From positions 248,001 through 312,000 of the forward strand of contig NZ_JAMXBE010000004.1 of assembly GCF_024704835.1 (NCBI RefSeq): 64,000 bases of DNA, given 5' to 3'. The notes below the pieces were generated by a model. That model saw only the letters and a list, made by a program, of their open reading frames with translations, was not told where the DNA came from and did not search any database. Origin of the DNA: Parapedobacter tibetensis. Lineage in GTDB: Bacteria > Bacteroidota > Bacteroidia > Sphingobacteriales > Sphingobacteriaceae. The position numbers were made by a program, and so were the translations under genes. Position 1 is the first letter of the stretch, and each line of letters opens with the position of its first letter. This document shows positions 1-64,000 of this stretch, piece after piece.

Positions 1-105
1 GCCCATGTGGCGAATTTTCCGCAAAACCCAATGTGGAATTGAGATAGCGAAGCGCAAAGGATATGTAAGGCCTGTAACTTAAATCGTTGTAAGCATCGGA
101 GTTTA
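1..105. other. Left-edge stretch, possible 3' end of an upstream gene
   Basis: No identifiable gene is complete here. One forward frame stays open from position 2 and stops at a TAA at 80-82. The downstream palindromic terminator at 106-155 fits an upstream plus-strand gene ending here. Other frames are also briefly open, so the coding reading is weak and no product can be named. Confidence 0.2.
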
Positions 106-155
106 CCCAAACAAAAAAGCATTCGGATAGCTATCCGAATGCTTTTTTGTTTGGG
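106..155. terminator. Perfect palindromic terminator beside tRNA-His
   Basis: Two 25-base arms (106-130 and 131-155) are exact reverse complements with no spacer. Each ends in an A- or T-rich stretch, so it can act as an intrinsic terminator in both directions. On the minus strand it lies directly behind the tRNA-His 3' end (155) and would end that transcript. On the plus strand it would end a gene entering from the left edge. Confidence 0.8.
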
Positions 156-229
156 GTGGATGATGGGGCTCGAACCCACGACCCTCGGTACCACAAACCG
201 ATGCTCTAACCAACTGAGCTACAACCACC
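155..229 (-). tRNA. tRNA-His (anticodon GTG)
   Basis: The minus strand folds into a cloverleaf. The D arm contains GCTCAGTTGGTTAGAGC. The anticodon loop TTGTGGT has anticodon GTG at 194-192. The T arm contains GGTTCGAGCC. A G at position 229 precedes the 7-bp acceptor stem and faces a C discriminator at 155, which is the G-1:C73 pair diagnostic of histidine tRNA. The acceptor stem appears to hold one T-T mismatch. CCA is not encoded. A promoter box lies 13 bp upstream and a palindromic terminator abuts the 3' end, so the gene looks monocistronic. Confidence 0.93.
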
Positions 230-242
230 GTGTTTTGGATTG

Positions 243-274
243 CAAAAGTAAGAATTAAAATAAATATTTCGCAA
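243..274 (-). promoter_or_regulatory. Promoter of tRNA-His
   Basis: On the minus strand the box TACTTTTG (250-243) matches the Bacteroidota -7 consensus TAnnTTTG. A TTG at 274-272 lies 21 bp upstream, where the -33 element is expected. The tRNA begins 13 bp downstream of the -7 box. Confidence 0.65.
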
Positions 275-283
275 CAAATTTAT

Positions 284-340
284 AAAAAACCTCATAGGGT
301 TTACGGACGAATTTGGTATTGCCCATAACCCTATGAGGTT
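284..340 (-). terminator. Intrinsic terminator of htpG
   Basis: AACCTCATAGGGTT (288-301) and AACCCTATGAGGTT (327-340) are perfect 14-base inverted repeats. Read on the minus strand, the hairpin is followed by a run of T. It starts 11 bp after the htpG stop. A closely related hairpin terminates odhB and the DeoR gene at 47622-47678. Confidence 0.8.
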
Positions 341-350
341 TGCGAAGTTA

Positions 351-2240
351 TCAACCAATCAGGCTCACGCTACGCTTCACGAAATTGGTCAACTCGTTTC
401 CGGTAAGCAGTCCGCGCGATAATAGTGCTAGGTCAAATGCCTGTTTAGCCAGTTGTGCTTGCTCCTCCTCATTTTCACCCGTAAGGATGCGCTTGACCAG
501 GGGGTGGTTCCCATTTACGGTTACCGTATAATTATCGGGCATCGTTCCATAGAAACTCATTCCCCCTCCTGTCTGTGCCATATCCTTCATCCGGCGCATG
601 AATTCATCAATCGTCACCGTTACAGGCAACTCATTTTCACTTAGCGCTTCCACCTGTACCTTCATATTGTCCCTGCTGATAGCCTTCTCAAAGAGCGTTA
701 CGGCCTTTTTACTTTCCTCCTCAGTCAATTGCAGTGCCTTAGTATCCGCTTGTTGGATGAGCTTGTCAATAACATCAGCATCCACACGTTTTAGTTGGGT
801 CTTTTCTGTTTTCTGCTCTAGGTAGGCCACAAAATGGCTATCAATCGGCGAATCAAACACCAGCACATCATACCCCCTATCTCTGGCGGTAGCAACATAA
901 CTGTCTTGGTGCGCCACATCGTTGGTGTAAAGGTATACTACATTGCCATCTTTATCCTTCTGGATATCTTTCACCTTCTCTCCATACTCCTTAATCGTGT
1001 ACGATTCGTTTTCAGTGTTTTTCACCAAGCAGAAGTCGTTTGCCTTCTCGGCAAACTTCTCGTCACTCAACATGCCATATTTGACAAAGAGCCCGATATC
1101 TTTCCATTTTTCCTCGAATCCTTTGCGGTCGGTTTTGAATAGTTCTGCAAGTTTGTCTGCCACCTTTTTGGTAATATGGGCATTGATTTTCTTTACATTG
1201 CTGTCGGCTTGCAGGAAACTTCTCGATACGTTCAGCGGAATATCCGGGGAATCAATTACACCATGCAATAACATCAAGAACTCTGGCACGATGTCCTTTA
1301 CTTCATCCGTGATGAAAACTTGGCGGGAAAATAGCTTGATCTTGTTCTTTTGTAATTCGAAGTCACTCTTGACTTTAGGGAAATACAAAATACCTGTTAG
1401 GTTGAAGGGATAGTCGACATTGAGGTGAATCCAGAAGAGGGGTTCATCCAGCGAATACGGATACAACTCGCGATAAAAGGCCAAGTAATCCTCGTCTTTC
1501 AGTTCGGATGGCGACCTAGTCCAAGCGGGATTTGTATTGTTAATGATGTTGTCTACTTCTACCGATTTATATTGGGGTTTACCTTCGCTATCTTCTCCAT
1601 CAGGCTCGCTGGTTGTCCGTTTGCCAAAGCGAATAGGTACCGGTAAGAACTTACCGTATTTCTCCAATATTTCTTGTAATCGACCCTGATCAAGGAATTC
1701 CTCGGAATCCTTGTTGATATACAGGATCACATCTGTGCCCCTTGTGGTGCGGCTACCTTCGGAGATTTCATAAGAGGTGCTGCCATCGCATGACCAAAGC
1801 GCTGATTCTGCGCCTTCTTGATAAGACAGGGTTTGAATCTCCACCTTATCCGCTACCATAAACGCGGAGTAAAAACCCAATCCGAAGCGCCCGATAATCT
1901 CATTGGCATCCTTGGCTTCCTTAAATTTCTCCACGAATTCCGTTGCACCAGAAAAAGCGATTTGGTTGATGTACTTCTTCACCTCTTCGGCGGTCATACC
2001 AAGGCCATTGTCCGATATGGTAATCGTTTTGGCTTTTTCGTCAAAAGCCACATCAATGGTCACATCACCCAATTCGCGTTGGTATTTTCCCAAGGAAGAC
2101 AGCCTTTTGATTTTCTGCGTGGCATCAACCGCATTTGACACGAGTTCCCGAAGGAAAATTTCATTGTCTGAATACAAAAACTTCTTGATTACCGGAAATA
2201 TATTCTCGGTATGAATGGCTATGTTTCCTTTTTCGTTCAT
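351..2240 (-). CDS. htpG: Molecular chaperone HtpG (Hsp90)
   Basis: This is the bacterial Hsp90, an ATP-dependent cytosolic chaperone acting as a homodimer on partly folded clients. At 629 residues it has the usual HtpG length. The GHKL ATPase domain is clear: the catalytic Glu and Mg-binding Asn lie in LRELVSNAVDA (about 30-40), the DNGLG motif at 77-81, and the glycine-rich lid GRFGLGFYSAF at 117-127. The middle and C-terminal dimerisation domains follow without interruption. The start Met leads straight into the conserved beginning (HTENIFPVIKK), so it is well fixed. The gene is probably monocistronic, with its own terminator at 284-340. No CIRCE or other heat-shock operator was recognised upstream. 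Confidence 0.97.
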   Translation of the reverse strand: MNEKGNIAIHTENIFPVIKKFLYSDNEIFLRELVSNAVDATQKIKRLSSLGKYQRELGDVTIDVAFDEKAKTITISDNGLGMTAEEVKKYINQIAFSGATEFVEKFKEAKDANEIIGRFGLGFYSAFMVADKVEIQTLSYQEGAESALWSCDGSTSYEISEGSRTTRGTDVILYINKDSEEFLDQGRLQEILEKYGKFLPVPIRFGKRTTSEPDGEDSEGKPQYKSVEVDNIINNTNPAWTRSPSELKDEDYLAFYRELYPYSLDEPLFWIHLNVDYPFNLTGILYFPKVKSDFELQKNKIKLFSRQVFITDEVKDIVPEFLMLLHGVIDSPDIPLNVSRSFLQADSNVKKINAHITKKVADKLAELFKTDRKGFEEKWKDIGLFVKYGMLSDEKFAEKANDFCLVKNTENESYTIKEYGEKVKDIQKDKDGNVVYLYTNDVAHQDSYVATARDRGYDVLVFDSPIDSHFVAYLEQKTEKTQLKRVDADVIDKLIQQADTKALQLTEEESKKAVTLFEKAISRDNMKVQVEALSENELPVTVTIDEFMRRMKDMAQTGGGMSFYGTMPDNYTVTVNGNHPLVKRILTGENEEEQAQLAKQAFDLALLSRGLLTGNELTNFVKRSVSLIG

Positions 2241-2369
2241 ATTGCAATTTGTAATAATATTAGGGATTCATTTGTCCCATCTCGAACAATATACGTTCCA
2301 ATGCACAAATTCCGTCAGGATGACAGGACAATATGACAAAAAAGAGGCAATCTCAATCTATCGCAGTTG

Positions 2370-2951
2370 TTATTCACCCATGCTGGTTGTGACAATCTTG
2401 GATTTACCCACTGCCTTCAACTGTGACGATACCTCATCGGCCAGTTGATCGATCGTCTCATAAGCATATCCACGTTGTTTATTCCATACCTTATCATTGA
2501 CCTTACTCATCTTTTTCTCCAAAGGTATGGGCGATACACTGGCCTTTACCCGTTTGCCGTAGCGGTCATTACGATAAGGTTGATAGGTAAGGTCAGTAAA
2601 CCAATAATTCAATTCGCCCTCGTCATTTTCCACAACCAATGTATAGTTGATGGTGCCGCCAACATAATTCCCTATCCCGGCATGTTTTTTCATCGTTACA
2701 CTGCCCCAACTCTCCAGCCTATTTCCACCCGAAGTAGTCGTATGGTTGCCTTTTTGCGTCAAATAATTGGTTAACTGTTGGTTGATGTCTGAAAAGCTCA
2801 CCCCATCAGCAATGGGCTCGGTTTTATAAACCACGAATTTACCCCGTTGGTCCACTGCAAATCGCTCATCGTTGCTAATCATATTGTTGTTTGCCATGTT
2901 TCCATGAGCGATTGGCATATTCACGGCTAATAGCAAAACTAAATTTACCAT
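2370..2951 (-). CDS. Secreted hypothetical protein, DUF4468-like
   Basis: The reading frame is open from 3104, but the Met at 2951 is the likely start. It is followed by a short hydrophobic signal peptide ending near AHG and is preceded by a GAAAGA ribosome-binding stretch. The mature protein has about 175 residues, with alternating strands and a C-terminal helix (AYETIDQLADEVSSQLKA). The alternation and the central FTDLTYQPYRND strand recall the DUF4468 (TBP-like fold) secreted proteins of Bacteroidota, but this is a weak resemblance. It lies between htpG and the porin terminator and has no obvious operon partner. The function is unknown. Confidence 0.6.
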   Translation of the reverse strand: MVNLVLLLAVNMPIAHGNMANNNMISNDERFAVDQRGKFVVYKTEPIADGVSFSDINQQLTNYLTQKGNHTTTSGGNRLESWGSVTMKKHAGIGNYVGGTINYTLVVENDEGELNYWFTDLTYQPYRNDRYGKRVKASVSPIPLEKKMSKVNDKVWNKQRGYAYETIDQLADEVSSQLKAVGKSKIVTTSMGE

Positions 2952-3081
2952 ATATCTTTCAATTAATAATAAGTTTGAATAATTAGGATGCCCCCCAAGA
3001 CACCCCGATGCCAAAAATAAGGAATAAAATTTAATTTGAAAATCGTGGCGGAAGTATCCACCAGGCAAATTGCCCCATAAA

Positions 3082-3116
3082 TAAAAAAACCTAACAGGGT
3101 TCAACGCCTGTTAGGT
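3082..3116 (-). terminator. Terminator of the amt-porin operon
   Basis: ACCTAACAGG (3089-3098) and CCTGTTAGGT (3107-3116) form a 10-bp hairpin. On the minus strand it is followed by seven T (3088-3082). It lies about 40 bp after the porin stop. Confidence 0.8.
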
Positions 3117-3156
3117 CGGTATTATATGGAAGCCTTAAAAAAAAGTCAATCAGCTA

Positions 3157-4191
3157 TTAAAAGGCATATACAGCGGCAATGGAAAACTGCGAAGCGCTTT
3201 TGGTGGGGTCCATGCTTACATTTTTGTAAAATAGCTCATCCGAGCTGTTATCAAACCGGAATTCCGGTATAATGGTCAGCGGCCCAGCTTTCACATTGGC
3301 GGAAAGTGTTAACCCGACCACGGAACTGCCTTCCATGAGGTCATCCCCACTACCGATATCCTTCAATTTGAAATATTCACCACGTACACCCAAGGCGAAA
3401 GCATCTGAAAACCCATATTGGGCGTACAAGGCTCCGCCACTATATCCACCGTCATCATCGTCCGAAGCCGAAAAATCAGCGGCATTCAATCCTAATTTGA
3501 ACGCGTCTGTTATATCATAGGTGGTGGTCAAGTCTACAATTGTGCCCGAAGGAGACCCCGTCAAGAAATTCACATAAGCTTCCCATCCCTCTACAGGTGC
3601 CAGCGACAGCTGCGCGCCAAAATCCGAAACTCCGTTGAAATCCTGATATACATTCCAGTCGTTGAATAGCCCCACCATCAACCCCACCTTATCTGAAAAG
3701 GCATACTCTGCCTTGATCCCTGCATTTTGGAAAGGACCATTAGTAAAGAGATACGAAGTGGAATAGTTAAAGTTACCGGTTGGTGAAATAATCTCATACC
3801 CTACAAACGTACCCATGAAGCCAGCGGTCATCGAAAATTTATCGGTAAAGCCATAGGTCATGTAGAGATTTTGGATATGGAAGGAATTCCCATCACGCTC
3901 TCCCAGTAAAGATTGGCCTTGCCCACGGGGTCCAAAGGAAATATCACCAACGAAGGATGCTTTTCCCACCGTCTTACCCAGTATCAGGTTGATCATGCCC
4001 AATGAAATGGAATTCTGCTCATCGGCGAATGAAGTGGGGATATTAGACAGGCCATCTTCATTTTTATATTTAGAAAAATCGTATTTGTAGTATGCATCTA
4101 CAGACCCCGAAATGGTCAACGACTCATCTTGGGCATACGTTATTGAACATCCCGCAGTCAATAGTGCGGCAAATAACATAATTTTTTTCAT
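3157..4191 (-). CDS. Outer-membrane beta-barrel porin, BBP2 type
   Basis: This is a predicted outer-membrane porin of about 344 residues. The frame is open to 4278, but the Met at 4191 begins a typical signal peptide (MKKIMLFAALLTAG) ending at TYAQ. The mature part alternates short amphipathic strands with turns, contains SVDAYYKYDFSKY near the N-terminus and ends in an aromatic residue (VYAF), as outer-membrane barrels do. The pattern matches the putative OmpL-like porin family (PF07642). It follows amt by 86 bp on the same strand and shares its terminator, so it is probably co-transcribed. That context suggests it passes ammonium or small nitrogen compounds across the outer membrane, but this is inference. 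Confidence 0.8.
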   Translation of the reverse strand: MKKIMLFAALLTAGCSITYAQDESLTISGSVDAYYKYDFSKYKNEDGLSNIPTSFADEQNSISLGMINLILGKTVGKASFVGDISFGPRGQGQSLLGERDGNSFHIQNLYMTYGFTDKFSMTAGFMGTFVGYEIISPTGNFNYSTSYLFTNGPFQNAGIKAEYAFSDKVGLMVGLFNDWNVYQDFNGVSDFGAQLSLAPVEGWEAYVNFLTGSPSGTIVDLTTTYDITDAFKLGLNAADFSASDDDDGGYSGGALYAQYGFSDAFALGVRGEYFKLKDIGSGDDLMEGSSVVGLTLSANVKAGPLTIIPEFRFDNSSDELFYKNVSMDPTKSASQFSIAAVYAF

Positions 4192-4277
4192 CGGAATAAT
4201 TTGTTTAAGTGTGATGAAGCGATCTGCCCGTTGGCGAATCGTTTCAATTAAATATAATGGTGATACAAACACCAACA

Positions 4278-5615
4278 TTAGTCGTCCATCAAAATCGTAT
4301 AACCACGGATACCATGTTCCTCGCTATCGAGACCATGTTTCTCCATTTCTTCACTGACACGCAATCCCATGGTAATTTTCAAGATGTAAAAAATGATGAA
4401 AGCACCTATCGCAGCGGCCGCTCCGCAGGCAAGCACGCCATACAACTGCGGCATGAATGACGCTCCTTCACCAAATATTCCGGTGGCCAAAGTTCCCCAT
4501 ATCCCACAGGTAAGGTGTACGGATACAGCACCTACGCAGTCATCCAGTTTCAACTTGTCTAAAAGGATGACGGAAAACACAACTAGAATACCGGCTACGC
4601 CACCGATGACCAATGCTTCCAAAGGCGTGATGATATCGGCACTCGCCGTTACACCTACCAAGCCTGCCAGTACCCCATTCAGTACCATACCGAAATCAAT
4701 ACGCTTGAATGCAATCATACTGGTAAAATGTCCACCTATAGCTCCACCGCAAGCACCTAATGTTGTGGTGACTAATACCAAGGAAACTAAACCAGGATCA
4801 GCCGACAGCACCGAACCACCATTGAAACCAAACCAGCCTAACCACAGCAAGAAGACACCAATGGTTGCCAACGGTACGGATGATCCAGGGAAATCCTTGG
4901 TTTTACCATTGTTAAATTTACCGATACGCGGACCCAATAGCCATATTCCTACCAAGGCCCCCCATCCACCTACGGAATGTACCAACGTGGAGCCAGCGAA
5001 ATCGTAGAAACCCAGCTCATCCAAGAATCCACCACCCCATTTCCAACTGCCGATGATGGGATAGACAACGCTAAGGAACACCAACGTGAAGGTTAGGTAA
5101 GCACTTAGCTTGATTCGTTCAGCCACTGCACCGGAAACTATGGTAGCGGCAGTAGCAGCAAACATGGCCTGGAAGAAAAAATCTGTCCAGAATGTGTACC
5201 CACCTTCTGCATACCCGGCACTTACATCAGCTGTACCCGATGAAAACCAAAGGATATCCCAGCTTTCATAACTGAAGCCAAGGAAACCGTTAAAGTCACC
5301 CGGATACATTAACGCAAAACCCGTTAGCATATAGGTGACCACTCCTAAGACCGGGGTCATCGTGTTTTTGAAAAGGATGTTCACCGTGTTTTTGGACTGC
5401 GTAAAACCCGCCTCCACACCGGCAAAACCCAAATGCATAACGAATACCAATGCTGCCGCAAGCATCATCCAGATATTGTTAGCAGTCAACATTACATCCG
5501 CGACCGACGTGCCGTCCGTCGTTGCATCCTGCATGGAAATGGATAGCAGGGGAAATGCCATCCCTGTGCTAAACAAATCAGCCAAACAGGAAAAATTTGC
5601 TGTAAAAACCTCCAT
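4278..5615 (-). CDS. amt: Ammonium transporter Amt
   Basis: This is an inner-membrane ammonium channel of the Amt/MEP/Rh family, 445 residues with about eleven membrane segments. Both pore histidines are visible: His213 in the DFAGSTLVHSVGG signature and His367 in VSVHLTCGIWG. An extra hydrophobic N-terminal segment (about residues 1-30) precedes the first conserved helix. It may be a cleaved signal, as in many Amt proteins. No PII gene (glnK) adjoins it, which is unlike many bacteria. Instead a porin gene follows in the same operon. The upstream 300 bp is very AT-rich and presumably holds the nitrogen-responsive promoter, but no clear box was found. Confidence 0.96.
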   Translation of the reverse strand: MEVFTANFSCLADLFSTGMAFPLLSISMQDATTDGTSVADVMLTANNIWMMLAAALVFVMHLGFAGVEAGFTQSKNTVNILFKNTMTPVLGVVTYMLTGFALMYPGDFNGFLGFSYESWDILWFSSGTADVSAGYAEGGYTFWTDFFFQAMFAATAATIVSGAVAERIKLSAYLTFTLVFLSVVYPIIGSWKWGGGFLDELGFYDFAGSTLVHSVGGWGALVGIWLLGPRIGKFNNGKTKDFPGSSVPLATIGVFLLWLGWFGFNGGSVLSADPGLVSLVLVTTTLGACGGAIGGHFTSMIAFKRIDFGMVLNGVLAGLVGVTASADIITPLEALVIGGVAGILVVFSVILLDKLKLDDCVGAVSVHLTCGIWGTLATGIFGEGASFMPQLYGVLACGAAAAIGAFIIFYILKITMGLRVSEEMEKHGLDSEEHGIRGYTILMDD

Positions 5616-5921
5616 AATATTAAAAAATTAGATATAAAAATGGTTAAAAATTAGCATACAAACAATTTACAATGCAAATATGTACAAATATTTCATTAAA
5701 TCAATATTTTTATTAAAAAAATGAGAAAAAATTCAAAAATTTTGTATTTATATTGTTTTATATATATAAAATCAACATCAAACAATGGAATATAACTATT
5801 AAACACTGATAAATTAACAAAACTACATCCTTTGAACCCAAAATATTTCCGATAAACACATTTATACACCTAAAAGCTCATTGAAAATATCCAGTTACCA
5901 AGAAAACAGGATGTGGAAAAC
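5616..5921. promoter_or_regulatory. AT-rich intergenic region upstream of amt
   Basis: About 300 bp without a gene, extremely AT-rich with long A and T runs and a TATATATA stretch near 5760. It must hold the minus-strand promoter of amt. I found no exact TAnnTTTG box in it, which suggests a degenerate or activator-dependent promoter. Confidence 0.4.
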
Positions 5922-5954
5922 AAAAAAATGCCCGGCAGAAAGTCTGCCGGGCAT
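5922..5954 (-). terminator. Intrinsic terminator of purL
   Basis: ATGCCCGGCAG (5928-5938) and CTGCCGGGCAT (5944-5954) form an 11-bp GC-rich hairpin. On the minus strand it is followed by seven T (5928-5922). It lies 27 bp after the purL stop. Confidence 0.88.
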
Positions 5955-5980
5955 CATGATTTTATTAGTTTGGAGTATGG

Positions 5981-8203
5981 TTACTCTCCTAAGATATTAT
6001 GCAACACGTGATCATATACCTCTTTGGCGTGGCTTACGGTATCATATAGCTCCTCATCTACCACAAATCCATTTTTAGTAACAGCACCTAACAGTGAAAA
6101 CTCCGTTCCACTCGCGGCCATCAATTCGACAAAGGCCTCCTGCGCATCGGGTTTTACCGATACTACAATCCTACCTTGCGCTTCACCAAAGAGGAAAGCA
6201 TCTTTGCGGATCTCGCTATCGGTATCAATGGCAAAGCCAAGGTTGCCCGCCATGGCCGATTCTGCCAAGGCTACGTATAAACCGCCATCGGAGACATCAT
6301 GGGCTGATACAATCATTTTCTCGTGAATCAGGTGCTTGATGACCTGATGCGTGGCATATTCCTCATCCAAGTCGAAGTAGGGTGCAGGAGAAGCCTTCAC
6401 ACCATGGTAAGAGGCCAGGTATTGTGACGATGCGATATCATCACGGGATTCTCCAACCAAGTAGATATAGTCGCCCTCTACCTTTAAATGCAATGTCATG
6501 ATATTAGAAGCATCATTAAGTACGCCCAGCATACCAATGGTGGGAGTGGGAAACACCGAACCGCCATCTGCTGATTGGTTGTAGAAGCTCACATTCCCCC
6601 CAGTCACAGGGGTCTGAAATTTAAGGCAAGCCTCTCCCATTCCTTTAATGGCATTCACAAATTGCCAATATACCTCGGGAATGTAAGGGTTGCCAAAGTT
6701 GAGGCAATTGGTGATGGCCGATGGTTCGCCACCGGCACAAGTGATGTTGCGGGCTGCTTCTGCCACAGCGATTGCGCAACCCTTGCGGGGATCGGCGTTT
6801 ACATAACGTGAATTGCAATCTACGGTCAGTGCAATGGCTTTGTTGGTACCTTTCACAGCCACCACCGCCGCATCGCTCGGACGGTTAGCAGTCATGTTGG
6901 CTGTACCCACCATGGAGTCGTATTGCTTTGTCACCCAACGCTTGGAAGCAATATTTGGATGCGAAAGTAGATGTTGCGCCACTTCGCGCAAATCATCGGG
7001 CTCAGCAATATCCTCCATCCTAAATTTTTGGTATTCGGCATAATAAGCCGGCTCCTTGTATTCGCGGTGATATACAGGGGCTCCCCCGCCAAGCACCAAA
7101 TCATCGGCAGGCAAATCGGCCACCAACTCATCGTTCATATAATATTCCAATCGCTGGGTGTCCGTGACTTCACCAATGATGGCACAATTCAAATCCCATT
7201 TTTCAAATACGGCTTCTACATCGGCCTCTCGCCCTTTCTGTACCACAATAAGCATCCGCTCCTGCGATTCAGACAGTAATATCTCAAAGGGCTTCATGTT
7301 TGCCTGGCGGGTGGGCACTTTATCCAGGTCGATACGCATGCCATGTTTGCCTTTGGCAGACATCTCGGAATTGGAGCAGATGATTCCGGCAGCACCCATA
7401 TCTTGCATGCCAATCACCACACCTGTTTTAATCACTTCAAGCGAAGCTTCCAGCAACAGCTTTTCTTGGAAAGGATCGCCAACCTGTACAGCAGGTAGGT
7501 CATTCACTGAATCTTCGGTGATATTCTTGGAAGCAAATGCCGCTCCATGTATACCGTCCTTGCCGGTGGCGGATCCCACGATATAGACGGGGTTACCAAC
7601 ACCATAGGATGTGGCCGACACCGTCTCTCCTGCCTTCACAATACCTGCTGACATTGCATTTACCAGCGGGTTGACTTGGTAACATTCATCAAAAAATACT
7701 TCCCCCCCTACGGTTGGGATACCAAATGCATTGCCATAATCGCCAATACCTTTAACCACCCCTTTTATCAACCATTGCGTGCGGGGATGGTTGATGTTTC
7801 CGAAACGTAAAGAATTGAGTTGGGCGATTGGCCGGGCACCCATCGTAAAGATGTCCCTATTAATACCACCAACGCCAGTAGCCGCTCCTTGGTAGGGTTC
7901 CAAAGCCGAAGGGTGGTTGTGCGATTCGATTTTAAAGGCACAGCCAAAATCATCGCCGATATCTACCAACCCCGCATTCTCCTCACCTGCTTTCGCCAAC
8001 ATATGCGGACCGTCCTTGGGCAATGTTTTGAGCCAAACGATCGAGTTTTTATAAGAGCAATGCTCACTCCACATAACCGAAAAGATCGACAATTCGGTGA
8101 AATTGGGTGTCCGACCCAAGATTTCGATTATGCGTTCAAACTCCTCAGGTAAAAGCCCTAATTCAACTGCGGTATCTACGGTAGTCAATTCCAGTGTTTC
8201 CAA
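5981..8203 (-). CDS. purL: Phosphoribosylformylglycinamidine synthase subunit PurL
   Basis: PurL catalyses the ATP-dependent conversion of FGAR to FGAM in de novo purine synthesis. At 740 residues it is the small PurL type, which works with separate PurQ and PurS. The large 1200-1300 residue fusion is not present here. The signature SEHCSYK lies at 46-52, with the catalytic His48. The glycine-rich AIRS-type ATP-binding segments ([24 protein letters not shown]) are intact in both halves. Neither purQ nor purS is in this window. The gene has its own promoter box at 8236-8243 and a strong terminator, so it appears monocistronic. Confidence 0.96.
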
Positions 8204-8235
8204 AATGAAGTATTAATGTGATAAATTGCGTTGTG

Positions 8236-8243
8236 CAAAAGTA
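8236..8243 (-). promoter_or_regulatory. Promoter -7 box of purL
   Basis: On the minus strand TACTTTTG matches TAnnTTTG, 32 bp upstream of the purL start. No good -33 TTG is visible, because that region is occupied by a GAGATGTG repeat array (8251-8283). Confidence 0.55.
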
Positions 8244-8250
8244 AGGATAA

Positions 8251-8283
8251 GATTTGAGATGTGTGACATGAGATGTGAGATGC
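8251..8283. repeat. Degenerate GAGATGTG tandem array
   Basis: Four imperfect copies of a GAGATGTG/GACATGAG word lie between purL and the patatin gene. It is one of several short-word intergenic arrays in the window. Its role is unknown, and it covers the expected -33 region of the purL promoter. Confidence 0.5.
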
Positions 8284-8334
8284 AGTCCTAGGTTTATCGG
8301 AAAAAATCATATTTTTACGGACAAAGTATAAGCA

Positions 8335-9393
8335 ATGAAGAAAATCCTTTCGATAGATGGTGGTGGAATCCGTGGAATCATCCCTGGAATGCTATTGGTG
8401 GCCTTAGAACGAAAACTGAAGCGTGAAAGCGGAAATCCGGATGCTGCCATAGTCGATTATTTTGATTTCTTTGCGGGTACCAGCACCGGAGGCATCCTCA
8501 TCTGCCTGTTGCTTTGTCCCGACGAGCAAAACCCATCGCGACCCAAATTTACGGCCAAGGAAGCTTTGGACTTATATGTAACCCATGGTACCGACATCTT
8601 TAAGGCGGGCTTCTTCAGACGCATGATTGCCAAATTTGGTCTCCTGAGCGAACGGTACCCAAGTACCACGCTGGAGCATGTGTTGGGAACCTATTTCGGT
8701 GAAACGAAATTGAGCCAGCTTCTCAAACCTTGTATCGTTACTGCCTATAACATCGAGCTCCGCAAAACTCATTTTTTCAGACAGCAGACCTCCATTATAC
8801 GTGGTGACCAACGTGACTTCTACCTTCGTGATGTATGCCGGGCCACATCTGCAGCCCCCACCTATTTCAGTGTGGCCGAAATCTATTCGATGAGTGGAAC
8901 AAGGTATCCCCTGCTCGATGGTGGTGTATTCGCTCCTAACCCATCGATGAGTGCATTGGTGGAAGTAACCAATGCATTCAACCAAACCAAAATCAACGAC
9001 ATTTCCATCTTGTCATTGGGTACGGGGCGTTCCAGGAAATCCTATGACTACGAACACTTCAAAAAAAGCCGCGCAGTATCCATCGGGCCAGCCTTGATAG
9101 ACATCATGATGAGCGGCGCTGCCGAAAGCAGCGATTTCTTTTTAGCGCAACTATATAGGTCGGTTGGCAGGGCAGAACAATATATACGGATAGAGCCTCG
9201 CAATCTCCATAGCATCCGTGAAGGACTTGATGATGCAGATCACAGCAACATCCAGAAGCTGGTTGCATTGGGCGACCGAATGGTGAGTGAACACAATGAT
9301 GTGCTCAATAAAATGGTAGCAGAACTGATTAAAGAAAAAGAAAGGTCGCTACCCAAAAACCCATGGCGATTTTTATATGCTAAAGGTGAATGA
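8335..9393 (+). CDS. Patatin-like phospholipase
   Basis: This is a predicted lipid acyl hydrolase with a Ser-Asp dyad. The oxyanion-hole motif GGGIRG is at 9-14, the nucleophile elbow GTSTG at 48-52 (Ser50) and the catalytic Asp195 in LLDGG. At 352 residues it is a single-domain protein with no signal peptide, so it is probably cytosolic or peripheral. CBASS effectors of the CapV type share this size and these motifs. However, no cyclic-nucleotide synthase or ubiquitin-like genes lie nearby, and the neighbours are metabolic. It is followed on the same strand by mgsA and coaA. I call a generic patatin hydrolase; the substrate is unknown. Confidence 0.88.
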   Translation: MKKILSIDGGGIRGIIPGMLLVALERKLKRESGNPDAAIVDYFDFFAGTSTGGILICLLLCPDEQNPSRPKFTAKEALDLYVTHGTDIFKAGFFRRMIAKFGLLSERYPSTTLEHVLGTYFGETKLSQLLKPCIVTAYNIELRKTHFFRQQTSIIRGDQRDFYLRDVCRATSAAPTYFSVAEIYSMSGTRYPLLDGGVFAPNPSMSALVEVTNAFNQTKINDISILSLGTGRSRKSYDYEHFKKSRAVSIGPALIDIMMSGAAESSDFFLAQLYRSVGRAEQYIRIEPRNLHSIREGLDDADHSNIQKLVALGDRMVSEHNDVLNKMVAELIKEKERSLPKNPWRFLYAKGE

Positions 9394-9433
9394 TTAATGG
9401 TTAATGACCAATCTAAAAAAATAAAATCAACTG

Positions 9434-9802
9434 ATGGAGCAAAAGACAATTGCATTAATAGCTCACGATGGCAAAAAACCTGAAATGGTCGGATTTGTAA
9501 AAGACCACATTGAACTGCTGCGTGGCACGAAACTCGTTGCCACTGGCACCACTGGATCATACATCAAGCAAACGGGATTGGATGTCGAGTTGAAATTGAG
9601 CGGACCAAAAGGTGGTGATGCGCAAATTGCTGCGTTAGCGGCAGAGGGGAAAGTGGACGCCATTATCTTTTTCCGAGATCCCTTGGGAAAGCATGCCCAT
9701 GAGCCCGATATTCAGATGTTGATGCGGGTCTGCGATGTGTATAATGTGCCATTGGCTACTAATCCCGCAACCGGGAAACTCATTCTTGAGGGAATGTTTT
9801 GA
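9434..9802 (+). CDS. mgsA: Methylglyoxal synthase
   Basis: MgsA converts dihydroxyacetone phosphate to methylglyoxal and phosphate, a bypass of lower glycolysis used when phosphate is short or sugar phosphates accumulate. The 122-residue protein is a single MGS-like domain, shorter than the 152-residue E. coli enzyme but covering the full fold. The phosphate-binding GTTGS, the segment GPKGGDAQI with the catalytic Asp, and FFRDPLGKHAHEPD with the active-site His are all present. It starts 40 bp after the patatin gene. The glycerol genes at 48-52 kb feed the same substrate pool, but they are not adjacent. Confidence 0.94.
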   Translation: MEQKTIALIAHDGKKPEMVGFVKDHIELLRGTKLVATGTTGSYIKQTGLDVELKLSGPKGGDAQIAALAAEGKVDAIIFFRDPLGKHAHEPDIQMLMRVCDVYNVPLATNPATGKLILEGMF

Positions 9803-9848
9803 GTGATCGCGTGAATTATGGAAGCTTGAATGCCCAGAAAATAAATAG

Positions 9849-9879
9849 TTGTGAAAAAAAGCAAGTTTATCTAAGTTTG
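9849..9879 (+). promoter_or_regulatory. Promoter of coaA
   Basis: TTG at 9849-9851, a 20-bp spacer and TAAGTTTG at 9872-9879 form a near-ideal Bacteroidota promoter, ending 24 bp before the coaA start. The whole 31-bp segment closely resembles the promoter at 19058-19088. Confidence 0.75.
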
Positions 9880-9903
9880 CAGCTCCATTAAGCTGCTCTC
9901 GCC

Positions 9904-10860
9904 ATGGTTAACACAGAAAATAGCGTTACATATTCTCCATTTAGGCACATTTCGCGCGCAGAATGGAAAGAACTCAATGGCCATCTATCCTACCCCATTG
10001 CCGATACGGATATCCATAAGCTAAATGCTTTGAATGAGCCGTTGACCATGCAGGAAATCGAAGATGTGTATTTTCCGTTGAGCCATTTACTGCAAATACA
10101 TGTCGACTGCTATCGGCAGCTGCACCAAAATGCCAATTCATTTTTCAACAACAACACCAAACGACTTCCTTTTATCATCGGGATAGCAGGAAGCGTAGCA
10201 GCGGGAAAGAGCACTACGGCAAGGGTACTCCAAAAGGTGTTGTCGCTTTCACCCGGAAATCCCAAAGTAGACCTCGTCACAACCGATGGATTCTTGCATT
10301 CCAACCAATATTTAGAAGCGAAAGGCATACTCAATCGCAAGGGATTTCCAGAAAGCTACGATACCAAGCGGTTGCTCGGTTTCCTGTCAGATATCAAGTC
10401 GGGCAAGGAATTGGTCGGTGCACCTATATATTCCCACCTGGTGTATGACATCATACCTGATGAATTGCAGTGGGTAGCGCAACCTGACATATTGATTGTA
10501 GAAGGCATCAACGTACTTCAGGTCAATGTGAAGGGCAAGTACAATGGGCCACGGGTTTTCGTATCCGATTTTTTTGATTATTCCATATATGTTGATGCAG
10601 ACCCAGCAAACTTACTGGAGTGGTATATCCAACGGTTTGAATGGCTACGTAAAACGGCCTTCCAGAAACCCGAATCCTACTTTCATCGTTTTGCCGACTT
10701 CAATGAAGAACAAAGTATCGCCATGGCCACGAGCATTTGGGAAGAAATCAATAAACCTAACTTAATCAAGAACATCTTACCCACACGTTTCCGCGCAGAT
10801 CTCATCCTTGAAAAAGGCAGTCACCATTTTGTGAAAAGTGTAAAAATCAGGAAAGGCTAG
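9904..10860 (+). CDS. coaA: Type I pantothenate kinase
   Basis: CoaA phosphorylates pantothenate, the first and regulated step of coenzyme A synthesis. The 318-residue protein has the standard length. The Walker A motif GSVAAGKST is at 96-104, in the typical setting PFIIGIAGS. The later VEGINVLQ strand and the C-terminal IEKGSHH-like region (LEKGSHHF) are conserved. It has its own promoter at 9849-9879. Its stop at 10860 overlaps by 4 bp the stop region of the convergent mechanosensitive channel gene. The last CoA enzyme, coaE, is at 63.8 kb in this window. Confidence 0.96.
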   Translation: MVNTENSVTYSPFRHISRAEWKELNGHLSYPIADTDIHKLNALNEPLTMQEIEDVYFPLSHLLQIHVDCYRQLHQNANSFFNNNTKRLPFIIGIAGSVAAGKSTTARVLQKVLSLSPGNPKVDLVTTDGFLHSNQYLEAKGILNRKGFPESYDTKRLLGFLSDIKSGKELVGAPIYSHLVYDIIPDELQWVAQPDILIVEGINVLQVNVKGKYNGPRVFVSDFFDYSIYVDADPANLLEWYIQRFEWLRKTAFQKPESYFHRFADFNEEQSIAMATSIWEEINKPNLIKNILPTRFRADLILEKGSHHFVKSVKIRKG

Positions 10861-11768
10861 CGCTGCATATTGGCCTTCGCGGCTTGTCCAGCATCATATG
10901 AAATCACATCCTGGAACAAATCGTTACGGATGCGTTTCCTCCGAGTATTGTCTTTGGTGGTAGTTACAAATTGTAATTTATAATGCACAGATTGCCGATC
11001 CACACCCACTACTTTCAATTGGAACGTGCCTTCAACGATATTGCCTTTGTGTTTTTGTAAGACACTCACAAGTCTACGCTCCAGCTCCGGCTGATCATAG
11101 GCATGCACCAATGGCAATTCGAAATCCATGGAAAGTTTCTTCGAATTCTGCAACGATTGGTTAATGATGTTGGTCGTGAAGGCAGTATTGTTGGGAATCA
11201 ACACCACGTCGTCATCCTCATTTTTAACCATGATGTTGGCGAGGGTGATGTCAGTGATTTTTCCTTGATGCTCCCCAATCTTGATATGATCACCAATGGT
11301 AAGCTGGTCTGAAAACATCAGCAGCAGGCCGCTGATCATATTGGTGATATAATCTTTAAACAGCAAAGCAATGGCCATCGCCACAATGGTGATGCTCGTC
11401 AAGAATTCTTTGGGGTTGATACCAAAGCTCAACATAAGCCCCAATACAATAAACACCACGTTTAGTATGGTGGCAAACCGATTGATGCCCACCACATAAT
11501 TGCCGCGTACACGGTCGTTCCTCTTGTTTCGCCGCCTATACAGCGCAATGAACGTAAAACGCGCGATGGAAATCAAGATACTGCCTGTAAGGAATATGTT
11601 CAGCCCATATGCAAATTGGCTCAACCAAAGATTGCCCTGATAAAAATCCTTAGCGAATGAATATCCAATAACCAGCCAAAGCAGCACCTTCAGCGCAAAG
11701 ACCAGCCTATCCCTGATAGCCATCCGTTTAGTGGTGTGAGATTCCTGCGCCATGACTGTAAATATCAC
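10857..11768 (-). CDS. MscS-family mechanosensitive ion channel
   Basis: This is a predicted small-conductance mechanosensitive channel of about 300 residues, with three or four N-terminal membrane helices (roughly 20-130) and a soluble C-terminal beta and alpha/beta domain. The pore-helix to beta-domain transition (AIALLFKDYITNMISGLLLMFSDQLTIGD) is typical. The furthest start is a GTG at 11768 that overlaps the folA stop as GTGA, giving translational coupling. An ATG at 11753 is the alternative. It is the last gene of a thyA-folA-mscS run on the minus strand. It probably protects against osmotic downshock. Confidence 0.9.
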   Translation of the reverse strand: MIFTVMAQESHTTKRMAIRDRLVFALKVLLWLVIGYSFAKDFYQGNLWLSQFAYGLNIFLTGSILISIARFTFIALYRRRNKRNDRVRGNYVVGINRFATILNVVFIVLGLMLSFGINPKEFLTSITIVAMAIALLFKDYITNMISGLLLMFSDQLTIGDHIKIGEHQGKITDITLANIMVKNEDDDVVLIPNNTAFTTNIINQSLQNSKKLSMDFELPLVHAYDQPELERRLVSVLQKHKGNIVEGTFQLKVVGVDRQSVHYKLQFVTTTKDNTRRKRIRNDLFQDVISYDAGQAAKANMQR

Positions 11769-12259
11769 ATCCTTTCATATACCATGAACGTATATCCATG
11801 GGCATGTCGCTCATCCGGGAGGTGGCTTTCCGAAGACACGAGTACCCACTCATTTTCGTCCAATTCGGGAAAATAACGATCGCCTTCCATACTTGCGTGA
11901 ACACGTGTAAGGTAAACCCTTGAAACCAACGGCAATGCTTGCCTATAAATTTCGGCGCCCCCTACGATAAAAACCTCCGTTCTACCTTTACAGCATGCCA
12001 CAGCCTCTTCAAGGGATTGAACGACCTCGGCACCTTCGATCACATAATCGGGCTGGCGAGTGATGATAATATTGCGGCGGTGTGGCAAGGGCTTCCCTAC
12101 TGAATCAAACGTTTTACGCCCCATGATGATGGGATGGCCAGTGGTGGTCTGCTTGAAAAACTTGAGATCATTGGGCAGATGCCAAAGCAATTCATTGTCT
12201 TTGCCGATGGCATTATTTTCGGCGGCAGCCACGATAATGGATAAAAATGGTTTGTCCAT
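11765..12259 (-). CDS. folA: Dihydrofolate reductase
   Basis: FolA reduces dihydrofolate to tetrahydrofolate with NADPH. The 164-residue protein has the normal length. It shows the N-terminal SIIVAAAENNAIGKDNELLWHLPNDLKFFK block with the catalytic acidic residue in PNDLK, the NADPH-binding GRKTFDS and the later FIVGGAEIY. It lies 17 bp downstream of thyA, so thymidylate synthase and the enzyme that regenerates its folate cofactor form one operon. Confidence 0.97.
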   Translation of the reverse strand: MDKPFLSIIVAAAENNAIGKDNELLWHLPNDLKFFKQTTTGHPIIMGRKTFDSVGKPLPHRRNIIITRQPDYVIEGAEVVQSLEEAVACCKGRTEVFIVGGAEIYRQALPLVSRVYLTRVHASMEGDRYFPELDENEWVLVSSESHLPDERHAHGYTFMVYERM

Positions 12260-12276
12260 AGGTAAGGATTAAGGTA

Positions 12277-13098
12277 TTATACGGCCACAGGTGCTTTGAT
12301 GTGCGGATGTGGTTCGTAATTCGTTAATTGGAAATCTTCATATTTAAACGCAAAAATATCAGTTACCATCGGATTAATGGTCATAATGGGCAAGGGTTTT
12401 AAATCCCTGCTCAACTGCAACTCCACCTGTTCAAAATGATTGCTATAAAGATGGGCATCGCCAAGGGTATGCACAAAATCCGCGGCCTCCATATCACATA
12501 CTTGAGCCACCATCATCGTAAGCAGGGCATAGGAAGCGATATTGAATGGCACCCCCAGGAAAATATCCGCGCTCCGCTGGTATAGTTGGCAAGAAAGCTG
12601 GGGTCTGTCCAGTCCCCTCTCAGGATCTGCCGGTGCCACATAGAATTGGAAGAACGCATGGCATGGAGGAAGCGCCATATGTTCGATTTCGGCCACATTC
12701 CATGCGGATACGATGATGCGACGCGAATCCGGGTTGGTCTTCAACTGCTGTATCACCTTCACAATTTGATCAATATACCCACCATCTGGAGTAGGCCAAG
12801 AACGCCATTGCGAACCGTAAACAGGCCCCAAATTACCATGCTCATCCGCCCATTCATCCCAAATGCTCACCCCATTTTCCTTGAGGTACCGGATGTTGGT
12901 TTCACCCTTGAGAAACCAAATCAATTCATGGATGATGGACCGCAGGTGTAGCTTCTTCGTAGTCACCAAAGGAAAACCCGCCTGGAGGTCGAAACGCATT
13001 TGGTAACCGAAAACACTACGTGTTCCCGTACCTGTACGGTCATGTTTTTCCACTCCGTTTTCATATACATAGCGCATCAAATCGAGGTATTGCTTCAT
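12277..13098 (-). CDS. thyA: Thymidylate synthase
   Basis: ThyA methylates dUMP to dTMP using methylenetetrahydrofolate, which becomes dihydrofolate and is recycled by the adjacent folA product. The 273-residue protein carries the nucleophile Cys146 in [12 protein letters not shown], the arginine-containing [12 protein letters not shown] at the N-terminus and the folate-binding [16 protein letters not shown] box TATCTTTA (13129-13122 on the minus strand), one base off TAnnTTTG, lies 23 bp upstream and may be the -7 element. The gene heads the thyA-folA-mscS operon. Confidence 0.97.
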
Positions 13099-13246
13099 GG
13101 TGATCTTTCCCTTTATGGGGGTAAAGATAAGGAGATTTCAGGTCGTTGAAGGATAAAAAATATCCACAGCAGTTATCAATGTTAATAACTGGGGTTTTGT
13201 TATTAATCCGTGCACATACTCGTACACGCATCGAGATTGTTCTCCC

Positions 13247-13284
13247 AAAGCCGCGAAGTGGCTTTCTTAGCGTCTTAGCGTGAG
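13247..13284. repeat. Intergenic repeat with CTTAGCGTCTTAGCGTG words
   Basis: Tandem TTAGCGTC words preceded by a GCCGCGAAGTGGC hairpin lie just upstream of the mtaB promoter. From memory, similar CGAAG/CTTAGCGTC words recur between genes in many Bacteroidota. No function is known. Confidence 0.45.
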
Positions 13285-13300
13285 CTGAATATATTTTTTG

Positions 13301-13308
13301 TACTTTTG
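13301..13308 (+). promoter_or_regulatory. Promoter -7 box of mtaB
   Basis: TACTTTTG matches TAnnTTTG exactly and ends only 10 bp before the ATG at 13319. The transcript would have a very short leader of about 2-6 nt. Confidence 0.6.
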
Positions 13309-13318
13309 CCGTTTCAAT

Positions 13319-14638
13319 ATGAATAAAAAAGTCGCTTTCTATACCTTGGGGTGTAAGCTGAATTTTTCAGAGACATCCTCCATTGGCCGCATCTTCCAAC
13401 AGGCCGGGTACGAAACCACGCCTTTCAACAGCAAGGCCGATGTTTTTGTGATTAACACCTGTTCTGTAACGGAGAATGCCAATAGGAAGTGCCGAAAGGT
13501 GGTGAAAGAAGCCCTCAACCATTCACCCAATGCATACATTGTCGTTGTAGGCTGCTATGCGCAATTGAAGCCCCGTGAAATCACCGAGATACCGGGAGTA
13601 GATATGGTACTGGGTGCCGCAGAAAAGTTCAACATTATTGAACATATTGCCGACTTGACCAAACAGCCCAAAGCAATCATCCATAACGCGCCGATCGCGG
13701 AAACCAATCAATTTGTTCCTGCATTCTCAATTGGCGACCGTACCCGAACATTCCTCAAGGTTCAGGATGGGTGCGATTATTCCTGTACATTTTGCACCAT
13801 TCCTTTAGCAAGGGGCGCAAGCCGTAGCGGAACCATCGACGATTTCGTGAGGCAAGCGGAGGAAATAGCAGCCATGGATGTGAAGGAAATCGTACTTACA
13901 GGTGTAAATATCGGCGATTTCGGCATACGCAACGGCACACGTGAAGAATGTTTCCTTGATTTGGTCAAGGCTTTGGATACGATCGATGGCATAGACCGTT
14001 TCCGCATATCATCTATCGAACCCAACCTGTTGAGTAATGAAGTTATCGAATTCGTGGCACAATCTGCCCGTTTTGTCCCCCATTTCCACATCCCGTTGCA
14101 ATCAGGATCCAACAAGGTGCTGGGATTGATGCGCAGGCGGTATCGTAGGGAACTGTATGCCGAGCGGGTAGCGAAAATCAAAGAGTTAATGCCCGACTGT
14201 TGTATTGGCGTAGATGCCATCGTTGGGTTTCCGGGCGAAACCCGTGAAGATTTCTTGGAAACCTATCAATTCCTCAACGATTTGGACATTTCCTATTTGC
14301 ATGTTTTCACCTATTCTGAACGGGAAAACACCATTGCCGCACAAATGGAAGGTGCCGTTCCGGGGGCACAACGTAACGAGCGAAGTAAAATGCTGCATAT
14401 CCTTTCGGAAAAAAAACGGAGGGCATTTTACCAAACCCAATTAGGCAAGGAAGGTAACGTGTTGTTCGAAGGAGATGTGAAAGATGGTTATATGCACGGT
14501 TTCAGCCGCAATTATGTAAAGGTACGTACCCCCTACGATCCTTTACTGGTCAATGAGGTCACTCCCGTTAAGTTTTTGGAAATCACCGATCATGGTGAAG
14601 TAGAGGTAGCCGAAGTACCGGAAATGCTAGCCCATTAA
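13319..14638 (+). CDS. mtaB: tRNA t6A37 methylthiotransferase MtaB
   Basis: MtaB is a radical-SAM enzyme that adds a methylthio group to N6-threonylcarbamoyladenosine at position 37 of tRNAs. The 439-residue protein has the N-terminal UPF0004 domain with three cluster cysteines (Cys12, Cys48, Cys79). It also has the radical-SAM CxxxCxxC at Cys152, Cys156 and Cys159, and a C-terminal TRAM-like region. The opening KKVAFYTLGCKLNFSET is the MtaB subgroup signature, distinct from MiaB and RimO. The frame is open from 13298, but the promoter box at 13301-13308 lies inside that extension, so the ATG at 13319 is the true start. The gene converges on the mla operon. Confidence 0.94.
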   Translation: MNKKVAFYTLGCKLNFSETSSIGRIFQQAGYETTPFNSKADVFVINTCSVTENANRKCRKVVKEALNHSPNAYIVVVGCYAQLKPREITEIPGVDMVLGAAEKFNIIEHIADLTKQPKAIIHNAPIAETNQFVPAFSIGDRTRTFLKVQDGCDYSCTFCTIPLARGASRSGTIDDFVRQAEEIAAMDVKEIVLTGVNIGDFGIRNGTREECFLDLVKALDTIDGIDRFRISSIEPNLLSNEVIEFVAQSARFVPHFHIPLQSGSNKVLGLMRRRYRRELYAERVAKIKELMPDCCIGVDAIVGFPGETREDFLETYQFLNDLDISYLHVFTYSERENTIAAQMEGAVPGAQRNERSKMLHILSEKKRRAFYQTQLGKEGNVLFEGDVKDGYMHGFSRNYVKVRTPYDPLLVNEVTPVKFLEITDHGEVEVAEVPEMLAH

Positions 14639-14652
14639 GGAATTTCCCTTTA

Positions 14653-15648
14653 TTATTGATTCTCGGCGGCCTTAGCTTCTTTCTCAGCTTGTCGCTGTTG
14701 TTTTCGGAAAAAACCCCTGAACAAAAAATTGTGCTGTAAGGCTTCCATGTTTTGATCCAACTTCTCCGTGCTTTGCTCCAAGTTTTCCATGGTTTGCCGC
14801 ATGTTTTCAGCCACCTCCGGGTCATTTAAAAGCACACCAATGGCATTATCCTTTGCGTTGAACTTATTTGTTGTCTCGTTAAGGTTAGCCACCAAAGCGG
14901 AAGCGGTTTGCGTAATACCCTGCAATTGCGCCACAGCGCCCCGTAAATTGGCATAAACAACCGTATCGGTAAGCAAATCATTGATTAACGTGCCTTCGGC
15001 ATTCATCTTGTCTGTCAACTGGGTAAGCGCTTGGGAAGCCTTGGCCGTATTGGCAGCTGTTAGGTTGAGGTTGGCTATCATCTGCTTGGTATGCACGGCC
15101 ATCATGGAATCCGTCAATACCGCTCCTATTGTTCCTTCTCCCCGTGCCACCTGCTCACTCAACAACTTGATGTTCTCGGTGATATCCACCAGGTTTTCAT
15201 TGTTGATTTGCAAGGTGGCAAGCATGGCATCCGTGTCGGTTCCTTTGGAAGACACCAAGATATCCCCACTCTCCACCGCAGGCACATCGCTACTTCCTCC
15301 TTCAATGACGATCAATTTATTGCCAATGAAACCTTCGGATCCTATTTTGGCGATGGCGTTCTTACGGATGTATTCACGTGATTTTTCCTCAATGGCCATC
15401 ACGATTTCCACTTGTTTGAGATTCTTGAAATTTATTGCTTTTATCGTTCCTATCTTCACCCCTGAAAACCAAACATTATTCCCAGATTTCAACCCACTCA
15501 CGTCATCAAATACCGTCGAAACCTTCACGGTCCTCGAAAAACGATTTTGCTGTCCACCCAGGACGAGTATCCCAGCCACCAATATGATAATCCCAACCAA
15601 CACAAAAAGCCCTACGATCATTGCACGTTTATTCTCTGTGGCACTCAT
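14653..15648 (-). CDS. mlaD: MlaD-family (MCE) lipid-transport protein
   Basis: This is the periplasmic substrate-binding component of an Mla-type phospholipid transporter. The 331-residue protein has one N-terminal membrane helix (about 10-30) and then one MCE domain with the typical VSGLKSGNNVWFSGVKIGTI segment. A long helical, coiled-coil-prone C-terminal half follows, ending in an Arg/Lys/Gln-rich tail. It begins 2 bp after the ATPase gene stop and is the last gene of the mlaE-mlaF-mlaD operon. No mlaB or mlaC is adjacent, which is common in Bacteroidota. It is therefore expected to move lipids between inner and outer membranes. Confidence 0.9.
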   Translation of the reverse strand: MSATENKRAMIVGLFVLVGIIILVAGILVLGGQQNRFSRTVKVSTVFDDVSGLKSGNNVWFSGVKIGTIKAINFKNLKQVEIVMAIEEKSREYIRKNAIAKIGSEGFIGNKLIVIEGGSSDVPAVESGDILVSSKGTDTDAMLATLQINNENLVDITENIKLLSEQVARGEGTIGAVLTDSMMAVHTKQMIANLNLTAANTAKASQALTQLTDKMNAEGTLINDLLTDTVVYANLRGAVAQLQGITQTASALVANLNETTNKFNAKDNAIGVLLNDPEVAENMRQTMENLEQSTEKLDQNMEALQHNFLFRGFFRKQQRQAEKEAKAAENQ

Positions 15649-15650
15649 AG

Positions 15651-16424
15651 TTATATGATAAAATTGTAATCGTAAAATGGTTTGACCCGTTCGTCATTCG
15701 TGTCAAAAATCTCGTCAAAACTTCCCCCCCGTTCAAAACTGCCATCCAGCAACATGACTATCCGGTCGCCAACCGACTTGGCACAAGCCAAATCATGGGT
15801 GATGATGATAGAAGAAGTCTTGTATTTCTCTTGCACTTCATTAATGAGCCCATTGATTTCGATACAGGTAATCGGATCCAATCCAGCTGTAGGCTCATCA
15901 TAAAGCATGATTTCGGGCCTAAGGATTAATGTACGTGCTATGCCGATGCGTTTCCGTTGCCCACCAGACAATTCCGAAGGCATTTGACCGATGGTATGCA
16001 AGAGGCCAACAGCATCCAGCACATCTTCCACTTCACTGTTGATTTCATTGCGGGAAAGATGGCGTTTGTTCCTAACAAGTGGAAACTCCAAGTTTTCCCT
16101 TACCGTCATGCTATCGTATAATGCACTGCTCTGAAAAGAAAAGCCGATTTTTAATCGAAGTAATTGTAAGGCCTTTTCATCCAGTTCATCCACAGGCTCG
16201 CCTAGCACTTCAATGGTACCTGTGTCGGGTTTAAGTAATCCGGATATAAGCTTGATCAACACGGATTTACCTGTTCCTGAGCGACCCAATACCACGAGGT
16301 TTTCACCCTTGAACAAATGCAGGTCTACCCCGCGGAGCACATCCAAGTCGCCAAAAGACTTGCTCACTCCCTTCACGGTGATTACCTTGGTGTGCTGGTC
16401 GATATGTTCACGTTCATTCACCAT
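15651..16424 (-). CDS. mlaF: Mla-type ABC transporter ATPase
   Basis: This is the ATP-binding subunit of the Mla/MCE lipid transporter, 257 residues. Walker A GRSGTGKSVL lies near residue 52, the ABC signature LSGGQRKR near 150, Walker B ILRPEIMLYDEPTAGLDP follows, and the H-loop is in IIITHDL. The sequence is close to the Ttg2A/MkL subfamily. It starts 2 bp after mlaE stops and ends 2 bp before mlaD starts, so the three genes are translationally packed. Confidence 0.94.
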   Translation of the reverse strand: MVNEREHIDQHTKVITVKGVSKSFGDLDVLRGVDLHLFKGENLVVLGRSGTGKSVLIKLISGLLKPDTGTIEVLGEPVDELDEKALQLLRLKIGFSFQSSALYDSMTVRENLEFPLVRNKRHLSRNEINSEVEDVLDAVGLLHTIGQMPSELSGGQRKRIGIARTLILRPEIMLYDEPTAGLDPITCIEINGLINEVQEKYKTSSIIITHDLACAKSVGDRIVMLLDGSFERGGSFDEIFDTNDERVKPFYDYNFII

Positions 16425-16426
16425 CG

Positions 16427-17188
16427 TTATGTACGCATTCCTTGAATAATTTGTACAATTAATATTTCCTCAACAAAGATAAGAAACATAGACATCACCA
16501 CTGCCCAGTTGGCAGCCTTTCCCACACCCTCTGTTCCCTTGGAGGAATTATATCCTTGATAGCACCCTACAATGCCAATCGTGTACCCAAAGACCACGGC
16601 TTTGAGCACCAGGGAAAAAATATCCAAGTAACTCACCGCCTCAAACACCTGCGAAAAATAAACCACAAAACTGGTACTTTCATGCTGGTTTACACTCAAA
16701 TAAGCACCTAACAATCCAACACATGCGGTATATAGCGAGAGAATTGGAATGGTGATGGTGGTGGCTAATACCCGACTTACCACTAAAAATTTGAATGGGT
16801 TGGTACCCGACACTTCCATGGCATCAATCTGTTCGGTCACTTTCATGGAGCCCAATTCGGCCCCAATCTGTGAACCCACCTTACCTGATGCGATAAGAGC
16901 GGTGACCAACGGGGCCAACGCCCTGATGATGGCAATGGATATCAATGCCGGCAACCAAGAAGTAGCCCCAAACTCAGCCAGCGATGGCCGGGATTGGTTG
17001 GTAAACACAATGCCCGTGATGAAGCCGGTTAGCGAAATCAACGGCAAGGATTTCCATCCTACCTCGTAACACTGCTTTATAATCTCCTTGAACTCATACG
17101 GTGGCCGCACCAATTCCCTAAAAAAGCGCATAACAAATCGATGGATGCCACCCAATTCGATCAGTATACGTTTAATCTTATTTAGCAT
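16427..17188 (-). CDS. mlaE: Mla-type ABC transporter permease
   Basis: This is the membrane subunit of the Mla/MCE transporter, 253 residues with five to six hydrophobic helices. The MlaE family hallmarks are visible: the N-terminal amphipathic region, then SLPLISLTGFITGIV, then the GAELGSMKVTEQIDAMEV segment that contacts the ATPase. As the first gene it sets operon expression. A promoter box lies at 17260-17267, giving a leader of roughly 65 nt. Confidence 0.94.
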   Translation of the reverse strand: MLNKIKRILIELGGIHRFVMRFFRELVRPPYEFKEIIKQCYEVGWKSLPLISLTGFITGIVFTNQSRPSLAEFGATSWLPALISIAIIRALAPLVTALIASGKVGSQIGAELGSMKVTEQIDAMEVSGTNPFKFLVVSRVLATTITIPILSLYTACVGLLGAYLSVNQHESTSFVVYFSQVFEAVSYLDIFSLVLKAVVFGYTIGIVGCYQGYNSSKGTEGVGKAANWAVVMSMFLIFVEEILIVQIIQGMRT

Positions 17189-17259
17189 GAGATGTATTTA
17201 AGCGATACAAACATTGGCGATATACCAAGTTCCATTCAGTATTTTTCAATTTGAAGCCA

Positions 17260-17267
17260 CAAACTTA
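17260..17267 (-). promoter_or_regulatory. Promoter -7 box of the mla operon
   Basis: On the minus strand TAAGTTTG matches TAnnTTTG, about 70 bp upstream of mlaE. No clear -33 partner was seen. Confidence 0.5.
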
Positions 17268-17302
17268 GACAAAAGATTTCAGATTTCACAGCTGTATACC
17301 TT

Positions 17303-17345
17303 AGGCTGATTGCTGACAGCTAATAACTGATCGCCAACAGCTAAA
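17303..17345. repeat. CTGAT/GCTGACAGC short-word array
   Basis: Several degenerate copies of GCTGAT(N)GCTGA words lie in the 327-bp divergent gap between mlaE and the DUF6600 gene. Related words occur before pncB (19898-19925) and before the PH-domain gene (38095-38112). The rest of this gap shows nothing beyond the mla promoter. Confidence 0.45.
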
Positions 17346-17515
17346 TAAACAACTGGCACGGTTTTTTAAGCGATATAAAAGTATATTGGAAAAGAGGCTA
17401 TTAAGTAACATTCCAGTTTTATATCGTTGCCGTGATTAAACCATTGGTTTGGTATAGCGGTCTTACCAATAGAAGAAAATTAACAGGAGTGTTGCACATT
17501 TTAAATCAACATGTC

Positions 17516-18883
17516 ATGAAAACGTTAAGAAAAACCGGACTTTTAATACTGTCAGCATTTACTTTCATCGTATTTGCAGGAACAAAAACAGCGGATGCTC
17601 AGCCCGGTATGAGTGTTTCATTCCAATTGTTCTATGACGAACTTGCTCCTTATGGAGAATGGGTCGACGACCCTGAGTATGGATATATTTGGCTTCCAGA
17701 TGCTGGATCTAATTTCCAACCTTATGCTACCAATGGGCATTGGATGATGACCACTTACGGTAATACATGGGTATCCAATTATGATTGGGGTTGGGCTCCC
17801 TTCCATTATGGCCGTTGGACACATAGCGATTATTATGGATGGGCATGGGTGCCCGGATACGAATGGGGACCTGCATGGGTAAATTGGCGTAGTGGCGGCA
17901 ACTACTATGGCTGGGCTCCACTTGGACCACGCATGAGTATCAACGTGAGCATTGGTATCCCGCACCACCATTATATATTTGTGCCTCAACGTTATGTTTA
18001 CAGCCCTAGGGTATATAGCTACTGCGCGCCATATAGAAACCGTGTGACGATATATAACCGTACCACCATTATCAACAACACATATGTCTACAACAACCGT
18101 ACATATGTCAGTGGCCCACGTCGCAGTGAAATCGAACGGGCTACGCGTAGCAGGGTATCCGTTAGGGAAGTCGGCAATGCCTCCCGTCCCGGAAGGGCAT
18201 CGGTAAGTAGCCGTTCTGTAAACATATACCGTCCGGAGGTGAATCGTAACACACAGGCTTCGGCACGTCCAAGCAGGGTTTCAGATGCAGCTTCAGTAAG
18301 GTCGGCAAACAGCTCACGCGGCACCACAGTTAGCCGCAACAATGCGACCAACAACAAGGAGCGTACCCGCAACAATGCAGTCAGCACGCGTAGTAACGGC
18401 GCTCGTGAAGCACGCCGACCTACAAGCTCGGCTAGCCGCAGCAATAATAACAATGCGGTGAAACCAACTTCAAACACGAGGTCGACAGCCAACACCCGTG
18501 GTGCGTCCACGACCGTACAGCGCTCGGGAAACGACAAACAGGCTACCTCCCGTCAAAGTAATGCGGCTCCAGCGACACGTACAAGAAGTGAACGCACAGC
18601 ACCAACATCCCGCAGGGCGCCCAATAACAACACCGTTCGGGCTTCCTCTGCGCGCACAAACAATACCCGCACTGGTGTACAGCCATCGGCACGTAGTAGC
18701 AGCAAGGCAACGGTGAAACCACAAAGCAGCCAACGTAGCAGTGGTGTCACATCGCGCTCGCAGTCAAAGTCACGACCAAGTGTGTCACCAAGTCGCACCT
18801 CTTCAAGCAGCAAAAGCAGCAGTGCGACTTCGCGGAGCAGCCGTTCTTCCGAAAAGGGTGGTTCTTCACGCGGACGTAATTAA
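17516..18883 (+). CDS. Secreted DUF6600 protein with basic Ser/Arg/Asn tail
   Basis: This is an exported protein of 455 residues from the ATG at 17516, which begins a signal peptide (MKTLRKTGLL...) ending at ADAQ. The frame is open further upstream without support. Residues about 30-200 hold the repeated aromatic pattern of the DUF6600 family (YGEWVDDPEYGYIWLP, WGWAPFHYGRW, YYGWAWVPGYEWGP, YYGWAPLGP). From about residue 225 to the end the sequence is low-complexity, rich in Ser, Arg, Asn, Thr and Ala with almost no acidic residues, and so strongly basic. The head is likely folded in the periplasm or at the surface. The tail could bind peptidoglycan, nucleic acid or anionic lipid, but this is speculation. 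Confidence 0.85.
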   Translation: MKTLRKTGLLILSAFTFIVFAGTKTADAQPGMSVSFQLFYDELAPYGEWVDDPEYGYIWLPDAGSNFQPYATNGHWMMTTYGNTWVSNYDWGWAPFHYGRWTHSDYYGWAWVPGYEWGPAWVNWRSGGNYYGWAPLGPRMSINVSIGIPHHHYIFVPQRYVYSPRVYSYCAPYRNRVTIYNRTTIINNTYVYNNRTYVSGPRRSEIERATRSRVSVREVGNASRPGRASVSSRSVNIYRPEVNRNTQASARPSRVSDAASVRSANSSRGTTVSRNNATNNKERTRNNAVSTRSNGAREARRPTSSASRSNNNNAVKPTSNTRSTANTRGASTTVQRSGNDKQATSRQSNAAPATRTRSERTAPTSRRAPNNNTVRASSARTNNTRTGVQPSARSSSKATVKPQSSQRSSGVTSRSQSKSRPSVSPSRTSSSSKSSSATSRSSRSSEKGGSSRGRN

Positions 18884-18923
18884 GGATATCCCCTAGTTAG
18901 AAAATTGGATATATAACGTATAA

Positions 18924-18945
18924 GGAGGCTTCGGCCTCTTTTTTT
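18924..18945 (+). terminator. Terminator of the DUF6600 gene
   Basis: GAGGC, a TTCG tetraloop and GCCTC (18925-18938) are followed by seven T. It lies about 40 bp after the stop. Confidence 0.85.
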
Positions 18946-19057
18946 ATGACAGGCGGAAATCAGCGCTTTCCCTGCGTACATTGCGAGAAAACTACGGGTT
19001 TTTGTAGATTCTCATCATCTTGGATGATGCAAATCCAAAGATGCACCCAAACAATAC

Positions 19058-19088
19058 TTGTGAAAAAAAACAAGTTTAACTATGTTTG
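19058..19088 (+). promoter_or_regulatory. Promoter of the SGNH hydrolase gene
   Basis: TTG at 19058-19060, a 20-bp spacer and TATGTTTG at 19081-19088. It is nearly identical over 31 bp to the coaA promoter at 9849-9879, including the run of A and the CAAGTTTA core of the spacer. Confidence 0.75.
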
Positions 19089-19102
19089 GGAAAATTAAAC
19101 CC

Positions 19103-19858
19103 ATGGATAAAAGTAGAAGAACATTTATCGGACATTCCCTAATGGGAGCAGCCTTGGCTGTCAGTATCCCAAGCATTGTATCGGCAGCAACAAAACGTGG
19201 AGCAGCAGCGGCCAAAATAAAAATTGAACCCAATGATGTCATCCTGTTCCAAGGAGACTCCATTACTGATGCCGGAAGGGATAAAGAAAATCAAGCCCCA
19301 AACAACAACCGTGCACTTGGCAACGGCTATGCTTTTCTCGCCGCCGCAGACCTGCTTCATCAACATGCTGCCAAACAGCTCAGCATATTCAACAAAGGAA
19401 TCAGCGGCAATAAAGTGCACCAACTGGATGAGCGTTGGGATGAAGACTGTATCCGCATCAAACCCAACATCCTCAGCATATTAATCGGTGTCAACGATTA
19501 TTGGCACATGTTCAATGGAAAATACGACGGCACGATACAAGTATATCGGGATGACTACCGAAAGCTGCTGGATCGTACACTAACGGCATTTCCTCATGTG
19601 AAACTCGTCATCGGTGAGCCCTTTGCTGTCAACAATGTCAAAGCGGTAACGGATGCATGGTTTCCGGCTTTTGACGAATACCGACATACGGCATTGGAAA
19701 TAGCCAACGAATATAAAGCCGCGTTCATCCCCTACCAAAGGGTGTTTAACGAAGCATCCAAGCATGTTTCACCAGCATACTGGACTACCGACGGCGTACA
19801 TACTACATTAGCCGGAGCCAAATTAATGGCCGAAGCTTGGCTGCGTGTGGTGAAATGA
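19103..19858 (+). CDS. SGNH/GDSL hydrolase with Tat-like signal
   Basis: This is a predicted exported esterase of the SGNH fold, 251 residues from the ATG at 19103. The alternative Met at 19082 lies inside the promoter box. The N-terminus has a twin-arginine motif SRRTFIG followed by a hydrophobic stretch and an Ala-rich cleavage region, so Tat export is likely. Block I is GDSIT, block III is GVND and block V is DGVH, giving the Ser, Gly, Asn and Asp-His catalytic residues. The family includes carbohydrate acetylesterases and lysophospholipases. The substrate cannot be told. It precedes pncB by 74 bp, with no sign of a shared function. Confidence 0.9.
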   Translation: MDKSRRTFIGHSLMGAALAVSIPSIVSAATKRGAAAAKIKIEPNDVILFQGDSITDAGRDKENQAPNNNRALGNGYAFLAAADLLHQHAAKQLSIFNKGISGNKVHQLDERWDEDCIRIKPNILSILIGVNDYWHMFNGKYDGTIQVYRDDYRKLLDRTLTAFPHVKLVIGEPFAVNNVKAVTDAWFPAFDEYRHTALEIANEYKAAFIPYQRVFNEASKHVSPAYWTTDGVHTTLAGAKLMAEAWLRVVK

Positions 19859-19897
19859 TGTTGGTATGTGGATTACACGAATGGAGCAGATAATCAC

Positions 19898-19925
19898 GAT
19901 AGCCGATAGCTGACCGCTGATCGCT
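19898..19925. repeat. GATAGC/GCTGATCGC short-word array
   Basis: A degenerate array of CGATAGC and GCTGATCGC words lies directly upstream of the pncB start. It is the same word family as 17303-17345. Confidence 0.4.
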
Positions 19926-19932
19926 CAAAACT

Positions 19933-21096
19933 ATGATCAACTCCTTACTAGATAATGATTTCTATAAATTCACCATGCAAAATGCGGTGGTGAAGCTGTT
20001 TCCCAAAGCCAAAGCGAGGTACCAGTTTATCAACAGGGGTAGGCATAGATTTCCAGAGGGTTTCGCTGATGAATTACGCAAGGCTGTTGATGGGTTAGCC
20101 AAATTGCAACTGACCCGGCAGGAAAAAGCATATTTTGCCGCCACCTGTCCATACATCGACCCTACGTACTTTGATTTCTTGCAAGGCTATCGGTATGACC
20201 CCGAGGAGGTACATATCCAACAGCATGGGGAGGAATTAAGTGTAGCCATTGAAGGGTATTGGTACCGGGCTATCCTTTGGGAGGTACCCATCATGTCGCT
20301 TATTTGCGAGATCTATTACCAAATGGCCGCCCAAGAACGGCAACCGGATGAAAAGGTAATAAAGACGGCACGTGAAAAAATCGAAAGGTACCGTGATTTG
20401 GGGGTTACTATTGCCGAATTCGGCACCCGCCGCCGGCATTCCTACACCGTTCACCGATTGGTGGTGCAAACCCTTAAGCAATATGGGCAAGACGCCTTCA
20501 TTGGTACCAGCAATGTACACATGGCCATGCGCTATCAGACCAGGCCCATTGGCACTCACGCGCATGAATGGTTTATGTTCCATGCCGCCAAATATGGATT
20601 TAAGATGGCCAACCTATTGGGCCTGGAACATTGGTCTGATGTCTACCGGGGAGATTTAGGCATTGCCTTGTCGGATACCTATACCTCCGACGTGTTCTTT
20701 ACACAATTCGACAAAAAACTCACCAAGTTATTCGATGGCGTGCGACATGACAGTGGTGATCCACTCATATTTGCCGACAAAGCCATCCAGCATTACCAGC
20801 AAAAAGGTATCGATCCCCTATCGAAAACCATCATTTTCTCGGATGGGCTCAACTACGACAAAGTGAAGCGCATAGCTGAATATTGCCAAGGTAAAATCGG
20901 GATGTCCTTTGGTATTGGCACCGATTTCACCAATGATGTTGGGCTTCCGCCTATGAACATTGTGCTGAAAATGACCGAAGCATTTCCCGAAGAGGCCCAA
21001 TGGACACCTGTCATCAAACTATCGGACGAGGTGGGCAAACATACCGGTGAGGGCAAAACCATTGCTCTTGCCAAGCAAATACTAAGTATTTCATAA
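19933..21096 (+). CDS. pncB: Nicotinate phosphoribosyltransferase
   Basis: PncB couples ATP hydrolysis to making nicotinate mononucleotide from nicotinate and PRPP in the NAD salvage pathway. The 387-residue protein has the normal length. The N-terminal LLDNDFYKFTMQNAV is characteristic. The regulatory His lies in GTHAHEWFMFHA and the PRPP site in VRHDSGDP. The start Met leads directly into the conserved N-terminus. The methyltransferase gene begins 4 bp after the stop, so the two are co-transcribed. Confidence 0.96.
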   Translation: MINSLLDNDFYKFTMQNAVVKLFPKAKARYQFINRGRHRFPEGFADELRKAVDGLAKLQLTRQEKAYFAATCPYIDPTYFDFLQGYRYDPEEVHIQQHGEELSVAIEGYWYRAILWEVPIMSLICEIYYQMAAQERQPDEKVIKTAREKIERYRDLGVTIAEFGTRRRHSYTVHRLVVQTLKQYGQDAFIGTSNVHMAMRYQTRPIGTHAHEWFMFHAAKYGFKMANLLGLEHWSDVYRGDLGIALSDTYTSDVFFTQFDKKLTKLFDGVRHDSGDPLIFADKAIQHYQQKGIDPLSKTIIFSDGLNYDKVKRIAEYCQGKIGMSFGIGTDFTNDVGLPPMNIVLKMTEAFPEEAQWTPVIKLSDEVGKHTGEGKTIALAKQILSIS

Positions 21097-21100
21097 TATT

Positions 21101-21799
21101 ATGGCACATGACGTATTGGGCAATGCCCTTAGCGATTATTTGCATGGAATAAAAAAAGAACAGCTCCTAATCCACGCCAGTTATGGAATTATTGAGGTAA
21201 TGCCCATGGAAGAATATTTTAGGCAACCTCCTGATTTCCCCGAATTAGAGCATATTGCAGTGGCGTTGTGCGAAGGCAACGTACTTGATGTAGGTGCCGG
21301 TGCCGGTAGCCATGCGTTGTACCTGCAATCGCTGGGCATGGAGGTAGAAGCATTGGAAATTTCCCCGAAAGCCTGTGCCGTGATGAAGGAACGGGGTGTA
21401 AGGCGGGTGATACAGCATGATTTTTTCGAATACCGATCCGGGAAATACGATACGCTACTGTTCTTAATGAACGGCATCGGGATAGCGGGTAGTCTAGATG
21501 GACTGAAAAAATTGCTCCGTCATTGCAAATCGTTGCTGAATGCAGGTGGGCAGCTGCTGTTTGATTCCTCGGATATCGCCTACCTTTATGCTGATGGCGC
21601 TATTGAAAAACCTCAGGAATACTACGGGCAAATACATTACCAATATGAATATAAAGGGTTGAAAAGCCCCCTTTTTAATTGGTTGTTTATCGACCAAAAG
21701 ACATTAATCCAACTTGCACATGCCGACGGGTGGGTGGTGCAGGTGGTTTATGAAGATGGAAATGACCAGTATTTGGTGAGGATGGAGTTGCCGGCCTAA
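21101..21799 (+). CDS. Class I SAM-dependent methyltransferase
   Basis: This is a 232-residue methyltransferase of the Rossmann type. Motif I is VLDVGAGAGSHALYL (about 63-77), the acidic residue ending strand 2 is in VEALEIS, and motif IV is DTLLFLMNGIGI. No substrate-specific domain is visible. It starts 4 bp after pncB, which suggests a shared transcript and perhaps a role linked to nicotinate or NAD metabolism. The sequence itself does not show that. Confidence 0.88.
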   Translation: MAHDVLGNALSDYLHGIKKEQLLIHASYGIIEVMPMEEYFRQPPDFPELEHIAVALCEGNVLDVGAGAGSHALYLQSLGMEVEALEISPKACAVMKERGVRRVIQHDFFEYRSGKYDTLLFLMNGIGIAGSLDGLKKLLRHCKSLLNAGGQLLFDSSDIAYLYADGAIEKPQEYYGQIHYQYEYKGLKSPLFNWLFIDQKTLIQLAHADGWVVQVVYEDGNDQYLVRMELPA

Positions 21800-21999
21800 C
21801 TATGCATCACCGCAAGACCCGGACAGAGTAAGTTCTAGCGCATATCGGGATCACCTGTTTATCTTTCAAGAACACACACGGACACCAGAATATCAAAAGT
21901 CACAGAAGAGAAAAAAGCTGCCTCGCTATTTTTTGAGAAAAGCTTGCTTTTCACTATAGAAGACGGCTCTTTTCAATTAGTTATATAAATTAGTCAAAT

Positions 22000-23127
22000 T
22001 TACAAGCCAAAATTTGGATTTTGGGGTCCGCCCGGATCTGGTAATTCACCACCACCGCCGCCTTGGTTAGGATAGATAATAATGGTTTTACTAATTCCTT
22101 TTACACATGCACCAGATTGATCCAATACCGTAATTCTTAGGTAATCTTGGTTGTGGTTAGGGGGGTAAAAAGACCAGCTCCCAGGTATTCTAACTTTAAA
22201 TTTATAAGGTCCTGTTTGTTGGATCTCACATGTAGATCTGCTCGCTATGAAATTTGTAATTGTAAAATTTTCACCGGGATCCAATTGAATCTCAAATTCT
22301 TCCTCGTTATTAGGATGGTAGTTCGAGGTTAAAAATGATGGGCCAATTAGCCTGCCTTTGATTAAACCAACTCGAACATCAAAGTTAGCTGTATTTCCAG
22401 TATTCGAGGTCGCCATCAGTCTGACAATCCCCACATTATTACTGACTCTAGATAATTTATATGTTGTCGCACCAGTTTTAGTTAATGTAGCTGGGGTGCC
22501 GTCAATATTTTGTATGACAACATTTCCTGCATGTTGAATTTCATAAACACCTTCGGTACAGATATCAGTTGGGCCAGATATTGTTATTGGTGGATTAAAA
22601 GTGTCTACGAAACTATATTGTTTATTATGTGTAAACCATGGCTTGCCAAACGCTATTTCAGGCAGCCAACCTGACTGAGTAATTCCGGGAATTAAATTCC
22701 AATTCGAATCGTAATAAAATCTATATTTTATTACCAACCTTGCGGAATTCATATCGATTCCATTGGTTGAAATAGACAAACTGAAACTCTTAAGCTTCGA
22801 AATAAGATACATTTGTCCATCAACGATAAAATCTTCTTCAAAGAAAGTCAGTTTGGCCTCCTTTTTTACTTGTCCACCAACTACAAATTGTACCGATGTC
22901 TCAACACCTTGAAAATGCGGCTTAAAAAGTTCGGTAAGTACAATTCCGAATGAACCGCTAATACCTACACCTAATTGGTTAGAGTCAAACGCTATCTTTC
23001 CATCTGATGTAGGTGTTGATATAGCAAAATTGTAAGGATATAATAGATTGCCGTTATCGTCATTTTGAGCTTTTGCTATACTAATTATTGAAGTAAATGC
23101 AAAGACAAAGAGCCAAAAGTGTTTCAT
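22000..23127 (-). CDS. Secreted hypothetical protein
   Basis: This is an unrecognised exported protein of 375 residues. A clear signal peptide (MKHFWLFVFAFTSIISIAKAQ) opens it. The rest is beta-rich. Residues from about 180 on (ITISGPTDICTEGVYEI, then a second repeat-like segment) resemble the Ig-like or PKD-like modules of Bacteroidota surface proteins. The C-terminus is a glycine and proline-rich tail (GGGGGELPDPGG). There is no type IX sorting domain or lipobox. Its ATG overlaps the stop of the upstream lipoprotein gene as ATGA, so the two are translationally coupled and likely work together. Surface or periplasmic ligand binding is a guess. Confidence 0.75.
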   Translation of the reverse strand: MKHFWLFVFAFTSIISIAKAQNDDNGNLLYPYNFAISTPTSDGKIAFDSNQLGVGISGSFGIVLTELFKPHFQGVETSVQFVVGGQVKKEAKLTFFEEDFIVDGQMYLISKLKSFSLSISTNGIDMNSARLVIKYRFYYDSNWNLIPGITQSGWLPEIAFGKPWFTHNKQYSFVDTFNPPITISGPTDICTEGVYEIQHAGNVVIQNIDGTPATLTKTGATTYKLSRVSNNVGIVRLMATSNTGNTANFDVRVGLIKGRLIGPSFLTSNYHPNNEEEFEIQLDPGENFTITNFIASRSTCEIQQTGPYKFKVRIPGSWSFYPPNHNQDYLRITVLDQSGACVKGISKTIIIYPNQGGGGGELPDPGGPQNPNFGL

Positions 23128-23399
23128 AATTTCATTTTGTTTAATTCACCAATAAACATTTCAATTTTTAAGAAACTGGTTGTTCCTTCCTGAGTGAAAG
23201 CAAGGCTATCTCTGAAAAAAACAAGTTCATCTTTATCCACACCGGTGAGTTTGGCAAGTTTTTCTCTTGTCTCGGACACGCTATACGTCTGACCATCCAG
23301 TACGAAAGTCTCATCATTTACTTTTTCAGACTGGTTTTCTTTCTTGCATGCGCTAAAACCTAGTAATAGCATCATGCCCAAATAAAATAGATGTTTCAT
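23124..23399 (-). CDS. Small lipoprotein, 91 residues
   Basis: This is a predicted lipoprotein whose lipobox LGFSAC puts the lipidated Cys at residue 18. The mature part is about 73 residues: a charged stretch, then TFVLDGQTYSVSETREKLAKLTGVDKDELVFF, a pattern of strand and helix. It is not a family I recognise. It is the first gene of a two-gene operon with the secreted protein at 22000-23127 (ATGA overlap). The leader upstream (23400 onward) is a copy of the susC control region, so the pair is expected to be regulated like the neighbouring susC/susD operons although it encodes neither protein. Confidence 0.75.
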   Translation of the reverse strand: MKHLFYLGMMLLLGFSACKKENQSEKVNDETFVLDGQTYSVSETREKLAKLTGVDKDELVFFRDSLAFTQEGTTSFLKIEMFIGELNKMKL

Positions 23400-23440
23400 G
23401 CGTTTGTGTATTTGGTTAAAAAATATAATTAATATACATA

Positions 23441-23453
23441 CCGGAAACTCCGG
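23441..23453 (-). promoter_or_regulatory. Conserved leader hairpin CCGGA/TCCGG, copy 1
   Basis: CCGGA-AAC-TCCGG forms a 5-bp hairpin in the 5' leader, about 42 nt upstream of the lipoprotein ATG. It corresponds to 28562-28574 and 34753-34764. Confidence 0.5.
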
Positions 23454-23887
23454 GTTTCTTTGTCTATGTACTAAATTGGATTAAACACTTTTACCTAGCA
23501 TTTGGAATGGTCGGCAGATCATATTCGGCCGATATAATTTACCAGACACCGCTTGCATTCAAATCGACCACGTACATTGATCGAATCCGAGCAGGTTAAA
23601 AGCAGTTAATCCTTTTGTGGAAATAGTTTAGCGTAAAATTTCAGCAATAACTTCTGTTTTTAATAATGGTTAATCCAAGTAATTTACCGTTTTGGGTTGC
23701 TTAAAAAACTATGAGTCGTAGTGGCAAGTAAACAGCAGTAAATTAAATCAATAAAAAATTAGACAACGAAGCGATTTAGATTGATTAAATTGACAAACAG
23801 ATTAATTTACAATATAATAAGCAAGTCAATATTTACATATTAGCTATTAGATAAATGACGAGGCGTAATTCGAATAAGATATAAATA

Positions 23888-23912
23888 AAAAAGGGGCTGG
23901 GAGCCCCTTTTT
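23888..23912 (-). terminator. Terminator of the first susC/susD operon
   Basis: AAAAAGGGGCT and AGCCCCTTTTT form an 11-bp stem with a GGG loop, with T-rich ends in both directions. It lies about 110 bp beyond the susD stop at 24020. A copy is at 29013-29037. Confidence 0.88.
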
Positions 23913-23985
23913 AGCGATAGAATTGTTTTGGATTCACAAACACATGTTGACAAGCGGAACAATTCTAGGAAACCGCAGGTAGAGC
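23913..23985 (-). ncRNA. Candidate 3'-UTR small RNA module, copy 1
   Basis: On the minus strand TAGAATTGTT (23967-23958 complement) pairs with its inverse at 23927-23918 to form a 10-bp stem closing a 30-nt loop. The loop holds CATGTGTTTGTGAAT (complement of 23932-23946), which is perfectly complementary to the start region of susC at 28523-28537. The strong terminator at 23888-23912 follows. A GCGG/CCGC pairing (23973-23976 with 23954-23957) overlaps the stem and could be an alternative fold. The stem, loop and terminator are retained in copy 2. Existence as a separate RNA is inference. Confidence 0.45.
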
Positions 23986-24019
23986 AAGATAGCTAATAAT
24001 GAATACCAATTGAAACAAA

Positions 24020-25429
24020 CTATTGTCCAACATAACCTGGGTTTTGAATTATATTCTCATTTGCATAAATTTCACCAGATGGTATCGGTAAGAGATAATT
24101 CCGGTCTGTTGTCATTAGAATCTTAGGGATAGCAGCTCCAAACGCGAGATCCCTGTCATCTCTTTCAACAATCAGGTTTCTTCGTTTTAAATCGAAGAAA
24201 CGATGTCCCTCAAATGCAAGTTCCTTAAACCTTTCCAAATATATTGCATCAATAACATCTTGCTTGTTAGCAAAAGTTTCATCCGAATAATTATCAATTC
24301 TTGCGCTTCTTAAATCATTCAACGCTTTTGTTGCATCAGCTAGATTGTTGTTTTCAGCATACGCCTCCGCTAAAATGAGATATACTTCCGAAACTCTTAT
24401 TACCTTAATATTATTAAATCGATTCGTTTCGTTTTGTCCTGGATATTTATTAACCTTCCAATTCTCACGAGTTTCTTCAACACTCTCATCATCTAAGATA
24501 AATGCATTATACCGTACATCATTATCACCATCATAGGAATCTATCAGCTTAAATGAAGGAGAGAAGAACACATCGGTATTATCGTCCGTCCATAACGTCC
24601 GTATAGAACCACCATTTGAATTCCGTCTTAATTGAAAGAATGTTTCAGAAGTGTTTGAGTCGTTCCAAATGTCTATATAACTGTCTCCACTCGATAATTG
24701 TCCTTTAAACCCAATTGCTTGATTTGAGAAGGTTATCGCTTCGTCCCAATCTTTTGCGTACAATGCAACCCTGGCCCTTAAAGCAACGACCGCAGGTTTC
24801 GTAATCCGAAAGAGGTCACCAAAACCAGCGGGTATAAGTTGATCGGCTTCAGCAAGATCCAATTTTACTTGATTAATCACTTCACCAAATGTATTACGTG
24901 GAGGTTTGCCCAGTACTACTGATTCAAGCATCAATGGCACTCCCATCGCATCATTTTCATAACCGGAAGCAAATGAGCGCAGTAAATCAAAATGACAAAG
25001 AGCTCTCAATGCCAGCAATTCCCCTCTCAAGCGAGGAAGTTCTTGGGCTTGTGTTCCCATGGTAGTTAAATTATCGTACACTGCCAACGCTCTATTTATA
25101 CGGTCTATCACATTATACAAGTTTCCCCAAGGCGCTGTAACGTTACCATCGGAAGAATCAAAGGCCCATTTATGCGGTAAACCGTAGTTCCTCACATTAT
25201 TATCAATAGCCCATCTCGATTCATCGGCCATCAACGTATTACTATAGATGGTTTGATTGTATCCGATATTTGAATACACCCCAATAACAGCCCTATCAAA
25301 ATCTTCGTAATTCTGAATAGCCGTTTCGGTAGGGATTGTGTCAGAGGGCAGCAAATCGATATTATCACTGCAGCTTATAGATACGGACATAATAGCCGCC
25401 GTAATTAGTAGATTTAATTTCTTTTTCAT
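24020..25429 (-). CDS. RagB/SusD family outer-membrane lipoprotein (first locus)
   Basis: This SusD-type surface lipoprotein caps the SusC barrel and binds the nutrient before import. The 469-residue precursor has a lipoprotein signal ending in SVSISC, with the lipidated Cys near residue 20. It contains the family's TPR-like helices (RGELLALRALCHFDLLRSFA, RARVALYAKDWDEAITFSNQAI) and a typical C-terminus (ERFKELAFEGHRFFDLKRR ... LLPIPSGEI). It lies 21 bp after susC stops, so the two form one operon. No glycan hydrolase, sigma/anti-sigma or hybrid sensor gene accompanies them, so the substrate cannot be inferred. Confidence 0.95.
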   Translation of the reverse strand: MKKKLNLLITAAIMSVSISCSDNIDLLPSDTIPTETAIQNYEDFDRAVIGVYSNIGYNQTIYSNTLMADESRWAIDNNVRNYGLPHKWAFDSSDGNVTAPWGNLYNVIDRINRALAVYDNLTTMGTQAQELPRLRGELLALRALCHFDLLRSFASGYENDAMGVPLMLESVVLGKPPRNTFGEVINQVKLDLAEADQLIPAGFGDLFRITKPAVVALRARVALYAKDWDEAITFSNQAIGFKGQLSSGDSYIDIWNDSNTSETFFQLRRNSNGGSIRTLWTDDNTDVFFSPSFKLIDSYDGDNDVRYNAFILDDESVEETRENWKVNKYPGQNETNRFNNIKVIRVSEVYLILAEAYAENNNLADATKALNDLRSARIDNYSDETFANKQDVIDAIYLERFKELAFEGHRFFDLKRRNLIVERDDRDLAFGAAIPKILMTTDRNYLLPIPSGEIYANENIIQNPGYVGQ

Positions 25430-25450
25430 TTCATGTCTATTTAATCACGC

Positions 25451-28400
25451 TTAAAAATTAACCTCTACTCCAAATGTAAAATTTTTGGGAGCAGGATACC
25501 TGAAATTATGGATATTGATACTATTCTCAGGGTCAAAACCGCTCCATTTGGTCCAGGTCATCAAGTTTTGTCCCATCGCATACACCCTGACACCCGATAG
25601 AAATTTGGATTGGCGTACAAAATCTGTTGGTAACCGATAGCTAACTGTTACATTCCTCCAACGTATAAAAGAGGCATCCTCGATATCAAAGGAACTAAAT
25701 TGACGCTGCGATCCCAAACGAGCAATATCAGTAATTTGCCCGGGTTCGTTCCAAGCATTAGCCATTCTCTTTTGTTGATTATAGGCCGAGAAATTGGAAG
25801 TACTTGCCAAGAAAAAGGATTCATTATTGAACAAATGAAACCCCTCAAAAAATACAAACAATGTACTAAAACTAAACCCCTTGTAAGAAAAGGAGGTGCC
25901 AAATCCACCTTTGGTAGGCGGAAACATTGTCCCCCATTGGGCCACGGACATGGTGTTGCCATCATAAGTTGTCGTGGTTGTCCCATCCATCTCACCGGTT
26001 TCCTGATTCCTGTTATAGTAGAGGGGGGCACCGGTTTCTGGATCGGCACCAGCATAACCAACTGCATAGTGAGACCCCCTAGGCAACCCCACCCTGATGA
26101 TAGAAGTACCTTGTGGATACTCTTCTTCTTGACCGAGGGATGTTATTTCATTTCTATTATAGGCAATATTCGCATTAATCGTCCATACATAGTCCTTGCC
26201 AGACAGCACGTCAACCGCAAAATCAAATTCGATGCCTTGATTAAGCATGTTTCCAGCGTTAATAGACAAACTGTTAAATCCAGATGTCATCGATAGTTGC
26301 TGGGATATAAACAAATTTCTAGTTGTACTATGATAAAATTCCAGCGCACCTCTTACGCGATTATTCCAAAGTCCGTAATCAAGTCCAATGTTAAAGGCTC
26401 TTGTATATTCCCAGTCAAAATCTGGATTACCGGGCGTAGCCGGGGCAATACCAGATTCACCGGCGTAAGACGCATTGCTATAAGTTGGCAAATAACCGAA
26501 ATTACTTTGATTTTGGGCAGTCGCAGTTAATCCATAGCTAGCCCTCAAAATCAGTTGATTAACAAAGGGACTGTTCTGAAGAAAGGTTTCCTCCGATATA
26601 TTCCAGTTACCACCCAACGAATAAAAACTTCTCCAACGATTCGCTGTAGGTAATTTGGATGAACCGTCTCGTCTAAATGAACCTTGAAAGGTGTATTTCC
26701 TGTCGTACGTATAGTTAGCTATCCCAAAGTAGGACAGCAAACCATATTCCGTCTTTCCACCCCCAACACCCGGTATCATTGCATTTGTGTTTGTACCAGC
26801 TGTAATTCCCGCAGGGGTGTTCAACAACTTTGGATTAATACCGTATCCAGTATAGTTAAATCCGGATTCCCTCCAACGAACAGCTTCAAACATAGCATGC
26901 ACAGACAAGTCGTGCTTGTCTGCAAAAACCTTATTGTAAGATAACCCCGTTGTAGAGATCAAATTTAGTCTCCTGGTTACATTATTACCGTATGATCCTT
27001 GATTGCCATTCTGAACGGAAACTCCGGCATGTGAACCAGGATATATACTGCGTTCTTGCGTAGTTTGGCGATAATCAAGTCCAACGTTAGTCGACAACTT
27101 TAATCCGTCGTACAGTCTATAAGCGGCATTCGCATTAAACATTGTTTTTATCTGGTCCGTAAATAAGGTTGTATTATCCATCCTATCTAATGTGTTAGAT
27201 GCTATACGACTATCGGCCAATACCCCGTACCTACTATTAAAAGGATTAGCTGGAGAAAAACCGTTTGTTGTATTATTGGATGTGATAATTCTACCGTCTG
27301 GCCCAAATGGATTCTCCCAAGGCAAACCCAAGTAAATTGCAGCATAAGGATTAGCCAACGCAACTGCAGCTTCGGACTCGATGAAATTTGATTTGGACCA
27401 TCCTGCATTACTTTGCAAGCCGAATTCCCAAGGGCCGGAATTATGGTCTAAATTAAGCCTAAATGTATAACGCCTTAAGTCCGACCGATAAGCAACACCA
27501 TCCTGATCATAATAGTTTAGACTACTAAAGTACCTTGTGTTTTCATCTCCTCCTGACGCCGTTACTTCATGGGTCTGGAGTCTGCCTGTCCGGAAAAACA
27601 AGTCTTCCCAATTAGTATTAATTCGACTAATGGAGTCAAGTATTGCTGCTCTCCTAATTGGTTCGATAGAAGAACTCGTATTGTTTGGCGATAAAGTCCA
27701 CCCAATACCGGCTCGACCCTGTTCTTGTAGCGCCAGCAACTCGCTAGTGCTCATCATATCAAATTTAGATGTCGCCCTGTTATCAATACCAAATTGTGTA
27801 TTATAACGAAGTTGCAGTCCACCTGCCTTCCCCCTTTTTGTCTTAATTACCACCACACCGTTGCCACCTCTCGATCCATAAAGCGCAGTGGTGGAAGCAT
27901 CTTTAAGGATACTAATACTTTCGAAATCATTAGGATTCATTGTAGAAAACGTAGCCTCATCAATGGGCACACCATCTACGACGTACAACGGGGTTTCACC
28001 ACCCGCAATTGAATTCTGGCCCCGTATCCTAATCACAGCGTTTGTTCCAGGTTGCCCCGAACCCGACAAGACACTTACACCGGCAGCTAGTCCTTGCAAT
28101 CTTTGAGAAAAGTTGGGCATAGGTACATCTTGAATTTTATCAGATGAAATGGTTACACTGGCCCCTACATTTTTAGTCCGCGCAGTCTCGGTATAACCCG
28201 TAATAATGACTTCTGCCAACTCAGATTTTTCCGCTGTTAGCGCCACGTTTACAGTGTTTCTACCATCAATCTCAAGCGTCTGCGTAACGAAGCCAATCAT
28301 TCTAAACTGAATGTTTCTGGCAGCAGCGGGTACAATAAGAGAATATTGCCCATTCTCATCGGTCTGAGTTCCTCCACCGGAACCAATAATTAAAACTGAG

Positions 28401-28525
28401 ACCCCTGACAATGCACCCCCGTCTATTTCTGAAGTTACCCTACCGCTGATTCTCCTGTCTTGGGCATATGCCGATCCCATCAGCACTAATCCCAGCACGA
28501 GAAAACATAGTAATTTTTGTTTCAT
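25451..28525 (-). CDS. SusC/RagA family TonB-dependent outer-membrane transporter (first locus)
   Basis: This is a TonB-dependent barrel that imports nutrients delivered by its SusD partner. The ATG at 28525 gives 1024 residues and begins a signal peptide (MKQKLLCFLVLGLVLMGSAYAQ). The frame is open to 28549 without support. A carboxypeptidase-regulatory-like domain (about 28-100) precedes the plug, which contains the SusC signature SILKDASTTALYGSRGGNGVVVIKTK in shortened form around residue 215. The C-terminal barrel ends in an aromatic residue (VEVNF). The start region is exactly complementary to loops in the 3' UTRs at 23932-23946 and 29057-29072. Start-codon access may therefore be controlled by RNA pairing. 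Confidence 0.96.
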   Translation of the reverse strand: MKQKLLCFLVLGLVLMGSAYAQDRRISGRVTSEIDGGALSGVSVLIIGSGGGTQTDENGQYSLIVPAAARNIQFRMIGFVTQTLEIDGRNTVNVALTAEKSELAEVIITGYTETARTKNVGASVTISSDKIQDVPMPNFSQRLQGLAAGVSVLSGSGQPGTNAVIRIRGQNSIAGGETPLYVVDGVPIDEATFSTMNPNDFESISILKDASTTALYGSRGGNGVVVIKTKRGKAGGLQLRYNTQFGIDNRATSKFDMMSTSELLALQEQGRAGIGWTLSPNNTSSSIEPIRRAAILDSISRINTNWEDLFFRTGRLQTHEVTASGGDENTRYFSSLNYYDQDGVAYRSDLRRYTFRLNLDHNSGPWEFGLQSNAGWSKSNFIESEAAVALANPYAAIYLGLPWENPFGPDGRIITSNNTTNGFSPANPFNSRYGVLADSRIASNTLDRMDNTTLFTDQIKTMFNANAAYRLYDGLKLSTNVGLDYRQTTQERSIYPGSHAGVSVQNGNQGSYGNNVTRRLNLISTTGLSYNKVFADKHDLSVHAMFEAVRWRESGFNYTGYGINPKLLNTPAGITAGTNTNAMIPGVGGGKTEYGLLSYFGIANYTYDRKYTFQGSFRRDGSSKLPTANRWRSFYSLGGNWNISEETFLQNSPFVNQLILRASYGLTATAQNQSNFGYLPTYSNASYAGESGIAPATPGNPDFDWEYTRAFNIGLDYGLWNNRVRGALEFYHSTTRNLFISQQLSMTSGFNSLSINAGNMLNQGIEFDFAVDVLSGKDYVWTINANIAYNRNEITSLGQEEEYPQGTSIIRVGLPRGSHYAVGYAGADPETGAPLYYNRNQETGEMDGTTTTTYDGNTMSVAQWGTMFPPTKGGFGTSFSYKGFSFSTLFVFFEGFHLFNNESFFLASTSNFSAYNQQKRMANAWNEPGQITDIARLGSQRQFSSFDIEDASFIRWRNVTVSYRLPTDFVRQSKFLSGVRVYAMGQNLMTWTKWSGFDPENSINIHNFRYPAPKNFTFGVEVNF

Positions 28526-28561
28526 GTGTTTGTGAATTTGGTTAATCAAATATAATTAATG

Positions 28562-28574
28562 CCGGAAACTCCGG
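28562..28574 (-). promoter_or_regulatory. Conserved leader hairpin CCGGA/TCCGG, copy 2
   Basis: CCGGA-AAC-TCCGG, about 37 nt upstream of the first susC ATG, matches the copies at 23441-23453 and 34753-34764. Confidence 0.5.
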
Positions 28575-29012
28575 GTTTCATTGTCTGTGTGTTAATTGAA
28601 TTAAACATTTTGCCTACCATCTATTTTGGAATTGCCAGCAGGTCATATTCGGCCGATATCATTTACCAAGCAATACCCATGCATTCAAATTGACCATGTA
28701 CCATTGATCGAATCCGAGCAGGTCAAAAGCAGTTAATCTTTTTGTGGAAATAGTTTAGCGTAAAATTTCAGCAACAACTTCTGTTTTTAGTAATGGTTAA
28801 TTCAAATAATTTATCACTTTAGGGTGCTAAAAAACTATGAGTCGTATTGGCAAGTAAATAATAGTAAAGTAAATCAATAAAAAAAGAGGCAACGAAGCTA
28901 TTCAGACTAATTAGATTGACAAATGACTTAATTTATAATACAATAGGCAATTTATAATTTACATAGCTAGTATTAGATAAAAGACAGGGCGTAATTGGAA
29001 TAGGTATAAATA

Positions 29013-29037
29013 AAAAAGGGGCTGGGAGCCCCTTTTT
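29013..29037 (-). terminator. Terminator of the second susC/susD operon
   Basis: An 11-bp stem with GGG loop, AAAAAGGGGCT to AGCCCCTTTTT, identical to 23888-23912. It lies about 95 bp beyond the stop at 29130. Confidence 0.88.
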
Positions 29038-29108
29038 AGCGATAGAATTGTTTTGGATTCACAAACACATGATTACAAGCGGAACAATTCTGGGAAACCG
29101 CAGGTATA
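29038..29108 (-). ncRNA. Candidate 3'-UTR small RNA module, copy 2
   Basis: The same architecture as copy 1. A 9-bp stem (29044-29052 with 29083-29091) closes a 30-nt loop. The loop holds the complement of 29057-29071, reading CATGTGTTTGTGAAT, followed by the terminator. The loop base next to it extends complementarity to the first susC start to 16 nt. Between the copies the loop differs only around positions 29072-29074, outside the anti-start segment. Processing or independent transcription is not shown by sequence. Confidence 0.45.
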
Positions 29109-29129
29109 TAATCAATTTATTCAAAAAAA

Positions 29130-29972
29130 TTATTCTTCCCTCGGACCAATATAAGTTAAGGTTTCTTCGAATAGCCGTGCACCACCATTAGAAGTCCACC
29201 TTAGTGTAAACGTCTTCGTTTCCGGATCATATTTGCTTTCAGGGAAAGTCGCTATTGGCAACAAAGTAATCATTTCAACGGTAACTAAATTGGTTTCTGG
29301 ATCAACAATATAATCCACTTGATTACTATAAAACCCTAATAAACCAGGGCCCAACCTACTCCTTGTAGGGCTAATAGTACGTAACTCGACTTCAACATCT
29401 CGATTAGGTAAAAGCGCTGTGTTTGCGGATGTTCTATAGCGATAAACACCATCATAGATGTTTTTTACTGGTAAACTAAAAATCACCTTTCCAACATTTC
29501 CACTAATAACTCCATATGATGTCGACGTGATAGCTATGGCCAAAGCATTGCTTAAGTTACCGTCAAAGGAACTCGGCCGAACTTTAACTTGAAATCGAGC
29601 TGTTTTTTCGCCTCGTTTTATTGTAATCGAAGTTGGGAGCACATAAAGCGAAGGATCCAACGGGTCATAACCTGCCTCTTCGGCCACTTCTGGAGCTGCG
29701 GCTAATTCTACCACAATATCTTGAGGTGCGACATTTTCTGGCCCAGCATAGTTGATACCGGCAGTAAACTCCGATTCAGGGACATTTTCTAGCGTCAACG
29801 GTATATACTCTACATACTTATCATTATAAGCAGAAATTGGGGTTGTTAAATTCAAGAACTCCACAACATTCTGGCTTCCCGAGGGATCCAATGCATAGTT
29901 ATCATCTTTTAAGCAGGCACTAAACACGCCCATAAAGATAATAACCGCAATTATATTCGTTATCTTTTTCAT
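29130..29972 (-). CDS. Lipoprotein with DUF1735-like domain
   Basis: This is a predicted surface lipoprotein of 280 residues. The signal ends in MGVFSAC, with the lipidated Cys near residue 20. The N-terminal half (about 35-150), with strands such as VEYIPLTLENV and PTSITIKRGEKTARFQVKV, has the layout of DUF1735/BT_3987-type domains found in accessory proteins of Sus-like loci. The C-terminal half carries a beta-rich region of unknown type. It follows susD by 10 bp and is the last gene of the operon. It probably assists glycan or peptide capture at the cell surface. Confidence 0.75.
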   Translation of the reverse strand: MKKITNIIAVIIFMGVFSACLKDDNYALDPSGSQNVVEFLNLTTPISAYNDKYVEYIPLTLENVPESEFTAGINYAGPENVAPQDIVVELAAAPEVAEEAGYDPLDPSLYVLPTSITIKRGEKTARFQVKVRPSSFDGNLSNALAIAITSTSYGVISGNVGKVIFSLPVKNIYDGVYRYRTSANTALLPNRDVEVELRTISPTRSRLGPGLLGFYSNQVDYIVDPETNLVTVEMITLLPIATFPESKYDPETKTFTLRWTSNGGARLFEETLTYIGPREE

Positions 29973-29982
29973 CGTTTTCTAA

Positions 29983-31578
29983 TTATTGTTTTGCCCAAAA
30001 GATTAAATCACTAAACTGGTTCAATACCCTTACATTCGTTGGGTTATACGCAAATTCAGTCTGTGGATATAGCAGAATGGTCGGCAGTTCATCCAACCGC
30101 GTAGAATTAGAGTTAACAGATGCCATATTGTTATACCGGTCTGCATCTGGGTTTGTCCTGGGATATCCGGTTCTCCGATAATCATTCCAACCCTCATGCG
30201 AATGAATCATATTCAAGGCTATGTATTTTTGTGTAATGATCGCCTCTGTTTTTTGCTCCGTATTTCCTGAAAAATTAACCAATGTCGAACCGCTATTATC
30301 AGTCAAATAAGTTTCCACATCTTCATCTACATCCTTGCCTGCATCTACCGTTCCACTCACTGTCGTGTAAAGGTATCCAAAGGATGCTGCTATACCCGCT
30401 TCGAAACTTTCCTCGGCATCTCCTGACAAGAGCCCTCTCAATTGGGCTTCCGCTAGCAGAAAATATGCCTCTGAAAGTAACAGGATCGGTTGTCCTTGGG
30501 AGGGCCCCTTCACAATCCCCAAAGCATTGGATATATTACTAGCGCTTTCCCGAACCCCTGTATACCAAGGTGAATAATTGGCTCGGATTGGTGGATTATT
30601 TTGCTCCACACCCAACTGGTTTAGCGGAGTGGGGCGGCTGCCATCGCCAAAGTCGTTGTAGATAACGCTACCCCTGCCTGGATCAGTTAGTTTGTTCCCA
30701 TCATAATAGCCATAAACATAATAAGTAGGGACGCGAGACGAAGTTGCTACGTTGCCCGTAGTCGTATACCCCCATGAAGACCAAGTCGGATTTGGTTTGT
30801 TGAGCTCATAACCTGGATTGACAATAGCATCTTCTGTCAAGATTCCAAGTTCCTCATCGAAAGAAGCGAACTCCGAATTTACAAAATCCTGCAAAGCGGG
30901 TACTTCGGAAACACGAATCAGCAGCCTCAATTTAACCGTATTCGCAAACTGTTTCCATAAATTCATTTGTTCCTCAGGTTCTCTGTCCTCACCAAACATG
31001 GGGTCAGCCGAAAATCCCAAGGCCCTCGGAAACTGGGCATTATCTATAATACCTATCGCTTCATCCAATTTATTTACCAGGTCCTGATAGATAGCTGGTG
31101 CATTATCATAAGCTGGAGTGGTGTTTGCATCACTTTGCAATGCTGCGGTGTATGGAATATCACCGTGAGCGTCAACTAAAAGTTGATACCCATATACGGT
31201 CATGATCTTGGCAACGGCATTAAAATAGGCCAGTTCGTCCACACCCTCGGAATTGTCAATCACGTATTTATAATCCAACAAGTTGTCGTAAGAACCACCC
31301 CAGTTTGAAAGAAATCCTGGTGTAAAATTATAGTTCAATAATGCCCCGAATCCAGAAAAGCCACCCGCGTTGGCGATATAACCACCTAACGAAGCTCCAT
31401 ACGTATTATAAGCAACCGCTAGCGAAGCTGTTCGCACTAAACCGGCTGGTAAAACCAACTCTGGTTGAACAACCGTAGGATCATTAGGGTTATCATTAAT
31501 ATCCAAATATTTCTCACATGACGTCGCTGAAAACAGCAAAGCAAACATCAAATATTTTATACTATATTTTTTCATCAC
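29983..31578 (-). CDS. SusD-like lipoprotein, SusD_2 type (second locus)
   Basis: This is a surface nutrient-binding lipoprotein of 531 residues. The signal ends in LLFSATSC. The N-terminus EKYLDINDNPNDPT and the later GGYIANAGGFSGFG segment point to the SusD/RagB subgroup PF12771 (SusD-like_2). It differs in sequence and length from the SusD at 24020-25429, so the two loci are related but not simple copies in their coding parts. It lies 17 bp after its susC and 10 bp before the DUF1735-like gene. No enzyme is encoded with it. Confidence 0.92.
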   Translation of the reverse strand: MMKKYSIKYLMFALLFSATSCEKYLDINDNPNDPTVVQPELVLPAGLVRTASLAVAYNTYGASLGGYIANAGGFSGFGALLNYNFTPGFLSNWGGSYDNLLDYKYVIDNSEGVDELAYFNAVAKIMTVYGYQLLVDAHGDIPYTAALQSDANTTPAYDNAPAIYQDLVNKLDEAIGIIDNAQFPRALGFSADPMFGEDREPEEQMNLWKQFANTVKLRLLIRVSEVPALQDFVNSEFASFDEELGILTEDAIVNPGYELNKPNPTWSSWGYTTTGNVATSSRVPTYYVYGYYDGNKLTDPGRGSVIYNDFGDGSRPTPLNQLGVEQNNPPIRANYSPWYTGVRESASNISNALGIVKGPSQGQPILLLSEAYFLLAEAQLRGLLSGDAEESFEAGIAASFGYLYTTVSGTVDAGKDVDEDVETYLTDNSGSTLVNFSGNTEQKTEAIITQKYIALNMIHSHEGWNDYRRTGYPRTNPDADRYNNMASVNSNSTRLDELPTILLYPQTEFAYNPTNVRVLNQFSDLIFWAKQ

Positions 31579-31595
31579 ACTATTGTTAAAACCGT

Positions 31596-34500
31596 TTAGA
31601 AAGAGAATGATACCGTACCGCCAAAATACCTTGCTGGAGGAGTTAGCGACACGTTAGCAACACCAATAGCATTACTATCTGCACCTTGTTGACTGTATTC
31701 TGGATCAGTATATAAATTCGTTTTCGGCACCCAAATAAACAAATTGCGCCCTTGAAGGCTTACCGTTGCTCCCTTTACGTAGCCCTTGAAGATATGAGCA
31801 GGAATGTCATAAGACAAGCTTGCTTCCCGCCATTTCCAAAATGCAGCGGAATGCGCGTAGTTCTCGCCAACCCCAGTATTTCGGGTACCATCCGTCCAGA
31901 AATCAGCACCTCCTGAACGCGTAGTAATGTTGGTATTAGCAACATATTCACCTGTTGATGGATCTAAATACGAAGAATTAGGGATCACAAAACGTTCTCT
32001 GTTAAACCAGGTGGAACGGATACCAGCACCCGAAAAATCAAATGCAGTTGTTATGCCATTATAAATATAATGGCCTGTACGATATTCAAACAAGGAGGTT
32101 AAACGGAAACCCTTCCAACGCACTTCAAGATCCGCACCTAGGATATGTGGAGGATTAGACGTACCAAACATTTGATAAGTGCCGTCATGCGAAGGGAATC
32201 CGCTATTGGGATCTACGATAATTCTGCCCTGCGAATCGCGGTTGTAACGGGTGGTTCGAATCAAGGGGAAAGGCTCGCCAACCACAGCGGCTACTTGGCC
32301 TCCGGCGCTTGAAAAGAAAACGTACTCAGGGGCGTCATCTGCTAATGACAACACCTTATTTCGGTTAAGTGCGTAATTCCCACCCACGGTAACAGTCCAA
32401 CCATTACGGTTACGAATTGGGGTTACCCTCAAGAACGTTTCAATCCCTTGGTTTTGTACCTCTCCTACGTTAGTCCGTAAAATGTTGTAACCCGTAGCCT
32501 GGGAAACATTCACTTCCAAGGTTTGATCAACCGTATTGGTTTTATACCAAGTGAAACCGCCACTGACATCACCATTGAACAAGTCAAAATCAAAACCAGC
32601 CTCAGGCCCTTTGGTAATTTCAGGATTGATGTTTGACGCTACCATTATTGAGCCGATGGAAAAACCGGGGCCACCGGTATATGGGAAGCCAAATTGTTGA
32701 GAAAGGACGCTGCTTAACTCATATGCACCGAGATTCACCTGCCCAACATATGCATAGCCGCCACGAAGTTTCAGGTATTCCAACCAAGGTAGATCCTTAA
32801 GCGAAGGGATGGCATCTGTGACAATAAATGACAAGTCAGCAGACGGGTAGAAAAACGAACGGTTTTCCTTGGCAAGTATCGACCGCCAATCATTACGGGC
32901 GGTAACGTGTAAAAAAAGGTAGTTTTTGAAACCAAACCTAAGGTCGCCATAAACACCAACTTGCCGGGATCTGCGGTTGATTTCATCTGCACTTGGAATA
33001 TTTGATGAGTTACCAATATCGTACAATCCATCAACCACCAATCCGCTTGCAGACACATTCAAATTTTTCGCGTTATTATCGCGGATAGAAGCGCCGAGCG
33101 TTCCCTCAAACATCAGATCCTCTGTTATACTTGTCTTATAACCGGCAAGGAAGTCGCTGACCAGCTGAAAACTCCAATTCTGATAATCACTTACACTTCC
33201 CGCCTCATCCGTTTTTGAGCTACCGGATATACTTTTCGTGTATTCACTATACGTAAATTTACCGACCTGTGATTTGTTGCGGTTGTTACGTGAACTCAGG
33301 CCTATTCGGTATGTAAACGTGAGAGGTTTAATCGGGTTCCAACGCAATTGAAGGTTACCTTGGAAATACTCGTTTACGGTAAATTGGCGCCAATTGTCCA
33401 ACGTGAAATAAGGGTTATCGTAATATTCATTATAATAACCATTCGGATTAGCAAATGGATCCGTTTCCCAATTCCGGTAATCGGTCAATTGAATATGCGC
33501 AGGTGTCATCATAATATTGGTATACATGCTTCCGGTCTGCGTGGTCATGTCATACCAGTTGTAGATGTAATTGGTATTGAACTCCACGTCAAAATTGTCA
33601 TAAATTTTACGTGTACCATTAGCACGTAATGAAACTCTCCTGTATTTATCGCGAGGAACGGTTGATTTTTGATCAAAATACTGACCGGCGATATAATAAC
33701 TTGATTTGTCGTCACCCGATGTCAACGATAGATCTGTCTGATTTGCATAGCCAGCTTCCCAAAAATCATTCTTTCCATTTGTTGGGGAATAGGGTATTGT
33801 TTGAATTGATCCATCTTCCAATGGCTTGCCTATTGGTACCATCGAGCCGTCAAATTCAGGGCCATATTGTTGGTTTTCATAGGGTGTATACGTCTTTACA
33901 TTATCTGGTGTGGTACCGGAACCAAACCTTGATTGCAATTTGGGATAATAGCTAACTTCCTCAAATGTGGATGTATTAGATAATTTAATGAAAGTTTGTC
34001 CAGCCTTACCTTTTTTGGTAGTAATGATAAGTGCTCCATTAGAAGCATCTGAACCGTAAAGTGCTGCCGCACCGGCACCATTCAAAACCTGGATATCGTC
34101 GATGTCCTCTGGATTCAAGTTGCCTAGCATTGAAGTAGGCACGATAATATTATCGACCACTAACAAGGCCTGGTTATTACCTGTGATTGAACGCTGTCCC
34201 CGGAGAATTAGTCTATAATTTGGATTCAAACCGCCACTAACTGCATTTACTTGCAAACCTGGAACTTTACCTGATAAACCAGCGGCGACATTAGATGCTT
34301 TGCCTTGTGTTACATCTTGGGTTTTGATAGTAGTTGAGGCATTTCCCAATTGTCTTTGCGTAGTGGTCAAACCACCACCTGTTACCACCACTTCATCTAA
34401 GCTCGTCGTGATTGACACAAGTTCAACATTCAGCGTATTGCCACGCTGGGAATAAGTGGCCACTGAATGCTCTTGGGTTTGGTACCCTAAATAAATAAAC

Positions 34501-34718
34501 ATGATGGCATTGTAGTTGGAGGGTACGGTAATTGCATAATTACCGGCATCATCCGTACTTGTAGCAATCGTTGAGCCGACAACTGTAATTGACACCCCCG
34601 AAAGAGGCGCTCCATTGTCAGCGGAAGTCACCTTTCCGCTCACTACTCTTGTTTGTGCATTGGCAAAACCAACCAACAAAACGCAAAGCAGTACGAAACT
34701 TAGTAGTTTTTGTTTCAT
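31596..34718 (-). CDS. SusC/RagA family TonB-dependent outer-membrane transporter (second locus)
   Basis: This is a TonB-dependent importer of 1040 residues that pairs with the SusD_2-type lipoprotein downstream. The signal peptide (MKQKLLSFVLLCVLLVGFANAQ) closely resembles that of the first susC. It is followed by a carboxypeptidase-regulatory-like domain (VSGKVTSADNGAPLSGVSI) and the plug with IQVLNGAGAAALYGSDASNGALIITTKKG, a variant of the SusC motif. The barrel ends in GTVSFSF. The 5' leader is the third, shorter copy of the shared control region. Its start is complementary to the 3'-UTR loop over a contiguous 9 bases only. Confidence 0.96.
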   Translation of the reverse strand: MKQKLLSFVLLCVLLVGFANAQTRVVSGKVTSADNGAPLSGVSITVVGSTIATSTDDAGNYAITVPSNYNAIMFIYLGYQTQEHSVATYSQRGNTLNVELVSITTSLDEVVVTGGGLTTTQRQLGNASTTIKTQDVTQGKASNVAAGLSGKVPGLQVNAVSGGLNPNYRLILRGQRSITGNNQALLVVDNIIVPTSMLGNLNPEDIDDIQVLNGAGAAALYGSDASNGALIITTKKGKAGQTFIKLSNTSTFEEVSYYPKLQSRFGSGTTPDNVKTYTPYENQQYGPEFDGSMVPIGKPLEDGSIQTIPYSPTNGKNDFWEAGYANQTDLSLTSGDDKSSYYIAGQYFDQKSTVPRDKYRRVSLRANGTRKIYDNFDVEFNTNYIYNWYDMTTQTGSMYTNIMMTPAHIQLTDYRNWETDPFANPNGYYNEYYDNPYFTLDNWRQFTVNEYFQGNLQLRWNPIKPLTFTYRIGLSSRNNRNKSQVGKFTYSEYTKSISGSSKTDEAGSVSDYQNWSFQLVSDFLAGYKTSITEDLMFEGTLGASIRDNNAKNLNVSASGLVVDGLYDIGNSSNIPSADEINRRSRQVGVYGDLRFGFKNYLFLHVTARNDWRSILAKENRSFFYPSADLSFIVTDAIPSLKDLPWLEYLKLRGGYAYVGQVNLGAYELSSVLSQQFGFPYTGGPGFSIGSIMVASNINPEITKGPEAGFDFDLFNGDVSGGFTWYKTNTVDQTLEVNVSQATGYNILRTNVGEVQNQGIETFLRVTPIRNRNGWTVTVGGNYALNRNKVLSLADDAPEYVFFSSAGGQVAAVVGEPFPLIRTTRYNRDSQGRIIVDPNSGFPSHDGTYQMFGTSNPPHILGADLEVRWKGFRLTSLFEYRTGHYIYNGITTAFDFSGAGIRSTWFNRERFVIPNSSYLDPSTGEYVANTNITTRSGGADFWTDGTRNTGVGENYAHSAAFWKWREASLSYDIPAHIFKGYVKGATVSLQGRNLFIWVPKTNLYTDPEYSQQGADSNAIGVANVSLTPPARYFGGTVSFSF

Positions 34719-34960
34719 GTGTTTTGATTTTGGTTAAAAATTAATCGATATACCGGAAATCCGGATTTCTTTTACTAGCTGAATTAGGCTCCATTACCTG
34801 TAATTCTGAGACAAACAGGATAAGTTATATCACCTCGTATCATCCATCAGGCAACCTATACTATCAAATTGACCACGTTCACGGATCGAATCCGAACAGG
34901 CTAAAAGCAATTAGTCTTTTTTGAGAAAATAGTTTAGTGTAAAAACTCTACAATAATTTG
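34719..34960 (-). repeat. SusC-type control region, copy 3 (partial)
   Basis: The region upstream of the second susC keeps only the promoter-proximal half of the element. It has the start-proximal AACCAAAATC segment, the leader hairpin (34753-34764) and the conserved block (about 34864-34950) with GATCGAATCCGAACAGG and ATAGTTTAG. It is more diverged than copies 1 and 2 and lacks the terminator and anti-start module. Further upstream comes the operator region of the divergent HTH regulator. Confidence 0.75.
34753..34764 (-). promoter_or_regulatory. Conserved leader hairpin, copy 3
   Basis: CCGGA-AA-TCCGG keeps the 5-bp stem although the loop is shortened by one base and flanking bases have changed. 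It lies about 35 nt upstream of the second susC ATG. Confidence 0.5.
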
Positions 34961-35053
34961 CTGCTTTTATGTGTTATTAAATCATGTTTTAGCACGTTAT
35001 CTATTTGCGACACCAAGTAAGCGCTAGCGAATTAGCTGTACAATAAGGACAAA

Positions 35054-35072
35054 TGTAAATTAATAATTTACA
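35054..35072. promoter_or_regulatory. Operator palindrome O1 (TGTAAAT-N5-ATTTACA)
   Basis: A perfect 7-bp inverted repeat with 5-bp spacer, centred at 35063. It matches in arms and spacing the palindrome at 35117-35135, and the right arm continues as AAAAGC in both. Confidence 0.65.
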
Positions 35073-35110
35073 AAAAGCAAAATATAAAATCATTTTAGCC
35101 GAAACAATGG

Positions 35111-35141
35111 GCTTTTTGTAAATATTTTATTTACAAAAAGC
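35111..35141. promoter_or_regulatory. Operator palindrome O2 over the regulator promoter
   Basis: GCTTTTTGTAAAT and ATTTACAAAAAGC are perfect 13-base arms with a 5-bp spacer, centred at 35126. It fills the space between the expected -33 position and the -7 box of the HTH gene, as an autorepressor site would. Confidence 0.7.
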
Positions 35142-35145
35142 AAGA

Positions 35146-35153
35146 TATCTTTG
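35146..35153 (+). promoter_or_regulatory. Promoter -7 box of the HTH regulator gene
   Basis: TATCTTTG matches TAnnTTTG and ends 4 bp before the ATG at 35158, so the mRNA would be leaderless or nearly so. Confidence 0.6.
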
Positions 35154-35157
35154 TAAC

Positions 35158-35535
35158 ATGACCAAAATAAACACGAAGACTTTGGGGGAAGTCATTAAGG
35201 AAACGATGAAAGAACGCGGAATTAAGGGATCGGTGGTTGCCCGAAAGATGAATGTATCAAGGCAAACCATCAATCAAATTGATTTACGTAAAAAATTTGA
35301 TATAGAATTTCTGCAAAACCTCAAGGAAGCTTCAGGTCTCGATTTTACGCATCATGCCTACGAAAGCATAATGGATAAAATGCCTAACGAACAAAAGGTA
35401 AAATACCTTGACCGTACGCCGGGTATTACCTTCAACATCAGCGTTATGGCTAGCAAAGAAAATTTAGAAAACCTGCCTTCTTTTATTAAACAGGTGGAGG
35501 ACCTGGGCAAGCAGTATGGCTTCGAATTAATCTGA
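35158..35535 (+). CDS. Small HTH transcriptional regulator (Cro/CI-like)
   Basis: This is a 125-residue protein whose N-terminal half (about 8-55) is a helix-turn-helix of the phage-repressor type (GSVVARKMNVSRQTINQID is the recognition region). The C-terminal half (about 70-125) is a short alpha/beta segment of unknown type that may mediate dimerisation or sense a ligand. It is divergent from the second susC. Two palindromic operators lie in the intergenic space, one of them directly over its own promoter, so autoregulation is likely. Control of the adjacent susC operon is plausible but unproven. No toxin-like partner adjoins it, which argues against an antitoxin role. Confidence 0.82.
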   Translation: MTKINTKTLGEVIKETMKERGIKGSVVARKMNVSRQTINQIDLRKKFDIEFLQNLKEASGLDFTHHAYESIMDKMPNEQKVKYLDRTPGITFNISVMASKENLENLPSFIKQVEDLGKQYGFELI

Positions 35536-35575
35536 TTAATCCGCTTAAGCTTGCATAGCTAGCATTTGCCCCCGG

Positions 35576-36847
35576 TCAAGCAATCCACTCAAATCCAGTA
35601 TAAGGCACCAATACTTCGGGAATTTTTATCCCCCTATCTGATTGGTTATTTTCCAGCATGGTAGCCAATATGCGTGGTAGAGCCAATGCGCTCCCATTTA
35701 GTGTGTGGGCCAACTGCATTTTGCCGTCCTGCCCCTTAAAGCGCACTTTTAGCCGGTTGCTTTGGTAGGTTTCGAAGTTGGATACGGAAGATACTTCCAG
35801 CCAGCGTTTTTGAGCGGCACTCCATACTTCCATATCATAGGTAAGTGCTGAAGTAAAACCCATATCGCCACCACAAAGGCGCAAGACCCGATAAGGCAGG
35901 TTCAATGCCTGGAGCAGGGATTGCACGTATGCGCTCATTGTTTCGAACACGCCATATGATTGGTCAGGATGCACCAGCTGCACCACCTCTACCTTGTCAA
36001 ACTGGTGTAGCCGATTCAATCCACGTACATGCGCACCATAGGATCCGGCTTCCCGGCGGAAGCATGGGGTATACGCCGTCAGTTTAATGGGAAAATCTTC
36101 TTCTTTCACGATCACATCACGATAGAGATTTGTCAACGGCACCTCCGCCGTGGGGATAAGGTAGAGGTCGTCCGTTCCTACATGATACATCTGCCCTTCT
36201 TTATCAGGCAGCTGTCCCGTACCGAAGCCCGATGCTTCGTTTATCAATATGGGAGGTTGCACTTCTTGGTATCCTGCCTTCTCGGCTTGGTCAAGGAAAA
36301 AATTGATCATGGCCCGTTGCAACCGTGCGCCCTTGCCTTTATATACCGGGAAACCAGCGCCTGTAACCTTGGTGCCCAATTCAAAATCGATGATGTCGTA
36401 TTTTGCAGCTAGCTCCCAGTGGGGTAAGGCATTTTCCGGCAGATTGGGATGATGGCCATGCTCCAACACCACCTCATTGTCTTCGGCCCCTACTCCTTTT
36501 GGAACAGACTGATGGGGCAGGTTTGGCAACAGCACCAGCTTATCCTGCAGTAGTCTTTCCACCGCCGCCAGTTCATCAGCCAATTTTTTAAGCTGCTCCT
36601 TATATCCGCCGGATTGGGCTTTGATGGTTTCCGCCTCATCACGCTTGCCTTGACGCATTAATTCACCAATTTGCTTCGCTGCGGTATTGGCTTCGGCGGA
36701 AAGCGCATCTGATTGGGCTTGGGTCTGCCGACGCTGCTCATCCAAAACAATCACCTCATCCACCAATTCCAATGGTTTGAAATTCCGTATGCCTAGCCGT
36801 TGGATTACGCTGTCACGGTTTTCACGGATATAATTAATTTGCAACAT
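35576..36847 (-). CDS. serS: Seryl-tRNA synthetase
   Basis: SerS charges tRNA-Ser and tRNA-Sec with serine. The 423-residue protein has the usual layout: an N-terminal two-helix coiled coil (about 30-100, rich in Lys, Glu and Gln) that grips the long tRNA variable arm, then the class II catalytic core. Motif 2 is seen in TPCFRREAGSYGAHVRGLNRLHQFDKVE and motif 3 near the C-terminus in NGSALALPRILATMLEN. A promoter box lies at 36870-36877. Confidence 0.97.
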   Translation of the reverse strand: MLQINYIRENRDSVIQRLGIRNFKPLELVDEVIVLDEQRRQTQAQSDALSAEANTAAKQIGELMRQGKRDEAETIKAQSGGYKEQLKKLADELAAVERLLQDKLVLLPNLPHQSVPKGVGAEDNEVVLEHGHHPNLPENALPHWELAAKYDIIDFELGTKVTGAGFPVYKGKGARLQRAMINFFLDQAEKAGYQEVQPPILINEASGFGTGQLPDKEGQMYHVGTDDLYLIPTAEVPLTNLYRDVIVKEEDFPIKLTAYTPCFRREAGSYGAHVRGLNRLHQFDKVEVVQLVHPDQSYGVFETMSAYVQSLLQALNLPYRVLRLCGGDMGFTSALTYDMEVWSAAQKRWLEVSSVSNFETYQSNRLKVRFKGQDGKMQLAHTLNGSALALPRILATMLENNQSDRGIKIPEVLVPYTGFEWIA

Positions 36848-36869
36848 ATTTTTGCTTATTTTGTGTCGA

Positions 36870-36877
36870 CAAAGATA
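36870..36877 (-). promoter_or_regulatory. Promoter -7 box of serS
   Basis: On the minus strand TATCTTTG matches TAnnTTTG, 22 bp upstream of the serS ATG. The left repeat array of the four-helix-bundle unit begins 7 bp further upstream, in the expected -33 region. Confidence 0.6.
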
Positions 36878-36884
36878 GGAAGGT

Positions 36885-36918
36885 GATTTTAGATTTACGA
36901 TTTTAGATTTTAGATTTT
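36885..36918 (-). repeat. Left inverted array of the AAATCGTAAATCTAAAATC word
   Basis: Read on the minus strand this is AAAATCTAAAATCTAAAATC then GTAAATCTAAAATC. It is the inverse of the array at 37307-37371, so the two bracket the four-helix-bundle gene as inverted repeats. Confidence 0.7.
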
Positions 36919-36938
36919 CTCGATTGACAACCTATATA

Positions 36939-37328
36939 ATGATTAACAGTGAAATTTTAAAGAAACGCACAAAAATTCTTTCCATTGATATCGGTAAATT
37001 GGTCTTAGAACTCCCTTATAATATAATAAATAAAAATTACAGCAATCAAATCACACGGTGTTCAAGTTCTGTAGGAGCAAATTACCGTGCCGCGTGCAGG
37101 GCAAAGTCTAATGCAGATTTCATCTATAAATTGAAAATAGTTGAAGAAGAATTAGATGAAACGATGTTCTTTCTGGAATTGATCGAGGAATTTAATCCCG
37201 ACAAGAAAAGTACGATTCAATTGTTGTGGGCAGAGGCCAATGAGCTATTGGCTATCTTCGTTGCATCCATAAATACGTTGAAATCCAAACAACAATCTTC
37301 AATCACAAATCGTAAATCTAAAATCTAA
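36939..37328 (+). CDS. Four-helix-bundle protein (23S rRNA intervening-sequence family)
   Basis: This is a 129-residue all-helical protein of the family first found in the intervening sequences of 23S rRNA (IPR012657 type). The ATG at 36939 is preferred over an upstream TTG at 36924. Family hallmarks are NQITRCSSSVGANYRAACRAKS, split by the usual turn, and then DFIYKLKIVEEELDETMFFLELI. The fold is shared with the Avd accessory protein of diversity-generating retroelements, but no reverse transcriptase is near. The C-terminal residues NRKSKI and the TAA stop are written by the flanking repeat array. Inverted arrays on both sides suggest that the gene arrived as a unit. The molecular role is unknown. 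Confidence 0.85.
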   Translation: MINSEILKKRTKILSIDIGKLVLELPYNIINKNYSNQITRCSSSVGANYRAACRAKSNADFIYKLKIVEEELDETMFFLELIEEFNPDKKSTIQLLWAEANELLAIFVASINTLKSKQQSSITNRKSKI

Positions 37329-37371
37329 AATCGTAAATCTAAAATCTAAAATCATAAATTGTAATCGTAAA
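37307..37371 (+). repeat. Right array of the AAATCGTAAATCTAAAATC word
   Basis: About eight tandem units alternate between AAATCGT and AAATCTA, running from within the last codons of the four-helix-bundle gene to 8 bp before the rsmI start. The same word forms a shorter array at 40341-40382 and an inverted one at 36885-36918. Confidence 0.75.
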
Positions 37372-37378
37372 CCCCAAA

Positions 37379-38044
37379 ATGCTCTACCTCGTCCCCACCC
37401 CCATAGGCAACCTCGAAGACATGACACCGCGAGCCATCCGTATCCTTCAAGAGGCAGACGTAATCCTTGCGGAAGATACCCGTACCAGCGCCCCATTACT
37501 TAAGCATTTCGGTATAGCGAAGAAGGCTTACTCACACCATCAACATAACGAACACAAGGCCGTCAGTGAAATCATCCGGTTCCTCACCGAAGGCCAAACC
37601 GTGGCACTGATTTCCGATGCCGGTACCCCTGCCATATCCGATCCCGGCTTTCTGTTGGTACGCGAAGCCATCAAGCATGGTATCGCCATACAGTGCTTAC
37701 CGGGAGCCACGGCCTTCGTTCCGGCATTGATCTGTTCGGGCCTACCCTGCGACCGCTTCTGTTTCGAGGGTTTTCTGCCTGTGAAAAAAGGGCGGCATAC
37801 CCGCTTGAAGTCTTTAGCCAATGAAAACCGTACAATGGTATTCTATGAATCGCCCCATCGCCTGCTCAAGACCCTTGGAGAGCTCATTGCCACATTTGGA
37901 GAGGAAAGGCAAGCATCCATCTCCCGCGAAATCAGCAAACTGTATGAGGAAACGAAGCGAGGCACACTTAGCGAACTCAAAAATTACTTTGAGACCAATA
38001 TATTGAAAGGTGAATTTGTGATTTGCGTGCAGGGTTTGGGATAA
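37379..38044 (+). CDS. rsmI: 16S rRNA (cytidine-1402-2'-O)-methyltransferase
   Basis: RsmI methylates the 2'-hydroxyl of C1402 in the decoding centre of 16S rRNA. The 221-residue protein is of the tetrapyrrole-methylase fold. The N-terminal LYLVPTPIGNLEDMTPRAI, the EDTRTS segment and VALISDAGTPAISDPG are the conserved SAM-site motifs. It is shorter than the E. coli enzyme (286) and lacks the C-terminal extension, as is usual in Bacteroidota. It lies directly after the repeat array, whose insertion may have separated it from its original promoter. Confidence 0.95.
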   Translation: MLYLVPTPIGNLEDMTPRAIRILQEADVILAEDTRTSAPLLKHFGIAKKAYSHHQHNEHKAVSEIIRFLTEGQTVALISDAGTPAISDPGFLLVREAIKHGIAIQCLPGATAFVPALICSGLPCDRFCFEGFLPVKKGRHTRLKSLANENRTMVFYESPHRLLKTLGELIATFGEERQASISREISKLYEETKRGTLSELKNYFETNILKGEFVICVQGLG

Positions 38045-38118
38045 ACTTGCTATCTTAGCATGGAGAAATTACCATACCAGCATATCAAACTAGTAGCCGA
38101 TTGCTGATAACTAAAAAA

Positions 38119-38721
38119 ATGAACATCGATAAATACATCAATGACGGACAGGATCCCAAAGTGGTGGAAAAACTCTTGTTGAAACTGCAGGACATGCTTA
38201 CCTCCAGCGAAGATGTCATGTATATCGCCGTACAGAAAAAACCAGCCGTTACCTTGTTTCCGGATAGTATTGCACTGACGAATAAACGTATTTTCCTTTG
38301 CGAATTCACCAAATTGGGGTTGACCACAGATTTTGAAATCATACCATGGGCCGCCGTTAAGGACATTTCCTTCAAGGAGGATATCTTTGGCTCCAAATTT
38401 ATTGTAATCCCCATGCAGGGCGACGTCCTTACTGTGGGCTATATTCCCAAAACCCAATCGCGGAAACTTTACCAACTGGCGAGCGAGATGCTGGAAAACC
38501 AGAAAAAGGAGCAATCAAAAGAGGAACAGGATGTTATTGATCGCGCTCCAATGCCCCCCTTGGAACCGGATGAGGAACCCATGCCTAAATTTGAAAAAAC
38601 AAACGACGCAGAAGACGAGCTCACCCTTAAACTCAAAAAACTGAAAACTTTGTTCGAGCGGCAACTCATTACACAGGCCGAATACGAAAGCAAGAAGAAC
38701 GAACTCTTATCCCAACTTTAA
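38119..38721 (+). CDS. PH-domain and SHOCT-domain protein
   Basis: This is a soluble protein of 200 residues from the ATG at 38119 (an in-frame ATG at 38101 lies inside a repeat-like segment). Residues about 25-120 look like a bacterial PH domain of the YokE type (PDSIALTNKRIFLCEF, WAAVKDISFKEDIFGS). A Glu/Pro-rich linker follows. The last 30 residues (LKKLKTLFERQLITQAEYESKKNELLSQL, read in parts) form a SHOCT domain, a short oligomerisation motif. No catalytic residues are seen. It sits between rsmI and lnt with a 6-bp gap to lnt, which suggests co-expression with the lipoprotein acyltransferase. Confidence 0.82.
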   Translation: MNIDKYINDGQDPKVVEKLLLKLQDMLTSSEDVMYIAVQKKPAVTLFPDSIALTNKRIFLCEFTKLGLTTDFEIIPWAAVKDISFKEDIFGSKFIVIPMQGDVLTVGYIPKTQSRKLYQLASEMLENQKKEQSKEEQDVIDRAPMPPLEPDEEPMPKFEKTNDAEDELTLKLKKLKTLFERQLITQAEYESKKNELLSQL

Positions 38722-38727
38722 CCCAAC

Positions 38728-40350
38728 GTGAGAACGAATTACCTGCTTGCTCTGCTAAGTGCTTTCCTGTTATGGGTAGCATGGCCGCCCATCCCCTATA
38801 CCGCTCCGCTGTTGTGGGTCGGTTTTGTTCCACTCCTGCTGGCCATGGAAGATGTAATGCGCGGGCAATACCGTAAGAAGGGTACCAAAATATTCCTATT
38901 AGGCGGATCCACCGGTCTGTTGTGGAATACAGCCTCCATCTATTGGGTATTCAATTCATTGGATGCCGTGATGCCTGTCTATGCCGCTGCATTTGTTTCC
39001 CTTATCCCTTTTGGCCTTGCAGCCGTATTGATGGCTATTGCCTTCAGGCTCTATTACCAATTGCGGAAACGCCATGGCATCGGTTTATCGTTGGTCGGAC
39101 TTGTTTGCTTTTGGATTGCTTATGAGTACCTGCACCAAACCTGGGATTTGGCTTTCCCATGGATGACCTTGGGCAATGGATTTGCCAGCACACACCAACT
39201 GGTGCAATGGTATGAATATACCGGGGTATTTGGTGGAACGGTATGGATTTGGGCGCCCAATATATTGGTGTTCTTGACGATCTTATCTGCTAAAGATGGA
39301 TTTGCCCCTGCGCATCGGTATAAACTATTGGGTGGGCTTGCCGCATTGATTCTCATACCCTCCACTTGGTCGTTATACCGCTATTTTTCATATGAGGAGC
39401 ATGAAAACCCATCGGATGTAGTAGTGGTACAACCCAACATCGACCCGTATGGTAAATTTGGCTTCATCCCTCCCGCGGAGCAAATCGAAGACCTGATCCG
39501 ACTTTCGGAATCCGTTGCCCAGCCAAACACGGAGTTCTTTATCTGGCCGGAAACGGCCATCGCACATTCGTTTGGATACGATGAAGAACAACTTCGCCAA
39601 CTCCCTATTTTCCATCGAATTCAGGATTTCCTCTCGCGATATAAAAATAGCAATTTGCTTTCCGGAATTGAAAGCTTTCGCATTTTTCCCGAACAGCATA
39701 CACCTACAGCATTCGAGTATCAAGGGATATATTACGACAAATACAATGCTGCCGTACTCATTGAAAATTCAGCTAGGTTGCAGTTTTACCACAAATCCAA
39801 ATTAGTTCCCGGTGTGGAGCAAACTCCTTTTGGTGGAGCGCTGGCCTTCATGAAACCCCTCTTCAAGGCTTTTGGTGGCACTACCGGTGGGTATGGACGC
39901 CAAGAAAAGCCTTCCGTGTTTTATTCCCAAAGTGGTATCGGCGCGGCACCGGTCATCTGCTACGAATCCATTTGGGGCGACTATGTAGCCCAATACATCA
40001 AGCAGGGTGCCCAATTCATCGCCGTAGTGACCAATGACGGTTGGTGGGGCAATACTTCTGGTAAGGACCAACATTTGGCATATGCCAAACTACGGGCCAT
40101 CGAAACCCGCCGTTGGGTAGCCCGCTCGGCCAATACCGGTATATCGGCCTTCATCAACCAGCGTGGCGATGTGGTACAAAAGACCAAGTGGTGGGTGGCT
40201 GATGCCATTAAACAGGATATCAACCTCAATGAGGAAATTACATGCTATGTAAAAGCTGGGGACTATTTCGCTTACGCAGGATGCATAGGGAGTTTGGTTT
40301 TCGGTCTCCTAATTGTGATCGGGCGGCGGTGGCGATCAGCAAAATCGTAA
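38728..40350 (+). CDS. lnt: Apolipoprotein N-acyltransferase
   Basis: Lnt adds the third acyl chain to the N-terminal cysteine of outer-membrane lipoproteins. Its products would include the many SusD-type lipoproteins in this window. The 540-residue protein has several N-terminal membrane helices (about 1-220) and a periplasmic nitrilase-type domain. The catalytic triad is visible: Glu275 in WPETA, Lys358 in HKSKLVPGVE and Cys411 in PVICYESI. It begins with GTG at 38728, 6 bp after the SHOCT gene. Its TAA stop is part of the repeat array at 40341-40382, so the original C-terminus may have been altered by a few residues. Confidence 0.94.
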   Translation: MRTNYLLALLSAFLLWVAWPPIPYTAPLLWVGFVPLLLAMEDVMRGQYRKKGTKIFLLGGSTGLLWNTASIYWVFNSLDAVMPVYAAAFVSLIPFGLAAVLMAIAFRLYYQLRKRHGIGLSLVGLVCFWIAYEYLHQTWDLAFPWMTLGNGFASTHQLVQWYEYTGVFGGTVWIWAPNILVFLTILSAKDGFAPAHRYKLLGGLAALILIPSTWSLYRYFSYEEHENPSDVVVVQPNIDPYGKFGFIPPAEQIEDLIRLSESVAQPNTEFFIWPETAIAHSFGYDEEQLRQLPIFHRIQDFLSRYKNSNLLSGIESFRIFPEQHTPTAFEYQGIYYDKYNAAVLIENSARLQFYHKSKLVPGVEQTPFGGALAFMKPLFKAFGGTTGGYGRQEKPSVFYSQSGIGAAPVICYESIWGDYVAQYIKQGAQFIAVVTNDGWWGNTSGKDQHLAYAKLRAIETRRWVARSANTGISAFINQRGDVVQKTKWWVADAIKQDINLNEEITCYVKAGDYFAYAGCIGSLVFGLLIVIGRRWRSAKS

Positions 40351-40382
40351 ATCTAAAATCGTAAATCTAAAATCGTAAATCA
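40341..40382 (+). repeat. Third array of the AAATCGTAAATCTAAAATC word
   Basis: Five units run from the last lnt codons to just before the cysteine desulfurase promoter, in the same orientation as 37307-37371. The lnt stop codon is contributed by the first AAATCGTAA. Confidence 0.7.
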
Positions 40383-40387
40383 ATGCT

Positions 40388-40395
40388 TACCTTTG
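40388..40395 (+). promoter_or_regulatory. Promoter -7 box of the cysteine desulfurase gene
   Basis: TACCTTTG matches TAnnTTTG exactly and ends 5 bp before the ATG at 40401. The transcript probably begins at or within a few bases of the start codon. Confidence 0.6.
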
Positions 40396-40400
40396 CATCC

Positions 40401-41537
40401 ATGCAAGTATACTTTGATAATGCAGCCACTACGGCACTCGATCCGGAAGTCATCAAAACCATGGTGGAAACCATGGAAAGCAACTATGGCAACCCTTCAT
40501 CCATCCATGCCCATGGCAGGCGGGTGAAAACCATCGTGGAGCGAGCCCGCAAAACCGTGGCGGGATTATTGAATGTATCACCCGCTGAAATTTTCTTCAC
40601 TTCAGGAGGTACCGAAGCGGACAACACAGCCATCGTCAGGGGGATTATAGACAATGGCATCACCCATGCAATCACGTCGCCGTTAGAACATCATGCCGTA
40701 CTGCATACGTTGGAAGAACTGGAAAAAAATGGAACCATCAAGCTGAGCATGCTCCATGTAGACGCCTTGGGATATGTCGATATCGGCCAGTTAGAGCAAT
40801 TACTGAAAGATAGTCCGCGTTCATTTGTATCCTTGATGCATGCTAACAATGAAATCGGCACGCTCACGGATATTGAATATATATCGGCACTTTGCAAGCA
40901 ATATACGGCTATCTTCCATTCGGATACGGTGCAAACTATGGGCCATTTTGTGCACGACCTCAATAAATTGCAAATTGATTTCGTCGCGGGGGCAGCCCAT
41001 AAATTCCATGGCCCGAAAGGTGTAGGCTTTTTGTATGTAAACCACAACACCAAAATAAAGCCTTTCATCTACGGAGGTGCCCAGGAGCGTAATATGCGGG
41101 GGGGTACCGAAAATGTATATGGCATAGTGGGATTGGCCAAAGCCTTGGAAATCTGCTATGCCCAAATGGACGAACATCGCCAATATATCCAAGGGTTGAA
41201 AGACTACATGATTGCCCAATTGACCGAACACATTCCCGATGTGCAATTCAATGGCGACATCAATCCCGGAAACAGCCTATATACGGTACTCAATGTTTCG
41301 TTCCCTTGTACAACTATTGCCGATATGCTATTGTTTAATCTCGATATTTCCGGCATCTCGGCATCCGGCGGGAGTGCTTGCAGTTCCGGCTCAGACATCG
41401 GTTCACACGTGCTGACAGCCATCGGTGTAGATGCCAAACGGCCTTGTGTTCGTTTCTCCTTTTGCAAGAATAACACCAGGGAAGAAATCGATTACGTGGT
41501 GGACAAATTACGCGAACTCTGCCTCGAAAAAGCGTGA
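40401..41537 (+). CDS. Cysteine desulfurase, NifS/IscS type
   Basis: This PLP enzyme removes sulfur from cysteine for Fe-S cluster or thio-cofactor assembly. It has 378 residues from the ATG at 40401; the ATG at 40383 overlaps the promoter box and is rejected. The PLP-binding Lys201 lies in AGAAHKFHGPKG and the sulfur-carrying Cys327 in SASGGSACSSGS. The N-terminal VYFDNAATTALDPEV is typical. It is of the group I (IscS/NifS) type. No iscU or other cluster genes adjoin it, so the acceptor is unknown. Confidence 0.94.
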   Translation: MQVYFDNAATTALDPEVIKTMVETMESNYGNPSSIHAHGRRVKTIVERARKTVAGLLNVSPAEIFFTSGGTEADNTAIVRGIIDNGITHAITSPLEHHAVLHTLEELEKNGTIKLSMLHVDALGYVDIGQLEQLLKDSPRSFVSLMHANNEIGTLTDIEYISALCKQYTAIFHSDTVQTMGHFVHDLNKLQIDFVAGAAHKFHGPKGVGFLYVNHNTKIKPFIYGGAQERNMRGGTENVYGIVGLAKALEICYAQMDEHRQYIQGLKDYMIAQLTEHIPDVQFNGDINPGNSLYTVLNVSFPCTTIADMLLFNLDISGISASGGSACSSGSDIGSHVLTAIGVDAKRPCVRFSFCKNNTREEIDYVVDKLRELCLEKA

Positions 41538-41647
41538 TTTAATTTTTTCCAAACAATGGACGCCATAACCTGTTGACCCTATAAATACCGACCATGGACG
41601 AACACACGACTTTCCGGCTGATATCAACAATCCTGGAACAGTGTAGT

Positions 41648-41679
41648 ATCGAAAGATGGAGCACGGATGGCACAGATCG
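41648..41679 (-). repeat. CATCCGTG-type intergenic repeat, copy 1
   Basis: Read on the minus strand it is CGATCTGTGCCATCCGTGCTCCATC followed by TTTCGAT (given in two parts). It starts at the base next to the TPR gene stop. A second copy is at 50286-50316 behind glpD. Confidence 0.65.
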
Positions 41680-42009
41680 TCATTCATCGTCTTCCATTCC
41701 CATTGCCGAGCGATAAACAGCTTGTAATTCGGACAGGGCATGCATATCGCCTTTACTCCGCGCTGTTGCCATGCCTTGTTCATAGATTGCTATGGCCTCT
41801 TCCCTCCTATTCAACGCCTCATATAGTTTACCCAAATGATAATAGGTGCCCACGTATGCAGGGTGGTTAGTCAGCAGCTCTTCATAATAGCGTAGGGCGT
41901 CGACTACATGACCAAGTTTCAGATGCTCTGTGGCAAGCGCATATTTCAGGAAGGGATCATCGGGGCTCTCTTTTAAAAAATCGATCAACTGTCTAAGGCG
42001 TTCACTCAT
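41680..42009 (-). CDS. Small TPR-repeat protein
   Basis: This is a cytosolic protein of 109 residues made of three tetratricopeptide-like helix pairs (DPFLKYALATEHLKLGHVVDALRYYEELL, then AYVGTYYHLGKLYEALNRREEAIAIYEQG, then a shorter third, each given in part of a repeat). Such proteins are protein-interaction scaffolds. No partner is indicated by the neighbours. It stands alone on the minus strand between the convergent desulfurase and the divergent cryptochrome gene. Confidence 0.85.
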   Translation of the reverse strand: MSERLRQLIDFLKESPDDPFLKYALATEHLKLGHVVDALRYYEELLTNHPAYVGTYYHLGKLYEALNRREEAIAIYEQGMATARSKGDMHALSELQAVYRSAMGMEDDE

Positions 42010-42174
42010 CTAAATGGGGTTTTCAAGAAGCCCCAAATTTACATAATATTACCATTAGGCCAAAACGGGCTACGCAAATACACGTAACGTCGCGCGTTCC
42101 CGATGAAATGTGGTTTTATTGTCAATATTCGAATTATGATACAATCAGCCAAGCTTACATCCATAAATAAAATA

Positions 42175-42182
42175 TATATTTG
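42175..42182 (+). promoter_or_regulatory. Promoter -7 box of the cryptochrome gene
   Basis: TATATTTG matches TAnnTTTG, 28 bp before the ATG at 42211. Confidence 0.5.
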
Positions 42183-42210
42183 TAGGATTTAATCCATTAT
42201 TATTGCCGGC

Positions 42211-43458
42211 ATGGACAAGAGGACGATCTTAGTTTGGTTCAGAAATGATTTGCGTATCCATGACAATGAGATTTTGCTTCGGGCAGTTGAACGTAGTCAT
42301 CAAATTATCCCTGTTTATTGCTTTGATCCACGATATTTTGTTGCTGCGGAATATGGTACAAAAAAAACTGGCGTCCTACGCGCTGCCTTTCTGCGTGAAA
42401 ATGTGTTAGCGCTGAAACATGCGCTCCAACAACTAGGTGGTGATTTGATTATTGCATATGGCCATCCCGAAGTACTTCTTCCGCAGATAGCAGCGAAGTA
42501 CCATGTCAATGAAGTATACCACCATAGAGAGGTGGCTCATGAAGAAACCCATATCTCTGCCCTTGTTGAGGAGGCCCTATGGAAAATGCAAATCAACCTG
42601 CGACATTTCATAGGCCATACCTTATACCATAAAGAAGACCTTCCCTTTCCGATTAAAGACATCCCAGATGCGTTTTCTATTTTCAAGAAAAAAACGGAAC
42701 GGGAAAGTGCCATTAGACCCCAGTTGGGAAGTCCCGACACTATCCACATACCGGAGGAGATGGAAACAGGTGATCTCCCCTCATTGACCGAATTGGGTTT
42801 CAGCGAGGCAGAAATCGAACAAATACGTAATATGCGTTTCCAAGGTGGTGAAACCGCAGCATTGAAGCAGATGGGCGCATTTCTGCAAGGCCACCCATCA
42901 ACGATGGACTACTCCTCCTTGTCCCCCTACATTGCTATTGGTTCATTATCGCCCAATACCTTGTATCACGCTGTTAAGGAGGCTGAGCAAGTTACGCTGG
43001 ACAAAAAGCGTGTTGAACAGATCATATTGAAGCTGTTGTGGCGGGATTATTATCGGTTTATGTTTAAAAAGCATGGCAACCGCTTTTTTCATTCAGGTGG
43101 TTTGACGGATACGCCTCCGGATACTCATGCGGATGACGATGCTAATTTCGATAAATGGAAAACCGGGAATTCCGGAAGTTCCATTGTGGATAAGGGCATG
43201 CGGCAGCTCAATAAAACGGGTCATATTCCGCACCATTTGCGTGTAATCGTAGCCGCTTATCTTATTCACGAGTTGGGCGTCAGTTGGCTCAAAGGTGCCG
43301 CTTGGTTTGAGGAAAAGCTAATCGATTACGGCCCATCTACCAACTATGGAAGCTGGGCCCATCTAGCCGGTGTGGGAAGCAGCGGAAAAGACAACAAGCC
43401 CATAGACATCAAAAAAATAAGCGCACAATTCTACCCCAAAGAAGCAATGGCGTTTTGA
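42211..43458 (+). CDS. DASH-family cryptochrome
   Basis: This is a flavoprotein of the photolyase/cryptochrome superfamily, 415 residues. The N-terminal alpha/beta antenna domain (LVWFRNDLRIHDNEILLRA) and the C-terminal FAD domain are complete. The stretches LLWRDYYRFMFKKHGNRFF and NKTGHIPHHLRVIVAAYLIHEL (in part), followed by NYGSWAHLAGVG, mark the DASH group. DASH proteins repair cyclobutane dimers in single-stranded DNA and may act in blue-light sensing. The protein is shorter than many DASH members (about 430-500), with a compact C-terminus. It has its own promoter box. Confidence 0.93.
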   Translation: MDKRTILVWFRNDLRIHDNEILLRAVERSHQIIPVYCFDPRYFVAAEYGTKKTGVLRAAFLRENVLALKHALQQLGGDLIIAYGHPEVLLPQIAAKYHVNEVYHHREVAHEETHISALVEEALWKMQINLRHFIGHTLYHKEDLPFPIKDIPDAFSIFKKKTERESAIRPQLGSPDTIHIPEEMETGDLPSLTELGFSEAEIEQIRNMRFQGGETAALKQMGAFLQGHPSTMDYSSLSPYIAIGSLSPNTLYHAVKEAEQVTLDKKRVEQIILKLLWRDYYRFMFKKHGNRFFHSGGLTDTPPDTHADDDANFDKWKTGNSGSSIVDKGMRQLNKTGHIPHHLRVIVAAYLIHELGVSWLKGAAWFEEKLIDYGPSTNYGSWAHLAGVGSSGKDNKPIDIKKISAQFYPKEAMAF

Positions 43459-43515
43459 AATCAATTTGGTCACAAAATTGTGGGTTATTACTATGGTAAA
43501 CCATTTTTTAATTCA

Positions 43516-43523
43516 TAACTTTG
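43516..43523 (+). promoter_or_regulatory. Promoter -7 box of sucA-odhB
   Basis: TAACTTTG matches TAnnTTTG, 24 bp before the sucA ATG. No clear -33 element was found. Confidence 0.5.
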
Positions 43524-43547
43524 ACGTTTTATTGCATAAACAAATAA

Positions 43548-46343
43548 ATGGACAAGTTTTCTTATCTAAGTAACGCAGATTCGGCCTATATCGACTCGCT
43601 ATATAAAGCGTACAAAGAGGATCCCGACTCAATTGATTTTGGTTGGCAAAAGTTTTTCGAGGGTTTTGATTTCGGCCAAAATGGTAGTGTTGGTGAGGTG
43701 CAAACTGCACCCGACCACGTGCTCAAGGAAATCAATGTGCTGAACATGATCAATGGCTACAGGGACCGGGGTCATTTGTTTACCGAGACAAATCCGGTGC
43801 GCGAGCGCAGGAAATATTACCCGGGCAAAGAACTGGAGACATTCGGCCTCAGTGAAGCCGATATGGATACCGTTTTTAACGCCGGTGTGGAAATCGGATT
43901 GGGCCCTGCCAAACTGCGCGACATCCGTCAACTCATTGAAGACACCTATTGCAGGTCTATCGGTGCTGAATTCAAGTACATCCGGAGTCCCGAAAAAATA
44001 AAGTGGTTGCAGGATCACATGGAAAGTGAACGCAACACGCCGAATCTCCCCCTGGAAAAGAAAAAACGGATATTGCAAAAGCTCAATGAAGCCGTGGTAT
44101 TCGAGAATTTCCTAGGCACAAAATTCCTTGGCCAAAAACGTTTCTCGCTTGAAGGAGCGGAAAGCCTGATCCCAGCATTGGACTCGGTCATTGAAAAAGG
44201 TGCCGAATTGGGTATCCAGGAATTTGTCATTGGCATGGCACATCGCGGCCGGCTCAATGTGCTGACCAACATCCTTGGGAAATCGTACGAAAGTATCTTC
44301 TCTGAATTCGAAGGTAAAACCTATGCAGAAGGGGCTGAGCAGGATTTTGGCGGGGATGTCAAGTACCATTTGGGTTATTCAACAGACATTTCCACAGACA
44401 GCGGCTCCAGCGTGCACCTGAGCTTGGTACCCAATCCTTCCCACTTGGAAACGGTAGATCCCGTGGTAGAAGGGATTGTACGTTCGAAAATCGACATGAA
44501 ATATGATGGCGACCCTTCCAAAATCGCCCCCTTACTTATCCATGGTGATGCTGCCATTGCTGGCCAAGGTATTGTATACGAAGTTATACAAATGTCCAAA
44601 CTGGAGGGCTTCCGTACAGGAGGTACCATCCACATCGTGGTAAACAATCAGGTAGGGTTTACAACCAATTTCAAGGATGGCCGATCGTCTACCTACTGCA
44701 CAGATATCGCTAAGGTAACCTTGTCACCGGTATTCCATGTGAACGGCGACGATGTAGAAGCGTTGGTATATGCCATCAATATGGCCGTGGAATATCGTCA
44801 GAAATACCATACCGATGTTTTCATCGACTTATTGTGTTATAGAAGGTACGGACATAACGAAGGTGATGAGCCGAAATTCACACAGCCCCTGTTGTATAAG
44901 GCGATCGAAAAGCACGCCAATCCCCGTGAAATTTACTACAAAAAATTGGCGGAACAAGGTAGTGTTAGCGCCGATTTAGCGAAGGAAATGGAGAAGGATT
45001 TCCGTAAGCTGCTGCAAAACCGGTTGGATGAGTCAAAAGAAGAAGAGAACCTCAAGCTTGACAACCCCATGTATGCTGGTGCCTGGAAAGGACTCTATAA
45101 AGCAAGATATGAAGATATTTTCACACCTGTTAAAACCGGTGTCACTGAGCGCGCGTTTTTGTCGATCGCACAGGAAATGAGCACCTTGCCCAAGGACAAG
45201 AAATTCTTTCGGAAGATTTCGCGTCTCTTTGACGAACGCCTTAAAATGGTTGAAACAAAGACCTTTGATTGGGCTACCGCAGAATTGATGGCCTATGCCA
45301 CGCTGTTGAATGAGGGTGCGCGCGTGCGCGTTAGCGGACAGGATGTGGAACGTGGCACATTCTCCCACCGGCATGCGGTGCTCACTTTGGAAGACTCGGA
45401 GGAAGAGTACATCCCACTCCAACACATCAAGGGAGGGGAACGGTTCAATATTTACAACTCACACCTTTCAGAATATGGGGTGCTGGGATTCGAATATGGC
45501 TATGCATTGGCCAACCCTCAGGCATTGACCGTATGGGAAGCACAGTTTGGCGATTTCTTTAACGGTGCGCAGATTATTGTAGACCAATACATTTCCAGTG
45601 CTGAAACCAAATGGCGGCGTTCGAATGCATTGGTCATGCTGTTGCCACATGGTGCAGAAGGTCAAGGCCCTGAACACTCCTCGGCCCGTATCGAACGTTT
45701 CCTGGAACTCTGTGCTGAAAATAACATGCAAATCGTTAATTGTACCACACCGGCCAATTTCTTTCATGTTTTGCGACGCCAGATAAAACGCGATTACCGC
45801 AAGCCACTTGTTGTTTTCACACCCAAAAGCCTGTTGCGACATCCGAAGATGGTGAGTGATATCTCAGCTTTCACCACGAAGTCGCAGTTTCAAGAAGTTA
45901 TTGATGATAGCTATGTAAAGTCGGCCGATGTGAAGCGTGTGCTGTTCTGCTCCGGTAAAATATACTATGATTTGCTTGAAAAGCAACAGGCTGATAAGCG
46001 TAAGGATGTAGCCCTTGTACGGGTGGAGCAACTCTATCCCACTCCCATGGACAAGCTCCGTGCCATACGGAACAAGTACAAAAAAGCCACGGATTTCATC
46101 TGGGTACAGGAAGAACCTGAAAACATGGGTGCATGGCCTTATATATGCCGAAAATTCAGGAACCGCAACATTTCACTGGACGTGATTTCCCGTAAGGAAA
46201 GCAGCAGTACGGCCACCGGATATGCTAAACAGCACACGGCTCAACAGCTTGCTGTGGTAGGCAGGGCGTTTGAGGATAAGGCGGGGCCAGAAGTAAGGGA
46301 GAACGTCAAAGCCAGTGTAAAAGAGGCTTCAAAAGTCGATTGA
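43548..46343 (+). CDS. sucA: 2-oxoglutarate dehydrogenase E1 component
   Basis: SucA is the thiamine-diphosphate-dependent decarboxylase of the 2-oxoglutarate dehydrogenase complex in the TCA cycle. The 931-residue protein matches the family length. It has the N-terminal E2-binding motif ([16 protein letters not shown]), the central ThDP core ([41 protein letters not shown]) and the transketolase-like C-terminal domain ([23 protein letters not shown], in part). It is followed 34 bp later by odhB, the E2 gene. The E3 (lipoamide dehydrogenase) is not in the window. Confidence 0.97.
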
Positions 46344-46377
46344 CCAAACGCAAACAGCATTTTTAATACAGTCATAT

Positions 46378-47616
46378 ATGAGCGTAGAAATAAAAGTACC
46401 GACAGTAGGTGAATCCATCTCGGAAGTGACCCTTTCACAATGGTTGAAGCAAGATGGTGATTACGTGGAAATGGATGAAAACATCGCCGAACTGGAATCG
46501 GACAAAGCAACTTTCGAATTACCAGCCGAAAAGGCAGGAATACTCAAAATTGTAGCACAAGAAGGCGACACACTCGAAATCGGAGCTTTGGTAGCCACCA
46601 TTGAAGAAGGTGAAGCGCCCGCCGGCGACAAAAAAGAAGACAAACAGGAAACAGATAAAGCGGAAGATACCCCGCAAGCCGACAGCAAGCCGGCAGCCGA
46701 CAGCAGCAAGGATAGCTACGCCTCGGGAACGGCCTCTCCTGCTGCGGCCAAGATTTTAAGGGAAAAAGGCATAGCCCCTGCTTCCTTAGACGGTACCGGT
46801 AAAGACGGTCGCATTACTAAGGAGGATGCTGAAAAAGCCGAAGCGCCCAAGGCAAAAGCATCGGAGCCTGCCAAACCGGCAACGGTCGCAACACAGGTAC
46901 CAAAAGCGAGTGGTGAGCGGAATGAGCGCCGTGAAAAGATGTCGTCCCTCCGCAAAACCATAGCCAAACGCTTGGTGGCCGTCAAAAATGAAACGGCTAT
47001 GCTCACCACATTCAATGAGGTGAACATGAAACCCATTATGGATTTACGTGCCAAGTATAAGGAAATCTTTAAGGAAAAACACGGCGTTGGACTTGGGTTC
47101 ATGTCGTTCTTCACCAAGGCCATATGCACGGCACTCAAGGAATGGCCTGCGGTGAATGCCCGTATTGATGGCGAAGAAATTGTATATAGTGATTTCGTGG
47201 ACGTATCCATCGCCGTATCTGCACCTAAGGGATTGGTTGTGCCTGTAATCCGCAATGCGGATTCGCTGTCGCTCCATGAAATAGAAAAAGAAGTTGTCAA
47301 TTTAGCTGTCAAAGCCCGGGACAATAAGCTGACCATCGAAGAAATGACTGGAGGCACCTTTACCATTACCAATGGTGGCGTATTTGGCTCGATGATGTCT
47401 ACCCCCATTATCAATGCCCCACAATCGGCGATCTTTGGTATGCATAATATCATCGAACGCCCCGTGGCCGAAAACGGTCAGGTGGTGATCCGTCCCATGA
47501 TGTACGTTGCCATGTCATACGATCACCGTATCGTCGACGGACGCGAATCGGTAAGCTTCGTGGTGCGTGTAAAGCAACTTTTGGAAGACCCAGCAAGGTT
47601 GTTGCTGGAGATATAA
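46378..47616 (+). CDS. odhB: Dihydrolipoyllysine succinyltransferase, 2-oxoglutarate dehydrogenase E2
   Basis: This is the E2 core of the 2-oxoglutarate dehydrogenase complex, transferring succinyl groups from lipoate to CoA. The 412-residue protein begins with one lipoyl domain (lipoylated Lys in [13 protein letters not shown], near residue 43). An Ala/Pro/Lys/Glu-rich linker comes next, then a peripheral subunit-binding domain ([13 protein letters not shown]) and the catalytic domain. The active-site His and Asp lie in [11 protein letters not shown]. It forms an operon with sucA and ends at the bidirectional terminator at 47622-47678. Confidence 0.97.
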
Positions 47617-47621
47617 GTATA

Positions 47622-47678
47622 AAAAACCTTATAGGTTTAACCGTGCGCAGGCCATGCGTGCAAAACCTATGAGGTTTT
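47622..47678. terminator. Bidirectional terminator between odhB and the DeoR gene
   Basis: AAAACCTTATAGGTTT (from 47623) and AAAACCTATGAGGTTTT (47662-47678) pair as a long hairpin with A-rich and T-rich ends on both strands. It is related in sequence to the htpG terminator at 284-340. Confidence 0.78.
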
Positions 47679-47679
47679 G

Positions 47680-48441
47680 TTACACGACCATCACCTTCAC
47701 TCCCAGCCTTTCCAACCCTTTCACTGTATGTGGGGAGATCCCTTTGTCTGTAATGATACAGTCAATTTCCTCAATACCACATATCCGGCCGAAGCCCCGT
47801 TTACCAAATTTGGTGGAGTCGGCCAACACAATTACTTTCTGTGATACTTCCATCATTTTCCTGTTGAGATGCGCCTCCTGGGCATTCGTGGTGGTCAACC
47901 CGAACTCAAGATCGATACCATCAACGCCCAAAAATAACTTGCTGCAAAAGAAATCCGACAAAATACTTTCTGCATACAACCCCGCAACAGAAGTCGAGCT
48001 TTTGCGCAGAATCCCCCCCAATTGCAAAATCTCCACATTGGGGTGCTTGATCAATTGCACGGCCACATTCAATGCCGAGGTTACCACGGTAAGGTTGCCA
48101 ATCGGCTGGATCTCTTTAGCCATCGCTTGTACCGTCGTTCCCGACGCAATGATGATGGAATCATTGTCCGTAATCATTGAAGCTGCCTCACGAGCAATGG
48201 CCACTTTCTCTACAGCATGCATCTTCTCTTTCTCAAATACAGTCCGATCTGTGGTATAGGGATTAACCAATGTGGCTCCCCCATGTGTACGAAAAAGCAA
48301 TTGCCGACTTTCCAAAAGTTTCAAGTCCTTACGAATGGTTACGGAGGAGACCTCCAGCATCTTGCATAATTCCAATACATTGACCGACCCCACTTTCTTG
48401 AGTTGGGCCATAATGAATTGATGTCGCTCTACATTATTCAT
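47680..48441 (-). CDS. DeoR/GlpR-family transcriptional regulator
   Basis: This is a 253-residue repressor-type protein with an N-terminal winged HTH of the DeoR family (ERHQFIMAQLKKVGSVNVLELCKMLEVS then VTIRKDLKLLE, in parts) and a C-terminal sugar-phosphate-sensing DeoRC domain (IIASGTTVQAMAKEI, LGVDGID, VLADSTKFGKRG). It is divergent from glpD-glpK-glpF, which suggests a GlpR-like repressor responding to glycerol 3-phosphate. The promoter region of glpD carries three TTTCAT direct repeats that may be its sites. A small inverted repeat ATTCA..TGAAT covers its own start (48436-48452). Confidence 0.9.
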   Translation of the reverse strand: MNNVERHQFIMAQLKKVGSVNVLELCKMLEVSSVTIRKDLKLLESRQLLFRTHGGATLVNPYTTDRTVFEKEKMHAVEKVAIAREAASMITDNDSIIIASGTTVQAMAKEIQPIGNLTVVTSALNVAVQLIKHPNVEILQLGGILRKSSTSVAGLYAESILSDFFCSKLFLGVDGIDLEFGLTTTNAQEAHLNRKMMEVSQKVIVLADSTKFGKRGFGRICGIEEIDCIITDKGISPHTVKGLERLGVKVMVV

Positions 48442-48570
48442 AATTAGTGAATTAATATGGGCTTATTAAGGTTAAAGCTATGAATTGCACCATCCCGCTA
48501 TGGATCATATCAACGCTACTAAAGAACAAATAATTCGGATGAAAACCAAATCGAAGCCCGCCTTATTGAC

Positions 48571-48618
48571 TTTCATTTAATTTTTTTTAATTTCATTATG
48601 ATTTTATAATTATTTCAT
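48571..48618 (+). promoter_or_regulatory. Three TTTCAT direct repeats upstream of glpD
   Basis: TTTCAT followed by an A/T-rich triplet occurs at 48571, 48591 and 48613, spaced 20 and 22 bp (about two helical turns). The last one directly precedes the -7 box. They are candidate binding sites for the divergent DeoR/GlpR-type regulator. Confidence 0.45.
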
Positions 48619-48619
48619 A

Positions 48620-48627
48620 TACCTTTG
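48620..48627 (+). promoter_or_regulatory. Promoter -7 box of the glp operon
   Basis: TACCTTTG matches TAnnTTTG, about 65 bp upstream of the glpD start at 48692. Confidence 0.55.
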
Positions 48628-48691
48628 AAAAAGCTAATACCACAACAATAACACCTATATACGAAAGCCTTTTAGACCCCTATTGACGCGT

Positions 48692-50266
48692 ATGAATACA
48701 CCTTCTTTAAGTCGAGACCGTTCACTGCAAAACCTTCCATCCACCGAAAATTGGGATATCGCCATTATCGGAGGTGGAGCCACGGGACTTGGGATAGCAC
48801 TTGATGCTGCTTCCCGTGGACTTAAAACCATTTTGCTTGAGCAGCATGACTTTGCGAAAGGAACATCAAGTAGGAGCACCAAATTGGTGCATGGCGGTGT
48901 GAGGTATTTAGCCATGGGCGACGTCAAACTGGTCTATGCCGCATTACGTGAACGTGGCATCATCTTCAAAAATGCTCCCCATCTTGCTCATGCGCAGAGT
49001 TTTATCATTCCATGTTACTCATTCCTCAGTAAATGGAAATACCTCATCGGCTTGAAAATATACGACTGGCTGGCTGGGCATCACCGTATCGGCAAATCAA
49101 CCTATGTAACCAAGCAAGACATCAAAAAACGTTTGCCCGGTATAAAAACGGAAAAATTACAGGGCGGTGTATGTTACTTCGACGGGCAATTCGATGATGC
49201 CCGAATGGCCATAAACCTGGCACAAACGGCGACAAAACATGGCGCAACCCTCATTAATTATGCAAAAGTGACGGCACTGGCAAAAAACGAGCAGGGGAAA
49301 ATTTCGGGCCTGTCGTTCGTCGACCAAGAAAAGGGCGAAAAGCATGAAATCAATGCCCGTGTAATAATCAATGCCACAGGTGTGTTTGTAGATGACATCT
49401 TGCGATTGGATACCGCTACTCACAAGCCATTGGTACGTCCCAGCCAAGGTACCCATATCGTTGTGGACCGCTCCTTTCTGGGCAATGAAGATGCATTAAT
49501 GATCCCCGAAACAAGTGATGGCAGAGTTCTTTTTGGCGTTCCCTGGCACAACCATCTGCTATTGGGCACTACGGATATCCCTATTGATCAGCACAGTGAA
49601 GAACCTCGACCACTTGACCAAGAGATCGCTTTCATCTTGGACACAGCAGCAAACTACCTCAATAGGCCTCCGCAGCTCAGTGATGTACGCAGCATTTTTG
49701 CTGGCCTGCGTCCGCTAGCCGCTCCCGATAAAGACAGCGACAGCACGAAGGAAATCTCACGGGACCATAAACTCATCATTAACGATTCAGGTTTGATCAC
49801 CATTACCGGAGGAAAATGGACCACATACCGAAAAATGGCCGAGGAAACCGTCGACAAGGCAATAAGCACCAGCGGATTTGAAAAAGTAGCCTGCCTTACG
49901 CAAGATATAAAAATCAATGGTTATACCCAGGAGAAGCAATCCGGACATTGGGGATATTACGGTAGCGACGCCAATAAAATACAGGCTATGGCTACCGCCA
50001 AGCCAGAACTCAATGAAAAGCTTCACCCTAAATTTGAGCACATTGGGGCAGAAGTGGCATGGGCGGTTGAAACCGAAATGGCCCGTACGGTGGAAGATGT
50101 ATTGGCAAGGCGACTGAGGATCCTGTTTCTAGATGCTGCGGCTGCACTGGAAATGGCACCGAAAACAGCTGAAATCATGGCCAAATCCTTAAATAAGGAC
50201 CAGGAATGGATCGATACGCAACTTCACCAGTTTGAAGCACTTGTAAAACGATATTTACCCGACTAA
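48692..50266 (+). CDS. glpD: Aerobic glycerol-3-phosphate dehydrogenase
   Basis: GlpD is an FAD-dependent membrane-associated enzyme that oxidises glycerol 3-phosphate to dihydroxyacetone phosphate and feeds electrons to the quinone pool. It has 524 residues from the ATG at 48692; a TTG three codons earlier is less likely. The FAD-binding GGGATG lies at 27-32, then GTSSRSTKLVHGGVRYL with the substrate-contacting residues. The C-terminal helical domain (ARTVEDVLARRLRILFLD) is complete. It is the first gene of glpD-glpK-glpF. The product DHAP links it to mgsA at 9.4 kb. Confidence 0.96.
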   Translation: MNTPSLSRDRSLQNLPSTENWDIAIIGGGATGLGIALDAASRGLKTILLEQHDFAKGTSSRSTKLVHGGVRYLAMGDVKLVYAALRERGIIFKNAPHLAHAQSFIIPCYSFLSKWKYLIGLKIYDWLAGHHRIGKSTYVTKQDIKKRLPGIKTEKLQGGVCYFDGQFDDARMAINLAQTATKHGATLINYAKVTALAKNEQGKISGLSFVDQEKGEKHEINARVIINATGVFVDDILRLDTATHKPLVRPSQGTHIVVDRSFLGNEDALMIPETSDGRVLFGVPWHNHLLLGTTDIPIDQHSEEPRPLDQEIAFILDTAANYLNRPPQLSDVRSIFAGLRPLAAPDKDSDSTKEISRDHKLIINDSGLITITGGKWTTYRKMAEETVDKAISTSGFEKVACLTQDIKINGYTQEKQSGHWGYYGSDANKIQAMATAKPELNEKLHPKFEHIGAEVAWAVETEMARTVEDVLARRLRILFLDAAAALEMAPKTAEIMAKSLNKDQEWIDTQLHQFEALVKRYLPD

Positions 50267-50285
50267 AATCGGCGATTATCCGCTT

Positions 50286-50316
50286 GATCGGTGTCATCCG
50301 TGTTCCATCTTTCAAT
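50286..50316 (+). repeat. CATCCGTG-type intergenic repeat, copy 2
   Basis: GATCGGTGTCATCCGTGTTC followed by CATCTTTCAAT, 19 bp after the glpD stop. It is the inverse-oriented mate of 41648-41679. Confidence 0.65.
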
Positions 50317-50379
50317 ATGATAGACGGACATTAATTATGAACTAAATAACGATTAACCAGTTAAGTCTTTCTTACCACT

Positions 50380-51876
50380 ATGGAACAATACATTTTAGCG
50401 ATGGACCAGGGGACAACGAGTTCCAGATCTATCATTTTCGACAAAAAAGGACAGGTGATTTCCGTTGCACAGCGGGAATTCAAGCAATACTTCCCAAAAC
50501 CGGGATGGGTAGAGCATGACGCACTGGAAATTTGGTCGACACAAGCAGGCATTACCGCCGAAGCAACCACCAAAGCCGGCCTTAATGGAAAAAATATTGC
50601 CGCGATTGGAATAACTAACCAACGGGAAACCATTGTAGTTTGGGACAAAAAATCGGGACAACCGGTATACCATGCAATTGTCTGGCAGGACAAGCGAACC
50701 GCGGACTATTGTGACGAACTCAAGGCTGCAGGGAAGGAAGCAATCATCCGCGAAAAAACAGGATTGGTGATAGACCCCTATTTTTCAGCAACCAAGATCA
50801 AATGGATTTTGGATAATGTAGAAGGCGCCAGGGAAAAGGCCAACGCGGGCGAACTTATTTGTGGCACGATGGACACTTGGCTGATTTGGAACCTTACCCG
50901 TGGTGAACTCCATATAACGGATGTAACCAATGCTTCCCGAACCATGATTTATAACATCAACACATTGGCATGGGACGACGAATTGTTGGCCTTGTTTGAC
51001 ATTCCAAAACAGCTATTGCCTGTGGTTAAGTCAAGCAGCGAAATTTATGGCGAAACCAAAACCACCATTTTTGCTTCCAAAATTCCCATTGCCGGTATTG
51101 CGGGTGACCAACAAGCTGCTCTTTTTGGGCAACGTTGCATTGAACCCGGGATGGTAAAAAATACCTATGGAACCGGGTGCTTCATGGTCATGAACACCGG
51201 CACAAAACCGATTGTATCCAACAATAACCTGCTGACCACCATTGCTTGGCAGGTAAACGGCGTAACCATGTATGCCTTGGAGGGAAGCATATTCATCGGA
51301 GGTGCCGTGGTGCAATGGCTCCGTGATAACCTAGGCATCATCATGACGTCCAAGCAAATTGAGGAACTCGCAATGAGCGTAGATGATACCGGGGGGGTGG
51401 TATTTGTGCCTACTTTTGCAGGATTGGGGGCCCCATATTGGAATTCCCATGCCAAAGGAACGGTATTCGGAATTACCCGGGCAACCACCGATGCGCATGT
51501 GGCACGTGCGGCTTTAGATGCCATTGCATACCAAACCATGGATGTATTGAAAGCCATGGAAGCCGACAGCAACCTTTCAATCAGGGAACTTCGAGTCGAC
51601 GGTGGGGCTACCGCAAACAATTTATTGATGCAATACCAATCGGATGTACTGAACACCAAGGTAATCCGCCCGAAAGTGACCGAAACCACAGCCCTCGGGG
51701 CTGCTTACCTCGCCGGGTTGGCTGTAGGGTATTGGAACGACGCTGAAGAAATAGCCAATCTGTGGGAAATTGACCAGGAATTTGAACCCACAAAAGACAG
51801 GACCGATGCGGAAAAAGGCATACAAGGATGGGAGAAGGCCATTAAAGCCTTACAATATTGGACATCATTGAAATAG
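50380..51876 (+). CDS. glpK: Glycerol kinase
   Basis: GlpK phosphorylates glycerol to glycerol 3-phosphate with ATP. The 498-residue protein has the FGGY-kinase layout. It opens with [16 protein letters not shown], the phosphate-binding loop, then [17 protein letters not shown] and the glycerol-binding [12 protein letters not shown]. The C-terminal signature [15 protein letters not shown] is intact. It lies between glpD (113 bp upstream, with an intergenic repeat) and glpF, whose start falls 27 bp after the stop. Confidence 0.97.
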
Positions 51877-51902
51877 TAGCCAACACTGAAAAAGATTTCA
51901 CC

Positions 51903-52640
51903 ATGAACGTATATGTAGCTGAGTTTATAGGAACGGCATTATTACTTCTGCTTGGAAACGGGGTGGTTGCCAATGTATGCTTAAAGAAAACGCTTGGAAA
52001 CAACGGTGGCTGGATTGTGATCACCGCCGGTTGGGCGCTAGCCGTATTTACCGGAGTACTGGTGGCAGCTCCCCATAGTGGAGCACATCTGAATCCCGCT
52101 GTAACAGTAGGTTTGGCGATAGGCGGATTATTTGACTGGGCCATGGCACCCGGCTATATCATGGCTCAATTTGGAGGGGCTTTTACGGGTGCATTACTGA
52201 CTTGGGCGATGTACCGGGATCATTTCAATAGTACGGAAGATCCCGCTGCGCAGCTAGGGGTGTTTTCCACTGGAGCAGCAATAAAAAATCCCTTTACCAA
52301 CCTGCTGAGTGAAATCATTGGGACCTTCGTTTTAATATTCGCAGTGTTTTATATCGCAGGAGCGACATTGGATCCGGATGGGACATCGACACCCATTGGG
52401 CTTGGAACTATCGGAGCTATTCCGGTAGCCTTTGTGGTATGGGCAATCGGCTTGTCATTGGGAGGCACCACGGGATACGCCATCAATCCGGCGCGCGACT
52501 TGGCCCCACGCATTTTCCATGCGATTGCGCCCATAAAAGGAAAAGGCGGAAGCAATTGGGGTTATGCATGGGTGCCTGTGGTCGGCCCGATAATCGGCGC
52601 CGCTTTGGCTGCCGCATTATATCTACTAGTCAAACATTAG
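51903..52640 (+). CDS. glpF: Glycerol uptake facilitator (MIP family)
   Basis: This is an aquaglyceroporin of 245 residues with six membrane helices and two half-helices. The two pore motifs are NPA at 64-66 and NPAR at 195-198. The residues after the second motif (NPARDLAPRI) are of the glycerol-facilitator kind, with Asp following the Arg. The frame is open from 51858, overlapping the glpK end, but the ATG at 51903 begins the first helix. The gene completes the glycerol uptake and breakdown operon. Confidence 0.95.
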   Translation: MNVYVAEFIGTALLLLLGNGVVANVCLKKTLGNNGGWIVITAGWALAVFTGVLVAAPHSGAHLNPAVTVGLAIGGLFDWAMAPGYIMAQFGGAFTGALLTWAMYRDHFNSTEDPAAQLGVFSTGAAIKNPFTNLLSEIIGTFVLIFAVFYIAGATLDPDGTSTPIGLGTIGAIPVAFVVWAIGLSLGGTTGYAINPARDLAPRIFHAIAPIKGKGGSNWGYAWVPVVGPIIGAALAAALYLLVKH

Positions 52641-53279
52641 GCGGCATGTTGATCCTTCTCTATGGTTAAAAAAGTTTAAAATTATATTTTATTTTATTTT
52701 TTATAGTTTTATTTTATTAATTTTACAATACTATTTATAAACCTACTTAGCCAACTGTTATGAAAGTAAAAATTTACTTTTTTCTCTATTTGAACGGATT
52801 TCTTCATCATACATCCTATGTATATTCCTAATTATAAGAATTTAACGAAAAAACATTCAATCGGTTGAACCCCGATAGGTTATTTCCAAATGAGATTTAG
52901 GGCAGTGGGTTATTCTTCAAGAACTTTCAAATCGGCTGGAAAAAGTTATGATAACCCAAAATTAACAACTACTAAACATGAAAACCTCATACTTGCAACC
53001 AAAATAAACATTCAATATCGTAAATGAAAACCAATATGAAATGAAATGAAAAGTTTTACGCTCCTTTTTTTTAGTATTTTCTGGAAAGGGAACACATTGC
53101 CTGTTCTGCACCGCGCCAGCAATATGCAACCTCATTGGCCACGGTACTCTTTTTATCGCTCGGCACGTAGCCGCGCAACAAACTTTATCTTATCATAACC
53201 CAATATTAACCAATTATAAACAACAAACCCTCAAACTTGCGGCCGTATAAGCTGCTTGCAAATTTAAACTATTTATGCA
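52641..53279. promoter_or_regulatory. Long intergenic region upstream of the second uptake locus
   Basis: A 640-bp gap. The first part (about 52670-52740) is a T-rich, nearly pure AT stretch. An imperfect direct repeat pair lies at 52946-53000 and 53190-53244. Between them a 50-codon frame (53046-53198) starts with a hydrophobic signal-like stretch and then turns into Arg/Ser/His-rich sequence, which may be the remnant of a gene. No exact TAnnTTTG promoter was found. Confidence 0.5.
53046..53198 (+). pseudogene. Possible remnant of a secreted-protein gene
   Basis: An ATG at 53046 opens a 50-codon frame beginning MKSFTLLFFSIF, a signal-peptide-like start. The rest has an unlikely composition and ends at a TAA inside the second repeat copy. 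With a leader-like repeat on each side it could be what is left of an older first gene. It could equally be chance. Confidence 0.2.
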
Positions 53280-54635
53280 ATGAAACATTACCACTCACTG
53301 GCGTGTGTCATCACCGCCCTGCCTCTTTTGTTTGCATGTCAAAAAAACGAAGGGGAAATTAACCGTAAGGAGCACGAACCCAACGAGCCCATTACGTTGA
53401 CCTCCTTTTCGCCCCATGAGGGAGGAGCAAAAGACAAGATTTTGTTAGACGGCGAGAATTTCGGAAGCGATGCCAGCAAAATCGAGGTGTATTTCAACAA
53501 TACCCAGGCCGCTGTAGTTTCCTCCAGCGGAGATCGGATTTATGCCATCGTACCGCGTCTCCCGGGCGAAAATCCGGCCATTAAAGTAGTTATCGGTGAG
53601 CAATCCGCCACTTACGAAGAAACGTTCACCTACACGGCCCAAGCCCAGGTGACCACTGTCACAGGTACCGGGGACAGAGAGTTTGTACCGGGCACCCTAG
53701 ACCAGGCGCATGTGTGTGCAAAGTACTTGGAATTGGATGCGGAAGGCAACCTGTTCATGACCTGGCGGGATGGCACGGGCGATTCGAAATTTGGCGTGGG
53801 CCGGATCAGTGAGGCGGAAAATCTGGTGACCTCCATGTATCTGGCTAAAGAAAAGCCATATCCGTATGCCAACGGCATAACGGTAGACCGCGCCACGGGC
53901 ATGATGACGGTTTCTCACGAATCGGTCGTGGAAGTGTTTTTCTCCTTTGACCCAATAGAGGGTTGGTACCCCCGTCAGCGCAATGCCTCATTTGCCAGTG
54001 CCCACGGAATTCCAACCGGCGACCAGTATATGAACTTTATCTCTTTCAGTCCGTATGACGGCTATCTCTATACCCGTTCACGTGATGGCAGTGTGGTGAA
54101 GATACACCCGGATACCTATGAAGCGACCGTTGTACATAAAGGATCGAAGGATGCTGATTCAAAATGGCCATATGGATCGCAGTATGGGCAGGGTGTTAAC
54201 CCGAAGAAGCCTTGGGAACTGTGGATGACCCTCCATTCAAACGCCAGTCCGAATGAATTCAAACAAGGGCTCATGGTGCTGGATTTGCGTCCGGAACATA
54301 TCGATGAAGGGTTCAAACGGGTCAACGCGACCGGTGGCAGTGGCCACCGCGATGGACCGCTCGAAGATGCGGTATTCAACTATCCAAAAGACATCAAGTT
54401 TGATAACGACGGAAACATGTTCGTGGCGGACTATGGCAACCATTGTATCCGTATGGTATCGGCAGACGGCATCGTCACCACGGTAGCGGGGCAGCCCGGA
54501 GTGGCAGGCTACAGAGATGGCGGTCCGATCGAGTCCATGTTCAACAACCCCTGGGGGGTTGCGGTCAACGAACAAGGCGATATCTATATCGCTGACTATG
54601 GCAATTCACGGATTCGCAAACTAATTATTGAATAA
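53280..54635 (+). CDS. IPT/TIG and NHL-repeat surface lipoprotein
   Basis: This is a predicted outer-surface lipoprotein of 451 residues. The signal ends in LLFAC, with the lipidated Cys near residue 20. An IPT/TIG domain (about 38-120: ITLTSFSPHEGGAKDKILLDGENFG) is followed by an NHL-type beta-propeller. Its repeats end in motifs such as FNYPKDIKFDNDGNMFVADYGNHCIRMV and NNPWGVAVNEQGDIYIADYGNSRIRKL, given in part. This architecture is common in Bacteroidota uptake loci. Here it is the first gene, 17 bp before susC, so it probably serves as an accessory glycan-binding protein. Confidence 0.9.
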   Translation: MKHYHSLACVITALPLLFACQKNEGEINRKEHEPNEPITLTSFSPHEGGAKDKILLDGENFGSDASKIEVYFNNTQAAVVSSSGDRIYAIVPRLPGENPAIKVVIGEQSATYEETFTYTAQAQVTTVTGTGDREFVPGTLDQAHVCAKYLELDAEGNLFMTWRDGTGDSKFGVGRISEAENLVTSMYLAKEKPYPYANGITVDRATGMMTVSHESVVEVFFSFDPIEGWYPRQRNASFASAHGIPTGDQYMNFISFSPYDGYLYTRSRDGSVVKIHPDTYEATVVHKGSKDADSKWPYGSQYGQGVNPKKPWELWMTLHSNASPNEFKQGLMVLDLRPEHIDEGFKRVNATGGSGHRDGPLEDAVFNYPKDIKFDNDGNMFVADYGNHCIRMVSADGIVTTVAGQPGVAGYRDGGPIESMFNNPWGVAVNEQGDIYIADYGNSRIRKLIIE

Positions 54636-54652
54636 TCAAGCTGTCTAATACA

Positions 54653-57600
54653 ATGAGAATCATTCATATATTGTGCCTGTTGCCGTTATGTTTATTGCAC
54701 ATGGCCACTTTTGCACAGCAAACACAAGAGTTAACGATTGCCGGTACGGTCGTCAATGAAGCTGGCCAGCCGCTATCCGCCGTGTCTATTTATATCAAAG
54801 ACAGGGCCGCCACCGGTACATCAACCAATGCCAATGGAGCGTTTAGCATAAACGCGGTCTATGGGGACAGGCTGGTGTTTACGTACATCGGTTATGAACC
54901 CTTCGAGCATGTCGCCATCGAATCGACCAATGACCTGTCCATCGCGCTCACCAACAAGAGTGAGGCCCTCGACGAAGTCGTTGTGGTCGGTCTGGGTGCT
55001 AAGCAGCGAAAGATCAGCTCGGTCGGCGCCATTACCACTGTAGATCCCAAAGATCTGCAATCGCCAGCCCCCTCCATTGCCAACCTGCTTGGTGGACGGG
55101 CAGCCGGCGTGATTTCGATGCAGGCCAGTGGTGAGCCCGGACAAAACATCGCTGACTTCTGGATACGTGGTATCGGTACATTCGGCGCCAATAGCAGCGC
55201 CCTTGTACTCATCGATGGGTTGGAAGGTGATCTGAACACCCTGGATCCGGCGGATGTCGAGAGCTTCTCCATACTGAAGGATGCGTCGGCCACCGCCGTT
55301 TATGGGGTACGCGGTGCCAACGGGGTGGTATTGGTCACGACCAAGCGAGGTACTGTGGATCGTATACAGATCACCGCCCGCGCCAACACCACCCTTTCGC
55401 GGCTCAATCGGCTGCCGGAATACCTGCGCGCTTATGACTATGCCCAATTGGCCAATGAGGCTGCTTTCGCCCGCAACCAATCGCCTGTTTATACCGAAAC
55501 CGAGCTGGGTATCATCCAGGGCGGACTGGATCCGGATATATATCCGGATGTGAGCTGGCAGGACGAAATCCTCAACAAAAACTTCTGGCGCCAAAGCTAT
55601 TATATCAGTGGGCGTGGCGGATCTGACGTAGCCCGTTACTTCCTGAGCTTGGGCGGAAAAAGTGAAACTGCCGCTTACAAGGTAGACAAAAGCAGCCCCT
55701 ACAGCTCGAATGTAGGCTTCGATTCCTACACCTATCGGATTAACCTGGATATCAACCTCACCCCAACCACAAAAGTATACCTGGGATCGGATGGATACCT
55801 ATCCAAACTGGATCAGCCCGGTGTAGCCAATACCGACTTTATATGGGGTGCACAGTCATCGCTCACACCGTTAGCCGTTCCCACACAATATTCCAACGGC
55901 ATGCTGCCCGCCATGGGGAGTGATGGGTTATCATCTCCCTCTGTGCTTATCAACCGTACAGGGAAAGCCTCGGAACAGTGGTACAAAGGTAAAACGACCC
56001 TCTCGCTGGATCAAGACCTTTCCCGTATTCTGGCGGGGCTCAAGGTCCGTGTGCAGGGGGCGTACGATCTCCACAGTAGATTTAACGAGCGCAGATGGAT
56101 ACAGCCGGCGCTCTACCAGGCGATGGGCCGGGATTATGACGGATCGCTCATCACCCAAGAAACGGTACAGGAAAGCGCTGCGCTCTACGGTAAAGATACA
56201 CGGCAGTACCGCAAGTATCACCTGGAGTCCATGATCAACTACGACCAGCAATTTGGTGATGACCACCGCACATCCGCATTGATCTATTACTACATCAGCG
56301 ATGCTAAAAACACCGAAGATGCCACCAACAATTTAACCGCTATTCCCGTGCGCTATCAAGGGATATCCAGTCGGCTGACCTACGGCTTCCGGGATACCTA
56401 CCTGCTGGATGTCAACTTTGGGTATACGGGCTCCGAAAACTTCCAGCCGGGCAGGCAGTACGGCTTTTTCCCATCCGTGGCATTGGGTTGGGTGCCCACG
56501 AGCTACGAATTTATACAGGAAAAGGCTCCTTGGCTCAATTACTTCAAGATCCGGGCTTCTTATGGCACCGTGGGAAACGACCGTATCGTCAACGATCTCC
56601 GTTTTCCTTACCTCACCAAGGCCAATCAGGGTTTCAGCACCATATGGGGAGTCGGTGGTATAGAAACCATCAACGAAACCCGTATCGGAGCCGATAACCT
56701 CGCGTGGGAAAGGGCCATCAAGTCCAACCTGGGGATTGAGGGTAGGCTCTTCAACAATAAGATCGATTTTGTCATTGACTTCTTTAAGGATCAGCGTAAC
56801 GGAATTTTCCAACAGCGTGTACAAGTGCCCGAGTACGTAGGGGTGGTCACCAATCCCTGGGCCAATGTGGGGCGGATGAAAAGTACCGGTGCCGATGGAA
56901 ACATCAGCTACAACACGCAGCTTACCCCCGACTTCGGTTTTACGGTGCGGGGTAATTTCACCTACTCCAAAAATGTAGTACAGAATTGGGAACAAGCCTA
57001 TATGGAATATCCGTACCTGGAATACAACGGCTTTCCGTACGGTTCCATCCGTGGCTATCAGGCCCTCGGCTTATTCAAGGACGAAGACGATGTCAAGTAC
57101 AGTCCGAAACAGACTTTCGGAGCCGTTTTGCCAGGGGATATCAAATATAAAGATGTCAATGGCGACGGGGTGATCAATACGCTAGACAAGGTACCATTGA
57201 CCCATAGCGACTATCCCTTGTTGATGTTTGGTTTTGGCGGAGAGTTCCGCTATAAAAATCTATCATTGGGCGTACTGTTCAAGGGAACCGGAAGAACACC
57301 TTTCTACTATGTTGGAATGCCTAAAACTTATAAGAACGTCACAGAAATCAACGGTATGGGCTATATGCCTTTCTACAACGGTACGCTGGGCAATGTGATC
57401 ACGATGGCAAACGACCCGAAAACCCGGTGGATTCCACTGGACTATGCCATCGAAAACGGTATCGATCCGGCGTTGGCAGAAAACCCGGATGCCCGTTTCC
57501 CGCGCCTGCAATATGGCAAGAACAGCAATAACACCCAATTATCGTCATTTTGGCAAGACGACGCGCGCTACATACGCCTGCAGGAGATCACACTGAGTTA

Positions 57601-57781
57601 CCGTGTCAGTCCGTCCTTCATGCAAAGGGTAGGTATCAGCTCGATGGATCTCCAGTTTGTGGGAAACAACCTCTATATATGGGACAATGTGAAAATCTTT
57701 GACCCGGAACAGGCCGCATGGAACGGCCGTAAATACCCCATACCTGCTACGTATTCGGCACAGGTATATATCAATTTCTAG
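54653..57781 (+). CDS. SusC/RagA family TonB-dependent transporter (third locus)
   Basis: This is an outer-membrane TonB-dependent importer of 1042 residues. The signal peptide ends at TFAQQ. A carboxypeptidase-regulatory-like domain (about 25-100) precedes the plug with SILKDASATAVYGVRGANGVVLVTTKRG (in part). The barrel ends in AQVYINF. Its sequence and base composition differ clearly from the two SusC proteins at 25-35 kb, and its leader lacks their shared control region. It pairs with the SusD gene 22 bp downstream. The substrate is unknown because no degradative enzyme is encoded nearby. Confidence 0.96.
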   Translation: MRIIHILCLLPLCLLHMATFAQQTQELTIAGTVVNEAGQPLSAVSIYIKDRAATGTSTNANGAFSINAVYGDRLVFTYIGYEPFEHVAIESTNDLSIALTNKSEALDEVVVVGLGAKQRKISSVGAITTVDPKDLQSPAPSIANLLGGRAAGVISMQASGEPGQNIADFWIRGIGTFGANSSALVLIDGLEGDLNTLDPADVESFSILKDASATAVYGVRGANGVVLVTTKRGTVDRIQITARANTTLSRLNRLPEYLRAYDYAQLANEAAFARNQSPVYTETELGIIQGGLDPDIYPDVSWQDEILNKNFWRQSYYISGRGGSDVARYFLSLGGKSETAAYKVDKSSPYSSNVGFDSYTYRINLDINLTPTTKVYLGSDGYLSKLDQPGVANTDFIWGAQSSLTPLAVPTQYSNGMLPAMGSDGLSSPSVLINRTGKASEQWYKGKTTLSLDQDLSRILAGLKVRVQGAYDLHSRFNERRWIQPALYQAMGRDYDGSLITQETVQESAALYGKDTRQYRKYHLESMINYDQQFGDDHRTSALIYYYISDAKNTEDATNNLTAIPVRYQGISSRLTYGFRDTYLLDVNFGYTGSENFQPGRQYGFFPSVALGWVPTSYEFIQEKAPWLNYFKIRASYGTVGNDRIVNDLRFPYLTKANQGFSTIWGVGGIETINETRIGADNLAWERAIKSNLGIEGRLFNNKIDFVIDFFKDQRNGIFQQRVQVPEYVGVVTNPWANVGRMKSTGADGNISYNTQLTPDFGFTVRGNFTYSKNVVQNWEQAYMEYPYLEYNGFPYGSIRGYQALGLFKDEDDVKYSPKQTFGAVLPGDIKYKDVNGDGVINTLDKVPLTHSDYPLLMFGFGGEFRYKNLSLGVLFKGTGRTPFYYVGMPKTYKNVTEINGMGYMPFYNGTLGNVITMANDPKTRWIPLDYAIENGIDPALAENPDARFPRLQYGKNSNNTQLSSFWQDDARYIRLQEITLSYRVSPSFMQRVGISSMDLQFVGNNLYIWDNVKIFDPEQAAWNGRKYPIPATYSAQVYINF

Positions 57782-57803
57782 GCGACATACATAAATCAAC
57801 GAC

Positions 57804-59852
57804 ATGAAAACGTCAATAATCATAAAAAGAATAGCGAGCGCAGCCCTGATCATTCAGCTGGTTGCGATGATGACATCCTGCGAGGACTACCTGAATATCG
57901 ACAGTTACTTCGACGATGAATTTAACATCGATTCGGCATTTAGCAATACCCGAAATATGGAAGCTTATATGTGGGGGGCAGCCTCATTGTTCAATGACGA
58001 AGCTAGAACCATCCGGAGCAATTACACTCCGGGGCCTATGGCAACGGACGAAGGTTTCAACGGGCTGACAGGTGTTGGAACCACCAATATCTATTACGGG
58101 ATGGATTTTGCTACGGGAAACATTACGCCGGATAAATTTGGCGGACTCAACCAATGGAACAGGTATTACAAAATCATCCGGAAATGCAATTTGATCCTGG
58201 AAAACCTGGAGCGGCCGGCCGATATGACCAATCTTGACCGACAACGGATCGACGGGTATACACGCTTCATACGGGCCTATGCCTACTACAATATTTTGGT
58301 GGATTATGGCCCGCCGATATTGGTAGGTGATGAAGTGCTCAACACGAACGAATCCATGGAATACTATGACCGTCCGCGGTCTACCTATGACGAAGCGATG
58401 GACTACACCTGTGCGGAATTTGAGAAAGCAGCTCAACTGATACCGGCAGACGTGGGGCTTCTCAACTTTGGACGCCCGACGAAAGGAGCGGCATTGGCGC
58501 TGGTCGCCCGTTTACGGCTGATACACGCCAGTCCGTTGTATAATGGTGGCGAAGCAGCCCGTTCTTACTTTGGCAATTGGACACGGAAGACTGACGGGGT
58601 GCACTATGTTTCCCAGCAATACGACGAAAGCCGCTGGGCATTAGCCGCAGCGGCTGCCAAACGCGTGATGGACCTCGGACAGTACCGGCTCTATGCGGTA
58701 CCTGCCGATGACAGAACCCCCACCCTGTCAACAGGCGTCACCTCGGATCCCAATTTCTATGCCACCTATCCCAACGGAGCCAACGGTATTGATGCATTCA
58801 AATCCTATTCGGATATCTTTACCGGTGAATCCGTAGCCGCCATTAATCCAGAAATTATTTGGGGGAAAAGTGCTCCGTATATCAATACAGACCTTAATCA
58901 AGGAGCCCTTCCGCCAACGCTTGGAGGTTGGGGACGCTTCTGTGTGACACAGAAAGTCGTCGACGCCTACCTCATGGATGATGGTCGGACCATACAAGAA
59001 GCACGTGGCGACACGTATTTTGAGCAAGTCAGCGATTTGCCTGCCGGTGGCACTTTTAATGACCTCTTTACCGAACAGTCGAAGAGCTTCTCGGGATACC
59101 CGCTCAATGCGGGCGTATTTAAGATGTATGCCAACCGGGAGATGCGCTTTTACGCATCAGTTGGATTTAACGAGGCGGTATGGCAGGCATTATCATCCAC
59201 AACGCTTTATAATCACACGGCCAAATACTACTTCCAGGATCTGGATGGCCGTGGCGGGGTAAGCGCGAGCTCACCCAACTATCCGATCACGGGGTACATC
59301 ATCAAAAAATGGATTCACTCTTATGATGCAAAAAATGGTACCGGGGCACGGCAACTTCCCAAGTTTTACGCCATCATCCGGTATGCCGAAATCCTGTTGT
59401 CGTATGCGGAGGCGCTCAACAACCTGACCGGCAGCCACTCCGTACAGCTGGGGGACCAAACATACACCCTGAGCCGCAATGCCGATGAGATCAAAAGTGC
59501 TTTCAATGCTATCCGCTATCGTGCCGGACTGCCGGGCTTGTCTGCAAGCCAGCTTGCCAATCAAACGGACGTGCAGCAACAAATCGAACGTGAACGCATG
59601 ATCGAGTTCCTGTGGGAAAACAGACGCTTCTACGATGTGCGTCGTTGGGGCATCTACGAGGAGACCGAACGCGAACCCATCATGGGTATGAACCCAGATG
59701 GAGCTACCAAGGAGGCTTATTACAGACGTGTCGTTCCGGGCACCTCCTCGTTCCTCACAAGAGAAGTCAATAAACGATCCAATTGGGTGCCGTTACCGCG
59801 TGCCGAATTGAGAAGGTTGCCTTCTCTCGATCAGAATCCGGGTTATAATTAG
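57804..59852 (+). CDS. RagB/SusD family lipoprotein (third locus)
   Basis: This is a surface nutrient-binding lipoprotein of 682 residues, long for the family (usually 450-600). The signal ends in MMTSC, near residue 26. The typical helix-rich pattern is present (RIDGYTRFIRAYAYYNILVDYG, ALVARLRLIHASPLYNGG, and IEREREMIEF-like IERERMIEFLWENRRFYDVRRWG near the C-terminus). The extra length lies in central insertions (about 290-480). It follows susC by 22 bp and precedes the DUF4361-like lipoprotein by 23 bp. Confidence 0.95.
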   Translation: MKTSIIIKRIASAALIIQLVAMMTSCEDYLNIDSYFDDEFNIDSAFSNTRNMEAYMWGAASLFNDEARTIRSNYTPGPMATDEGFNGLTGVGTTNIYYGMDFATGNITPDKFGGLNQWNRYYKIIRKCNLILENLERPADMTNLDRQRIDGYTRFIRAYAYYNILVDYGPPILVGDEVLNTNESMEYYDRPRSTYDEAMDYTCAEFEKAAQLIPADVGLLNFGRPTKGAALALVARLRLIHASPLYNGGEAARSYFGNWTRKTDGVHYVSQQYDESRWALAAAAAKRVMDLGQYRLYAVPADDRTPTLSTGVTSDPNFYATYPNGANGIDAFKSYSDIFTGESVAAINPEIIWGKSAPYINTDLNQGALPPTLGGWGRFCVTQKVVDAYLMDDGRTIQEARGDTYFEQVSDLPAGGTFNDLFTEQSKSFSGYPLNAGVFKMYANREMRFYASVGFNEAVWQALSSTTLYNHTAKYYFQDLDGRGGVSASSPNYPITGYIIKKWIHSYDAKNGTGARQLPKFYAIIRYAEILLSYAEALNNLTGSHSVQLGDQTYTLSRNADEIKSAFNAIRYRAGLPGLSASQLANQTDVQQQIERERMIEFLWENRRFYDVRRWGIYEETEREPIMGMNPDGATKEAYYRRVVPGTSSFLTREVNKRSNWVPLPRAELRRLPSLDQNPGYN

Positions 59853-59875
59853 GAAAGAACGATAAAAGAAAAAAA

Positions 59876-60772
59876 ATGAAAAGACGTTATATCGCAATGC
59901 TTGCACTGGGTACGGTGTTCGCATCCTGCAAGGACAATGCAGTGTTCGAAAAAGAAATGTATAAAAATGAGGTCTCTTTAATCAGCAGCGACGATCACAA
60001 TGTTTTCCAGGAGGTCGTACAATTGACCGGCGAAGAAATCATCGGGTATGTCGCCGCTTCTGTGGGAGGTACACACGCACCTCAAAAGGATCTGGTGATC
60101 GGGTTGGAGGAAGACCCGGAACCCCTGGAAGCCTATAACTGGTCGAATTTTGATGCTGCGGAAGATTTGTATGCCAAGCTAGTGCCCGCAGACAAGTACG
60201 AGCTTCTTGACGACAAGATCGTCATCAAAGCAGGCGAGCGTACGGGACGGACCATGATCAAGTTGCGTCCTGATGGCCTATCACCGGACTCGACCTATTT
60301 TATCGGATTAAAGGCCACCGACATCGCCGGCGTGGAGATCAACCCAATTAAAAACACCGTGCTTTATCAGGTCTCGTTCGAGAATGATTACGCCTCTCAG
60401 GTAACCGACTCCAGGTATACGATGACAGGGATAAAAGACGGAAACATACCCGTAGCTGCAAATAAGGAGCTTTTTCCGCTGACCCATAACAGTGTACGGA
60501 TGATCGCCGGCAACGAACTATACGAGTCGAAGGTATCAGAAATCGAGAAAAAATCCGTCATATTGGAAGTAGACGAATTCAACGAGGTGACCATCAAACC
60601 GTATAAGGAGATAGCGATTGTTCAATTAAACAACGACCCCTTGTACCCGAATATATTTAGGGTCGAAGAAGCTTTTGGAAGAAGAACCAACGTATTTCTA
60701 TTGTCTTACGAATATACAATAGATGGTGCCACAACAGTCATGAAAGAACGGGTGGAGTTGCAGATCAGGTAA
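59876..60772 (+). CDS. Lipoprotein with DUF1735/DUF4361-like (BT_3044-type) architecture
   Basis: This is a surface lipoprotein of 298 residues with the signal ending in VFASC, lipidated near residue 19. An N-terminal beta-sandwich region (about 30-165), with PADKYELLDDKIVIKAGERTG, resembles DUF1735. The C-terminal part (about 170-298), with RYTMTGIKDGNIPVAANKELFPLT (in part) and NIFRVEEAFGRRTNVF, resembles the DUF4361/BT_3044 partner domain. Such proteins accompany SusC/SusD pairs and bind glycans. It is analogous to the lipoprotein at 29130-29972 in the other locus. Confidence 0.75.
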   Translation: MKRRYIAMLALGTVFASCKDNAVFEKEMYKNEVSLISSDDHNVFQEVVQLTGEEIIGYVAASVGGTHAPQKDLVIGLEEDPEPLEAYNWSNFDAAEDLYAKLVPADKYELLDDKIVIKAGERTGRTMIKLRPDGLSPDSTYFIGLKATDIAGVEINPIKNTVLYQVSFENDYASQVTDSRYTMTGIKDGNIPVAANKELFPLTHNSVRMIAGNELYESKVSEIEKKSVILEVDEFNEVTIKPYKEIAIVQLNNDPLYPNIFRVEEAFGRRTNVFLLSYEYTIDGATTVMKERVELQIR

Positions 60773-60800
60773 CTTAACTGATTATCTTTAAAATCATACA

Positions 60801-62054
60801 ATGAAAACGAATTATCACACTAATTTTAGAAAGGCCTCGAGAAAGCTGTGGGGAATATTATGCCTGGGCTTTCTGGTTTCTTTTTCTTCCTGCAAGAAAG
60901 AAAATGAAGGAGGTACACATTTTGCGTTGAAGGATAACCCGACGGCTATGACGGTTACATCGCAAGGGTCATCCCAAACCTTTACCGTGCAGTCTGCCGG
61001 GGTATGGAAAGTCGAGCCTTTGCGCAACGAGCGATGGGTAAAGATTGAGCCCCGGGAAGGGAACGGAGAAGGAACGTTTACGGTTACTGTCGACAGGAAT
61101 ACGACGCCGGAACCCCGTCAATCTACCCTGACTTTTGTCGTGGACGGCAAAATACAAAACAACGTATTGAAAATCGAGCAAGAGGCCCATAGTCAAGAAG
61201 GCGAAGATGACGATCCTTACGTAAACCTGGATGGGCTGGAAAGTTTGGAAGTTCCCGAAGCCGGGCTTCATGGCCGATATGCGATGCGGTCTACGGGTAA
61301 CTGGAAAATAGAGATCCCTGAAGGTGCGGATTGGCTGAGCATCGAACCGATGGAGGGCCGTTTTGATACGGGGGTGACCATAGATGTCGATATCAATACC
61401 ACACCTGAATCGCGTACAGCGGGCTTGGTCTTTTACCTGGACGGTGAACAAGTCCCTGGTATATTTAACGTTAATCAGGGAGGCATGGAGGTCATCCTCT
61501 ATGAAGATTTCAATTGGTTGGGTTACGGGAGTGCCATTTTTTACACGACCTCTGGGGAAACAAGAATAGATAAGTGGAGTGCGGATGAACTAGCGAGGGG
61601 CTGGGGCTGGTACAATCCATCTGCCGATGGAATCCCGTCGACCTATGCCCGCCAGGGTTTTGTCAAATTAGGAAAAACGAATTACGGATCAGACATACGC
61701 AGTCCCAAACTGGCAGAAGTGCAAGGCATACAGAACCTGCAGGTAACATTCAAAGCGGTACCCTACGAGACGGCTGGGGGAACAAGAGACGGCACCGCCC
61801 TCAAGGTCGGCGTCATAGGCCCCGGTACAGTCAGTGTAGCTGAGTTTACGATTGACAACTGGCCTGACTATACTGCTGACCCTAACTGTACGGAGATTTG
61901 GAAATACCCCGAAACCACGCGTTCTTTCACCATTACAGGAGCTACTGCGGAGACCCAAATCTGGTTTTTGGGCGGTGATTATGACTTACGAGAGGCAGCG
62001 CCTAACAAAAACCGCATATTTTTGGATGATATCCTGGTTAGTGTACTGAAGTAA
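60801..62054 (+). CDS. BACON-domain surface lipoprotein
   Basis: This is a lipoprotein of 417 residues with the signal ending in VSFSSC, lipidated near residue 32. Two BACON domains (about 50-130 and 145-230) show the repeated VQSAGVWKVEP / RSTGNWKIEIP and WVKIEPREGNGEGTFTVTV / WLSIEPMEGRFDTGVTIDV patterns. The C-terminal 190 residues begin with VILYEDFNWLGYGS, the start typical of jelly-roll carbohydrate-binding or anchor domains, and end in NRIFLDDILVSVLK. BACON domains often accompany glycoside hydrolases or mucin-binding proteins. Here no catalytic domain is attached. It is the last gene of the operon. Confidence 0.85.
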   Translation: MKTNYHTNFRKASRKLWGILCLGFLVSFSSCKKENEGGTHFALKDNPTAMTVTSQGSSQTFTVQSAGVWKVEPLRNERWVKIEPREGNGEGTFTVTVDRNTTPEPRQSTLTFVVDGKIQNNVLKIEQEAHSQEGEDDDPYVNLDGLESLEVPEAGLHGRYAMRSTGNWKIEIPEGADWLSIEPMEGRFDTGVTIDVDINTTPESRTAGLVFYLDGEQVPGIFNVNQGGMEVILYEDFNWLGYGSAIFYTTSGETRIDKWSADELARGWGWYNPSADGIPSTYARQGFVKLGKTNYGSDIRSPKLAEVQGIQNLQVTFKAVPYETAGGTRDGTALKVGVIGPGTVSVAEFTIDNWPDYTADPNCTEIWKYPETTRSFTITGATAETQIWFLGGDYDLREAAPNKNRIFLDDILVSVLK

Positions 62055-62274
62055 ATTCCGTGAGGGGGCTTATTACCGAAGAGTCATTTGGCTGGAGCTA
62101 TTGTATTGAATTATTTTGCGGGGCAGTTTATTGGAAATGTAGGTGCGGAGAACATATTTCTAACGTTGGCTTTTCCGCACCCCATTGCAACAATTATCCT
62201 ATTGAAAATGATTAAAAGGGAAAAACCAGCGGATTGAAATTGTAGGTACGCTAAACTGTTGATATCAAAAATCA
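62055..62274. other. Convergent intergenic gap
   Basis: Between the BACON gene and the exonuclease gene. An 8-bp inverted repeat GGTGCGGA / TCCGCACC (62142-62149, 62174-62181) is the only structure seen; with a 24-base loop and no T run it is a poor terminator. Confidence 0.3.
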
Positions 62275-63219
62275 CTATATTATTTTCACCGGTATATCTC
62301 CAGCGAAATATGTTGCCAAATGCCTCCCATCCCCATGTATGGTCCATATCTCCCTTGGCTTTACCACTCCAACATAGTTCAATATATCATTCCAATCTAC
62401 ATGATCTGAAATATACAGTTCCATATCATTATGCTGTTGCAGTCGCTTCCAACCAGAGGCGAAAACACGGACAACACCCGTAGCCCGGTAATAGCTTTTG
62501 AAGGTCATCGGGGGCACCATATAAACCTTGTTTTCTGCCCCCGATTTCATCTCTTTACGGTTATATGGTTCATAGTCCATTTTTGAAACCCCATTGTTTT
62601 CATAAATTCTATGGATCGGCAATATACCATAATGCACCAAAATACGCCTGTCCGGGCAATGCTTGTTGATCAAAGCAGTTAGGCGTTGGGCCTTACCAAG
62701 TGCATAAGTTCCCAGCAAAACATTGAATGGAGTGTCATTCAATTTCTTGATTTCAGACACCGGATCAGGATGCGAAACCAAAGGATCGGCAAACGTACTT
62801 TCGGTAATCAATACATCAGCTTGTACGGTTTCCAAGGGTTCACAGGTATCGTCTGCCTGCAACTTATAGTCACCCGTGTACAAGTACCGAACACCTTCAT
62901 ATTCCAATGCGATCTGGGCTGATCCGAGTATATGTCCAGCAGGGACAAAACGTACAGCCACTAGGCCAATGGCGAAAGATTGGTGGTATGGGAGTTCCAA
63001 AAAACTATGCAGTAGTCGCCGATTATACCGGTGCTTCATGAAAATAGCTGTAGATGGCGTGCAGTAAATTAGGCCATGTCCCGGGCTTGCATGGTCGGCA
63101 TGCGCATGCGATACGATCGCATGATTTACAGGCATGATTGGATCGATATAAAAATCGCCATACCTGCAATAATATCCCTCGGGTCGATGGACGAGGAAAT
63201 CCGGTAAAATATTGCCCAT
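62275..63219 (-). CDS. MBL-fold exonuclease, ligase-associated type
   Basis: This is a metallo-beta-lactamase-fold nuclease of 314 residues. The metal-binding motif HAHADH lies at 38-43, followed by the second His in VPAGHILGSAQI and the Asp in LYTGDYK. The overall pattern matches the ligase-associated DNA exonuclease family, whose members usually sit beside a DNA ligase and an Lhr-like helicase. Neither is visible here, but the window ends shortly after. It starts at the coaE stop with a 1-bp overlap, so it shares a transcript with coaE and the YbbR gene. Confidence 0.85.
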   Translation of the reverse strand: MGNILPDFLVHRPEGYYCRYGDFYIDPIMPVNHAIVSHAHADHASPGHGLIYCTPSTAIFMKHRYNRRLLHSFLELPYHQSFAIGLVAVRFVPAGHILGSAQIALEYEGVRYLYTGDYKLQADDTCEPLETVQADVLITESTFADPLVSHPDPVSEIKKLNDTPFNVLLGTYALGKAQRLTALINKHCPDRRILVHYGILPIHRIYENNGVSKMDYEPYNRKEMKSGAENKVYMVPPMTFKSYYRATGVVRVFASGWKRLQQHNDMELYISDHVDWNDILNYVGVVKPREIWTIHGDGRHLATYFAGDIPVKII

Positions 63220-63806
63220 TATGTCTGGTTTGAAAGGAAAAAGTGATGGAGCTTCAATACTTGTGGAATTAGGGCCTGGATACCATCATTGACCAGCTCG
63301 AAATCAGCCAACTGTATTTTCGTTTCATCAGACCACTGCTGCTCCATTCGGGCTTTCACCTGTTCACGGGTTGTACCATCACGTTGTATAACCCGATTGA
63401 TCCGCAGTTCCATGGGTGCCGTCACCAGGATATTATAGTTGTTGTGCTTATAAGAGCCGCTCTCGAACAGCAATGCCGCCTCTTTAATGGTATATGGCGC
63501 ATCTTGTCTTGCAGCCCATTCCTCCCCTGCCTGTATGACTACAGGATGTACCAAGGCATTCAACTTCTTTAATTTGCTTTCATCGCCAAAGACCTGGGCA
63601 GCCATATAGGAGCGGTCAAGTGAGCCATTTTCACAGTAAGCCGCTTGCCCAAATTCGGTTTGGATGGCCTGCATCAACGTAGTATCCGTTGCCATCAATC
63701 GTTTAGCCTCCGTATCCGCGTCAAAAATGGGAATCCCCAATACACTGAATATTTTGGAAATGATTGTTTTTCCGCTACCGATACCTCCTGTTAGTCCGAT
63801 CTTCAT
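63219..63806 (-). CDS. coaE: Dephospho-CoA kinase
   Basis: CoaE performs the last step of coenzyme A synthesis, phosphorylating the ribose 3'-hydroxyl of dephospho-CoA. The protein has 195 residues from the ATG at 63806; the ATG just before it (63809) overlaps the upstream stop as TAATG and adds one Met. The P-loop GGIGSGKT lies at 7-14 and the lid region in NRVIQRDGTTREQVKARM. The order ybbR-coaE is usual in Sphingobacteriales. Confidence 0.95.
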   Translation of the reverse strand: MKIGLTGGIGSGKTIISKIFSVLGIPIFDADTEAKRLMATDTTLMQAIQTEFGQAAYCENGSLDRSYMAAQVFGDESKLKKLNALVHPVVIQAGEEWAARQDAPYTIKEAALLFESGSYKHNNYNILVTAPMELRINRVIQRDGTTREQVKARMEQQWSDETKIQLADFELVNDGIQALIPQVLKLHHFFLSNQT

Positions 63807-63808
63807 CA

Positions 63809-64000
63809 TTATTTCCTGACAAAAAAGTCGACATTCTGCGGTTCGACTTTCACCAATTTGCAAAAATCGGGCACCCGGGTGATGATAACCGGCAGGTTCT
63901 TGATATCATGGTCTATCCAATCATCCATATTCACTACCGCCTCAAACGCGCCATTCGTTACCTTCCCAAAATCGCGAAGCGATACCATGACCGTAAGCCT
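63809..64000 (-). CDS. YbbR-domain protein, 3' end only
   Basis: The last 63 codons of a gene run off the right edge. The frame ends with VEPQNVDFFVRK and a TAA at 63809-63811 that overlaps the coaE start. The segment LPVIITRVPDFCKLVKVEP fits the strand pattern of YbbR/CdaR-type repeats, and YbbR genes commonly precede coaE in this group. The N-terminal part is outside the window, so the domain count and membrane anchor cannot be judged. Confidence 0.6.
   Translation of the reverse strand, partial: RLTVMVSLRDFGKVTNGAFEAVVNMDDWIDHDIKNLPVIITRVPDFCKLVKVEPQNVDFFVRK

Follow-up and report, generated by a model that had tools for sequence, protein, structure and literature searches.

A candidate 3'-UTR-derived small RNA in Parapedobacter susCD operon tails, with a loop complementary to the translation start of sister susC genes

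Bacteroidota hold dozens of susCD uptake systems, and 59 susC genes were read in the genome of Parapedobacter tibetensis. Small RNAs derived from 3'-UTRs are cut from, or end with, the 3' end of an mRNA and act on mRNAs of related function; the known proteobacterial examples depend on Hfq and RNase E. As far as the literature was searched, Bacteroides is the only group in which RNA has been shown to control translation of susC. The FopS RNAs of Bacteroides thetaiotaomicron are multicopy small RNAs that pair at the susC translation start and block translation, and both in vitro translation and compensatory changes were used to establish repression of the susC BT_3983 (PMC11697453). The same report lists 14 family members, nine of them intergenic, four antisense and one (FopS-14) 3'-UTR-derived, and describes a single-stranded 5' seed, sigma-ABfr promoters and binding by the RRM-1 protein RbpB; the range it reports is Bacteroidaceae and a phage (PMC11697453). 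DonS and DonS-like RNAs are cis-antisense RNAs divergent to their own susC that lower expression of the susC homologue (PMC7366714, PMC11697453). RydC is described as a pseudoknotted small RNA with its 5' end as seed and a stability that needs Hfq (PMC4337610).

The window analysed here is a stretch of 64,000 nucleotides from P. tibetensis (contig NZ_JAMXBE010000004.1, positions 248,001 to 312,000). It contains two susCD operons, each followed by a copy of an RNA element of about 97 nt, with the following features.

29010..29106, minus strand: candidate small RNA element, copy 2 (matches positions 1-98 of the covariance model, E 6.5e-26, and was itself used to build it)
23885..23981, minus strand: candidate small RNA element, copy 1 (model E 2.9e-25; also used in the model)
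29057..29072, minus strand: antisense seed in the loop of copy 2, 16 nt
23932..23946, minus strand: antisense seed in the loop of copy 1, 15 nt
29083..29091, minus strand: 5' arm of stem b in copy 2 (3' arm 29044-29052)
23958-23966 and 23919-23927, minus strand: arms of stem b in copy 1
29098..29105, minus strand: segment a (ACCUGCGG) on the 5' side of copy 2, which can pair with a' in the loop
29075..29082, minus strand: segment a' (CCGCUUGU) in the loop of copy 2, directly after stem b
23973..23980, minus strand: segment a of copy 1 (its a' is 23950-23957)
29013..29037, minus strand: intrinsic terminator of copy 2
23888..23912, minus strand: intrinsic terminator of copy 1
25451..28525, minus strand: operon-2 susC (Plug and CarbopepD_reg_2 domains)
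24020..25429, minus strand: operon-2 susD (SusD_RagB, SusD-like_3)
31596..34718, minus strand: operon-1 susC (own leader matches the loop over 9-10 nt only)
29983..31578, minus strand: operon-1 susD (SusD-like_2, SusD-like)
29130..29972, minus strand: last gene of operon 1, surface lipoprotein-like (BT_3987-like_N, DUF7015)
28523..28537, minus strand: proposed target site, leader and ATG of the operon-2 susC, 15 nt exact
23397..23411, minus strand: possible but weaker target at the start of the small lipoprotein gene 23124-23399 (leader and ATG)

Copy 2 follows operon 1 (susC-susD-lipoprotein), whose stop codon at 29130 is 23 nt from the start of the element; copy 1 follows operon 2 (susC-susD), with a distance of 38 nt from the stop codon at 24020. 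The element is made up of the 5' motif ACCUGCGGUUUCC, the stem arm AGAAUUGUU, CCGC and a loop with CAUGUGUUUGUGAAU, followed by the stem arm AACAAUUCU, AUCGC and, at the end, a strong terminator that includes a U run. Stem b (AGAAUUGUU/AACAAUUCU) has 9 bp, or 10 in copy 1. The stems, loops and terminators were found on the sequence exactly where the original prediction had placed them. The copy 2 element folds with -29.4 kcal/mol (z = -5.3), a value that none of 200 shuffles reached. The 105-nt block 23877-23981 is 96% identical to 29002-29106; the remaining repeat blocks of the shared control region show 66-91% identity, with the exception of one 41-nt piece (98%).

Both loops had been claimed to be the exact complement of the leader and ATG of the operon-2 susC (28537-28523), and this proved correct, with a match of 16 nt for copy 2 and 15 nt for copy 1. 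The start codon of this gene is the ATG at 28525 and not the TTG at 28549 given in the ORF list. The duplex at this site was calculated at -24.7 kcal/mol with copy 2 and -22.7 kcal/mol with copy 1. In the whole genome of 5,982,706 bases, the 15-mer CATGTGTTTGTGAAT has four exact sites. Two of them are the loops and the other two are susC starts, of which the first is in the window (28523-28537) and the second approx. 23 kb beyond its end (C34:334985-334999). With up to two mismatches, 27 sites were found for the 15-mer versus 4 for a reversed control pattern. The copy 2 loop reached -24.7 kcal/mol with the distant susC start as well, and none of 2000 dinucleotide-shuffled loops paired as strongly. 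The background consisted of 56 other susC genes of this genome, one of them entered twice, with 136 candidate starts in all, and gave a mean of -9.5 and a minimum of -16.6 kcal/mol.

The start of the operon-1 susC (34718), the gene whose operon carries copy 2, matches the loops much less well. The contiguous 9 bases noted earlier hold for copy 1 and become 10 for copy 2, and the duplex with this leader has -15.6 versus -24.7 kcal/mol for the exact targets. At the small lipoprotein start (23399), 13 of 15 positions are identical and one of the differences is a G-U pair, as had been said and as counted by eye; the longest run is 7 nt, and the duplex has -19.9 kcal/mol with copy 2 and -17.9 kcal/mol with copy 1. 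Only two of the 59 susC genes read carry the exact site, both of the MKQK type, so that a general antisense to all susC leaders was rejected; of 176 candidates, 56 were scored, and three genes from the window and L061 complete the 59, with further candidates in existence. By base complementarity, the seed in the loop is an antisense to the AUG and the end of the leader of a paralogous susC from one sequence group, whose proteins start with MKQK.

Relatives of the element were collected by a DNA search in 60 relatives and with a covariance model built from nine members, which was run on 301 genomes of the bacterial family, nine of the genus and five of the genus Olivibacter. The resulting RNA family has twelve members (all E <= 1.2e-8) in seven genomes, six of Parapedobacter and one of Olivibacter: two in P. 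tibetensis, three each in P. koreensis (G003) and P. luteus (G005), and one each in P. pyrenivorans (G004), P. indicus (G006), P. defluvii (G007) and Olivibacter sp. XZL3 (G022). At E <= 0.1, the model matched in 37 of the 301 genomes. Seven of these hold the members (49-116 bits), and the matches in the other 30 (21.5-30.3 bits), not inspected one by one, were taken as terminator-like noise. Two of 15 weak matches in the genus were inspected and contained no element. The DNA-search matches L045, L046, L051 and L052 were dropped since they cover the terminator only. Three further Parapedobacter genomes (G001, G002 and G008) gave no member above noise with the covariance model.

A pattern in which the seed was left free found nine stretches in a collection of 84,980 species that may omit records of the window's own genome, all of them in Parapedobacter or Olivibacter. 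No match was obtained in 72,556 plasmid records, in 50,697 phage records or, with an exact pattern, in IMG/VR viral contigs, and spread by mobile elements or phages was rejected on the grounds of these collections. Among the matches listed for the open-licence PMC literature, there was no report of a small RNA of Parapedobacter or Olivibacter or of a pseudoknotted small RNA against susC. The 5' motif and the stem are kept across the family, and terminator and seed core mostly so. The seed core GTGTTTGTG is invariant in the operon-linked Parapedobacter copies as well as in those of P. defluvii and P. indicus, while the loop flanks vary. Judged by this comparison of genomes, the RNA element is real, conserved and lineage-restricted.

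The original prediction had suggested looking for the loop behind other susC/susD operons, and eight of the twelve copies are indeed found downstream of a susC operon, on its strand and 8-44 nt from its last gene. With this position and an end at the terminator, they resemble 3'-UTR-derived small RNAs. They differ from the FopS RNAs, which are mostly intergenic or antisense, and from DonS, since the element follows the operon end on the sense strand and matches a distant susC instead of being antisense or divergent to its own. A susD was recognised by Pfam in six of these eight operons; the second operon of P. koreensis and its counterpart in P. luteus have a gene in the place of susD with no or sub-threshold Pfam match. 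Both species contain two consecutive operons that each end with a copy. The downstream neighbour gene is convergent after three copies, namely the second of P. koreensis, that of P. pyrenivorans and one of P. luteus. The carrier susC genes of Olivibacter (L060, G022, 9495-12556; split frame) and P. luteus (G005:C21:42222-42365; 98-codon open frame) look broken or interrupted.

The remaining four copies are solo, with another gene on the same strand 79-412 nt upstream. Those of P. indicus and P. defluvii are located behind serS, which was scanned in both, and before a NAPRTase and GDSL-hydrolase cluster, with Pfam domains scanned in P. indicus, in a place without a susCD operon. No convincing PUL remnants were detected beside these two copies (best E 0.036 over 15 aa). 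Upstream of the P. defluvii copy, a promoter-like TTTG-N18-TATTTTTG ends at a distance of 67 nt, as read by eye against the promoter consensus. The other two solo copies, G003:C11:91596-91692 and G005:C19:45120-45213, are at matching loci, have the same fold and unrelated loop sequences, and adjoin a 5-formyltetrahydrofolate cyclo-ligase gene (domain scanned in P. koreensis).

Segment a, located before GGUUU, can pair with a' right after stem b, which gives the order a-b-a'-b' with a first loop of approx. 5-8 nt, 0-1 nt between the helices and a last loop of approx. 22-31 nt that contains the seed. Real a:a' pairs averaged -9.4 kcal/mol versus -7.4 kcal/mol for pairs swapped between copies (permutation p 0.0017), and a permutation by anchored pair count gave p 0.26; nine of ten sequences were used, with copy 1 left out as a near-duplicate. 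In G022, G003:C11 and G005:C19, the a:a' hairpin is the minimum-energy fold itself. A rival closing stem, GCGGU/AUCGC, has all five pairs in seven of ten copies and loses pairs in those same three. For the nested model alone, covariation was not beyond shuffles. An H-type pseudoknot in which the 5' end reaches into the seed loop is likely on this modelling. Its predicted layout, with the seed in a stem loop and the 5' end paired, differs from the single-stranded 5' seed described for FopS and from the 5' seed described for RydC.

A pseudoknot directly before a terminator is a familiar layout of transcriptional riboswitches, and the element resembles them in this respect. It might thus be a riboswitch-like element or attenuator for the downstream gene, whose pseudoknot would sense a ligand and whose terminator would decide on read-through. 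This is very improbable, however, as eight of the twelve elements are placed 8-44 nt behind an operon end, the downstream gene is convergent after three of them, and the elements had no match to an Rfam family with E values up to 5. The scan of 22000-36000 in the window gave three sub-threshold Rfam matches, all away from the elements.

The distant susC is near a folD-type gene in P. tibetensis, G001-G005 and G008 (folD domain Pfam-confirmed in three of the seven genomes), and a close MKQK-type susC is also present in the genomes of P. indicus and P. defluvii. The leader of this gene reads AAATTCACAAACACATGAAAC in P. tibetensis, G002, P. koreensis, P. pyrenivorans and P. luteus, ...AAACGCATG in G001 and G008, AAATTCAAAACACATG in P. 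indicus and AAATTCACAAAACACATG in P. defluvii. The exact leader site is present in 4/4 Parapedobacter species with operon-linked copies versus 1/5 of the others, in a small and phylogenetically dependent sample. As the target is found in G001, G002 and G008 in spite of the missing RNA family, the leader must be conserved partly for other reasons.

The loops were then paired with susC starts located elsewhere in the same genome. The best pairing was 18 nt with -24.8 kcal/mol in P. koreensis and 13 nt with -23.1 kcal/mol in P. luteus (0 of 2000 shuffled loops as good in each case), followed by 11 nt with -16.6 kcal/mol in P. pyrenivorans (17 of 2000), where the seed mismatches the target inside the AUG. 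The Olivibacter loop pairs over 12 nt with two susC genes (-17.7 and -17.5 kcal/mol; 0 of 2000) in a different register (ACACATGAAACA). The susC of the carrier operon formed weaker duplexes throughout, with -18.6 and -19.3 versus -24.8 kcal/mol in P. koreensis, -10.1 versus -16.6 in P. pyrenivorans, -13.7 versus -23.1 in P. luteus and -9.2 versus -17.7 in Olivibacter. Hence, the best scored loop partner is a paralogous susC elsewhere in four of the five species with an operon-linked copy; this rank covers the scored starts only, which are part of the susC and gene starts of the relatives, with three MKQK-type genes of P. luteus left out. In P. tibetensis, the operon-2 susC and the distant susC tie for best partner, and operon 2 is the exception that is carrier and target at once.

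With the 136 susC starts of P. tibetensis as background, the best chance partner had -21.7 kcal/mol for the P. koreensis loop, -18.8 for that of P. pyrenivorans and -18.2 for that of Olivibacter. The latter two pairings are not exceptional by energy alone, because chance partners are as strong as the proposed targets. A chance match was rejected for P. tibetensis, P. koreensis and P. luteus, and this rejection is weaker for P. pyrenivorans and Olivibacter. Some carrier leaders also beat most shuffles (2 of 2000 as good in P. koreensis, 15 of 2000 for operon 1 of P. tibetensis), and sparing of the carrier is therefore only relative. The full Olivibacter seed with 0-1 mismatches matched only the RNA itself.

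The P. defluvii solo copy still gave -18.0 kcal/mol (2 of 2000 shuffles as good), whereas that of P. indicus has drifted (-9.3 kcal/mol, 438 of 2000), and the loops of G003:C11 and G005:C19 are unrelated. The seed of the latter matched only itself and found no good target, with one 2-mismatch site in P. koreensis. These loops of P. indicus, G003:C11 and G005:C19, which match none of the scored targets, and the fact that terminators are common, would suit a mere RNA 3'-end element for termination and mRNA stability, with the seed as the relic of an inverted leader copy and no regulatory role. It is nevertheless considered unlikely: the seed core stays unchanged while its flanks vary, the loop matches reach over or up to the AUG in a register that differs by species, with Olivibacter using a different stretch, and loop-leader similarity in P. 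tibetensis stops at the seed.

Control in cis is a somewhat more doubtful alternative still. Here the partner of the loop would be the leader of its own mRNA or, on a transcript that reads through into the next operon, the leader of that operon, and closing of a 5'-3' loop would reduce translation. Such a loop reportedly lowers translation of icaR in Staphylococcus aureus. The arrangement in the window invites this explanation, as copy 1 terminates the operon whose susC leader it matches and the susC leader that copy 2 matches perfectly lies approx. 530 nt downstream of it. Yet the best scored match is at another locus in P. koreensis, P. pyrenivorans, P. luteus and Olivibacter, a terminator follows the loop, and the next gene downstream is convergent after three copies.

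The element probably acts as a 3'-UTR-derived small RNA on sister susC genes, and the probability that it blocks their translation is put at roughly two in three. The mRNA of the susCD operon would end at the terminator of the element, from whose tail an RNA of approx. 97 nt would be released by cleavage or protection. This RNA is predicted to fold into a stem that exposes a loop of about 30 nt, possibly with its 5' end in the H-type pseudoknot, which is partly supported. Pairing of the seed over leader and AUG would block ribosome binding, by analogy with FopS. In this way, an induced uptake system could turn down a sister one, because the susC of the carrier operon is usually the poorer match. 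For the two operons in the window, this would mean that operon 1 turns down both operon 2 and the distant susC, and that operon 2 additionally damps itself. Sequence, conservation, position and complementarity are established by the comparison; release, repression, hierarchy and pseudoknot are put forward here as inferred steps.

The original prediction of a 3'-UTR RNA that blocks susC had left feedback and hierarchy side by side. Its structure, position and seed were recovered in other species together with susC matches elsewhere, and the repression itself is still inferred. Hierarchy fits better than plain feedback because, in four of the five species, a susC at another locus is the strongest partner among those scored, even if P. 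tibetensis is a tie. That account contained neither the likely pseudoknot nor the distant target outside the window, the solo copies or the FopS precedent, and it knew of no sense 3'-UTR version, for which FopS at susC starts, with one of 14 members 3'-UTR-derived (PMC11697453), is a forerunner.

The kind of mechanism is known already and proven for FopS; structure, position and partner protein differ here. The elements are like FopS in the predicted pairing with the susC start region and the intrinsic terminator at the end, and like DonS in that the RNA is proposed to lower expression of a susC homologue. No sequence kinship with FopS was seen; the Rfam scan, which may have lacked the model deposited by the FopS authors, had no match on the elements. 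Unlike the RbpB-bound FopS, the element occurs in a genome with no RRM_1 (PF00076) match; one of ten genomes, P. pyrenivorans, was matched (G004:C3:258934-259155), and the Bacteroides ihuae control was positive. Hfq was not found in any of the ten genomes, that of P. tibetensis included, which sets the element apart from RydC as described in its source. A fuller version is tentative and put at somewhat below even odds: a new family of pseudoknotted small RNAs from susCD tails would set a hierarchy among paralogous uptake systems of the outer membrane. The carrier would act in trans on a sister susC and silence it by a seed that covers the AUG and is located in the long pseudoknot loop, would largely spare its own diverged leader, and would need neither Hfq nor RbpB. 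If true, this would be a second, apparently independent route of RNA control of susC in another lineage of Bacteroidota, with the signal built into the operon tail and a partner predictable base by base.

Some minor observations were made around the two operons. The operon-1 lipoprotein (29130-29972) has a BT_3987-like_N domain, and BT_3987 is by its number near the FopS-repressed BT_3983 (PUL72), perhaps by coincidence. A block GATCGAATCCGAGCAGGTNAAAAGCAGTTAATC...TTTTGTGGAAATAGTTTAGCGTAAAATTTC is present upstream of three operons (28660-28834, 23533-23707 and 34838-34959) with 133 nt at 91% identity between two of them, and may serve them as a common site for a promoter or regulator. In both copies of the control region, a short hairpin around CCGGAAACTCCGG (28550-28600 and 23427-23474) directly precedes the leader of the susC or lipoprotein gene, and the TATATTTG near it on the susC side resembles the consensus of a -7 box. 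Divergent from operon 1, a gene for a 125-aa protein with no Pfam match was found at 35158-35535 on the plus strand, and P. pyrenivorans has an ORF of the same length at the corresponding place.
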